From: Phorcus lineatus
Lineage: Eukaryota; Mollusca; Gastropoda; Trochida; Trochidae
Direction: 5' to 3'
Assembly: GCA_921293015.1 (NCBI GenBank)
Contig: OV121088.1
Location: forward strand, 25,829,645-25,893,644
DNA length: 64,000 nucleotides
The translations under genes and the position numbers were made by a program. This document shows, piece by piece, positions 1-64,000 of the stretch. The first letter of the stretch is position 1. Every line of letters begins with the position of its first letter. The notes under the pieces are model-generated. The model was not told the origin of the DNA. It ran no database searches and saw nothing but the letters and a program-made list of their open reading frames with translations.

Positions 1-241
1 TGATGTAATGACGCAATATTTTCCTCAATACTATGCGTGTATGCATTAGATAATCAATTTTAAGATAATAACAAAAGCTTTCGGTATATGATACTTTTCC
101 TTTTAAATGAAAACACTTAGATAAGTTTAATAAATATTTTCCGTATTTTAATGAATTTGCAAGAGATAGTCTTATTGGTTAAACTAAAGACAGATGATCC
201 AATCATACAAGTGTTTATATATTACACCACATTTGTAGCTT

Positions 242-258
242 ACTTCCGGTACTTCCGG
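242..258 (+). promoter_or_regulatory. Tandem ETS/GABP (NRF-2)-type motifs upstream of MRPS26
   Basis: Two copies of ACTTCCGG (242-249 and 251-258) lie in tandem 16-32 bases before the ATG of MRPS26. GABP/NRF-2 is known to bind paired ETS sites in promoters of nuclear genes for mitochondrial proteins, and this gene encodes a mitoribosomal protein. The motif is seen; the function is inferred. Confidence 0.5.
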
Positions 259-273
259 TTAGAAAACAGCAAC

Positions 274-2063
274 ATGTCTTTCATCGCTGCGACACTGAGA
301 AATCAATGCTTCGTGACGATAAAAACTGTCACAAAAGAGCTACCAAAGTGTGCTTCTTGCTACCAGACTATTCGCTGGAGAAAACCACGATGGGTACCTG
401 TGTCTGCAAGCAAAGAGTTTTATGTTCGAACCCCGACCGTTTTTGACCCTGAGGAAACTGCAGAACTGAGTGTGAGAGTTCCTCGATACAACACTTCTAT
501 GAAAGCGATCAGGTAAAAATCAGTAATTATATCATCTGAAAGTATATGATGATCTTTTAAGGATTCAGTTAAATCGATCATTGTTTTTTCTGAGTGATAT
601 CTAATTGGATCATGAATGTAATTATACACATTTTAAAAACCCAGTGTTCTGATTTCTAGAGAGTCCACCCTTCTGTTGTAAACCTGGGGTTTAAAGAAAT
701 GTAATTCACGTCCTGTATTAGATGTAGGTATATCTCCATGGATTTAAAGCGATATTGTCGCTTATATCAGCAGAGAGGTTGTCTTGAGTCCACTTACTAA
801 GCTGCATGGCAAATCTTCGTACAGAGTGGAATGGTGTGGCACTTGATAGATACTCGTCTTGACACAACTAAAGATACTTCCATAGTGATTGGGCAGGGGT
901 CACAGAGGTCATGGCCTCGCTACGGTTGTATTTCTCGGAAACCACTCAATCATTACACTTCTATATCTATCCCTTAGCCTAAATAGTGGACATGTGTCCA
1001 CTCCGTGGTGATTATAAAACAAAATTGCAAAATTGGTGTCCTAAATTCAGTGACAGTTTAGTCTACCTGAAATCTTTCTTTTCGTTTATTATTTCCTTTG
1101 CAGCCACATATATAAGCCGTTCCTCCTTAGGTTGTCAAACAGATACACATCCAGTTATGTTTATTTTGCAGACGATTTCTTGTAGAAAACTATCAACCAG
1201 TTAAAAAGCAAAGGTCGACAATTTCCTCCCAAGACAAGGAAGAACAGGAAGAGTATGACAGGTTGATGGAGGAAAACCGTCAGTGGAATGAACGTGTAGC
1301 TGTGCAGAGGTAAAGTTTTATAGAAAAAGGCTGCAGTATTCTGCATTAGCAATTAACGTAAGACTCCTTGCTCATTTATCATGTTGAATTTTGTGGGTGT
1401 GCAATCTTTTCCCTATACTGCTGTTATGAAGAATGGCATCTATATTCTTTTTAATTATTAATAATGGTTATGTTTTAATTACTTTTTGCCTCAGCAACAC
1501 AATCTTGGTTCGAAATACTTCAACAAACTCTGAGTTATCTATAAATTTGGTTTTTGGTTTTTATTATTTATAGATATTGATTTTTCATTCAGTCATTACT
1601 GATCATGAAACATTTCGTAATTTTATATTTGTAATTGTACATAAAGAGTTATGTTTGACATTATCAGAGAGTTGCGTCAAGCTGAGGAACAAGAACAGAT
1701 TCAAGCAAGAATTGAGCGTAGAGTGGTCAGAAAAATGCAACTACGTGAGCAGGAAGAAGAGAGAGCAACCAAAATTCTTCAAACATACATGGTAGGACCA
1801 AGTTAATTTCCTCGCTAAAAACATTGTCCAGTACATCAAATTTCTTTAATTCCTTTTAAACAACATAATTTACTGATTCTGAGTATGTTCTTACCTTGTT
1901 GTTTCAGAATGAAGCTGACAGTTACATTTCGCTGGAAAATTTGGATGCAGAGATTGAAAAGTTACTGAATTCAAGGAAGGATTATAATCATGCAATTGAC
2001 ATTGATGGAAACAGAATCACAGACCCAAATGACAAGAAAGTTCAACCGGAATCCAATGAATAA
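274..2063 (+). CDS. MRPS26: Mitochondrial ribosomal protein S26 (mS26), four exons
   Basis: Structural protein of the mitochondrial 28S small ribosomal subunit. Exons by eye: 274-512, 1172-1309, 1668-1791, 1908-2063, all with GT/AG introns; they sum to 657 nt, giving 218 aa plus stop (human is about 205 aa). Recognisable parts are RWRKPRW near residue 30, following the presumed mitochondrial targeting segment; a long Glu/Gln/Arg-rich helix in exons 2-3 (EEYDRLMEENRQWNERV, RRVVRKMQLREQEEER); and the family's C-terminal block YISLENLDAEIEKLLNSRKD followed by YNHAI, matching the human [20 protein letters not shown] region. The ATG at 274 is preferred because the longer reading upstream (from 151) has no family likeness and lies over the ETS sites. 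An AATAAA overlaps the stop codon (2059-2064). The next gene, KANSL3, is convergent. Confidence 0.9.
513..1171 (+). other. MRPS26 intron 1
   Basis: A 659-base intron, GT donor after AAAGCGATCAG and acceptor TTATTTTGCAG. I see no gene or clear repeat in it. The other two MRPS26 introns (1310-1667 and 1792-1907) are also plain. Confidence 0.75.
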
Positions 2064-2683
2064 ATGTTTTGATAGAATTTATAAAAAGATATTCAGTGTG
2101 TGCAATTATGGATGTTGAATGTTTTTTTGGAACAAATCTTTTCATACATTGAAGCGCAGTGTTTGAAAAATTATTTTAATCATATTCTATTAACATTTAT
2201 TAGTTGTGTTGTAACGTAACGCCTGTCCATCCATACAATGTTAAAATCTAGGTTGCTTAATAGATTAACTATTTGGACAGTTGTTGCTTGTGATTAGCAA
2301 CTCACTCTTGAAGATGTACAAGTTCAAATCACATAAGAGACTAAGCCAGATTAACGTAAAAGAATTCACATATTTGTTGATAGTATGATTCCAAATTGTT
2401 GAATATCATGGTCATGCCACTTGAAATAAATATAACTGTATTGTTGAAATCCCAACTAAAATCATTACAAAATCTTTTCTATGTTGGAAAATTTAATTCA
2501 TGTGAGTTCTCATGCCATAATACAAAACTTTATTTTTTTAATATATGCAAATTGATGGAATTCAGTATTAAGATATCATGAAACAAGTAAATGTTGACTG
2601 AACACATATAGTGGGTACCTCGACAATTGAAAAGCAAAAACAATGTAACAAAAGCTCACATGAGCTTGAAGGCTTTGGGATAC

Positions 2684-3160
2684 CATCCTGTCTCAGAGGA
2701 ATACACGTATACACTCTCACTCCATTTATATACCCTGTGTTATAACCCCATTACACATTACTCGCTTTGAACTATGACCTATCAAAAAATATTCAACCGA
2801 CAGCGGCATTTGATATGCAAGTCGGCATGTTTTGTTTGCAGGTTTCTGCCTGTGTTTTTATGTGTGGATCACTGCAGAACTCTTAAAGGCCAAAATTGCT
2901 AAAAATTTCAAACTTCAATTTAATGCGAATATCATTGATTTTATCTCGCTTATGTAAGGGCATCAACATGTTCCAGAAGAGCGAAAACCAAATGTGGTTC
3001 AGGAGGCTCTCTGTACTTGGCTCAATTTTATAGTGAACTATCGCAATAAAACTGTTTGATTGGCTGGATTATAGGTCACAGAGCGTGACAGTTAGTGGGG
3101 TTATAACCCAGGGTATTTAAGTGGAGTGAGAGCGTAAATGTTTTACCCTGAGACAGGATG
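2684..3160. mobile_element. MITE-like element with long inverted ends
   Basis: About 477 bp lying 0.6 kb after MRPS26. The left end CATCCTGTCTCAGAGG and the following TCACTCCATTTATATACCCT...GTTATAACCCC recur in reverse complement at the right end (GTGGGGTTATAACCC...GGGTATTT...GGAGTGAGAG...CCCTGAGACAGGATG). Inverted arms are about 70 bp with small gaps. No coding capacity is seen. A clear target-site duplication was not found. Confidence 0.7.
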
Positions 3161-4151
3161 TTAAGATTCAGTTGGTGAAAATTTCTGTTACATCTGTTAC
3201 AACTTGTTTTATCATACAAATGTGAAGTATAATTAACACCACCTTCAAATGAGAACTTATTACTTTTGATATCTGAATATGAATGATTATTTCATTATCA
3301 ATACAATGATATAAAAATGTGAACATTAAACACACATGAGATTCTCAATCACACATTACATGATTTACAACAAGTGATACTGTTGCACTTCAGTACACCA
3401 TCCACTTTCTCTTTTACATTCTGTAACCAGTCTTTACGAATAGGTCTCTCTGCTTTTGATGTGAAAACATGATTGTAACAATGGAAAATGATAACACCTT
3501 AAACGTCTGGGTCGAGAGTCGCCAGCACACATTACTTGATCCATGACAGGCAATGCTGCATCACTTCAGGATTCACAATCCACTTTTTTTTTAAAGTAAC
3601 ATACTGTAACAAGCGTTAACAAGTAGACAGATCGAAACAGAACCAGGAGCTTTCAAAGCTTTTCTTCTTGCCATTGGAATTCACAAAATTCCACTTTCAT
3701 GGGATTTTTATACACTGATGTAGACCAATACTTCTCTTTCTCAATCAGGATATATTTGTCTATGAGGCCACCACAATCCCCCCCAATTGTCTTCACTTGA
3801 TTTCACTTATTGCTGGTTACTCACAACTATTAAATGTATGATGACACCTATCAGTACTTTCATCTGACTACTACTGTCATTAATTATTTTTTGTCTTAAA
3901 GGTACATTAGCATGTTTTGTGGAAATTTTATATGTTCAAACTTTCTTCAGTAAATATTGCTTTCTGCCAAATTTATTATTTTCAGAGTTAAACGTCTCAT
4001 TACTTAATAGTCGTAGAATGTATTATCATGTATGGAGAGAAAATTGCATTCAGCCACACCTTTTAAGCATCTGTGGTTATGGACCCCTTTTATTGACTAA
4101 AAAGTATTGCCTTACAATTGGCAATATTTGTGTTACATTTCTTGAGATAAA
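3161..4151. other. Intergenic spacer, MRPS26 to KANSL3 3' end
   Basis: No gene seen. Short open frames here lack family likeness. An AATAAA on the minus strand (4152-4157), about 150 nt after the KANSL3 stop, is a plausible polyadenylation signal for that gene. Confidence 0.5.
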
Positions 4152-4303
4152 TTTATTTCCCTAAAAAAACATGTTACAATGCCTTTAAGGTCATTTCTTT
4201 CGGTGGTGATTATTTGCCATCTAAGGGAAAGCTTGTGAAGGAAATCTGCGATTATAGAAGCCCTGAAGATGTATTCACTAATGGAGAAGGATGCACAACC
4301 CTT

Positions 4304-7300
4304 CTACAGATCATACTGTTTTGGTGTCCTAATCCGCCTCGTTCTCGTAGAGGCTATGGTAGGCAAAACAGGTTTAGATGAAGCACTATACGAAGGTCCT
4401 GCCCCCTTAGTCCCCGGCTTTGGGGAGGTCTTGTTGGTGGGGGACAACTCGGGGGAGATTTCAGAGTCAGGTTTAGCACTTGGCGAGGCCACCACCGGGG
4501 ATTGAGGGAGAGGGGTAGGTGAAAGAACTGGACTCGACTCGAGTAGGGACGACACTCTGCCTAGAGGTTCAGACAGAACCATCATTGAAGGCTTGTCTTG
4601 TCGAGGAGGAACAATGGACTGTTTCAAGCCAGATCCACTTAGGGATGAAGCTATTGTTGGAGATGATTTTGTCGGTGACGTGAGAGATGCTATTAATGTC
4701 GGGTTTGCTGCAGTCTTTGCTACTGTGTTGCTCGGCAGGGACACTGTCAGTGTGTTAGGACTTATCAGACTCTTGCTGACTGCTATCTGAACCGGTGAAC
4801 CTTTCCCTGGTTCTGAAATTGATTGAAGTTTTGCAATATCCAACTGAGAACTGGACAGAATCTTAGCTTGAGTCACTGATATACCTCCTGAAGCAAATGA
4901 AAGAGATGCTGTAGTGAGAGGGAAATCATGGAACTGAAGTCTCTGTATTGCCTGGACTTTCTCTTGATCAGTTGAGGCTCCACCAGGAGATGCCTCTTCA
5001 CTCTTAGTTGATTTCACCGGGTCTACGGATGCTGACAATGACGTGCTGTCCACAGATCTAGTTTTAGTATCAAGAGAACCAGCTTGTGAGATGACAGTTG
5101 AGGGCTGAGTGGTAGTGTGGGTTCCACTAGTTATGAGAACTGCAGTCTGGGCAGATCCTGATGCTGAAGTGGAGGAGGCTGATCTGCCAATGGATGAGAG
5201 AAGCTGCTGGATCTGTGTGGAGGCAGTAGCAGCAGTTGTGATGTGAACAAGAGGAGATCCAGTCACAAGCTTTTGTGCCATGGACAATGGGATTGAGAAA
5301 GGTTTCGATCCTGATCCAGTTCTCAACAAAAACTGCGACTGGCCGCCACTTCCTGCCTGCAACTGAACAGGCCCATCAGATTTGTCACTAGCAGATCCCC
5401 CTTCACTTGTTACAGCAGATGCTAGAAGAGTGCTGGCCTGAGATTCCGTAGTCCGCTGACTAGCAAGAGCAGATGAGAGGATCTGGGAAAGCGGAACTGT
5501 GGTACTTGGTGCTGTTGTATTCTCTCTGGTTGCACCCTTCACCCCTGTGAGAAGACCAGAGAGCTCCCGCGCCCCAGGGATTGTGAGGGGCTGGGGTGTG
5601 GTGACCGATGGACTAGGGGAGAACTTTGGGCTCGGTAGGGTTGATGTGACAACTGAGGCAGGAAGAGACAGTTTCTTACGTGGGACACTAGTGATAGGGC
5701 TCCTGGCCTGACGCTTCTTAGGTGTGCTGCGGCGGTCTGCAACATTAATATATTGCTAATGAGATGGTTCATATCATCATTAATCAATTGAATTTTAGAG
5801 AATGAGAAAACATACATATCTCACAAGTGTCAAGGATAACAAAGAAAATCAAACTTTTTCACTGTGGAGGCAATACAATTCGAACAAGTAGTGGGGGTAA
5901 CCTTGTTTTTGGTGGTCAACATTTTATCAATCAAGTACATTAAGCAATGAATAACATTTTTACTTGAGAGTTTGATGCTTGTGATGGGCATGTCCAGCCC
6001 TGTAGATGTGGTTGGTAGTTTGGAGGTGAAAGTGAGGCTGGAGAAGGAATTCTGTCTCCCTCCACGGCTTCCCCTGCCTGATCCTCTGGATGACTGAAAC
6101 AAATCATAATCAATAATAATAATACAAAATAACTGAACACTCATAAAACTCATTTATAAACACTCATTTATATCTTCCTGTGTTAGTAAATTCAAACAAT
6201 GGACATGGTTTTTTCCTCCAGTTTATAATATCCACTGATACCTTTCACAGCATTTTCCTTGTATTGGAGACAGCTGGTTTATCATATACAGCACATATTT
6301 TTCCGCTAATGAGATATAGTCATGCAAGGACGAAGTAGCAAATATCTCAAACACAATGATCATCTCATCTGGAATCTACCATTATAGCTTTATTTTAAAT
6401 GATTTCATTGGCTAGTTACTGAAAGCAATACAAGAGAATTGCTGTGAAGGAAATCAGGTAAAAATCCCCTAATGGAGAAGGAGAGAACCAAGTAGCTATC
6501 AGTATTGTCCATGAGCCGATTATCAAAAAGATATTAAAGAGCCACTCCTTGAGTTGTTGGAGTCACATATGCCAAACTTAATCAATGGTGTCATTTGATT
6601 GCAAAGTATCGACTGTTACCAAAAAAACACATTTTAAAGTTTACTGTTTTTTCACAGTTACAATATGAAGGTAGAACGTCGCAATTATGATCGAAAACCG
6701 GACAGTGGCGTGCGTCAAATAGTCAAATGAAATTTTGGAGACATATCTAACACTGGCAGGAGGGCAGTTAGGAGTTGATAGCTTTCTTGGCTTATATAAC
6801 TACTATCCATGTATATTGGACGTGATATCTACACCTCTGTGTATTTATGAGGCTGTTTTGAGACTTTCATGGAAAACCAGTATTTGTCATATATATGTCT
6901 TTTGGACATGAAAAGTTAAGAGGTTTTGATTCTATATCACCAGATATGACATTTAGGTTTGTATCAAAGGAAAATGATATGTTATGAAAATCACGGAGTG
7001 GCTCTTTAAGATGATATATTGAACAAGGTAATAATCTTTTCTGATGCTTACTAATTCTAAAATTAATAAAGGAGATACAGACCCCTCCCGAGAGACTGGA
7101 CATGGGCACCATGTCCTGGCCAACATCTCGGGTGACCCTCCTCTTCTTCCTGTGCCTCATCTCGGGGTCGACCGGCTGGTCCATGCCCTCGATAGCTGCA
7201 GCAGACGACTGGGATAGGATTCCTCCCAGGAACTCACAGATCTCATCCTGGAACCAAGGAGATGAGTCTTGACAATGAGGGCCAATAGACAAAAATATGA

Positions 7301-10300
7301 GATAGACCTTCCTTCTTCTGGAATTGACATCCCTTTTGAAGCATTGAAGTCAATCACCAGTAGAGTCTGTAGACAAGACTTAAGACTCCAAATGTACAGG
7401 TGTTAAGTTCATGTAATTCAGACCTCTTCAGAAATTAACCTCGATCATCAATAGAGCCTGCAAACATGATTCTAGGATCCCATTGTGATGAGGGGGTGTA
7501 TAATGCTGGTTAGAGGTCTTGACTCTGATGGCCTTTTTAGTGTCTTTTGTCCACAAATCAGAGTTTTGAAACACTTCTGGCAGGATTTAGACCTTGGAAT
7601 AGTCAACACTGTTGGAAGCAGGATTATCAACCAACTGAGTTAAATCCCTAAAGCCACCGTGATTTGAAAAAATTTCCTTCACCTGGCCACAGTAATTCCC
7701 TTCAATACATTCCAAATCAAACTTTTATGTTTACATAAAGAAATTTCTTTCAGGAGGGTTTAAACTGTTAACTCTAATAAACACCACATTGAGTTGAGAA
7801 CAAGGCCAGACAACCCACCAGTATACACCTGTCCACCATGACCTGGGTGACCCCTTCCTGCTTCTTCTTGGAGCGAGAGACGCGGAGTTGACTGTCAGCG
7901 CCCCCTACCACCAGCAGTCCGTTCTCAGCCTTCATCTTCTCCCTCAGATCTTCGATATCGTCTATCTCACAGACGCTGGAATGCTGGCCAACCACAAACA
8001 GGGTCGGGGTCTTGCTGTCCAGTAAAGGGTCCTCAACATCCTGGTGTCATGAAAACAAATATTCAGCAAGTTTTGCATATCACATGCTGTGAATTGTTAA
8101 ACCTAAGCAACAGTTAGATTCAAAATTATCAACATAATATGCTTAAATATTTTTATTATCCTGATTTTATTGTAAAAGATACATTAAATGTTGATTTCTT
8201 TGAATGACTTGATGTGGAATATGGCTTATATTTTTTCATTGATCACATAAAGAGACTTTGTAATACAATATATTTTGCTATACAGCATTGCTTAAGTTCA
8301 CAGCATATAAATAATAGGAGAAGATGAAATCTACTAACCCCTCTCCCGCCACTCATTCCAGTAAAAGGAAATCCGAGACACACTACTGCTGTCACTGACT
8401 CCACCAGAGCGACCTAAATAATCCACGAACAAAATACATCAGATTACCACAAATTGGCACAGAATGAGTTAATGTTTCACCCTTTGGGAAGTATCAATGC
8501 TATATGGGTTGCACAGATGAATTAATAATGATGAAATTATCATCAAATATCCATTAGATTTCACACTTGCATCTAGTCATTTTGGTTCAAAGTTAAGCTT
8601 TTGCAACATCATTTAAGTAGCCAAAGGTAAACACAAAGGAAAGAAAAGCATGATTTTCTGAATTTCTTCTTTATTATAAACAAACAAAATGTTTCCATGT
8701 ATGTGCTTGATACATTCAAACCGATGGGGCAAAAATATCCTCAGTAAGGTTGTTTGTTCACGATAAAGTTGTCATCCAGACAGCTCTTATTCTTGACAAA
8801 TATTTTAATCAATACAGTGTACATTAATAGTAAATACTTCACTTTTAAGCAATTGTTATAAAAGAGTACCCACATGACAAGCGACCAGAGCTCCAACGTC
8901 CCATCCAATCAGAATGATTGGTCTGTTTTGTGAGTGACTCTTGGACTGAAAATAAAATTGGGTATGAGATTTTGGATTTTCAAATGCATGCAAAAGTAAG
9001 AAATAGAACCAATTTAATATTTAACCAATACAACATATCGCTGTTTTCTTCGTACAGTAGTGATTTTGTGTAGCACCTGTTTATTAGAATATATACTTCC
9101 ATACTTCTAATTCAAATGAGAGAAAGATTGATTCAAGGGCGACAACTCCTGCTAACCTCAAGCACCTTTGTTCGTACAGCCCCTATCATGTGTTCCAGAC
9201 ATTGGGCGATTCCAACTCCGCTCCCTCCGTTCACTGTGTGCATGGTCACAGGGATGACCTTCCCTAAGTTGGACAGTTGACTGTTCCAGAACTTGCTTCT
9301 CTTGGAGTATGCACTGCTCGAGTGGATTGGTCCACTTGGTGCAATTAGGAGGAGAGGGTTGCCTGGCAACTTTTTCTGAAAATTATGTAAATAACATTGA
9401 AAATTAAATATATGAAGTTCTCAAATATACTACAGTGAAGTAGAATAAAATTGGAACTAAAGGCATAATCCTAATTTTTTTACAATGGCACATAAAAACC
9501 TTCAGAATTAAGAGGTTAAAGGAATAGAATTGAAGAGAAAAATGGCGTAAAGTGTATAGGTTGTCTTCTTAAACAAGAATATATATCTCATTAATCAAAA
9601 GAGGGCGTATCACAACTCACAGGCTTCTGTTGAGACAGCGTATTCAGGACTGGATCCCAGGGCCTCTTTAGCAGAAGGTTTAGGGCCTCAGATGTGACGG
9701 CCGGGGTTCGACTTGCAGAGGCGGCCATCATCCTCTCTATCAGGGAGGGCACCTGTAAGGGTTAGCATTAAAACTATTAAACAGCACTCGACTGCTTTTA
9801 TATTATAACTTCCTTATATGTCACAGTATTATCACATAAAAAAGGAAGGTTGGGTTGACATTATGTCTGTATACACAACTAAGAAAGTAATAACTTGAAT
9901 AGTAGGTTCTAGATATATCAACCATTTCTTGATTACTTTTGAGTTCAAGTGACATAAATTTTGTATGTTACTATAAGCAAAGATAACACATTTCCTATGT
10001 TCAAATAGCCTTCCATAAGTTTCATCTTTATCTCTAAATGCCAAAATTATATTTCTTTTTTTACAAATTGAAAAACAGCCATATAAATGTTAAGAAGTCA
10101 AAATTATATGTTTCATGTACATGTATATTGAATAAAGCCCTGGCAGACTATATTTTTTATTGTGTCTGCTCTAAATAAACTTTTGAAAAGATGTTGGAGT
10201 CTTTGGCACACAAAATAGTTCGGTTTTTGATTGCAGATCTCAACTTTAAACCTTTTACTGTCACTATACTGAACACATAAGCTTTAAGATGCTAATTTTC

Positions 10301-13300
10301 AGAAACAACAACTACTTCTTCTCAAATAACACTATTAAAGAATTATGACATATTTGACCAAAACAACATCCAATGTACCCTTTTAAAGAATGCAGCGAGT
10401 AAAGTTATCTAGGTTGTAAGGCAGCTAAACAAACCTTAGCCTTGAGAGACTGCAGAACGTCCAGGTAGGCGGAGAGAAGGGAGAGACTGAGGTTCTCAAA
10501 CAATGTTGTGTGCAGCCACTGGGCTAGCTTCATGTCCTGTAAATCAAAAGTGTTTGTGCTTAGTTCAAGTCAATACAAAAAAAAGTCATGCTCTCATGTA
10601 AGGGCAAAGACAGTCTCGAAGAAATGGGCATTGATGTCCAGGGAGTTCATATTGAAAAAAAACTATTATCATAACCGTTTGCTTCTGTTGATATCCACTA
10701 CTATCAACTTATTAACTTCCCCTCGTACATGCTCTACTGCACTTGTGAATACAATACTTCAATAAGACACGAAGAAACATCAGTGATGAATTCAATTTAC
10801 TTAATTAATCAACTATGCAGTTTCACTTCCATTATCAGGCAACATGACATTATTTCTCTTTGAAATTTGATCATTGATTAATGATTACACAACACTTTGT
10901 TATACAACAGAAAATCTGACCAAGACCAAAAGGTGTAATGTTATCTTTTTCATTTTATTTGACCTCCTCTTTGCTAAACAGTTCTCTCAAAATGACTATT
11001 CAATAAACATTCCTAACTATTTACCGAGCTGACGTTCAAAGGTCAAACTTCTCAGTTCACTCAGATTCAAAGGTTAAATAAGAATGAAACATTGACTCAA
11101 ATATTAGTGTAATCAGACTTGATTTTTAATGATACAGCATACCTAATCACATATCAAGTAATTTTAACAAATCATCCTCAATGACTGTCATATTCACTAA
11201 TAGCAACTTAATCATGAGTTTAATTACGATAAGAAATTCGAATAAACCTGCAGAGGTTTCGCATGTTTTGAAGAGGATTTGCTTTGGGGTATTAGTGCAT
11301 AAAACCTTTATATTTTTGCCATATGACAGGTTTTGACTACATTTTCAATAAAAAAAATATTAAAAAAAGAAAAAAAAGGTTTTTGTATGTAACACCAACT
11401 TAACTTCAGCAACTGCTTACTTAAGGGGCTTATCTATTGCCTACAGTCTGCCATTTAACAACATTATAAAGATAAACTTTACGTAATGATAGAATATCCA
11501 CAAATTAACAAATAATTTATGTTTAGACTATTCAACAATGCCTTATAATGCCATAGCAAGGTTGTCCTTTTAAATATCTCTCGTAATTCACGTACACATA
11601 CCCATCCAACACTTGCCAAGGCTTGTCGGACCCGTTTGGCTGTCTTGTCAATGTGTAACCGTCTCATGATAGGTTCTGTGTCCAGCTGTGACAATGGAGA
11701 TGGGTGGAAATTAGGAAAATTACGACAAGACTAGTGACATTGCTGCCAAATATTATCCTATTTTTTTAATGAGAGGCCAAATATTCAAACAAAATTATTT
11801 TCACAAAAGAAATTTTATATGATGACTTTTTAAGATTGATATATGATCAACATATTGGATCACATTGTCTTCATTAGTGCAAGTACTTGTACTCATTTGA
11901 GGAAAAGTCTCTCATGGGATCCCATATCTTTAGAGTCAGGCAACTCTCAAAAGCATTGACTGTCCAAACAGCCTACCCACTCAGTCATCTGAGCCTTAAA
12001 AATAAATTATGACTATGTCACTGTCATGTAACTGGTGTACCACTATTTTGGCTTTCACAACCGGGTCATTGAAGAGAAGATTTTAATTAGATTAGAAGAT
12101 GTCTCACAATAAACTCTGTTTGCTTGGCTGATTGAGATCAGTATCCTTGACATTCATTATGGCAAGATGAAAGATATAACAAAAGTTATTCTTTGATGCT
12201 CTAATTGTCAACAGGAGTCACCTAGATATTTATTTTCGATTATTATCACTTGATTAGTTTATTTTACAATATGGTTTGACTTTTATCAGAGTGGAAGGAC
12301 ATCGTAGAGAACACCCACCCCTTCACAGCTGAGTCGAGCTAGTCTGTCCGCCTGGAGAGCCTTCATCACTTTGTTGAACAGTCGGTTCTGCTGCATCGTC
12401 CATCCAGTTCTAATAAGAAACAGAAAATTTACACATAGGTTACAGAACAAGTCGTCAGAAGATGACATATTTCTTCTACTCCCTGAAAAAAAATAAATAA
12501 TCACCCATATCAAATTACTTATCAAACTATTGAGTAAACTTATCATATACTAAGTACTTGATAATATCTTAAATAAATCTAAAACTGCTTTAAGCCCAAC
12601 TTTTCCTTTAAAAAAATAATTGTTTGAAAATACATTTCAAGGACCTGAATATATCAAAAGGTACCATTTCAAAAGATGCACATGGAAAGTGTCAGTGCAA
12701 AGATATAACACCTACTTTTAACTTCTAATTCTGAAAACCTTTCTTTTAACAGAGTCCAAATTGAAATTGTTTCCATGAAATAAAATTTTCAAAATTCTAA
12801 ATATATCAAGTTACAGTAAGATATTACACAAGATATGAATGAATTTTCATTTCTCCTCCAGAAAAAACCTTATCTCTGTACAGAATCCAAATTAAACTTT
12901 AACATTACAAAATAAAACATTCCTATTTTCAGAGCCATAAACATTAGGGACCATATGATGAGAGGGACAAGACAATGACTATAATAATCAACAATATTAC
13001 ATAAATTTATATAAAAAAACATAAAAACAAGAAAAGCTTAACTTTTCCTTATAAACAATTCTTCAAATTTTTCAACTAGAACATGTTAATTTTAATGATT
13101 ACATTTCAACTAATGTGCGCATAATTTTCTTATCACATTAAATATACTGAGTGATCAATCTACAAGCATGTTTAAGTGAGTATACAGATTAGGCTTCTGT
13201 TAAAGATTAAAACTATTCAGGCAAAACAATAAATGGGTAGCAATAATCAAAATGACTCTAACCTAACAATCTGGTCTTCCCAATCCTCCGTGCCCTCTTC

Positions 13301-14178
13301 CACTCTGGCAAAGCTCACATGTCTCTCGCACTCGCTCATCAGACTCCTCGCCTTCGTCAAGTCGTACGGGAGAGTGGGCGGAGTACTCACGCTCATCACA
13401 TCGATAGGGGAGCTGTCCTCGCTACTGGTAACACAAATATTTCGTTAAAAAGCCATCCTTTAAAAAATGAAGTAAATTTGATCGGTCGAAACATGGATTC
13501 AGTTTTTGTTTCATTTAAAGCTATAACTGTTTAGCTGTAGGTCTTTCATTATAATCATAAATGATACTTATTTGTACAAATGACATGAATTAAATTTGTC
13601 TTTTGAAAAGTAACTATATTTACAAAACTATCAGAGATGGGTTTACAGTTTTCGAAATACAGCTGTATTGCTTGCATAGACTTTAAGTTGCAGGTACCTA
13701 AGTAGATGATGTAAACAAACCTACGAAGGGCATATATTTGGCCTAAGTTGCAGGGTGAAGAACTATGGCTTGAAATATATTTGAAGACAAACAACATCAT
13801 TCTCAACTATTAATCCTGCTTCATTCAAAATCAAGTATAGGGCTATCATGGTAGAATTTACACAATGCAATGCATCTTTACTTTTACTTGTATAATTGAT
13901 CTTCATAAGTAAATCAATTTATCAAATACAAACCTTGCTGCTTCTGCCGACTGATTGCGAGGAAACTTGGACATGAAGAGTGTTCGCATTGGCCGAGCAT
14001 TGCTTGCATCTGGGTGGGCGCTCCATGGCTTCGAGTAGCAGTGATCAAGGAGAACTAGATCAAACTCCTGGTCAGACCCTGGTAGACGGAGATATGAGGA
14101 GGAAATGAATCGACCTCGATGAGGAGGACCATCCTCAGTTAGCCTCTTCTGGAGTATGATAGAAACCTGGCTTGACAT
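4304..14178 (-). CDS. KANSL3: KAT8 regulatory NSL complex subunit 3 (KANSL3), 13 coding exons
   Basis: Subunit of the nuclear NSL complex, which partners the MOF/KAT8 acetyltransferase at promoters. Exons, 5' to 3' on the minus strand: 14178-13934, 13424-13263, 12409-12319, 11685-11602, 10536-10435, 9752-9621, 9375-9157, 8945-8874, 8413-8339, 8040-7819, 7247-7083, 6093-5964, 5736-4304. Total is 3132 nt, or 1043 aa (human about 900). Diagnostic stretches: [20 protein letters not shown] (exon 1), [67 protein letters not shown]...[28 protein letters not shown] and [19 protein letters not shown]. The central part is an alpha/beta-hydrolase-like fold as in the family. The last exon is a Ser/Thr/Pro-rich, low-complexity tail of about 475 residues ending [13 protein letters not shown], as in vertebrate KANSL3. 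The donor GTCTGT at 7082 is unusual. The ATG at 14176-14178 opens a family-like N-terminus. Confidence 0.93.
6534..7009. mobile_element. TTAA-flanked MITE (piggyBac-type), copy 1, in a KANSL3 intron
   Basis: 476 bp including a TTAA at each edge (6534-6537, 7006-7009). The ends are AGAGCCACTCC and GGAGTGGCTCT; the inverted repeat extends imperfectly inward. No transposase is encoded. A second copy in opposite orientation lies at 41269-41745. TTAA target duplication is the hallmark of piggyBac-class elements, so this is likely a non-autonomous derivative. Confidence 0.75.
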
Positions 14179-14248
14179 TGTTGACTATTATTTTCAACGC
14201 TGGTACTATTGTTAGTGTGGCCTATTCATTTTGCCAGTTCCATCATAT
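14179..14248 (-). other. Probable KANSL3 5' UTR segment with a splice acceptor
   Basis: Directly upstream of the ATG the minus strand reads back to an acceptor, CTTATTTCAG (complement of about 14249-14258), so the start codon appears to lie in a second exon and the first, non-coding exon must lie beyond 14.3 kb. Together with YY1-like motifs at 18.2-18.4 kb this implies that the LINE at 14296-17822 sits in intron 1. Confidence 0.45.
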
Positions 14249-14295
14249 CTGAAATAAGAAACAATTGGATTTGTCATTGTCACATAAAATGATTA

Positions 14296-17200
14296 GTGCA
14301 AGTGTATGTCAGCGCTTGGGAGCGGCAGGCTGCACAAACTCTCTCACTATTTCATCAAATTTGGATGGTTTAAAGTTTGTTCCCGATTTCAAAGTTCTGC
14401 AAAAGTGTTTGTGAAGACATGAAGAATCATATTGTGAAAAAACAACAGTTTTGACATTGTAATAAGACATGCTGTTTTTGTGTACATTTCTATGTTTATG
14501 TTACACTAAAATACCTGATTCAATCATCACCCAAGCACTATCATGCCTGCACTGGAGGGAAACAATGCTACCTAATCAAGAGCGAATCATCTACAGCAGA
14601 GCAGAGCTCATTGCACTGAAGCCGCCTGTGTGTAACATACTCAGGGGGAAGCTGGAGTACAATGACCTCGTCAAACAGAGGCCCTGTGTCAAATCAAGGT
14701 TTAAGAAAAGAGGTTGTAGAGCGGGAAGGAAGATAAGAAGATTTCCACTGAGAAGACAGGGTGTAAATTGGGACAATTTGAAACCAATCGCCTTCAATAA
14801 AAACATCAACAAATCACCCAAGCCTTTGTCTCTGCACTCTGTAAACTGTAGATCAGTAAAAAACAAAACAACATCAATTTTGGACATGATTACTTCAAAT
14901 GATTTGGACATTTTAGCTGTGACAGAAACCTGGTTAGGAACTGCTATAGATGATCGAGTAATAGCTGAACTTGTTCCCCAGGGTTACTCAATGCATCATG
15001 AGTCCAGAACGGACAGACGTGGAGGGGGCATAGCCTTAATTCACAAACAAGGATTGACTGTCAAGAAGATTACGCCCTGTTCGGATTGTACACTCACCAC
15101 CTTTGAACATATGGAGTGCTGTGTTAGGACAGGTGATAACCAGTTCATACTTTGTGTGGTCTATCGCCCACCTCCATCCAAAAAGAATGGATTTACAAAG
15201 GAAGTGTTTTTCTCCGAGTGGTCAACGTACCTGGATAGCATAACAGTACTCCCACAGGATATTGTACTCTGTGGTGATGTAAACTTTCATCTCGAAAAGC
15301 AAACTGACAGAGACACCTTCCAATTTCTAAGTTCATTAGAAGTTCACGGACTAAAGCAACATGTGGAGGGTTCAACCCACAAACACGGTCATACATTAGA
15401 TGTCCTCATCACAAGGGAAGACAGTAACATTCTTGACAGACCTCCTCGTGTAACTGACCCATGTCTTTGTGACCACAGAGGGAATCCTGCTGGTGACCAT
15501 TTGGCTGTTGAGGTTTTTCTGAATTATTGCAAGCCCGAACCAATCAAACAGAAAGTATCCTTTCGAAGATACAAGGAAATTTCAATGTCAGACTTCATTA
15601 CAGACATTGAATCATCTCCTGATCTTCAACAGTGCGATGGTTCATTGGATGATCTCGTACAAGCCTATAATGATGGTTTCAGAGCTCTGGTCGACAAACA
15701 TGCTCCTGTGCTGTCAAAAGTGATAACTCTCAGACCAAATGCTCCCTGGTATACAGATGAGCTGCGAGATGCCAAGCATAGACGGCGTAGAGCAGAAAGA
15801 CTGTGGCGGAGAACAAAGCTGTGTGTACACCATCAACTCTTCAAGGACCAATGCAAAATCATTGGCAAGATGTTGACTCAGGCAAAGAAAAACTATTTCC
15901 AGGAAAAAGTCATGGACAACTGCACTAATCAAAAACAATTGTTTAGACTCACTAAGAACCTGATGGGCAAATCGAGTACAACTGTTCTCCCAACCTGCTC
16001 GTCCAATAACATGTGTGCTAATACATTCAGTGACTATTTCACAGCAAAGGTTGCTACCATAAGGGAAAACATTGTATCCACTAACCAGGGAAATCTAAAC
16101 AATTCAGTAATGAGTGCGGACGTACAGTTCCTAGGCGAACATCTGACTCATTTCTCCCCATTTACACAGGACGAAATACATAAGATAATCTTGAAAGCAC
16201 CATCCAAGTCATGCGAACTTGACCCAGTCCCTACATTCATACTGAAGCAATGTTTGGAAAAAGTTCTTCCTTTGATAACAGCTATTGTCAACAAATCTCT
16301 GGAAGAGGGGCACGTTCCTAAATGCTTCAAAAGTGCAATCGTGAGGCCATTGCTTAAGAAATCTGGTTTGGACAAGGAGACACTTAAAAACTACAGACCT
16401 GTCTCCAATTTGCCATTCATATCTAAGGTACTCGAAAGAGCTGTCTCCATACGTCTTCAAAATCACCTCCAAACAAATGGATTGCACGACACACTCCAAT
16501 CTGCCTATCGTGTCGGACACTCGACTGAGACTGCCCTTCTTCGGGTTCACCATGATATAACAAAGGCTCTGGACAACAAATGTGCTGTTGCATTACTGCT
16601 CCTCGATCAGTCAGCTGCCTTTGATCTCATCGACCACAGCATTCTGTTCGACCGTCTACAATCCAGCTACGGAGTATCAGACCAGGCACTGCTATGGTTG
16701 CAGTCGTACATGAGTGACAGGACACAGTGTGTGTCAGTAAATACAGCCATTTCAGATTACAAGAATCTAAACTTTGGTGTACCACAGGGATCCGTCCTGG
16801 GACCTGTCTTGTACTGCTTGTACTCTAAGCCTATGGGTGAAATATGCCGCCGTCATGGTCTGCCATACCATGTTTACGCAGACGACAAGGGTATCTACAC
16901 AATTATACATCCAAGTGACAATGTAGAGAGAACCGCTGAAAGACTGAAAATTTGTCTGGATGATATCAAAACCTGGACAAATTCCAACATGTTAAAACTT
17001 AACCAGGATAAGACAGAGATGATTGTCTTTAGACCCAAGACAATGCAGGTCCAATCAGAAAGTTTTCATGTTGAAATTGGCTCCAACAAAATCCAAGCTG
17101 TCGACAATGTGAAATACCTCGGGGCACAGCTGGACAAATGCCTTTCTATGGACACCCACGTGAAAGCAATCGCTAAATCATGCTTCTACCAGATCCGGAA

Positions 17201-17822
17201 CATTGGTGCAATACGGCAATATCTCACAGAAGAATGTTGTAAGAAACTCGTCCACTCACTGGTCACAACGAGATTGGATTATGCAAATTCCCTCCTGTAT
17301 GGAATCCCCAAATCTCTGCTCAACCAGCTACAGAGAGTTCAAAACTCTTCTGCTCGCCTCATCACCCGCAGTAGAAAACGTGAGCACATCACGCCAATTA
17401 TACGTGGCTACCAGTGCACTTGCGGTGTCAGTTTAAGATCCTGATGTTTACCTTTAAAGCACTGAACCATACTGCCCCGTCTTACCTACATGAACTCATC
17501 CTCCCATATCAGCCCCCACGATCACTACGATCTGGATCAGCATCACTTGTCACCACCCCCAAAACAAGAACGGTGATGTATGGTGAGAGGATGTTTGACA
17601 AGGCTGCTGCAACATTGTGGAATAGACTACCGCCAAATGTGAGAGATGCAGACACATACAGCAGTTTCAGAAAAGCTGTCAAGACCCATCTCTTTGAAAC
17701 AGCCTATGGGCAGTGAACTGCTCTGATTAACTTTTCCTCTGTACAGCGCCTTAGAGTGATTCATTTCTGTCTCAAATAAGGCGCTATATAAATTTCGTAT
17801 ATTATTATTATTATTATTATCA
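14296..17822 (+). mobile_element. L2/CR1-like non-LTR retrotransposon, near complete, flanked by 10-bp TSD
   Basis: A LINE of about 3.5 kb bounded by the direct repeat AAAATGATTA (14286-14295 and 17823-17832), read as a target-site duplication. It carries one long ORF with endonuclease and reverse transcriptase, then a 3' tail with a stem-loop (GCGCCTTA...TAAGGCGC, about 17747-17784) followed by TATAAAT and a (ATT)n run, typical of CR1/L2-group LINEs. It lies antisense to KANSL3, probably in its first intron. Confidence 0.8.
14469..17716 (+). pseudogene. LINE ORF2: AP-type endonuclease plus reverse transcriptase, one frameshift
   Basis: The first open frame runs 14469-17444 (991 codons); the last 100 codons continue in another frame to 17716. 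An in-frame Met at 14565 is an alternative start. Endonuclease motifs: [12 protein letters not shown] near residue 121, TETWL near 153, [23 protein letters not shown]. Reverse transcriptase: [27 protein letters not shown], motif [16 protein letters not shown] (Asp near 713), [12 protein letters not shown], and catalytic YADD at residue 803. After HITPII near 17400 a one-base shift moves the reading to [14 protein letters not shown]...LWNRLP...FRKAVKTHLF, the usual C-terminal end of CR1/L2 proteins. Otherwise intact, so the insertion is probably young; the shift may be a real lesion or a sequencing error. Confidence 0.85.
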
Positions 17823-18206
17823 AAAATGATTAATTTGTCAGACCTAGCATCCCTATTTTGACTTGTAAATCAATCACTGATCGACACTCATTGCATCAGG
17901 ATTTAACATAATCTATGTCTCAAATATATGTTTGGACCTTTTAAAAATATAAAAACAGTATTCACAGTTTAGTGGTTCTGAAAATAAAAAATATATAAAC
18001 AAAAATATTTTGTCGGCCTATTCCGTATTCGCCTATTCAATGTATTTCAAAGATCATAAATTTAGAGCATTTATTAAGTTTTCGCTCCAAAGATAAATAT
18101 TTGCAATAATTGAAATACTTATTCTTTTTCAGTGATAAGATGACAGACCTCCAGCTTTTGTTTGAAGCGTCATTTTATTATAATTTTATTGGGACAGCCA
18201 TGCTGA

Positions 18207-18413
18207 CCGCCATATTGGCTCCAGTTGCGAGCCACTTCAATTTGATTTTTCGTATGAACGTCATAAGTTTTATCGATCCTACAACAAAAATAACCTTCTT
18301 TAATACCCACGGAAGTTACAATGCTGAAGGATATTCCCGATCTTTTGTAAATACTGCTTGAAAAGAATTTCCCTTTCATCTACAGAGAATAAAGACATCC
18401 ACCAAAATGGCGG
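18207..18413 (-). promoter_or_regulatory. Paired YY1-like motifs, candidate KANSL3 promoter
   Basis: CCGCCATATTGG at 18207-18218 and AAAATGGCGG at 18404-18413 are close to the YY1 core (AANATGGCGGC), which commonly marks start sites of housekeeping genes. They lie about 4 kb upstream of the KANSL3 ATG, past the LINE. The motifs are seen; assignment to KANSL3 is inferred, and a start site on the + strand is possible. Confidence 0.3.
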
Positions 18414-19377
18414 TATAGTGTTTGTATCAGAGTGGCCTCCCTTGGATTGAATTCGTAAAAAAACGAAATATGAGTGTTAGCGTTTCAACAGTGAAGCCTC
18501 TTCAACTTGCTTCCTCAAAACAAATCATTTGTTTGGGAAAATTTGAACATATGGAATTTTTATTTCAAAAGTTTGATTCTGTTTTTATGCAAATGATTAA
18601 AGATATAAATTTGGCCAAAATAGATCAGAAATTTAACCTGTAGACATCGGCTTGATCATGCAAGTATTTCATTTTTTGTAAATGACTGAAAGGACTGAAA
18701 TTAAGATCTCATAGATATTTCTTCTAATTAGCCACCAGAGATTCTATTGCTCACTTCTTTTAAATCCACTAAATATATCAAATGTCGAGAATTTGTCATG
18801 CTCTCTGTTCAATTCTAACATATGAATAGAAAACTGCAAGTATTCTGGGCATTATTAATATTGTAATATGTAATATTATTCCCCTTATTTTAAGTTTTGA
18901 GATACCGAACTAAATACTATCGTAAGTACTGCTACGTTTAGCACCATACCTTCCACACTAGATTTCATTGTTAAAGAGATCATAGCGAAGCGCCCTTCAA
19001 ATCCAGTGATGGCCATTAGTGGTTTATCAAACATGGAGCAGCCTAGTAGAACGCTTTTTGATGGAATTATTTACTAAAAAATGTTCTCAACTAATCATAA
19101 GTTTATGCCAAGTGTATAATTTGCAGATGGTCAAAATATCTCATTACTGAATCCAATCATACGTAGTTGTAGAGGAAGTAATCATGTATCAAGCATAAAC
19201 CACTGGCGGCCATTTATTCGCATTGCTAACCGATCATGTTACGTTCGTTTAAAAACTGCTTCCTTTGATTAAAAGACATTCTCTTGAAATTTAAAACATC
19301 TTTTTTTCGTTTAGTGAGAATACGTTTTCCATTTTTTTAAAAACCCGTGCCACTGCCAATTTAAAACGAATTATATG

Positions 19378-20102
19378 CATCAGGGATTGGGAAAGACTCG
19401 CATTGTTTGTTGCTGTTACGGATAATTTCCAATATAGAAATTGGGTGAGATTTATTGATGTAACACTATTTCGAATAAATATCTTGAATTTTTTAGGATC
19501 CAATCATAGTCTTCTAATTGAAACAGGCAGATATTATAATATACCAAGACATGAACGTATTTGCCCCTTCTGTATAATACCAAATATCGAAGATGAATTT
19601 CACTTTTGTTTAGTATGCCCATTTTATCTTGATTTGCGTGTCAACCTTCTCCCGAGATATTATCACTCTTTTCCAACCCCTCATAAGTTGTCCATGTTAT
19701 TTTGCTCCGCTTCTCGCAATATTTGTGTAAATTTTGCAAAATATGTATTTCTGGCTGCAAAGAAACGTAACTTCTTTTTCAAAGGGGTTCATGTTATATA
19801 ACAATGTACAGTTCTCAATATAACACATGGCAAATGTAAAATTCAGCGCTCGTGTAACGTTTTGTATGTTTTCATGCCCTGTATATGTATGATGGGCCGG
19901 TGGCCCCTATACCTGAATAAAAGGCATTCATTGGGAAAGACACCTTTGACAGTTGGCCATTTTGGGGCTTTCAGTCGTTTTCAGAAATTTTAAATGGGCC
20001 ATTCCCCTTTGCAGCAATAGTAAAATCTATAATTCTAATGGGCCATATTTTCATCCAATGTGCAAAATGTCCCATGGCCCCTGCCATTCCCAATCCCTGA
20101 TG
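19378..20102. mobile_element. Short MITE with CATCAGGGATTGGGAA ends, split by a LINE fragment
   Basis: The left end CATCAGGGATTGGGAA (19378-19393) and right end TTCCCAATCCCTGATG (to 20102) are exact inverted repeats. Without the 0.54-kb LINE insert plus one duplicate the element would be about 180 bp. The interior right part contains repeated GGGCCAT/GGCCAT words. No coding capacity. Confidence 0.75.
19398..19929 (+). mobile_element. 5'-truncated LINE 3' fragment with 12-bp TSD inside a MITE
   Basis: 532 bp flanked by ATTGGGAAAGAC on both sides (19386-19397, 19930-19941). It encodes the C-terminal tail of a non-LTR reverse transcriptase with a zinc-binding-like pattern, RICPFC...DEFHFCLVCPFY (open frame 19403-19801), and ends in a short 3' UTR with GGGCCGGTGGCCC and AATAAAA. 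It is 5'-truncated, as usual for LINE copies. Confidence 0.75.
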
Positions 20103-20774
20103 TAATAATGTATTCAACTCCTGAAAATGTTACGTTGATACGTTGATAATATGCATTGCAAATTACAATATTTGAGTCACCAAAGACACTACAGAATGTA
20201 AAAAAAAATATTTCACAGTTACATTTTTATCGATATATTTCGTATGGACAACTCTTTTCTTGTGTGAAGTGTCCCATTTACAATCTCAATTATAAATCTA
20301 AGCGCTACAAATTCTTAGTACAGTCTGTATTTATATAACATTTGATGAAATATAGGAATTTCGTTAACTAAAATTTATTGAATTTCAGTAATTTTTACTA
20401 GAGAGCAATTATTAATTCGTTTTTTATTTAAATTCAACATTCCTTTTGAGAAAGTAGATCTTGCAAGTTTGGTGTAATCGGAGGTTTTGTGTGAGAGTTG
20501 TTAAGATAAAAAGGGCGGTTTTCCCCATGATTTATGCGTGTTCGATTTTTGACTATTCAACAGTAATGCAATGAATATTTGATATTTCATTTTATGGCAA
20601 AATGACATCGCCAAACTAAATATCTCTTATTGCGTGATAACCTTAGACTGTATCAATAATTCAGTACCATAAGACACAATTCCCAAAAGACAGAATCAAC
20701 AACAACAACACTTATTAGCTGAGCAGTGCTGACCACCCCTAATTAGTCAATGACCGACCCATCCATCTTTTCAC

Positions 20775-20915
20775 TATCAAAGGGCCACAGTAGGTGTATT
20801 TAGAACATAATTGCATCGAACTGTCGTGATATTTATACTATTATTGTAGAAGAACAAAAAAGAGTGTACAAAACATGTTGTAATAGGAACATTAACATAC
20901 TCTGTGGCTCTTTAA
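20775..20915. mobile_element. Small MITE-like element, imperfect ends, TTAA at right
   Basis: The left end AAAGGGCCACAG and the right end CTGTGGCTCTTTAA form an imperfect inverted repeat about 140 bp apart. The right end resembles the AGAGCCAC ends of the 6534 and 41269 elements, so it may be a distant relative. Only the right TTAA is intact. Confidence 0.4.
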
Positions 20916-21575
20916 GACAATGTTTTTACATGGAAAGTGTATCTTTGTATTATATACTTATTCCATATACATATTCCATATATAACATTTGACAGTCTAT
21001 AGTTCATTCTCTATACCTTATCTAACTCGTCTCTAAAATACAGTGAAACTGAAATATTGTGTACAAGTTTATGTCCAAAGAGGTCTCTAAGGAGTTGGTG
21101 ATCAGTGACTAAAAGATTTTACGTGTAAATGAGATTGAACAATTTACTTAAATAAAATCCTGTTTTCAGCCCCAGGTTTACACAAAGTAGGTTTACACGT
21201 CGGGGTACGACAAGGTTGAAGATTTATCCGACTGGTAATTACCATTTTTGGTTACTTTGAGTTATACAGGTTACTTTATAAGAAGTATGTAAAATTTGCA
21301 TAAATATTTGATTGATTTTCTTTATTGATACATTCTTTATCTGTCAAAGATAGCACAAAACACACAGTGCTACATTACCCAACGTTCTTAGATAGATAGT
21401 TTATTTCTGCCAAGGAGGCCACAGGCCCATATTTCTTGGAAAAAAATAATTATATGAACAATCGTCCCGAAGAATAAGATATGCATATCAACATTTCATG
21501 CTATGTATAATTGAAATAAGTGATAACCATTTTACTTCTAATACAATTCATTTATGCATAAAGAGTAAGTGCAAT

Positions 21576-21623
21576 ATATATATATATGCATAAATATTGA
21601 TTGATATATATATATATATATAT
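21576..21623. repeat. (TA)n microsatellite within the degraded LINE
   Basis: Two short TA runs separated by a TGCATAAATATTGATTG-like spacer. Confidence 0.6.
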
Positions 21624-23081
21624 CCCAGGATTTACAATAGTTGATTGACAATTGGAATTCATTATGTTTCGAAAAGTTTCCCTTGTCGGATTTACAATAT
21701 AATTACTTTTGATATATATTTTTACGTAAATCGTCAAAGGCGGTACATACCAAAAGGAAATGAAATTCATTTTCAACACAATCTAATCCATAACGTGAAC
21801 AATGAGTACATAATCTACATTCAATATCAACACCAGTTCTGCTTCCTACTTATGCCATCAAATTATTACCACGTCTTAAATGAAGTAAGGCTTTTCGATA
21901 TAATTTCTCTTCAATATTAATAAGATATGATTCCACATTCAATAGAGATTTTAAAATGTGGTAGGAACCAAGACGTGAGTTTTCAGCAATATTTGAGCGC
22001 CATTGTTGCATGTCCACATCCTTTATACGTTGTTTGACTTCTAACAAAAAATCTTCGCAGCTTCCAAAATCTTGAATAATCCAAACTATTCCAAATCAAA
22101 GTTTATATAAAATGTCATTTAAAAATGTTACCCATGAATTAAGTTTAGAAAGATCGATATTATAGAGCATGTGGTAGGTCCCTTTTGGTAGTGTTCTGCT
22201 GTCCATAATAATAAACTTGCTCCAATATGTTATACACTTCATTTCTTTTGTTGTATATATAGAATGACGAGCGGAATGGGGTAATCTTAGAATCCTTTTG
22301 AAGTACTTTGTTAGGACTGTTTCAATAGATTTATAGGTCTGATATCCCCAGATTTCAGAGGTTTACCGGGTATGTCAAAATAGGTAAGACCATATTGTCG
22401 AAAAGTCGGTCTGCTGTAGTTATTTTGGAGACCGCCACATAATGAGTTAAGGTTATAAAGTGTAGAACATGGTTTTTCGGCCTGCTGCGCCAACGTAGTC
22501 TATACGCCAGATCCTGAAATAAGGTTGAAGCCTAAGCAAGTCTATAACAAGACTTCAGAGCTTGATTTCAGGTTTCAGTCTCCTTTTCATTTCTTTTAAT
22601 ATTTTTTAAATTTGTCGGTTAACTGATGCATTTTTCATTTCATTTCATTTTGTCCAGACTGCTTTTGGTGTGAAAATAATTTCTAAATATTTATAATGTG
22701 AAACCACTTTTATCTGTGATCCCTTGAAGTTCCACTTTTCATAATGCTGTAGATATCCCCCGTTCCTAAAAACATCTATATGTTATTTGTCAATATTCAA
22801 AGAAAGTCCCCATCTATCACAAAAGTCACTTAAGAGATCTATTTGTTGTTGAAGTCTACCTGCACTATCTGCTGAACTTGTGACGTCATCAGCATATGAT
22901 AACGAGGAAATGTTTGGTGCCTCTACTGATATATAAATGCCTCTGCAGTTTGAATCGTCCATCTCTGTCATAAAATGGTTGATATAGAGTGAAAATAAGG
23001 GGACTCAACATGCAGCCCTGACGTGTACCCGCGTGGCAAGGGAAAACGTCACTGAGTCCATGCAGTCTCATTAAAATCGAC

Positions 23082-23220
23082 AGTGTTCCGAGGAATAAAA
23101 GTTTTTAGATAGCAACTCTGGCGGGATTCGAACGGTCCGTTGTGGAGAGGAAAGCACTTGGTAGAAGACGTTCGAATTCCGCTATAGTAAATTTTTAAAA
23201 ACATTTATTCCTGGGAACAC
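23082..23220. repeat. Palindromic 140-bp element with tRNA B-box-like words
   Basis: The segment folds on itself almost end to end: GTGTTCC..GGAATAAAAG..TTTTTA at left pairs with TAAAAACATTTATTCC..GGAACAC at right. Inside, GCGGGATTCGAACG (about 23122) pairs with CGTTCGAATTCCGC (about 23180). The GTTCGAATCCCGC word is like a Pol III B box, so the palindrome may be two head-to-head tRNA-like segments or a MITE that resembles one. Confidence 0.5.
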
Positions 23221-23344
23221 GGTGGATTTTTATCAGACTGTGAGTCCATGTTCAGTTTTAACGCAGGATCGTAGTTTCGAGTACATATCTAATATCACCG
23301 ATTACAATGAAATACCTCGATAATTTTGCACATCACTTGTAGAT

Positions 23345-23432
23345 CCGTTCTTGTGAAGAGGATAATAATACTAATAATGAGAATTTATAAAGCGCTATAT
23401 CCACACACAAGGTGCATGCTCATAGCACATGT
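23345..23432 (-). mobile_element. Small L2/CR1-like 3'-end scrap, antisense
   Basis: The minus strand reads TAGCGCTTTATAAATTC then an ATTATTAGTATTATT run, matching the 3'-end design (GCGCT..TATAAAT..(ATT)n) of the intact LINE at 17.8 kb. Only the tail is present. Confidence 0.4.
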
Positions 23433-24416
23433 ATTTTATTGGAAAGTTTTACAAATATTTGAGCAATGCCTGTTTTAGATTGGTGTAGCAGTTCAGCTGT
23501 GATTCCGTCCGATCCTGGCGACTGCTTTAGTTTTGAATTTGCAATACTTATTGTAATTTATGACATTGTAATAGGTACAACACATATTTCATTACATGTT
23601 TTCATGATGCAGTCTTCACATTCATTGTCATGTGCATAACTATCATCCATAACTGTATCTTATAACGTTGTGGAATTTTCGGTTGAGTTTAAAAGCCGCT
23701 GAAAGTAATCAATCCACTCTGTTCCTGATATTGAGTTTGTACTTTTAGATCTTCGTAGTTTCTTCAGTTCCTTCCAAATTTTGTCTACATCATTCTTCAT
23801 GCAATTCCATTTAGTCTTCATGTCATTTTCATACTGTTTCTGTTTGATTGAACATGTTGGGCCCCGGCTCCCCCCACTAATTTTAGGGGAAATATTTTTT
23901 GTGTGATTGCATGCTACAAGTAGTTAAGTAGACACTGACATTGAGCACAACAGGCACTAATGACTTTGTGAGTGACGTGAACATTAAATGCCTGTATTTG
24001 GTCTCACCGACATTGTAAGCGGGTGTTTTTCTTGAAAAAATAATCTGTCATGACCTATATAAAGTATAAACGATGTCGTTCCTCCCACTGGAACTAGTAG
24101 TATGTTGTCATGCATGAGTTGTTCTCACATACACTTTCATCATACAAAATATTAAACACAGCCAGAATAGGAAAATGGTCTGATTCATCAAGTAAAACAA
24201 ACTTTAAAATTTGAAACAAAATAAAAAAAGGTGTGAACTAACTAACCCATCGTTCTATTTTCTATACAAATCTTTTGTGAGTTACAAAATTTGCAATGAC
24301 ATTCATTATACACATTTCCTACAAAATCAAAAATATATATATTGATATATGGGGATAGAATCAACAATGTGTTTTTTTTCTCTCGTTAAATATATGAGCA
24401 AATATGTCGACTTAGA

Positions 24417-24576
24417 CACAGGAGCGTGTATCGCTTAGAAATAGCTTTAGAAAGACATATATACCCATAGACCCTACCCTACTACTATACTTTTATTACT
24501 TTTATATAGTAGTAGGGTAGGGTCTATGGGTAAATATGTCTTTCTAAAGCTATTTCTAAGCGATACACGCCCCTGT
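24417..24576. repeat. Near-perfect long palindrome (two 72-73-bp arms)
   Basis: The left arm 24417-24489 and right arm 24505-24576 are reverse complements with about two mismatches, separated by about 15 bases (CTTTTATTACTTTTA). Transcribed, it would form a very stable hairpin. A diverged, arm-only relative (GGGACGTGTATC...TAGAAAGACGA) lies near 43424-43462, so it belongs to a repeat family. Confidence 0.8.
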
Positions 24577-24635
24577 GAACCTAAAGTAGTAAATATCAAA
24601 AGCTCAGAAGAGGTTGTTATCATAATCCCGGGAGA

Positions 24636-24685
24636 CATCGATACAGGTCATATACAATATATATTGTGTAAGACCTGTATCGATG
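24636..24685. repeat. Second smaller palindrome
   Basis: CATCGATACAGGTC and GACCTGTATCGATG are inverted around an ACAATATATATTGT-like centre, 60 bases after the large palindrome. Confidence 0.6.
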
Positions 24686-24729
24686 TCTCTCGTGCTTGTG
24701 GTTGTTATAGGTCATAGACTCTCATACGG

Positions 24730-26900
24730 TAGAGGATAGGGTTGGGGGCTGTTAACCCATTTTAAAGTCGTGCATAAGCTACCCCAATATATTATTCAAT
24801 AGACACACCATTTAATAAACATGCAGAGACAATAACGGATTCAAACCCATATATCTTAAAACGAAGTCGAACGCATTTAAATAAATGAATATCCATTGCG
24901 CTATCCCTTGCCTTTAATGTTGCAGTGTGCATTTTGTTTTGCACATAACATAAGTTTTTATTGAGGTCAAGTGACAACATGTTTGAACAGTGTTGGAAGT
25001 TATGATACGGGCTCGATACAGACCTGTTATATTAACACCTGTTTACACCTGAACAGGCATTAGTGAAGACGCACCCGGCAGTTGTAAGTATTCTATTATC
25101 TTGTGATTGATTTGTCCAATCAAGATTACCACTTAAATTAACGGTTAAATCATGTGATATAGCAACATGTATCTATGATAAGCATATCGCCATTACGTAT
25201 TATGCATTTGTGCAACTGTGGATGTTATATTCGCGATTATAAATACGTTTGCCAGTTTTTGGTGGTTTTGAAAATCTATTCATTTATTGTTTATTATCTA
25301 TTATTGTTTTATTTAATATCATACGTCAGCACTTTTGATATTCATATCATTTATGCTGATAATGGTATGGAGCAGTTCCGAGGAGTTAATGCCTGTCCTT
25401 GAACGAGGTCATGCAGTTCCACTTGCTGTATTCATTACTGTCGTTACAAAAGCTTGGTGGATTAACGGTACCGAGTTCTGAGTATTTTCAATTCTTCGAG
25501 AAATGCAAGTTTCAACAATGGCGTTTTGATAAACATACGCAAATGTAATCGATAACCATTGCCGTTCGATATGCTTCAATGGTTATAGTTATTCATTGAC
25601 CTAGACATTGCTGGTGGAAGATTTGTTCTCGCGTACAGCGTAAAGCGATCCAACAATTATTTCCCTCTTTAAAAGGAAGGTCCTTTCGGGTATTTTTGTG
25701 GAAACTAAGGGATCATTGCCGTTTATAAAGGTACGTTATCAGTGCGTGACTGTAACATCGGTTGATTTAGATTTAACATCTGGATAAATGAAAAGATAAA
25801 TTGTTTAAACGGAAACGTTCTCTTGAATATCTCGCTCGGGTGATACACATATTCACGCTCGTTTCGTAAAAGAAATATGGCTAACTTCAACGGTAACCAC
25901 CTCTATTTATCAACCTATAACTGTACTGTCTGCTTTAGAACATTTTCCGAAACTAAAACCATTACGTTAGTTGCCTGCTCCGTGCAGCTTATGTACAGTG
26001 ACCTTTTCGATAAAAAAAACCTCAACGTTTAAAAACTTGCTGGCGACCAAGAGTGTAAGGTAAATATATCATAATTACTGTCATAATACATACACCCAAA
26101 AAATTTCACCTTGAACGTATATTTTTAAAAAATCACAATAAAACATTTAGTTTGAAACATTGCAGGAGTGTGCCGTGGAAGTGTAAGCCTAATAATGACC
26201 TGACTTCCTCACCTTATGGCAAGAACCTCTGCTCGGGCAAGCCCTCGCGAGATAATGCCAGAAAAAGCTCAACTTCGGTTATCATTTACGACACAGCTCC
26301 AATATGAATCTGTCTCATAACGGGAACATATAAGCAAGGTTAATAAATCAATCAACTATGAATACAGTTTGCCACATACCCTGTCGACACTTAGTTAACA
26401 ATAGGGCTGCGATACTGAAATGCCAAATGTATTCGTATGCTAAAATTGAAATGATTATTCATACCTGAGAAATTGAACTATCGAAGAACATTTATCTGAT
26501 CAATGTTACTAGGTAAAGTGGACACTGAAGAAAGGGTAAAGAATTGATTATTGTATAAAGAATTGTATCAGTTAGGCACCAATTGAATTCAAGCGCTTCT
26601 AGCTTTCGTTAAGTTAGGTCTTCTGCTTTCCCATTCAACCCACAACGCTGTATTTCACTCAGTCTACCATATTGCAAATGGGTACCTAAACAATGGTATT
26701 TACTTAATCGTTTGATTTGGTTATTCGTTTACATGTAAAACCTCCGTAGCTAGTTACAAGGGTATTTATTTTTAATGAATGTCTATGGAATATATTTTTT
26801 TAAGATTTATGAATAAATGATTAGCATAACAAAAATAAGCTCTGTAGAATGGTGGTTACCGTGATCACTGTTTGCATGAAACCCACCGTGCGTTCAATAA
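24730..26900. other. Intergenic spacer before the first macro-domain gene
   Basis: No gene seen. Open frames are short and lack family likeness. Confidence 0.4.
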
Positions 26901-26910
26901 AGCATTTTAA

Positions 26911-26923
26911 GGCGGCCATCTTG
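26911..26923 (+). promoter_or_regulatory. YY1-like motif before macro-domain gene 1
   Basis: GGCGGCCATCTTG matches the YY1 core on the complementary strand. It lies 44 bases before the first possible ATG (26955) and 164 before the preferred one (27075), a position compatible with a start-site element. Confidence 0.35.
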
Positions 26924-27074
26924 CCTTGCGATCAGGAACACGAAATTACCTGGTATGTTCTCGAGCTGTCGCGTACGGCCAACCCGCCGCGAACAATGTG
27001 TTACCGATAATTTGGACAGTAAGTCTTCAATATCAACCTTTTTGTGTTCACAGCGCAGCAAGCGTATCTACACC

Positions 27075-30000
27075 ATGTCCGTTGGCAAATACCTGGAACT
27101 AGGCGTTGATGTGGGGCACATTCTCGGACAGTTATCTCTCCTTGATGCAGGCTCGGTCGACCCCGACGATGTCAGCGTTATTATCATCGACAATAATACT
27201 GGTAAATCAATCAATTTATCTTTATGCATCATCACCGTCGTCATGGTCAACATCATCATCGTCAGCACCATCATCATCATCAGCATCATTAGCATTATCA
27301 TCATCATCAGCAGCAGCAGCATCATCATATTCATCAATGCCGACTCCTATGTTTTGATTACCACTTCAGGGTCCACATCGGATGACGCTCCACTTGGTCC
27401 CCATCAATACCCGCTAGGCATGTCCGCAGCCCAGATCCGGTTCCTCAATGACAAACCGGAAGCGGTAGAGATATTAACTCAAAAGCTGAAGAGCGAAGGA
27501 TTTGAGTGCTCGTTTGATCTTCAATCTAAAACTTTGTTTGCGAAATCCTCAGGAGCGCGACAAGAGGACGAAGCTGTTGTATTAGTTACGAAGAACATTG
27601 TGGAAATGGAAATGCCTATTGGAATGGCGGCAATGGCGTCGTTGATGGGTGATATTGAATTACCTCCAATATCTGGGGGAATAGGAATCCTCGCATTTAA
27701 AGAAGGTAAAAAGATTATGCTTGTTGGTTTGGCTGACGAGGTTTCAAAAATGAACGAGTCCTTACCAAAGCCCGCAAGAAATAAAGTTCCTAGTACACCT
27801 ACCCAGCACACTAAAGAGGAAACTATAAAGGTCAACAAAGAACATTTTGCCTTTATTCAAGAGTACAGACTAGAAACTCTCTCTAAATCAGTTTCTGAAG
27901 AAACTGGAGCTCAGCTGACAATAGGGAAGGATTCGATAACCGTCAGGGGAGACATGTCGTCCGTCGCGGCTGCAGTGAACATGGTGAGAGAAATGATCGA
28001 TGGGTTAAAAACGGTCGATTATAGACTTTGGCTCAAGATTGACGTCATAAAACTTGTAGAGATAACTAGCAAGGTCTCCAAGAAGCGCCATTGTACTATC
28101 ACTTTTCACCAGAGTGAGGCAAACCAGAAGGCAACGTTGATGACGTCAACAAAGGACCAACAGGAAATGCTGAATCAAAGCCTTTTGAGTGAGTCAAAAG
28201 AGATTATCTATTTAGAAATTTGTAAACGCTGACCATTGACTTTGATTGTAACATAGTTAAATTTTTATGCTTATAAATGATTATTAAAAAACTGCTTGCG
28301 AAACTATATTGCTTCCTTTGACTTCGATGACTAGATGGTTCAGAAAAAAATAATCCGTTAGCATAAACATGTATGTATGTATTTTGAACACATTTGAAAT
28401 AAATCTATAATTAGTGCATTACTGTGGTTGTTTAGATCGCAAACGTTCGAAAGTGACGGTCGTCATGAATGCATTGGAAAACCAAGAGGTGAGTTGGAAG
28501 TTTATATGAGGTATAAAACTAAATATATATGAAAACAAAACACAATTACAAACTACGAGGTTGCAATTGCGGGGGTTCTTTATACCGCACTACATGCATA
28601 TGCTAAGCTCACTAATGTGATCATACACATATAAACTTTGTTAAACACTTAAATATGTAAATGATCTATCGTGTTTTACATAGTGTGCCACAAGTTCTAT
28701 GAAGTACCAAATAGTTTTAAAACATGAAATTGTGAGAGATGAAAGAATAGTTTATATCAAATGCGGCTCAAATGACCACAGTGACCTTTATTGCCACACC
28801 AGGAGCATAGAAAAACTATTGTCGACGACCTAGCATTTATAGAATTAAAGGTCAACCAAGAACTACCCTATGGAAGCAGCCAAGAAGTGTCGTGAAATAT
28901 CAATTAAGGAATTTGTTATCCATCAGATATTTCTTGTAATTATACCCGTATAATATAGCGTCCATTCTGTCCACCCCTCTGTCCGTCCGTCACAAAACTT
29001 TGTCCGGAGCATATGTCTTAAACTATGCATGCTATCTTCACCAAACTGCATACACTTACCAACCATGATCCCTAAATGTGCCTTTTGAGGGTTGGACCAA
29101 CAAATGATATGTATTTTTTGCGGTTTCCATGGAAATATGACAAACAGTGACAAAATCCTTTTTCCTGAGCATATTTCTTAAACTATACATGCTAGCTTCA
29201 ACAAATTTTATACACTTATCAACCATGATCCGTAGGTGTTCCTTTTGAGGGTTAGACCAACAAATTATTTTCAGTTTTTGCAGTTTCCATTGAAACATTG
29301 CAAATACAATGACTCTATGAAAAAGTCCTTTGTCCGGCGCATTTCTCCTAAAGTATACATGTTATCTTCACCAAACTTCATACACTTATCCAACACGATC
29401 CCTAGATGGGCCCTTTAGGGTTAGACTAACAAAGGATTTTTATTTTTTGCGGTTTCCATGTAAACATAACTAAAACAGTTGCTCTATAACCTATTCCTTT
29501 GTCCGGAGCATTTCTCCTAAACTATACAAAGTCATTTTTCCTGAGCAAATTTCTTAAACTATACATGCTAGCTTCAGCAAACGTTATACACTTATCAACC
29601 ATGATCCCTAGGTGAGCCTTTTGAGATTTAGACCAACAACGAAAGCCAGATTAGTTTGAAGCGGGGGTATTTGAGCTTTGCCCACTTCTTTACTTGTTAC
29701 TTGTTCTTTTATTTGATGTAATACTGCGAGTAATAAAAAATACTAAACGATGTCCTGTTGAATAACATTTTTGAAAACTCGTAAATGGTATCGGTATCCA
29801 ACTCGCTTTCGCTCGGTTAAAACCAAACTTTTCACTCGTTCCTTAAACATGTTATTAAACGGGTCATCGCTTAGTATTCTCCATTTATTACTCTCCCGTT
29901 GAAGTTACCGCCGTTTAATGAATCTACAATGTTATTACCCATGGTTTCATTACATCGTGTGCTGAATGACGTCACAAGACGTCACAATCTTTAAGTACGA

Positions 30001-33000
30001 TGTCGAAATGTTACCGGCGCGGCAGCAGTTGTAATTTAGACGATATTCATGCTTTTTATTTGGTATCATCCTGCGAATAACAATTAACTTAATTAATTAC
30101 TCGTGAATGGTATCGTTATCTTACTCGCTTTCGCTCGTTAAGTACCGAATCTTTCACTCGCTTTATAAAGATTTTATTAAACGGAACATCGTTTAGTATT
30201 CTCTACTTATTACCCTCCCGTTGAAGATACCGCCGTTTGATAGATCTACAATGTCATTAGCCTATACATTGTGTTATAACATCGCGTGCTGATTGACGTC
30301 ACATGACGTCAAAATCGTTAGATATGACGTCATAATATTGCGTTGCAGAAGCACTTAATGGTCATTTCGGCGATTTATTTGCTTGTTATTTTATATGATA
30401 GGCCTACTGCGAGTAATAAATAAAATACTTAAATCAGTCCCGTTTATAATTACATTTTTATGAACTCGTGAATTGTAACGGCAATTAACTTTCTTTCGCT
30501 CATTTGATACTAAATCATTCATTCGTTTAATAAAAATGGTTTGTCTCTATTTCTAATACAACCTGATAAAGGCCGATGTCATAGTGAACACCACGAACTC
30601 GCAACTAAACTTGGGACTGGGAGGGGGCGTATCATCCTGTATCCTGCGGGCAGCAGGACCGGATATCCAGCAAGAAGTCACCGAGAAATATCCACAGGGT
30701 ATCAGTCCAGGTGAAATTGCCGAGTCCGGACCGGGGAACATCAAAACCTGCAAGATGATTTTTCACGGCTCGCTTCCATCATACCCAAAGGGAGACAACC
30801 CAGACAGCAAGGTTCTGGAACAACAGTGCATCAAGGTCATGTCACGAATAGTGAAATCGAGTAGTTAAAGGCCATGATAATGTTCGAACAGAGGAACCCG
30901 ATATCGTAAGAAAAACGCAGGTCGAACGTACATGAAAACTTTGATGTAGTTTTTTTTACATCTACGCTTTAAATATATTTTACTTACGATATCGATTTCC
31001 TCTGATTCTGACGAACATTTTCTTTCGGCTGTATTTATTTTTACTTGTTGTTTCATTGTTGCATACATAACATTCAATATTTTCAAAAATTTTATGCTAG
31101 TTGGTTTTGTCTTCCATTTTAAAGCCATATGCTGCAAATATCAAATAATCAAAATTGGCCTTTCACTCGTAAAACTAAATTATCATAACTAAACGTCCTC
31201 TGCAAGGTATAACTCGCAAAACTGTCATCACTTGCTGATTTAAATATTGCTGCATGGCACAAAGTAAATATCAGATCAGCGCCCTCAATGAGATTTCTGA
31301 GAAAACTATCAAATTCATGGATAGGAGACTGAAATACTGGCACAGAAGAGTTGATAAATTGCAGCAAGGCGTAAATTAGGCAGTGATTGAGACTGGCGCC
31401 ATGTACGTGATTCAGGGGAAGTTATATTGATATAAGATAACTACGTGCTTTAGTGGATGGTATCCCTGGTCTTCAACTGTCTGATCAAGGCGTCCGAGAA
31501 GGGATACAGGACTATCGCCCTCCCCGCCCTGGGTACAGGTGCACTCGAATACCCCGTACAGCAGGTGGTTCAGCTTCTCTATACGGCGATACGGCTGTAT
31601 AACGAGGACAAACGGTCAGGTCAGATCAAAGAGGTTATACTCGTTATCTATCCTCTCACCAAGCTGGAGGTCAAACAGGTATGTTAAGTATTGTCTAATC
31701 ACCAAGTTTATTTCTTTTAAGTATTTTATCTTTGCATTATTATTAATTTGTTTATTACCCGCCCTCGGAGGATACTTCAGTTACACATTTATGAATTTTC
31801 AACAATTCCAGAAGATTGGCACAGGGTGATTTTTTCCTGTAAGTCCCCATTTTCATTCAACAGAGGTAGCAATGGTCATATCTAAGGTATAACCACTGTT
31901 TGGATACGAGCTCTCCTCGGACTAGAAATGGAGAAACCAGATTGGATGATATCAAAGTTAGTTGTGCTATCAAAGACACTGTTTCAAAAGTTATCATTTG
32001 AAAAGTTCAATCATTTCCGCATGATTCGGGAAAACTGGAAGGCTTTCGACATTGCACTTAGTGCTTTAAGGTTTCTTTAATATATACGTAATATGACGAC
32101 TGAACAATAACATAGTCTTCGGTGCAGACATGCAGACGGTGCAGACATAGAAGTGCTTAGTTGGCTAAAATTTTGAAAGTTTGTCTTCGTATTTTTGCCA
32201 ATGAATCTACCGGAACCCCGAGAAGTGCTCGTGTTCAAACCGAGGTAAGCGTAAGATTTTATCATGGTAAGTCTCAAGAGTCACACCTTTTGCCTAACGT
32301 TGATTGATCGATTACAGACAAACCTTTTAAGCCGTATTCTGATTTCTGTATTAAACAAGTTTAATTGTTACCTATAGTTCTAATTTGCCTTTTTAAATAT
32401 GTGCCGACGCATACAAGGTTGAGGCGCCAGTTAATTCCCCGAAAAGCTAATAAACTAACGCAAAAGTAATTAATTAAAGATTGCAGTACCGAAACACGCT
32501 ACAGTCAGTCTGAGTCTGTCATACACAATTCCCTGTATTTATAAATGTGTTTTGATTCTTTGATCAACATATGGGTAATTCAAACAATAATCAACCTTTG
32601 ATGGGGAAAGACAAGACTCGAGAATGACAAAATTGATTTATAACCCCGCCACTCCTCAGTTACTTTTTAAGTAATATTAGGTATCAAAAACTATTCACAC
32701 TTACGTCGTCGTCTCCAAATCGACTGGCTAAAAGAACAGGTAGGTTTGTCAATTCAAAAAATCCTTCAGAGCAAAAGTCCTAGAAGGCCGAAATCTTGAG
32801 TATAGGGACATTGGCCAATGAGATTACAACATGTAAATTTGGTTACTATATGGCTCCTATTGAAACGTTCTTTCTTACTATTCTTCAGATAAAAAAAGTA
32901 GGGACCTTGGCAAATCTGATTTAATATGACCATTGGTTCGTCACCCTAGGCTTATTTGAGGTTGTCACGTGTCACTCATCTATGAACTGGCCAAAACTTG

Positions 33001-36000
33001 TAAGGCTTCGTATCGAATATCAATAGATGACTGTCAAAATATCAACCCGGGGAAACATCATCCTTGGCTCCACCCCTGCATTTTTGACGACATGTATCTT
33101 TGTCAACTAAAACAATTCGCATAGAATGAAACATTTTTTAAAAGTGTAATAGTAAGGTTCTTCTTTTGACAGTTATTCCTGTCGCATCGCCAAACCCACA
33201 GGTTGAAAACTCGCCATGTCGCATCAGTTGAACAGATACAGAAAGGTATGCCATGGCTCTGAAACAATGTTTTTGTAATTCTTCAGAACTTTAAAAATCA
33301 AGGTGAAGAATAACAAAATGTTCCTTTCGAACGCCACTGATCGTCAAAAAGACCCATCATAAACCATTATTCGGTTATGTTTTTTCTATCCAGATAATAA
33401 AACCGAGAGATGTGAGGTGAGGGTCAAAGTCGGTTATACTCTCCTGCAAGTTGTCAACAGCAAAGTATACGAGGCTTGTGACGTCACAGAGGCTGTCCTA
33501 CTTCACTGGACTTCTAAAGATATCCGTGGTACAGAATTAAAATACAAAAATTGCTTCCCAATTTTCAATATGAAGGTTCAACAAAATCTGAAACAGCATT
33601 TGTATCACTTTATTCCTTTGTACTGTTCAGTGGAATTTAAATACTAGTATAACGTTTGTTTTGCTTTTAATAATTTTTAACGGTTGTGTTATCTTTAAGG
33701 TTGTTGTTATGAATAATACATCTTTTCAGTAACGGGTATGATGTATTAGTTCCACTTCTGTTGTAGATCCAGAAAAATATTCGGGGTTGAAATGTATAGA
33801 TCCAAATCGTCTTCGGTGGAATAGTGCTGAAATCGGTAATTGGAATTGGATCATATTCACACATACATATATATAGGATATTATTTGAGCGTCCATGACA
33901 TACTATGTTAACGACACGAGTGGCTTGATATAAGTATTTCCCGAGCGAGAGCGAGGGCGTCGTATGAATCATATAAACCCCGATATGATTGCCCTCGTAG
34001 TTAATAAATAGCTGAATGCACTGACATGTATATTAAACACTGCTGCCATGACAGACAATTTGTACATTAGCTATAGTATACAACTGCTCTGCTACAAAAA
34101 TAATGATTCCCTGAAGAAGCTTCGACACATGGAGCAGAAATATGCATATGTGAAAAAATAAAGTAATGATTTTGAGAGTTGATAGACGGCTGCAGTGTGT
34201 TGTGAAACCTCTACTGAATTCATGAGTTCAGCGTTGTTTATGTAGTTTTGGGAATTATAATAAAAGGAACATTTGACACTTCTCTTTCACTTGTATGTAT
34301 ATATCATCTCGTAAAGGTAGAAAATTAGTATGTTTGTAAACCAATAGGTATGCAGCGTCTTTCACATTTCACATTTGTCAAAAGCAAAATGGCGGATATC
34401 CACCCAAACTGTCTCTTTAACATGAGATCAACAGAAGACATGTTTTATCATTTCACTAATGCTCTTTTGTGTACACTTGGATTCTTAGTTACAAAATATC
34501 AAGGATTTAGATTTTGAAATATCTTACAAATTTCTCAGTTTCACAGCTCCAGAATACCCCGTGTGTAGTCGACAGGAAGACACTCTCAAGACGAATTCTA
34601 ACCCACTCTTATAGTCAGGGAGAAGATGATGTTTCAACGTTACAGGCCATAGTCCAAGGGATGAAGGCTGTGCAGGGACTTGCTAACACTCTCACCATTC
34701 CTTTAGCAGATGAAGGTTCGTTTTTTAATTAAGTTGGGGTCTTGCTATTAGAACATGTACAACTAATGCTTCTTATGCTTAACGCCTTGGATCTTTGGAT
34801 ATAAAATTAACTTTAAAAGTAAATGTATTCAAGACAGATACTTAAACTCAAATTATTTTATACGTTCTCATGAGAAAGAAAAAAAACGTATAAACGTATA
34901 AATTTCGGCTAAGCTCACTGTCCATTACTCAAATTGTTTTACACCAAAATGCATGCCCATCGGCTTTTCGCTTTGAAAGTAAAACCTTTCCTATTTCTTA
35001 CCTCGTAAAGAAAATATATTTTGCGAAATTTATTAAATGTGGCATATTTGAACAAATATAACATTAAAAAACTGCTACAGTGTCTCTTAAAACTAGTTTT
35101 ATCCCTCGCAGTCCAGTGTTCCTGTTAACAGTTCATGATTTTAGGTCGATTGTCCAAAAAGGCAAGATCCACAGCTAAGATGATTATTGAAGCGATAAAG
35201 CAAGCTGGAACGCACGTCCATGTTGTTACTGTCGCTGTTGAATCCGTCCCCATTTTCATGACGTTTGTATCTGAAGTTTCCACCCATTTCGACAACAAGC
35301 TCCACCCACCGGCCGATATTGACATGTCAGCGGTTGCGGGTAGGTAGTCTCTTGTAGTCATTGGAACAGTCTCAGCCCATCTGCAGATATTGTTATGTAA
35401 GTGATTGTCGGTGGGTAGTCCCTTGTAGTCATAGCAACAAGCTCAATCCACCCTCATGCAGATATTGAGATGTAAGTGATTGTCGGTAGGTAGTCCCGTG
35501 TAGTCACAGCAACAATAGCTCAATCAACCATAATGCAGATATTGAGATGTAAGTGATTGTCGGTAGGTAGTCCCTTGTAGTCACAGCAACAAGCTCAATC
35601 AACCATCATGCAGATTTTGAGATGTAAGTTATTGTCGGTGGGTGGTCCCTTGTAATAGCAACAAGCTCAATCAACCATCATGCAGATATTGATGTGTAAG
35701 TGATTGTCGGTAGGTAGTCCCGTGTAGTCATAGCAACAAACTCAATCAACCATCATGCAGATATTTAGGAGATAAACATACTGTGCTTGGAAATCAGAGG
35801 CATATAACGGAATTATAATAGCTCTAAATTTAATTTAAAGTCGAACGCGCAGCGTGAGTCTTTAAATGGATAATTTAGAGCTATTATAATTCTGTTATAT
35901 GCCTCTGATTTCCAAACACAGTATGTTTATCTCCATTCTACCATAACAACGATTTATATTTGAACTATATTCTTTCGCGTTAGCTCGACTGTGCTGTGTC

Positions 36001-38231
36001 GTGGATGCCCGTGCATGATTTCCACGGACTGACATTCATACAGAGATGACGTACTTGAGAATCTCGAATGACGTTACTTGAAGTAAGCCTCGGACATTAC
36101 CGACAATTTCCAAATGCTTTTAAGGGAGCTCACTCTTTTCAGTCCTCGTTAGTATTTCTCGACCAGCGTCGGCGTTCGGAATAATTCCTGCAATATTTTA
36201 ATATTTTAAGTCGGTATTAAGGCATTGATGTTTTGAATAAAGTTATGAGGTGAGTGCAATTTTAATTGTAATGAATTTAATTTTATATTTCTTCCGTCTC
36301 TGTTTCAAACCATCACCAGCCTAACGCCGTGTTATCGAATGGCTGCCTTCATGGACTGTCGGGGTTTCGCCTTGTTTGACCGCGTTACGAATTATCGAAG
36401 TTGCATACGTTTATTCTATTGGAATTTTATATAATTGCGCAATGTTAATCACAATAATGTTATCTTTTCTAAAAATGTCCGGCAGACAAGTATTTAGAGA
36501 ATATTAATAAAAAATTGTTGCTAGGCAACTAGTGAATTCTTGCGCGTTAGACGAAGTAAACAGAAGACTGTATAACCAGATTATACACCCTCTGATTTTT
36601 CACAGCAGCCAATCAACCAATTGCACAGTTATGGTAGAATGAGATGTAAGTGATTGTCGGGAGGTAGTCCTGTGTAGTCATAGCAACAAGTTCCATTCAT
36701 CTGTGGATATTGATATGTAAGTGATTGTCGGAAGGTAGTCCCGTGTAGTCATAGCAACAATTTTATTAAGCTCAATCAACCATCATGCAGATATTGAGAT
36801 TTATTACTCTCCCGTTGAAGATACCGCCGTTTAATAAATCTACAAAGTTATTACACATTGTGTAATAACATCGCGTGTTGATTGACGTCACATGACGTCA
36901 CAATCGTTAAACATGACGTCACAATGTTAGCGAGGCAACGACAATGGCTATCCTGGCGATCTGTATGATTTTTCTTTGATATAATTCAGCGAGTAATAAA
37001 TAAAATACTAAACTCAGTCCCGTATAATTACATTTTTATGAAACTCGTGAATGGTATCGGTATCTAACTCGCTTTCGCTCGTTAAATACCAAACCATACA
37101 CTCGTTTCATAAATATGTTATTAAACGGGACGTCGTTTAGTATTCTCTATGTAAGTGATTGTCGGGATGTAGTCCCTTGTAGTCATAGCAACAAGCTCAA
37201 TCAACCATCACGCAGATATTGAGATGTAAGTGATTGTCGGTGGGTAGTCCCTTGTAGTCATAGCAACATGTTCCATCCATCTGTGGATATTGAGATGTAA
37301 GTGATTGTCGGTAGGAAGTCCCGTGTAGTCATAGCAACAAGTTCTATCCATCTGTGGATATTGAGATGTAAGTGATTGTCGGTAGGTAGTCCCGTGTAGT
37401 CATAGCAACAAGTTCCATCCATCTGCAGATATCCCGTTATGCTTTACATGTATTTGTAAACTTTCGGTGTAATAAAGTTGATTGATTGATTGATTGATAT
37501 TGTTTTGTAAGTGATTGTTGGTGGGTAGTCCCTTGTAGTCATAGCAACAAGCTCAATCAACCATCATGCAGATATTGAGATGTAAGTGATTGTCAGTAGG
37601 TAGTCTCGTGTAGTCGTAGCAACAAGTTCCATCCATCTGTGGATATTGTTATGTAAGTGATTGTCGGTGGGTAGTCCCTTGTAGTCATAGCAACAAGTGC
37701 CATCCATCTGCAGATATTTTTATGTAAGTGATTGCCATAAGGTAGTCCCGTGTAGTCATAGCAACAAGTTCCATCCATCTTTAATAATTAATTTCTCACG
37801 TAACCTCTATGACAATTAGATCGCTTCCTTGGCTATTTAAGGAGTGGATGAGTCTTTGTTAGCAATGTAATTAGCAACGTTGTCTTAAACTGAGCATTCC
37901 GTCTTTGCCTGATGACAACTGAGAAGAATGAAAGAGCTGACAAATAAGACCTGATCGTAAAAGAGGTTCGTTTGAAGGAATGACCTCTGTAGATAAGAGA
38001 CTCATCTGAAAGTGTATGACTGTCAGTGTTTAACTATTTTCAGTCGACCTCTGGGAGAAGACGTTCGCAAGCAAAGCTGCTGACTCGACAGCATCGTTGA
38101 TAAAACTGAAGGCTCTTCAAACTAGTTCTGAGACAATTCTGCGAATCACCTCCGACTCTTCGGTTCGAAACCAGAAGGCAATAAAGGACTTGCGAGATAT
38201 ACTTGATACACCAGAGTATACAGCCTGCTGA
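27075..38231 (+). CDS. Macro-domain gene 1: KH-like + macro + degenerate macro-like protein (PARP14-like, no ART domain)
   Basis: Exons by eye: (start in 27054-)27201, 27370-28188, 28436-28488, 30572-30835, 31454-31678, 33173-33245, 33394-33528, 34539-34715, 35145-35339, 38044-38231. From the ATG at 27075 this is 2256 nt, 751 aa; an in-frame ATG at 26955 would add 40 residues. N-terminal KH-like repeats as in PARP14 (VNKEHFAFIQEYRLETLS...TIGKDSITVRGDMSS) are followed by a macro domain (ADVIVNTTNSQLNLGLGGGV, IALPALGTGALEYP), a short linker, a second domain resembling only the C-terminal half of a macro fold, and a last helical part ending DILDTPEYTAC. Macro domains bind or hydrolyse ADP-ribose. 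No ADP-ribosyltransferase domain follows. Exon sizes and phases from 28436 on match gene 2. An exon matching 54409-54477 of gene 2 was not found here; skipping it keeps the frame. Confidence 0.75.
27202..27369 (+). other. Intron with (ATC/CAT)n microsatellite
   Basis: Donor G|GTAAAT and acceptor CTTCAG|GG. The intron happens to be open in the coding frame and would encode an Ile-rich hydrophobic stretch from CAT/ATC repeats (about 27225-27345). Splicing it out joins DNN-T-GSTSDDAPLG in frame. Confidence 0.6.
27370..28188 (+). other. KH-like region of macro-domain gene 1
   Basis: One large exon. Two segments look KH-like by pattern: SAAQIRFLNDKPEAVEILTQ with the following LKSEGFECSFDLQ and KTLFAKSSG; and VNKEHFAFIQEYRLETLSKS with TGAQLTIGKDSITVRG and VAAAVNMVREMIDG. 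The latter resembles the repeated KH units between macro domains of PARP14. Binding partner unknown; family likeness was judged by eye. Confidence 0.55.
28930..29690. repeat. Tandem repeat, about four units of 165-190 bp
   Basis: Units share TTAAACTATACATGCTAGCT, CTTCACCAAACT, ATACACTTATCAACCATGAT, GGTTAGACCAACAAA and GCGGTTTCCATG words. They lie in the intron 28489-30571 of macro-domain gene 1. Short open frames here are by-products of the repeat. Confidence 0.75.
29725..30540. repeat. CRE-rich repeat, 2-3 tandem copies (unit about 323-334 bp)
   Basis: One partial unit (to 29883) and two full ones (29884-30206, 30207-30540), each with TTATTAC(T/C)CTCCCGTTGAAG, ACCGCCGTTT, CGAGTAATAA, ACTCGCTTTCGCTC and TTTAGTATTCTC. 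Each unit carries one to three TGACGTCA or close relatives (cAMP response element core). A further copy is inserted in the minisatellite at 36801-37148. Confidence 0.8.
30572..31678 (+). other. Macro domain of gene 1 (exons 30572-30835 and 31454-31678)
   Basis: Strand one comes from the previous exon (RKRSKVTVVMNALENQE). ADVIVNTTNSQL corresponds to the xDxIVNAAN motif, GLGGGVSSCILRAAGP to the GGGV loop that contacts ADP-ribose, and IALPALGTGALEYP to the GTG phosphate-binding loop. The acceptor of the first exon is preceded by TTCTAATAC, a good branch-point match, right at the edge of a CRE-rich repeat. Confidence 0.75.
31679..33172 (+). other. Intron of macro-domain gene 1, no feature seen
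   Basis: About 1.5 kb between donor GTATGTTAAG and acceptor TTCTTTTGACAG. No coding, RNA or clear repeat signal recognised. Confidence 0.5.
33529..34538 (+). other. Intron of macro-domain gene 1 where a paralogous exon is missing
   Basis: In gene 2 a 69-bp phase-1 exon (54409-54477) lies at the equivalent place. I searched this 1-kb intron by eye for a similar segment with splice sites and did not find one. An AAAATGGCGG word at 34387-34396 resembles a YY1 site. Confidence 0.4.
34539..35339 (+). other. Degenerate second macro-like domain of gene 1 (exons 34539-34715, 35145-35339)
   Basis: VSTLQAIVQGMKAVQGL, TLTIPLADEG, TAKMIIEAIKQAG and VHVVTVAVESVPIFMTFVSE follow the helix-strand-loop-helix-strand order of the C-terminal half of a macro fold, with the GTG loop replaced. 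The equivalent in gene 2 is 55307-56224. The N-terminal half with the Asn-rich binding motif is not recognisable, so ADP-ribose binding by this part is doubtful. Confidence 0.45.
35768..36640. mobile_element. Fold-back insertion inside the minisatellite
   Basis: It begins with a strong hairpin: 35771-35829 (GATAAACATACTGTG...TAGCTCTAAAT) pairs with 35871-35930 (ATTTAGAGCTATTA...CACAGTATGTTTATC). A second inverted pair, CATTCTACCATAAC (35934) and GTTATGGTAGAATG (about 36628), spans the rest. The array resumes right after it. Nested fold-back elements are likely; no ORF. Confidence 0.65.
36801..37148. mobile_element. CRE-rich repeat inserted in the minisatellite
   Basis: 348 bp, colinear with the units at 29884-30540, starting TTATTACTCTCCCGTTG and ending TTTAGTATTCTC. 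It interrupts a minisatellite unit between GAGAT and ATGTAAG. It carries three TGACGTCA cores within 50 bases (about 36883-36922). The clean single-unit insertion shows the repeat is mobile and that its ends match the tandem unit junctions. Confidence 0.75.
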
Positions 38232-38289
38232 ATGTCGATGGATGTGATACTAAAGCCATTACACATAGGCTCCGTCTCTCACTCTCTAG

Positions 38290-38292
38290 ATG

Positions 38293-38340
<48 letters not shown>
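38290..38340. repeat. (AG)n microsatellite in the probable 3' UTR of gene 1
   Basis: About 20 AG/GA dinucleotides some 65 nt after the stop codon. The first AATAAA seen downstream is at 38982-38987. Confidence 0.85.
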
Positions 38341-38349
38341 CAGGCGCAG

Positions 38350-41268
38350 GGGGATGGAGGGAAGAGACACAATAGAATTATGGTCTACAGCTAAACTTGA
38401 AAGCCAAATAAGAAATATCATTTCATACTCTACTACTCAAACAAAGACACGTATAGTTGAAAAAGCTGTATACATTTTGTAAAAGTAATTAAGATAACCG
38501 ATTACCCGAAACCAGATGAGTGTAGTTATCAAACGTCTCCCTTACCAAGGCAAGTCGAGTTTTTTTGCATGCTTCTTAAACCGATGACAAAAAAATTAAG
38601 AACACATTAAGTACCCTTGCAATCGTTTGTTGGACTCAACAACCTCTGAAAGCCTAATGGCAATGTTCGGTTGAACTTCAGCTGGTAGAGATAACTGGTT
38701 AATATGATGACTTACGATATCAAGCATGAACCTTGGCACTTTTATTCCTCAGTAGAGCTTAATCCGACTGAAGTTAACGATTAGTTACTCTAGTAGAGTA
38801 AGGAAGATGTACGTAACCCAAATTGTACTTTTTTACATTTTAATTCTAGTTACCATCTGCCAATGTTGGTCAATAAACTCTTTCCTTGTTCGTTAACTAA
38901 CCATTTCTACTGTAGGAAGCAATTTCTAAGACAACAAAAGTCTACCTCCAGTGATGATGATGCCAAAACATTTTGAAAGAGAATAAAAACATACTGATAC
39001 CCTTTTGGACAGTTTGGGGCGGTTACCTAAACTTCCCCACACAAGCAAGGTTTTAATGTTTTTTAAATGATGGTTTTGGTTTTGATATAAATTATTTTTG
39101 ATAATTATAAAAGCTACGATTATACATTCGTGACACAGGTCGGGCCGGCGCTGGTCTGGTCGAGGCAGTTTTGGGGATGTATGGGTCTTATTAAATGGTT
39201 AAAAACAAGATCTTGTTAACATTGATATTGCGTACGGAATAATTAAAATTTTTTGGACAGTTTTTTTAAGGGTTAAATTTTTTTTCGAAATAATTTCAAA
39301 GTATTAATAGTGAAGTCAAGTTGTTTTATATTATCACGTGTAAAAAGTACAAAAGTCTTTGGTCTAACGTGATGTTTCTATTTCACTCCCTCTACGCCGA
39401 ATAAACTTGCATTTTAATGTATGAAATGACGCTTTTCGAATACTTATCATAGGTACTTTGTACTTGCTGAAATATCAGTACAGTCACGACCAGACCTTTT
39501 CGTATTCATTTTTATTTAGTCAGACAGACTATCAAATAGTAAGAAATATATATGATTTGGGTATTTTCACAATAATCACGCATTTAGTCTTCATATAAAG
39601 GATAGAATTGTATGACTTTATTTATCTATATATCCCTCATTGAAAGATTTAAACTTCGATGTTCACACTGGTGCCGACTGAAAAGCAACAGCAAAACATG
39701 TGATAAGGTAATCAAATTACTGCCTGATTAAACACGTGATCATTTAGCATACAGAAAAGCTTTATCTGTCATCATAAAAAGAATTTGCATGTTATGAACA
39801 CAATATTCTCTGTAATTATCGTAAGGGTTCTCTCGGGGAAACTGTACAGAGGGACATGGGTAGGTCCAGGTGCAACTTCCGGTTTACATAAACACTGTAC
39901 AGTCGAGGATCACCCGTGTTATAAAAGAACATTACACAAACTTCCACCGGTTTCAACTCATTTTATTAGTGTCATTGCAATATTATTATCACATACATGT
40001 TTTACTCTGTATTTTTTTCATATAAAATAGTTCAAAATGTTTTAATATTTGCAAGGAGGAATGTACAACACAGAAGATAATCAAGGATGACAATATATTA
40101 TTTTTTTTGAAATAATGTACTATAAACATGGTTGAATTGTCATTCAATGCCACAAAAATAAGGACAATTACAGTTATTTCTTAAAGCATATGGGATATTC
40201 ATTGAAATGCCGGAGATCGCAAAATAATTTTGGCGGTTGCCGGAGAATTATTATGAAAATGAACCATTTTGGCTCTAAAACCATATTTTCATATACATGT
40301 ATATGAAATTTTCATGAATCTTAGACCTGCAATAATAAACATTTTTATTTGATAAAAATTTGTTGTTTTCATTATATTGTTTAAAATACCCATTGTTAAT
40401 ATTCAAAAAAACCTTTTTGTCATCTTTATTTGATATCACAGTGAAAGAATTTTGCACCCATGAAACATCAGGCAAACTGACACTTATAAAGCAAAAAAGG
40501 TCAAGGCAGGCATAGATCTGCTAATGCAGACTCTCAAATCTTAGCACACATGGGAGTAAATGAATCATCAACTTGCCATTTTCTCTCAAGAATGATTTCT
40601 TTCACATAAATTTCGGAAGAAATGTGTAATTTATTAAACTTTGTAAAAGTAAGTTTGAAGTGTGTACCCAATTCTATAATTTTATCTGTAGAGAGATGCA
40701 CCAATTTCTGACTTGTAAGAATGTTCACTGAATCACAACACTTGAACTTAGTTCTATCATTATTATGTCTTTTTCATCACAAAAATAAAAAGGGTATTTA
40801 ACTATACATATCACTGACATCGGTGGCTCAATACGTGAAGAACATGCTTCATGGAATAGGGAGGGGAGCAATATCTTGCTTATATTTCTTTATCTATTAT
40901 ATTTCCTTGATTACTCTTCTTTCTTTTACTTCCACAAATATGTACAATACAAGGACATGTATTTGGAACGATGCCATAATTATTTTATGAAATACTGGCA
41001 TACTCTCACAATTTTTCAGTAGTCAGCTTCTGGCAACAGTGGTTGATGTTAAACTGCAATTTACACAGGGTATTCATTATATGTATACTGCACTGTTCCT
41101 TTCAATAAAAACCATACCAGTATGATTGTCGATGACAATAACGTTGTTACGGTGTAAATTGGCTATTTTAAAGGTTTACGAGGACTTATGCATTCACTTA
41201 AACTTTCTATCGATGCAATGATATATTAAACTCTCTGTACAATTTACCTGCAATCAACAATGAAATCG
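38350..41268. other. Intergenic spacer, no gene seen
   Basis: A candidate polyadenylation signal for gene 1 at 38982. Otherwise AT-rich, with short open frames lacking family likeness. Confidence 0.4.
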
Positions 41269-41745
41269 TTAAAGAGCCACTCCGTGATTTTCATAACATA
41301 TTATTTACCGTTGATACGAACCTAAATGACATATGTGGTGATATAAAATCAAAACAACTTAACTTTTCGTCTCCAAAAGACACATATATGACAAATACTG
41401 GTTTTCCATGAAAATATAAAAACAACCTTATAAGTGCACGGAGGTGTAAATATCACGTCCAATATACATGGATACTAGTTATATAACCTATCAAACGCTA
41501 TCAACTCCTAACTGCCCTTCTGGTTGTTTTAGATAAGTCTCCAACATTACGTTTGACTGTTTGACGCGCGCCACTGTCCGTTTTTCGATCATAATTGCGA
41601 CGTTCTACCTTCATATTGTTACTGTAAATAAACAATAAGATTTAAAATGTGTCTTTTTGGTAACAGTCGATACTTCGCGATCAAATGACCCCATTGATTA
41701 AGTTTGGCATATGTGACTCCAATAACTCACGGAGTGGCTCTTTAA
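41269..41745. mobile_element. TTAA-flanked MITE, copy 2
   Basis: 477 bp, TTAA at both edges, ends AGAGCCACTCCGTGA and TCACGGAGTGGCTCT. It is a reverse-orientation copy of 6534-7009 with the same length and readily aligned interior (for example CTTCATATTGT against ACAATATGAAG). Confidence 0.8.
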
Positions 41746-44700
41746 GACAGCCGCTGTCGGCTTGGACATATACAAATCTATGGTTAGCTGTGCACAAAAC
41801 GGATAAATTATTGACACTTGGAAACGGCTGAACTAGTCTTGTGTGCAGCAATTATATTAACCTAAACTGTGAACTGAGAACCAATCATGAAATATGTTTT
41901 GTAATTTTGTAAATTAACCGATTTAATAACACAGTATTAGCATTGTTATTAGGTTGACCATAGCGGCTGCCATTTCCGCTTTTCTGGTTATGAGCAAACT
42001 TTTAATATTTCCGATATCGTAGTTCATGCGGATTTAATGTAACGTAACATCAAATGCTCCCGGCCTTTAAAAATCCACTTTACTACCTGAATACGTAAAT
42101 ATTTGTTAAATAACTTACAAGGTAGACTACTTGAGTGAGGATAGTGAGTAATATCGAGAGATATGCGGTCTCTGTGCATTCGTTGTGTTTACGAAAGATT
42201 GGCGTACACTAGTGGTTTTAAGCATCCCTTGAAGAGTCTGTCCTTTCGGCAATCGGTCAGCCATGTCGTTTTTGGTAAATGGTATGAAAGAGGGCGCTGT
42301 TCTTTTACTAATTTTACATTATTAAAAAAATTATATATATTAATTATTATAATTCAATTATATAAATGATCTATGATAAGACGAATCAATGATGCCGTAG
42401 TAAGGCTTTTCACACTCGTAAAACCGATGAATGGCTTTATTTTAATTTGTATTATTTGTTTTTTACGACTATGTATGATAATCATGTACCAATAACAAAT
42501 ATGGATAAACTGGAATACGACTACGAGGATCGGGTTGATCGGTTTTTAAGAAAACAGTATTCTTTTATTGGGACTAAAGTAATCATATTTAGATTTACAT
42601 GTCATGGGTCTGGTGACAGCTTCTGCTAATGATATATGAAATATATGTCATAGCGTAGAAGATAAAGCCAAAGAAAATACCTTAGGCCTAGACCTTACCA
42701 GGAATAAGGGTATATATATTTTCTTACCCTCTCCATAAATGATACTAATGTCATTACATTAACATACATTAAACATTTAGCAACTTTTGCCAATGATATA
42801 ATGATCATTGACATCTTACCGTTCATTCATATGGTTATATTAAATGACATTAAACCTATTCAGAAATTGTAACACTTAGGCCTTAGCATTTGACGGTTGG
42901 ACACAATTCTTGGCGACAGCTTTGCGCTATTTGATTATATAATCAGTATGAAACATCCGGGCTTTTATATATCCAACAAGCTGTCAGTTGCGAAATCTAT
43001 AGATCATGCACTAAAGGCTTTGTAAAACATTCCAAAGACATCTTTCAAAAGGGTTTTGAAAAAAGGTCCAATTGCTATGAAAAGGCACACCGACGGTTCA
43101 TTGTACTGCAACTGCGATGAAATTGTAGAGTCGTTGAATGGGTCATAACATTTCTAAGGGGCACTCTGTCCTATGTCTGGGTAGAAGAACAAAGTAGCAA
43201 AGTAGCAGCTTCAACAGTCTTGAGAAACACGGATATATGGTGACAACACTGATATACGACGTGCATTTCCATTTTTGAGAAAGTACTTTTCTGTGTTGAG
43301 ATTATATACGGTTTCATAATAATAACGGATAAGGGTCGTTAAGTAAGGTAGGTTAACCGATATATTTTGATTTGAGCATTGCGAAGCTGTAAACTTGAAA
43401 CTGAATTCAGTTGTCAAACCACAGGGACGTGTATCTTTTGGAAATACCTATAGAAAGACGATTAGTTTGAAAGTTTGACATTTTCACGTCAAAACATTTA
43501 AATATTTCTGAAACGTTTACAAATTCTATTTTGACCAACAGTTATAAAATGTATTGCAAATGTCTCATCAAAAACCACACGACTGCAGAATATAAAATCA
43601 GGTAAAAAGAATGTCAAGGCTTCTGCTATGGCCGACAAGTCGACGGTTTCTGAAAAAATGACTGCTAGCTATGTAAGAAATAATACTTAAGCGTTGTTCT
43701 TTTTTTGCACCTGTAGTTTGGTGTCGCTGATTGAATCGAGCTTTACGTTAAATTTACTAACCGAGTTGGAGGTGTGCATGAATTGTAACACCGAGGCACG
43801 TGCGAATTGTGATCCCGAGACGCGAAGCATGTACCAAGGTCTTTCAATTCATGCACGCCGTCAACGAGGTTTGTAACTTATTTACAATTCAACCATTAAA
43901 ATCAATGTCAAACAGCGACATAAACATTTTAAATAAATGTATCAAGCACATGTTAAATAATAGAGGTACTTTTGTTGATATTATTGGTATAATATTAAAG
44001 TCATAGTCTAATTTCTGCAAGGCAAATTGTAATGCTCGCCGGACAAATAGTTAATCACTCAAAGAAATATTTCCCCTGACGTTCGCAACAATTTTCAGAA
44101 ATCTGCGTGCAATCTAGCCCTCAAAAATGAAGTTCAAAACACCCTACCCAATGTCTTTGGCGAGCGTTAGTCCTTACCACGTCATTTCGTTAAGGCCATG
44201 ACGTAGAACATATGAAATTGCCCAGCTAAATATCCAATGAAAATAGCCAATAGCTTACCTTTTTTCAAATACAGAAATAACCAAAAAATGGTTACTCAAT
44301 GAAGAATGCGTCTGTCATAAGTATCGGCGCTGCAATGACTAGATTTCCGGTATTTCGTACTCGTGATGGGATTGCACTTGATTCGGTAACTCATTGGTCT
44401 GAAACGGCACACGCCAATAAGCAGCGTCATCCAAAACTTTAAAACGGGCTCAAAAATGAAAATCTTTGCAGACGCGACAGGAAATATTGGTTTCAGTGAT
44501 CGTTTGCTCGTGAAGAATAATTAGCCCAGTTTGGTTGCCTCACAAAATTGATTCTATGACTTGATGAAGAAACGGTGCCTTAATGCGGTAGGTGACTGAA
44601 GCCTGAGGAAATCGCCCCGCACGTGCAGCATGCTGAAATATGCATGCTTCATAACAGAAAGTATAAGCATTGTAAACATCACCAGAGTAACTACAAAGTC

Positions 44701-45736
44701 ACACATTTAAAAATGTAAATTAGGAGATGTTTACCACCGTTGTCATTTAAGATTTACAAAATTAACCATTTATAACTCAATCCTATCCCTTAAAAAGATC
44801 TAAATCATTTGGTAATTTAATGTCTTCTATATGTCAGCTGGTTTCGCTAGTCTAGTGGTTAACTCGCTGAATAGGAAACAGTTACGTGTTCGATCCCCGC
44901 TTTCGACCAAAACATTTGATAATTCTCCTGTTCTTAAATACAAGTTATTTCACATGTGAGGAAGTTAGTTGAACGCCTGTATTCATTAAACTTACCATCT
45001 GAGCACGAGCAGAACACTGTGATCAACTTAATTACCCACCTTAAGAGAACAATAGAGTTGATTGCTAAATTGGCGTTATCAATATCGCTGGGATTAATAA
45101 AAGATGTTAAACGGTGAGTTTTCTTTGTTTTTCATGAATGGTATTTTGGCTTGAAAATCTGACGGTAGCGATTTTTGTGTGTCGTGCTACATAACGTTTG
45201 AAAAATGATCCGATTTTAACAATCCATAACTCGAATTGTAGGGACATGATTTAACTTTCGATTCGTTGTCAACAATTTGACCAAAACATTTTTTGGTGCG
45301 AAAACTTACTTTGTTTGGACATGGGTAGGTTAGGTCGTTACATTACTTTCCTTTCATACAGAGGAACCCCGTTTCACAAAAATCGTAAATCTACGTGTAC
45401 GTCTTAAAGCAAGGGTTAACTTGGACAGTTCGCTTTGTGTAGGAAGATGGTCTTTGCAAAGACGCGTATTTGATTAAAAACCGGACAATTTACCGTTGTA
45501 TGTAGCAATATCAATTTTACCATCAAATAAAAACATTCACTTCCTTTTCAAAACTGCTTTGAATTGTATGTGAATTCTTTTCAAAACTGTCAAAAGTGTT
45601 TTCAAAAACCATGCTAAAGACAATGATCGGGATGTACCTACTTTATCAAAAGCAAATTGGTGTTTTTTTGTACGCCACTTGTTTATGTCAAGGTTGCGTT
45701 TTTCCTGCCCCCCTGTTTAATCAATAACCATTATTC
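41746..45736. other. Intergenic spacer upstream of macro-domain gene 2
   Basis: Holds a diverged single-arm relative of the 24417 palindrome (43424-43462) and a tRNA-like segment (44840-44909). A possible exon at 43714-43869 with splice-like ends is noted among the rejected items. The promoter of gene 2 was not identified. Confidence 0.4.
44840..44909 (+). repeat. tRNA-like pseudogene or SINE head
   Basis: TAGTCTAGTGGTTAACTCG resembles a tRNA D-arm with A box (Glu/Gln/Asp style) and TGTTCGATCCC a B box, with 30-odd bases between. The acceptor and T stems pair poorly, so a functional tRNA is unlikely. It may be the head of a tRNA-derived SINE. Confidence 0.4.
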
Positions 45737-45749
45737 ATAGGGAGAGACT

Positions 45750-48700
45750 ATGTCTTCCGAAAGCGGACTCGATATGGAAGGATCTGATCACTTTGAATAC
45801 CCTCCAACTGATGAAAACCTTCCGGAGTTTCCGACTGGAAACTATCCAGGGCTTCCTGAAGACGACGGAAGTTTTGATGAATACCCACTACCCCCTGAGG
45901 AAATTGATGAAATCCCGAGCAACATTAAAAGGTGAAATTTCGCTCATACGGATATTTGTAATAAACTTTGTAAGAAATTTATGAACTAATTAATCTATAA
46001 TGAACTTCTGCACACATTTCAGGTAATAGTCGTTCTCATTTCGATCACTGAAATAATCTATATACCGTATTTCCTTGAAAAGTGGCCGGGGGTGCGCCTG
46101 TTTAAAAAAAAAGACGCCGGGTCTCGAATAGACGTCGGGGATAAGCCTACTTATTGATTTTTATATGAATAACCGAATCTGTCCATATCGGAGATATGCA
46201 ACATGCTATCATATGTTCAAGTAAAATTTTGAATGAATATTCACCCAAAACAGTCATTTTTTAAGTATGTTTGTATTGATTGCATGAATACTTGTGAAAT
46301 GTTGATGATTTATCTTACAAAAAATATACAGAGGCCGGACTCTTATAGACACCGGAAATGCTGGTGATCCGAGGAAACACTGTATTTTCACTTAATAGAG
46401 GAAACACTTTTTGATTGGAAGACAGGCTAATTCAATTTAAGCATGCTAGAAACATAAGCTACTGATTTCACACTACACTATGTGTTGTGCTTGTACCATA
46501 TAAAGCCTGCCATTAAGGGAATCAAACCATATTTGGAGAGAAATTCAATACATGGGGACTAACAATGGTTAGTGCACATCGTATTTCCTCTATTAAGTGA
46601 GGGTGATTTTTCGAAATTAAGTGCCTATGTTTATTAAGAAGCTGGTAACTGACCCAGCAGACCATGAAGAATACCGAATGACTGCAAGCTTTGCAGTGAC
46701 TTATAATATTAACAAAAGCAAGGCAAACTAATTACCTCATCTCAATGAAATAACACTATTACTAACGAATTACTTTTTAAAAATTGCGATAAAGAATTCA
46801 ATAGCGATAAAAAGGTTGTCCCCCGTGATAAAGTACTTCCTAAAGGGATACCTTTCTATTGAAGAAATCTTCTTTCCAGTTTGGTTGACTTCACGTACAC
46901 TATAGAGAGGGAGGCGGTGGAAAAAGAAAACATGGAAGACCATAGGTCCGCCTTGGAGTTGTACAAGCGCCACGTCTCTGAATTACAGAGCATTCAACAG
47001 AGAGAAGACTATTTGAAGTTTCAGGTGAAAACGGCTTATCTTATATATGAGTGAATCAACACTTCAAACGAAATATTCTACCCAATCTCTTACTTTTGGT
47101 ACAGTAACTCCAGGACGACATATCGCATTTAGTTGGTCTTAATTACCAAACACCTTCCATATATACACCTTCTTGCAATGCCGACTATAGAATTCAATAT
47201 CCAAATAGTAACTCTGAAAAAAGTGTCAATTATCGTTGAAACTATTTACTCAATATTTTCAAATTATAAACTTTTACTGCATTAGTCCAGGTTGTTAAGT
47301 TTTGGGATCAAATTGGTTTTCCAAGGGAAGAGAGTGCCCAATACAAGAGCACATATTTTTAATTTATCTATCACAATAGCCCAATACCTGTGTGTTAACT
47401 CTTAACTATTAGGTTTCACACTTAGCTTAACGTTCCTTTGAGAACCGCTGCTTTTGTAATCTATAACCCTTGCAATTGGTAACATTCATTTTCGATTTAT
47501 TGCGGTCACTTTTCTTTACCTAGATCTATATACTATAGCATGCATACTGTCTAGACTTTGTAAATTGCTAATTAAGGTCATAAGGTTTTAAGGGTTATTA
47601 TTTTACTGTTGTAATTGGATTTATACTAATAAGATGAATTCCCTTCTTGTAAAGGACAAGTACCACGACTACATTACAGAGCGACTGAAGTTGTCGGAGG
47701 AGAAATGTGAAGAACTTGACGCTAAACTTATCCCCAGGTGAGATAGATCATGTCAGGGCCTTAAAGGGACACACTGTGAGTTGTCTGGGTCACATGTTCC
47801 ATGGCCACAGTTTCTGAAGGTGACATTTTATCTCGAATTGTTGACTGTTGCATTGCATGTTCATTCATGCATTTGGTGCCCAAAGAAGGTCATTGAAATT
47901 TATACAGTTTGAAAAGTTGAAAAATGTTGTTTTTCATGTAACACGTTCACAGACGGGCCTCAGAGACAAACTGTCCTTGATATTTTCGATATAATTGAGA
48001 AATTATGGTATACCTAACTCTATATATTACTTACACTATCTGCAATAGTACAAATCTTTGTACTTTTTTGGGGGACGAATCCTTTACAGTATTTCAACCC
48101 ACGGGTCACTTGTCCTTGACAAAGAAAAACGGTAATCGATCGAATCGTAAGGTTTTTCATATTTATGTATATAACACATTTTGATGATTTACGGTTTTGT
48201 ATGGTAGGGAGGGGCTCTCATTATCAGAAAAGCTTCGAGGTAAACTAGATGAGTTCAGAAGAAGTACACGTAGGAGGAGTGAAACGTGGTCAAGTACACA
48301 AACTGAAACATGTGAGGAAGATGAACAAGAAGACACATGCGATGAAGAACGGGAGGAGGTTCAAGATTTTGGAAAAACAAGTAAGGCTTGGGTTAATTAT
48401 GTCCATTCATCCTTCTGTTGCGTCATGCGATTCGTTATAAAACATACAGTGTATTTTTCGTAGGCTACAGTTCAGTTCAGTTCATTTATTACGTATAAAT
48501 GGCCATGAGGCCAACAGTACAACATGTGAAAAAAATATGATACATATACAATTGCTGCGCCACTAACAAAGATTATTTTAACTTCTAGACGTAAGGCAAT
48601 GCGTTCATATTGTCTCTCAGTTTAAACACCTTCTTTAAGAATATACAGAACTTGACTAAGTTATCATTATCAACTAATGAAAACAAGCTAATCAATTTGT

Positions 48701-51700
48701 TGATATGTGGGTGGGTGATGACAATAAGCTGGAAGATATCTACTCCTCAGGTCATGATATACTGGGCATACTAGAATTACATGGAATTCATCCTCTAGTG
48801 GTGATTTACAAAATGTACAAGTTGTATTGTGCAAGTTTCGTAGGCTACAATAGAATATAAAGAGTTCTCAAAGCGAGATTAACAAATGTAACCTAATTTA
48901 ATCCTGTCTTTTCTTTATCAATATGATTTTTTCTTAATACGAAGGTACCAGGTTCGGTTAAGCAAAGCGAATCCATCACCCTTACTTAAAGGATTAAAAG
49001 TTACTCACACTCGAATGGCCGCATTAAAAATGAAATAAATGATAAAAATATAAAATGGAAAAGAAACATTCATAACGATATTCATTATGAATACCTGGTA
49101 GTCTGATGGTTAAAAACATTCCCCGTGTTGCATAACTTAAGCCAACCCAACCCAACCAAAAACCTGCTTATTTTCGCCTTTTAGCATTTTCCCAAATTTG
49201 ATATGCTTGCTCGAGGCTGACGAATCTCGATAGGACAATGCTATTCTTAGCATTGTGCTTGTTTGAGGCTGCTAAGTTAGTTAGTAAGATAGACCTAGTA
49301 CATGTAGGAATATTGGTATACATACAGCTGCATACCGAAAGTTTGTTGACTTACATTTGAATCGGAGTGCAAATACCATGTAGTTTGGACGTCAATAAAG
49401 TATTTTAAGAAAAACTGACAAGAGATCACCCAGTGTGAAATAGACAGTTTTGAACCTATTTATGGATCGCATGGCCTTCGTGCAAAAATCAAAATTTTGG
49501 GATGTTAAAAAAACCCAGAAGGTGCAATATTTTCGAAATTTCGATTTCGTAAAATTTCGTAAATTTTTTCCGTATCGACTCTCTGAGAAAAAACCCAGCA
49601 CAACCACATTAACTAAATGCATTGAACAAACATGACTTGTGTTTGAAGCTGTTGATTACCTTTAAAGAAGTTTGTAAAGAAATTAAATAAGTGTTTTCGA
49701 AATGTTGACCCATGGTCACTTCAGTGACCTGCCAAAGTGTTACGATTGATTGTGGGGTATGATAAACATTTGCATTAAAGAAGAATGGATCTATACACAT
49801 GTAGTAAACATACAAAATCATACATTTCCTTTTCACAATGCTACGATGCCACAATTATTTCTGACTATGAAAGCATACTTAAGTGCTAGAAAATAGAACC
49901 GTACAAACCAATGCACTTTATTTTGTCTTTCAGAATCAGTTGTGGAGGTCATCTTTAACCAGATAGAAATCGTCGTGGTGAGATCCTGCACATGACATGC
50001 TTTCTTAACACATCTGTGCTCATTTTAAATGAAATTAGTCAGTATTTGTATCATTCGTTTCCCACATTCTTTACTTACCTCACACATATTACAGCTGGAA
50101 CATATTCTGAGCTAGTAATAAAGAATACTGATGAAGTACAAAATGTTACAAATAACTTTAGGGCTGTTCTCATACCTAACGAGACTGGAGTCCCTTCCCT
50201 TGTGCGGTGCACACAGGATTCTTGCAAGGGAGAAACCTGTCGAAGATGTATTGCAATATTTAAAAAAAACTACGATGCCAATGTTGAGATTGTTCACTAT
50301 AAGGTTATCAAAAACAACAACTTGAAACCATGGCTAACTCAAAACAGAGATTACATTTGGAGAGTGAGTGAGTGAGTGAATTGAGGTTTAACGTTGCTTT
50401 CAAGAGTATTTCGCTTATATCGCGGCTGCTAGTATTATTGCAGGGAGAAAGCCCGCGGCACCATTGTGGCTATGCATTGCGGTGAAACCTGCGAGCGTCG
50501 GCTGGAACTAGCGAACCATGGGTGTACATTTGGAGAAATAAGTTGAATAACCTCTGTGGGGAAAGAATGCTCATATATGATTTTTTTTTCAATTCAGTAC
50601 CAGCATCATGGTAAACATATTTAATCCTACGATAAAAAACCCCAGAGCAATTTGCTTTGTATTTCATCATTTTTTATATAATTTATAATAAAAAATAGTT
50701 AAACATAAGGCAAACTTTTCAAGAAGCACTAAGAGTACAGAAGACCTTTACAATTAATTATTCCGCAGAGAGGCAATGCGTCACAAAAACCTGTATACTA
50801 GATTACAATTATTTAAGAAGATTTGAGAGACATCATTTCAGCGTTTTGCTTCATTGCCTTAACCGTTGAAATCATGTGGTCAGTTACTTTGGCCAACAGG
50901 AAATAATAATTGAAAATTTTGTGATTCTTAGGCCCACAAATTACATTTCTAGAGTCGCAAGGTATGTTTGTAATAACTTTTTTTCGAAAAGGAATTTGGA
51001 GTGAAAGACTTTACACAAATATTTTATATTATGTTGCAATGTAGTCAGACGCAATAGCAGTCACAGCAAACCAGCATCTGACCATGAATGTGGGCCGAGG
51101 ACTGTCCCAGCATTTATACAACATAGGGGGGAGGGAAATTCAGGCAGAACTCGCGAAGAACTACCCGAAAGAGTTGACACCTGGCGAGGTGGTTAAATCT
51201 ACTTCCGGGAAGATGACCAATTGTAGATATATTTACCACGGTTATCTCCCCCATCTCTTTAAAGAAAAGAGTGAAGAAAACTATCAGGTAAAGTGTCCTT
51301 CTCACGTTTCTTATCATATTTCCTTGAATACAGGCGGGGTCAAGAATATTATCCAAGAAATAGGTCACCACAGGGTTTAAAGGGGCACAGAACATGTTGT
51401 TAGCGTCAAATCTGTCAAATTCAAGAAATTGTGTTCTGCCACCGAGAAGTAGTGGTTCTTTCTGAGAATTACCCCATGTTTGCTGATCAGTTTAATAATC
51501 TACCAATGAACAGGTTGAGGGGTGGGATTTGTTTAGTAAGTCATAACTAATATTTATGTAAATGATACGCAGTATTTAGACTTCCGACTATTATGGAAAG
51601 AAAGAAAATATTATAATGTAGAAAATACATGTAAGTTTTGAATTTTCGAATTTTATTCTTAACGTATTGTAATTTGGTTCTTATCAAAGCCACATGAAAA

Positions 51701-54700
51701 AAATGAGAAAAATACTCTTTGTCGTTTTCGTATAATCACATTCAATAATAATGCATCAGTTTATCCTTGTTGCTATGCTTTATCCTGCAAAATAATAGAA
51801 AAGGCAGGGCTTAAATCGACGCTGTAGCTGAAGGTGGCAGGTATTATTCGAGGATCTACATTTGGTAGAATGTGTTTTTATCCTTACAAACAAAAATGTA
51901 GAAATTGTTTGAATATATAATTTGAGTTTCATTTCAGTTTGGTCTTATTTTAATGAGATTGATATTCAGGCACTGAAAGATTTGATACAAAACACACTGA
52001 GGATGGCTACTGAAGACGAGATGAAGACGGTGGCAATGGTCGCGTTCGGGACAGGGAATCTTGGGTATGACGGTGAACGTGTCATTGAAATTATGTTCAA
52101 AGGAGTGAGAGATTTTTTCGCAAAGCATTGTTCTTCTCTGGAAACCGTCTACTTCGTCATCCGACCACAGTCCTCAATTCTGTTGAGAAAAGTGAGCATG
52201 CGTTTAACTTTTGTGTATCTAAATTCAATTTCAACTGCAATGATACTTTCATTGTCGCGGCATTTAAAAGAATCATTAGAGTTGTTATCCCTCATTCTTT
52301 AAGAAATAGATTTTATAATGCGTTTATTCTCTTTTTAAAGGGTTTGAAGGTTAAATTTGTTGAGGTATAAATGTCGGAGCTTGTCCTGCACCTGCTCTAT
52401 GACGTTATCCATTTTTCAGTTTTAGTGGTCAGTTTATATGTCCAGTGAACAATTAATTATCTCTGATTGCTCTTGTCCGTCAATCCATATCCTGGTATTT
52501 ATATGTATAACACATCACTGACTTGTGACATTTGCCTTCCATGACGTCACTTAAAAATGTTGACGGTGGTCTAACTCAAGCTGATATAAGTACAATTATA
52601 ATGTTTCTCGCTTTTTTATGTTTGTCCATATCTTTAGAAATGCATTTCTTCTGGACCTTGTATCTGTTAACAATGTCTGTCAATTTTAGAAGTTACTCAC
52701 GTTTTCGTGTTTTGGGTGGTTTGTTGGGGTTCGTACATGTTATTTCCATAGTTGTTTGACATTTGTGTGATTCTCACATTTTGTTTTTCCCCAAAATACT
52801 TTAAAATATTATTTAACTCAAAGTTAAAACACTTACTAAGGTTTTAGGCACTTTTAACTGTTAACTGTCAATATCATAGTAATCCTTTTTTAGTTAAAAA
52901 AAGTGATGTTTGTTATGCAGATTATTTTACCCAAAATCGGTCTTCATCAGATATAAAATGAAATAAAACTTTACAGTTTTTAAAACCAATCGTACTTATA
53001 TGTTTTTTTGATACCAATGATCCTATTCAACGTACGACCTTTACGTTGGGGCTTTGATACATTCCAAGATATGTGTGGTTTCATGACACACCTTGTCTTT
53101 AAATATTTCACAGCTCTTTCTACTAGAGGAGAGCAGTTACCGACTCAACAGTAAAAAAGTCATTGAATTAACAACAACATTCAAAGGTAGATGAAAAATT
53201 CAATCCTCATTTATCACATTTGTCATTAATCCATTCACATGTTTATGAAAAATCAATCCGGATTTTTTTCATTGCTAAATATATTGTACACATATTGTAA
53301 TCGATTCACATGTTTATGAAAAATCAATCCGTATTATTTTAATTTCTAAATATATTGTAGACATATTGTAATCGATTCACATGCTAATGAAAAATCAATC
53401 CGGATTTTTCATCTCTAGACATATTGTACACATATTTTTTACGTTTCATCCATTTTATTTAAACAATGAAGACCTGACAGTTAACGTAATCATATGAAAA
53501 ATTGATAATAATAATAATAAATTACCTAATATTTTAAAACTTATTTTTTCCAAAAATATCGAACAAAATTGATGTAGCATATCTGCTGTATAAGTTTTTG
53601 TTTAATCCAGCACTTGAACATGACAGTGACATAACCTGCGAAGCTCGGTTTGAGATGAAACAGAACTTTCTACAAGTAACAAATGGAACCTTTGAACAGG
53701 CCAAGAATATTGCCGAGAAGATGATCATCATTTGGAATCAGGAACACGTTAACAGTAGGTAGTGCAAGATTTAACTGCTAGAAAATATCCACCCGGCTTC
53801 ATATGTGCATCTATAATAGCGAGGTGGATGGGTACTATTAGGCTTTTTAGGAACGATATTTTCAAAATGTTTTATTTATTATATTTGATCAGAGAAAATA
53901 TACATTTTATATCTGTGTAATAAGTAACTTTATTCAACGCATACACTCCTTTTTAAATTCGAAGTTATATAGTAATCCGGCGGACGCCTCACCTATTTTG
54001 CGTCAACGGTTACGTACCCTTTTGAAAATATAAAAACCGGGATTCATTAGAAATTTGACGTATTTACTTGCCGATATCATGGAGGAAAAGTTGGAGAGAT
54101 TCAAACAGTTAGTGCTATTTCTTCAGGCTGTAGGGTCAATCTGATTAAAATCGACCATGGAATAATTTGTTTTAATTACTCTCTCTGGATTCGAAATCAT
54201 CTTAATATTTTCATCTTGCCTCTTAACAACGGTTGTTTTTTGGATGATTTTTTAACGATAAGGTGCTTGTCTTAAATTGATTTTCCCGCATATCGACCCT
54301 TTCGATGTATGTACAAGGTATGTATATGATATCGGATTATATATCCGACATAGTTCTAACGTGTAAGAAATGTGTTATTAAGCATTTAACTATGTTTTTC
54401 TTTTACAGAGGAAAAAGAGAATCCCATCATCTCCTGTTTTGATGAATCAACTCAAAACCAGATCCATCTGCAGTACGGTCAGTATATAAGCATAAAGCTG
54501 CGTACCGAATGTTTGTACACTAAATACTGTATCATTTGACTTGGGTTGAGTTTGGACGTCACTTAGATAATTTCAGTAGAGAAGACAAAGGATCACTCTT
54601 TGTCCTTGTGTAAAATACTTACATTCGAATTTTGCAGACTAGAATACACAGAAGGGGTCACAATTTCGAAAGTCTTTGCTTTTCGATTAAAAAGTTCCAC

Positions 54701-56224
54701 GGCTACTCTTGAGAAAAGAATTAGCACAGTTACATTGACTAGGTAAAAGGAACAACCATCAGTTGTATTTGATGAAGTTGATCAGTATAAGTATTTTAAT
54801 AAGTTTTAATTTAGTGTTTTACATAAAGCTATGTTTTAACGGTTGAGTTTGGTATTCGAATGCCTTAATGTCCAATGGATCTGAACTTCTGTATTGAAAA
54901 TTTAACGAAATCTGTTTCTTTATCACATTGCCACGATGCCCCAGATTCAGATTCAGATTCTGAATCTGCAATCTGAATCTGCTACGATGCCTCAAAGACA
55001 ATCCATATAATGATATGTGCACTAGGATATGCAGGTATTCAGGTATTCAACTGTACACTTATAATATCCAATCATGGGTTACATCTAGGCTTCCTCGTCA
55101 CTGTCGCTAATAATTGGTGACGCCTAAATTATAGCAGATGTCCTATTTCCCATGAATAATACTACAAGCTTAAAAGTAAGTTTTAAATCTTTCATGATCA
55201 ATTTGTAATATGTTTCTTAAGAATTTGAATAATCGGGTTTTAATCCCGTGAACGAGTTCTCGAAAAGCAAAAAAGCTCAAAACATTTTCGATATTCTACC
55301 TTAAAGGAATACAGCTGAAGCGCAAAGATTTGAATTTTGCAACAGACGACACATCCATACCTGGTACCCAACTAGTACACGTGCGTTGTGACAGTGATAG
55401 TGACGTACACGTGACGAAAGCTCTCGTCACTGGTCTGAAGCTGGTCAAGGCCAATGATCCACGAACAGTCGCTCTACTTGTAAAGACCGATGGTAAGTTA
55501 GGCTTGATATCCAGAAGCCATTTTAAGTGAGTGACGGTGTTATAGCAAATTTGTCTTCGTAGAGAATGCTAAAACCAATGGCAAGTAGGGTCATTAATCC
55601 AGAATAGCAGGGAGAGACGGCATTAAAACTGAATTGTCTTTGGAGAGAATCCCAGAACTGTTAAAACGTTAGAGAGTACGGCTTGAATTAAGAATTTATA
55701 TCTGAGACATGTTCCGTATTTTTGACTTAGTGGAGAGTTTCTTCAAATGGAAATGTTTTTTTTCAGAAACTAATCAAGATGGGATTACTATTTATGTGTG
55801 ACTTGATGAAGTTCGAAAATTATAAGCATGCGATATGTCAGGAGTTACTTTTTTGAATTAGCGCGAGGGCATCTTCAAAGAGAAATGCTATTCTCAGAAA
55901 CTAGCATATATGGGTTTACCAAATGTTAAGTGTGGCTCAAGGTGGGGTGGGTGTTCGAGTTTTTGTTCTCCTTTTTGAAAAATGGTTATAGGTAATTTTT
56001 ATGAATTCCAAGAGTAAAACAACGCTAATCCGTCATTGAAAATACTTGATCCACAAATGCTTTTCATTTAAGGAACACGGCCCTGGCAGCCCCATATAGC
56101 CGCAAAGAACATATTAGAAGCAACGAAAAGAAGACAGGTCCAACATTTAATAGTGAGGGTTGTCATTCTGGACAGATCTTTGTACATCCCCTTCCTCTAT
56201 GCCATGATGGACCTGATTCGCTGA
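45750..56224 (+). CDS. Macro-domain gene 2: acidic/coiled-coil + macro + degenerate macro-like protein, paralogue of gene 1
   Basis: Exons by eye: 45750-45931, 46880-47024, 47655-47737, 48208-48380, 49934-49977, 51045-51287, 51970-52191, 53114-53186, 53611-53754, 54409-54477, 55307-55492, 56073-56224. Total 1716 nt, 571 aa plus stop. The N-terminus is acidic and Pro-rich (YPPTDENLPEFP, EYPLPPEEIDEIP), then a charged helical, probably coiled-coil region (EREAVEKENMEDHRSALELY, EEDEQEDTCDEEREEVQD). The macro domain (51045-52191) has lost the usual binding loop (SDAIAVTANQHLTMNVGRG) but keeps VAFGTGNLGYDGERV. Then come the same linker exons as gene 1 and a macro-like C-terminal half. A splice acceptor (TTATTCATAG) 13 nt before the ATG implies an upstream UTR exon. 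AATAAA follows the stop at 56269-56274. No ADP-ribosyltransferase domain. Confidence 0.72.
46064..46384. mobile_element. MITE-like repeat with CCGTATTTCCT ends
   Basis: The left end ACCGTATTTCCTTGA and right end CGAGGAAACACTGTAT are imperfect inverted repeats around a GGCCGGGGGTGCGCC-rich interior. This design (TACCGTATTTCCTCG plus GGCCGGG) is a common invertebrate repeat type. A further inverted pair (CACTTAATAGAGGAAA near 46390 and TTTCCTCTATTAAGTG near 46585) lies next to it. Located in the first intron of gene 2. Confidence 0.5.
48470..48835 (-). mobile_element. Antisense LINE 3' fragment with 14-bp TSD
   Basis: 366 bp between direct repeats TTTCGTAGGCTACA (48456-48469 and 48836-48849). 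On the minus strand it ends in GTTGGCCTCATGGCCAT and a (TGAAC)n tail, the same 3' design as the LINE pieces at 19.9 and 21.4 kb. It lies in the intron 48381-49933 of gene 2. Confidence 0.75.
50364..50524 (-). mobile_element. SINE-like element with (TCAC)n tail and 12-bp TSD
   Basis: 161 bp flanked by TACATTTGGAGA (50352-50363 and 50525-50536). It starts with (GTGA)n on the + strand, so it reads on the minus strand with an ACTCACTCAC 3' tail preceded by AAAGCAACGTTAAACC. This tail design is familiar from repeats abundant in molluscs. It sits in the gene 2 intron 49978-51044 and makes part of a spurious ORF. Confidence 0.7.
51045..52191 (+). other. Macro domain of gene 2 (exons 51045-51287, 51970-52191)
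   Basis: The first strand comes from exon 49934-49977 (SVVEVIFNQIEIVV). The first exon has 81 codons against 88 in gene 1, the second 74 against 75. The Asn-Ala-Ala-Asn-type motif reads VTANQHL and the Gly-rich loop NVGRG; the later GTG loop is intact (AFGTGNLGYD). Binding may be altered. The pair of exons is phase 0 on all sides. Confidence 0.65.
52192..53113 (+). other. Intron of gene 2, no feature seen
   Basis: Donor A|GTGAGC and acceptor TTTCACAG. Short open frames without likeness. Confidence 0.45.
53228..53445. repeat. Three tandem units of about 71-72 bp
   Basis: Each unit has ATTCACATG, TTATGAAAAATCAATCCG, TAAATATATTGTA and ACATATTG. Located in the short intron 53187-53610 of gene 2. 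Confidence 0.8.
55307..56224 (+). other. Degenerate second macro-like domain of gene 2 (exons 55307-55492, 56073-56224)
   Basis: GIQLKRKDLNFATDD, VHVTKALVTGLKLVKAN, RTVALLVKTDG, HIAAKNILEATKRRQVQ and HLIVRVVILDRSLYIPFLYA match the order of gene 1's 34539-35339 module, exon by exon and in the same phases (1 to 1). The chain ends MMDLIR-stop, so the last two exon parts of gene 1 (DNKLHPPADIDM and the 38044 exon) have no counterpart. Confidence 0.5.
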
Positions 56225-56274
56225 CTTGACAAGCAGAAGGTGAACATTCATAAAGATGGACCAATCTAATAAAT

Positions 56275-59200
56275 AAATAATAATTAACTTCATAATGTTG
56301 CTTCAATAGGTTATACACATTAATCTCCGTAGCGTATATTAAAATCTTAATTAATTGAGATTAAAAGATTGGCATAAGTAACGTAATTTCTCGTACAATC
56401 CTGCTCCATCAGGGTTTCAGACATCTCTCGGCGAGGCTCCTTCAGCATCCTAATGCTTTTTACTTTTACTTACTAAGGCATTTACTTTGAATAGTTTTCA
56501 ATATCTAGCCAATGAAATGTCATTAAATCAAGATAAACCCTGTGAATTGATGAGGCTGAGATATTTTGATTTTAAGGCTCCACTTGTAACGACATTTATT
56601 GGCTAGGAAACAAATGCTTAACATAGCGATGAGAGGCCAGCTGTACTTAAATAAAGAAAATGCTATATAATGAGTGTAATGAGATTAATGCTATTCGGTA
56701 CAAGTTATGACTGGTACAGGGAGTCCTAAGTTGACCGCCCAAATTTCGACGCTTTCAATAAAGAAACATTTTCATCGAATTACATTTTGATAACAAATTG
56801 AGTATATAGATTAATATTTGACAAAAGAAAATATAAGTCCTTTATTTTAAAAACAATGCCGTGGACATTTCCATGGTAATTGCCATGACAATATAAGCCT
56901 TGTTGAAAGGTATACCCTGATAATGCAGGATGTGAATTCATCTGTTGGTTAAAGTAGCAACATTGGTTTATAAATCATATCTTTATTCATTATCATATCG
57001 ACAAACATTAAGTTTAAAATGTTTAATTACATACAATTTATCAATTTGTCGTCAAATATGACCATATATTATATAGTTTCTATCTCTATTTTTTCAAACT
57101 AAGTGTAATGACTTTCAGTCTGACCATATTTTATATAGTTTCTATCTCTATTTTTTTCAAACTAAGTGTAATGACTTTCAGTCTGGTTTAGATAATGAAA
57201 TAATTATTGAAAAATATCCCTGTCATTACATGTTTAATTATCCCTGTCAGGTACATCTGAAGCCACAATTAGTGAGATCATGTCAAGAAAGTACATACAA
57301 TTTTATGTAATTTTAAACATTTTATTCCTATTTTTTCCTGAAGGAATTTTAATTTCATTCTTAAAAAATTATTTTCAAATAACACAGTACATTTTGTTCA
57401 TCAATATTTCTTCTCACATTCAAACTTTGCTGCAAATAAGACTTGTCCCCTTGTCTTTTTCAGATGAAGGCGTTGGCGAAATCAGATGCGGTATATAAAA
57501 TCAAATACTTACAACGCATTAACATCGACGTGTTGGCGTCAGTATTGATAAGTGATTGGATAACATCGCTTATTGAACATTTTGGTTTTATGTTTTATCT
57601 CTCTAATGTTGCTGCCCCCACCTTACTCAAGGAATGTTTATAAAGAGTCTTTATTCGGTTTTTGGCTAATTCTACAGAACCTACAAAACCACAAAGTGAA
57701 AGTTAAAATCATACATGAAGTATGTATGTTTCATGTTTAAAGACAATTATGGTACATCAGTGGGTTTTTAATACATCTATGATTTGACCTAAACTCTTCA
57801 AAGCATTAACAGGAAGAATAATGTGTAATCCATAATTCAAGTTCGTCTTTCGAAGTAGAAGGCTTCTGTGTCTAAGCATGATGTCTTAACATGAACATAT
57901 TTTGATAATGAATTAAACCAATTAAATATGTCAGGTTGATTAAATACTTGATACATTGCATAAAATATTTGAGACATATATAGGCTTTTATTTAAAAAGC
58001 ACTGTCCTAGTTTATACAGTAATGCGCTAAACGTTATGAGTTCTAATTGTTCATGCATAAAGAAGACATAAAGTTTTTAATCTTCACACATCACTAAAGT
58101 AATACTACCAAATGATTCTTTTAAAATATACGCAATTAATCTGCTGAAAGCCAGAGAAACCTTCGTATTAAGACAGAGGTTGTATAGCAAATTATGACGG
58201 AGGTACATGTAACTATGTTGTGAGAGAATAGTTCCTCTGATGTTTGAAAGTGTTCAAGAAATCTGGCTGTAGTAAATCAAGAATCCCGTGATGTTTGTAA
58301 TTTGAAGTGATGCTCATTTTTCTTCACTTCAAAACATGTGGATTTGGTTAATTGAAATACTTTTATATTTGTAGAAAAACATAATCGAATTTTTAAGAAG
58401 TGTTGCAGGGTTAATCCTAAAAGCATGTTGCACAGCTAAAAAATTTGAAATAAATTTTTACAATTTTGCCACAGCTTGGTTGTCGTTTTTAAGAAACAAT
58501 AACCTATATTCTGAGATGGACTATGAGTACTGATTATTCATAAGAATATAAGACAAAATCCTGATTCATGACTTCACTGAAGCAAAGCTGTAATACTATT
58601 GAAACGAAAATGCCGAGATTGAACAACTGGAAGCCGGCGAATCAAAGTCTTTTGTAGCTCAACACTTTCATCAATCTAATATCTCCCGTCCCTTGGACCG
58701 TTATGTACAGACAAATTCAATGCACTATCTGAAATGTGACGGTGTTATGAGTCAATTGTAATATATGTAGATACGTATACTATAACACTTGCAGCAAATG
58801 GTAATAACTCTTGACGTATACTGTAATTAAAACGCAAATTGTGATTAATCCTTACGTTAAGTGTAATACGCGAATTGTAATGAAAACTGGAGTAAATTCT
58901 TCATATTCTTGCGGTATAGTGCAATAATTATTTCCGTAAATTGTGATAACCGACCTATTAAGTGGAATTAAGCCTACCTCAAAATCAGCTTCACTTAAAT
59001 AGAGATTTCAATTGACATATCAAGAAATATTCTTCAAGAAGTTTCAGTTTGATTCATTTCATGCAAAAAAATACATAATTGAGGTTATACACTTTTCGTT
59101 GTACAGTACAACTCGGTACTTCTTCATATTAGTAATAAAATATTATTACATGCAATCTGTATGTCTTGGACAATTGCCATTTTGTAGATGGACTCCCGTC

Positions 59201-61340
59201 ATGTCCTTACAGTACGTTCAATCGTATGCTCAAATTTCTGATTTGCTTTATATTATTGGAGTTCAAAAGATTGGATGTGTCAGAAATAAAAATATTCATA
59301 TAAGAGTTCATTTGTTCCAAAATTTGCACACACAAGTAAATATGATCTTAAGGTGGCTATGAAAAACATATCAGGGCTCTGTTACTGTTTTGCGTATAGT
59401 AAGTTCGTATGATTGTCATTTACATTTTAATAGTAACAATTTGCTGCAAGTATTACAATTCACCTTGTAAAAGGCGGTTCTTGAGTGACGACTGTACGTC
59501 AAGACCGGCACATCCGACATCTACACATGCGGGTCAAGAACAGTCTGCTAGCAGCTGGGTTGATAAGTATTATACTTACATAAGTAAATATACTCAAGGA
59601 AGTAAAAGTAAGTATACATCTTTTTCACATTTATTTTCGTCATGTAAAAGTAAAAGTAAACATAATGTTATGATACGAATACTTATTTCTTGTCGTGTAG
59701 TAACGCACCTGTCACATGGACGCATATTTCACAAGCTCAAGCTCAACAATAAAAACAATATCATGAGTCCAACACTCCACTTAAAATATTTCAGTTATCA
59801 CAACTTTCAATATCTTAAACAAATTGAACAAATGATTCACGAATACTTCTTCCATATTTTGATTTGAAATAATCATTCAAGGAACACCTAACATTGCCTT
59901 GTGTATGGTCTCTCCAAGTTATCGTTATAATACATAAACAGGGGAGTAAGCAAGATATAAACAATAACAGAGTAATTGCTCTTCTAATCATATGTAGTGA
60001 AATATTCAAATATATCATTAACAAGATGAAATAAGGGAAAATAATCATGATTTACAGAGCAATATTCAACAAACGATTTCACTTCGTAAGCTCTGATACA
60101 AAACTATATCAATTTCTAAGGGGGTGAGTTTTTAAATGCAGGTGATATGCTATGGAACTTCTCAATTTCAGAAAATATAAAATAAAAATAAAAATTATGC
60201 ATCTATCAGAGTGTCCAAATGTGTTATTTAGGAGTTCGATAGGGTTGCAGGAAAAGTCCATTCCCATTCTTAACAAATCATGCGCTTATAAACGACAAAC
60301 TTTTAGCCATGGAATATAAGCAAATGAATAAGATACCTACCATTTTTTCAAAAGCTGTGTAATTTAAATGGTTTGGAAGGATTGTTCTCTAATTTGCATT
60401 TGATGAATAAAAGGAATCAGAATAAAAAAAAGCGTTATAGCTTATGGTCGACTTGGTCGGTATCGTTATAATCACTGCGATATAGACTTTATCATGGTCC
60501 TCTATTAACAACCAAAACAAGAATATAATATGATGTTACTTATGATACTTTATGTATGGACACAATACGTTAAGGATATTGTAAATATTGTAATATTTAA
60601 TCAGGTGATAAATTAAGAAAATATGTCATTATCAATAATTTCAGAATTTTCATATATCCTTAATTCTTTTTTGTCCAGTAGATATGCAAACTAAGCCGAA
60701 TAAGAAAAATATTGCTAAGTGAATGGTAACATTATTCAAAGAATCTCAAACATCATCTTTTCAATCGTTAACAATTAGACAAAAACATCTATATCTAAAC
60801 AAATATGTGATAGACAGTGTTTGTTATGTTATCAAAAGTTCGATAACGCTTTATACAAAGGACCAAATAAATTAAGAAATCACTAGCAAGCTAATCAAAA
60901 TTATTTTACAAAATTTATTACAAAATAAAACTGAATACGGAAATTCAAGACAAATTATCATTTCATGTTTCCATATTCTAAAAAAGTAAATTATACTTCT
61001 ATGCACAGCAAAGAATCATTTGAGTTTTTAAAAGTAATGAGCAATACAAATGAAACTGAATGAAAAAAATCTTGGAATGTTGATTCATTGAGCAATGTTT
61101 CTAACAAAAAAACGCCATATACCCTTATTGCACAAATTATCAATCCATGGATGAATACCTATAGTGTAATTAGGGCATATAGACTTACACAATTAAAAAA
61201 GTAAAGGATTATCCAAATATTCTTTTTTTTAAGTATAACATGATTCATTATATGAACTATAGTAATCATTGATATAGAAATCGTATATCTCAGGCCTTTT
61301 CAATTATAGGCTGATGGCAACATTTTGCACGTAGTAGGCG
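56275..61340. other. Intergenic spacer after gene 2
   Basis: About 5 kb. It holds a 62-63-bp tandem duplication at 57060-57184. A segment with a good acceptor at 57464 (TTTTTCAG|ATGAAGGCG) could be an alternative last exon of gene 2, since joining it to 55492 gives DEGVGEIRCGI-stop in frame. Otherwise nothing recognised. Confidence 0.4.
57060..57184. repeat. Two tandem copies of about 62 bp
   Basis: GACCATAT(A/T)TTATATAGTT, TCTATCTCTATTTTTT, CAAACTAAGTGTAATGACTT and TCAGTCTG occur twice back to back with almost no change. Confidence 0.85.
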
Positions 61341-61349
61341 TTTGTAGTT

Positions 61350-64000
<2,651 letters not shown>

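Follow-up and report, generated by a model that had tools for sequence, protein, structure and literature searches.

The window analysed here is a stretch of 64,000 nt from the genome of the gastropod Phorcus lineatus, and it contains two paralogous macro-domain genes, gene 1 and gene 2 (the latter at 49900-56300). Gene 1 has a Pfam Macro domain match at 30557-30868, and the following coding exons lie towards its 3' end:

34547..34715, + strand: upstream coding exon e1, C-terminal macro-like domain (acceptor inferred from sequence)
35145..35339, + strand: coding exon e2, ending in ...NKLHPPADIDMSAVA plus G (tblastn with P0001 and P0002 covers 35144-35338)
38044..38231, + strand: last coding exon e3 with the stop codon (VDLWEKT...EYTAC, stop), by homology to P0001 709-759 and to e3 of paralogues B and C

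Gene 1 also has, between others of its exons, a 160-bp tandem array (28998-29528) and copies of a second element (29707-30538) that recurs below as insert 2. Elsewhere the window holds endonuclease/reverse-transcriptase open reading frames of a non-LTR retrotransposon at 14466-17716 (Pfam RVT_1 and Exo_endo_phos on 14466-17444) and mariner-like transposase remnants at 62006-62759 (Pfam Transposase_1 on 62337-62759).

To find homologues, translated exon pieces were compared with 5.8 billion proteins. Among the 19 proteins found, the best relatives were abalone proteins with 30-39% identity: P0001 and P0002 from Haliotis cracherodii, P0003 and P0005 from H. rufescens, and P0004 from H. rubra. 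The 183-aa C-terminus used alone as a query returned no protein at E 10, while longer queries succeeded, and a PDB profile search gave four weak matches, the best of them macroH2A1.1 (E 0.13). With tblastn, P0001-P0003 cover 34538-34720 (e1), and the last four pieces of the P0001 match on the window lie at 33384-33524, 34538-34717, 35144-35338 and 38040-38195, setting the e2/e3 boundary at 35338 and 38040. Exon e2 joins e3 in phase. The sequence evidence identifies 35145-35339 as a real coding exon of the macro-domain gene.

A tandem array spans 35293-37780. It consists of 16 units, the first of which (unit 0) is the exonic edge and the other 15 of which are intronic, together with a 19-nt partial unit and three inserts:

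35293..35363, + strand: unit 0, 47 exonic and 24 intronic nt (71 nt)
35364..35766, + strand: intronic units 1-5 and the 5' part of unit 6
35767..36640, + strand: insert 1 of 874 nt, which interrupts unit 6 and has inverted arms of 63 nt
36641..36802, + strand: remainder of unit 6, whole unit 7 and start of unit 8
36803..37148, + strand: insert 2, 346 nt, with relatives at 29707-30538
37149..37432, + strand: remainder of unit 8, whole units 9-11 and start of unit 12
37433..37498, + strand: insert 3 of 66 nt, with TTGA repeats at its end
37499..37780, + strand: remainder of unit 12, whole units 13-15 and the 19-nt partial unit 16

Unbroken units, 13 in number, measure 71-77 nt and fall into two types, one of about 75 nt and one of 71 nt, the length of unit zero. 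As the three inserts break units, they are younger than the array.

Unit zero starts 47 coding bases before the end of exon 35145-35339 and, through the donor, reaches 24 bases into the intron. When the exon was aligned with a doubled unit consensus, it scored 35 (type A) and 39 (type B), scores reached by none of the dinucleotide-shuffled versions of the exon (2000 each; mean about 15, maxima 26 and 28). The last 60 bases of e2 alone scored 39 against the unit; 60-mers sampled elsewhere in the window, on either strand and at steps of 7 bases, reached 24 at best. A preliminary description of this DNA had proposed that the tandem unit is homologous to the end of the coding exon through its donor, and had staked that proposal on the exon being more unit-like than chance; the similarity is far above chance. 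Its count, a coding unit zero followed by some 15 intronic copies, also agrees with the 15 intronic units and 19-nt partial that we find. The homology had been placed from exon position 35278, which is too far upstream: the alignment establishes that it begins at 35293 (CAACAAG), crosses the donor at 35340 and extends 24 bases beyond.

Could the array belong to a dispersed family of transposable elements or satellites and touch the exon by chance? Some transposable elements have tandem units within them, and this array holds inserts. We searched the 958-Mb genome of P. lineatus itself with the DNA of the unit, scoring three candidate places, and established that no copies lie outside the array as far as this search reaches, all 15 matches falling within it (counts that are lower bounds). 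Moreover, the unit includes the coding end of gene 1 itself. We therefore rejected a dispersed repeat or transposable element as the source of the array, an origin that we consider barely credible.

A second alternative reverses the order of events. Gene 1 would once have stopped as gene 2 does, lost its stop, read into an older minisatellite and taken GTAGGTAG as its donor. Gene 2 does stop at about this place, as the preliminary description had noted, and every intronic unit (15/15) reads TAA, in the exon's frame and within GTAAGT, at the position where e2 reads TCA. To be weighed against these points is the exon-end peptide, PPADIDMSAVAVDLWEKTFAS in the window, which aligns with VPADIDKSPVAVDLWEKTYAD in P0001, VRANIDRSPVADDLWKGTYAE in P0002, EPPDVDKVSLVDSLWKVTFSR in P0003, VPANIDKSPVAVDLWEKPYPE in P0004 and APVDIDKSPVAVELWTKSYAD in P0005. 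Peptide and next exon are collinear in all five abalone proteins that cover the end of the gene; the remaining 14 of the 19 proteins span 20-24% of the query and were left out of this comparison. Taken in isolation, the 15-residue peptide beats shuffled versions in P0001, P0004 and P0005 (matched by 0, 0 and 2 of 1000 shuffles), while 76 of 1000 shuffles were as good in P0002 and 581 of 1000 in P0003, two proteins in which we accept the peptide because the alignment is collinear.

The genome of P. lineatus itself holds two further genes with exon e2 among their matches:

C13 at ~5.253-5.266 Mb, - strand: paralogue gene B, match to exon e2
C13 at ~36.09 Mb, - strand: paralogue gene C, match to exon e2

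Both paralogues end the e2-equivalent exon at the same codon as gene 1 (ADIDKTPIA in B and ASVDRTPLA in C) and keep the intron that follows, 970 nt long in gene B and 5477 nt in gene C, with the e3 exon after it. Homology to the unit is absent from these two introns, where the best scores are 16 and 21, versus 39 for the 60-base exon end of gene 1. Since peptide and intron are common to B and C, which lack the repeat, exon and intron predate the array, and their ancestry is in this way established. On these comparisons we regard the direction as settled: the exon came first and the array second. A repeat-first origin is contradicted by the ancestral exon end and very improbable, and the earlier suggestion that the exon may have been extended into an older repeat does not survive.

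The counterpart of e2 in gene 2 takes on a different meaning in this light:

56073..56224, + strand: gene 2 counterpart exon, with TGA before the exon-end peptide (acceptor inferred from sequence)

The exon-end peptide being ancestral, the early stop of gene 2 is derived and gene 2 is a shortened copy. Its earlier stop, correctly described, thus lends no support to a repeat-first history. In gene 2 there is no exon-end peptide and no e3 exon visible to tblastn. A 71-bp array of three copies in gene 2 (53227-53436) has a decayed first copy starting at 53191, 4 nt past the donor at 53187; we considered it as a further array crossing an exon boundary and rejected it, as its leftward continuation into exon sequence falls short of significance (P 0.12).

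Splicing of gene 1 at the array depends on two short features:

35340..35345, + strand: authentic 5' splice site CGG/GTAGGT, whose joining to acceptor 38044 yields ...AVAVDLWEKT, matching P0001
35345..35347, + strand: in-frame TAG inside the intron, which ends any product of downstream donors

When donor 35340 was paired with acceptors at 38043-38046, the conserved AVAVDLWEKT came from 38044 alone. Beyond the donor, GGT AGG TAG follow in the frame of the exon, so that a product retaining at least 8 intron bases ends in ...AVAGR. This establishes the outcome in frame: the 15 GTAAGT unit donors all predict one identical truncated product, and 14 of the 15 lie more than 50 nt past the stop. The preliminary description had supposed that the array could feed new coding sequence into the gene; in gene 1 it adds none, because the TAG at 35345-35347 is in frame. 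An array with that potential exists in paralogue B, described below.

Each unit had also been credited with a donor like that of the exon. The exact GTAGGTAG occurs in unit 0 and in only 5 of the 15 intronic units, while GTAAGT, which had been overlooked, is present in all 15, its counterpart in the exon being GTCAGC. The further claim that the units form a series of decoy 5' splice sites is borne out by these sequences; their strength is another matter, as the authentic site scores 5.62, above every GT in the units, on a simple and rough matrix of vertebrate weights. Between 35340 and 37790 one other GT reaches that score, at 36250 in insert 1, outside the units. Most likely, then, the spliceosome still uses 35340, the outermost and strongest donor, and the decoy donors of the units are probably mostly silent.

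A functional role for the array can be envisaged in which the unit donors compete with 35340, giving regulated unproductive splicing that tunes gene dosage. Such a role would account for the retention of GTAAGT in all 15 intronic units and for the convergence of every unit donor on the same truncated product. It could also account for the 12-base stretch TGTAAGTGATTG, in which 11 of 12 columns are invariant across units (permutation P 0.005 for a feature noticed before testing; P 0.058 when only the longest invariant run is considered), a conservation that is a hint at most of function. A motif can, however, persist by concerted evolution alone, the unit donors fall below the authentic site on the vertebrate matrix, and amphioxus arrays of similar design reportedly leave regular splicing undisturbed (PMC3087553, PMC3902484). 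We consider a dosage-tuning role unlikely.

Our preferred account, which we hold with high confidence, is that the exon boundary was duplicated and gave rise to a minisatellite of the kind called a mirage, in which donor 35340 is most likely the site used and the unit donors are weaker decoys. The first step would have been a tandem duplication of 71 bp over the e2 exon/intron junction, which placed a copy of 47 coding bases, the donor and 24 bases of intron within the intron. Copies there may then have diverged, gaining GTAAGT and the in-frame TAA, before expanding to about 15 units under concerted evolution, and three insertions would later have broken the array. Use of a unit donor would truncate the protein at ...AVAGR and probably lead to mRNA decay. 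The central claim of the preliminary description, that the exon end and its donor seeded the array, is supported because of the homologues and paralogues; its observation is confirmed and its main reading is right, while the interpretation built on it is supported in part.

Mirages are exon-intron boundary minisatellites of amphioxus, described in Adh3, the globin genes BflGb6 and BflGb9, TnC and PGBD5; either boundary may be copied, units range from 10 to 160 bp and edge units escape homogenisation (PMC3087553, PMC3902484). One of these sources describes them as possibly general in cephalochordates (PMC3087553). The gene 1 array likewise sets tandem copies of an exon end and its splice signal beside the authentic boundary: the repeat crosses the exon-intron boundary, one unit being the authentic boundary itself, and many units carry splice signals (GTAAGT and GTAGGTAG, as counted above). 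The interior appears concerted and the edges diverged in a weakly supported unit tree, which is not rooted at unit 0 and in which the end branches of u00, u15 and u01 measure 0.22, 0.13 and 0.11 against a median of 0.03. By its sequence in the one assembly examined, the array is thus a mirage of the amphioxus kind, and differs from those described in lying in a gastropod and in carrying inserts. Our literature search recognised no mirage in a mollusc, which does not prove that none has been published. An abalone kinase gene is reported to have an intronic 27-bp minisatellite, for which the available passages of the report make no mention of contact with an exon (PMC6905558).

Other systems resemble the array in part. 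In the minisatellite of human IFI6 (6-16; Turri et al. 1995), two downstream repeat units are described as donors that give isoforms (PMC4526556). There too, tandem units present repeated donors at an exon end; gene 1, unlike IFI6, meets a stop at once, its 15 GTAAGT donors predicting one truncated product rather than different isoforms, and paralogue B is the closer parallel. Human segmental duplications contain internal tandem repeats at exon-intron boundaries, with transcripts supporting new introns (PMC2812944); they share with gene 1 the expansion of a boundary-crossing minisatellite in duplicated genes, and differ in that their new introns are backed by transcripts whereas the gene 1 array is known from DNA. 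Intron gain by tandem genomic duplication (intronization) also involves duplicated sequence with splice signals. We rejected it for gene 1, whose intron, unlike those so gained, predates the duplication and occupies the same position in paralogues B and C, which lack the repeat.

Further mirages are present in the same genome, at sites that include other boundaries of the paralogues and a gene of an unrelated family:

C13 at ~5.257 Mb (L014 651-2200 and L012 9651-9901), - strand: donor mirage of gene B, array after the exon ending ...VLVLWFEHELS/G
C13 at ~36.096 Mb (L013 7596-8291), - strand: acceptor mirage of gene C, at the intron end before the exon VKELPDAES
C11 at ~4.764 Mb (L049 2681-4201): acceptor mirage of an unrelated protein kinase gene

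The gene B array is 1.55 kb long and made mostly of 27-nt units, with a 102-bp higher-order unit in 15.2 copies, and it takes in the last 10 bases of the exon, GAACTCTCAG, with the donor GTATGT. Fifty CAG/GTAYG sites including the authentic one (23 GTATG and 27 GTACG) are all in the phase of the authentic donor. Read from the exon into the array, the frame meets no stop for 527 residues, and 46 of the 50 sites lie upstream of that stop. Uniform phase is no proof of use, because stop-free units of a multiple of three produce it unaided. In gene C, units of 74-87 nt present nine acceptor-like ends including the authentic one (CAG in eight, AAG in one), followed by the first ten bases of the exon, TGAAGGAACT, in eight and by a one-base variant in one. 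Some 8 kb upstream, that intron also contains a related piece of two copies (L015 8803-8967). Genes 1, B and C thus each have a mirage, and each at a different boundary. Gene C has, in a further intron, a 35-bp array of 20 copies (15506-16203 of the stitched gene C strand) that lies away from exon edges.

The kinase array has more than 19 copies, as it meets the end of the stretch examined, of a 78-nt unit that are 98% alike. Its units read CCATCAG AGCCTCCGGGACGGTGTGTCTA and the exon start ...CCATCAG AGCCTCCGGGACTGTGTGTCTA, one difference in 22, with CAG or CAGAG as the acceptor. Kinase genes served as a control. From 139 protein kinase exon matches we examined 20 of the 52 listed intron-split regions, a small sample, and found five tandem arrays of period at least 10. 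One of these came within 45 nt of an edge; the 46 edges of the matches include some domain ends that are not proven exon ends. At 30 further kinase loci, mostly one-exon matches, arrays occurred in nine and none lay within 45 nt of a match edge. A random-placement model gives probabilities that an array touches an exon edge of 0.134 for gene B, 0.099 for gene C and 0.013 jointly, values that use approximate exon coordinates and count three gene C arrays of which two are related and not independent. The excess of boundary arrays over chance is suggestive only. Mirages recur in the P. lineatus genome, including in an unrelated kinase gene, and the genome may hold many.

The gene 1 array adds a case to a thinly documented kind of minisatellite. 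Clear mirages, at donors as well as acceptors and not confined to one gene family, can now be described in a mollusc genome, and at gene 1 the paralogues polarise the ancestry. More tentatively, and with considerable doubt, splice boundaries might be recurrent birthplaces of minisatellites, with perhaps thousands of mirages, some of which, such as that of gene B, act as protein length ladders; if so, gene B would vary its number of short repeats through donor choice and through change in copy number. These arrays make testable how the spliceosome settles on a single site when dozens of nearly identical ones are on offer, and whether minisatellites arise preferentially at splice boundaries, which would thereby be a source of new introns or coding repeats.
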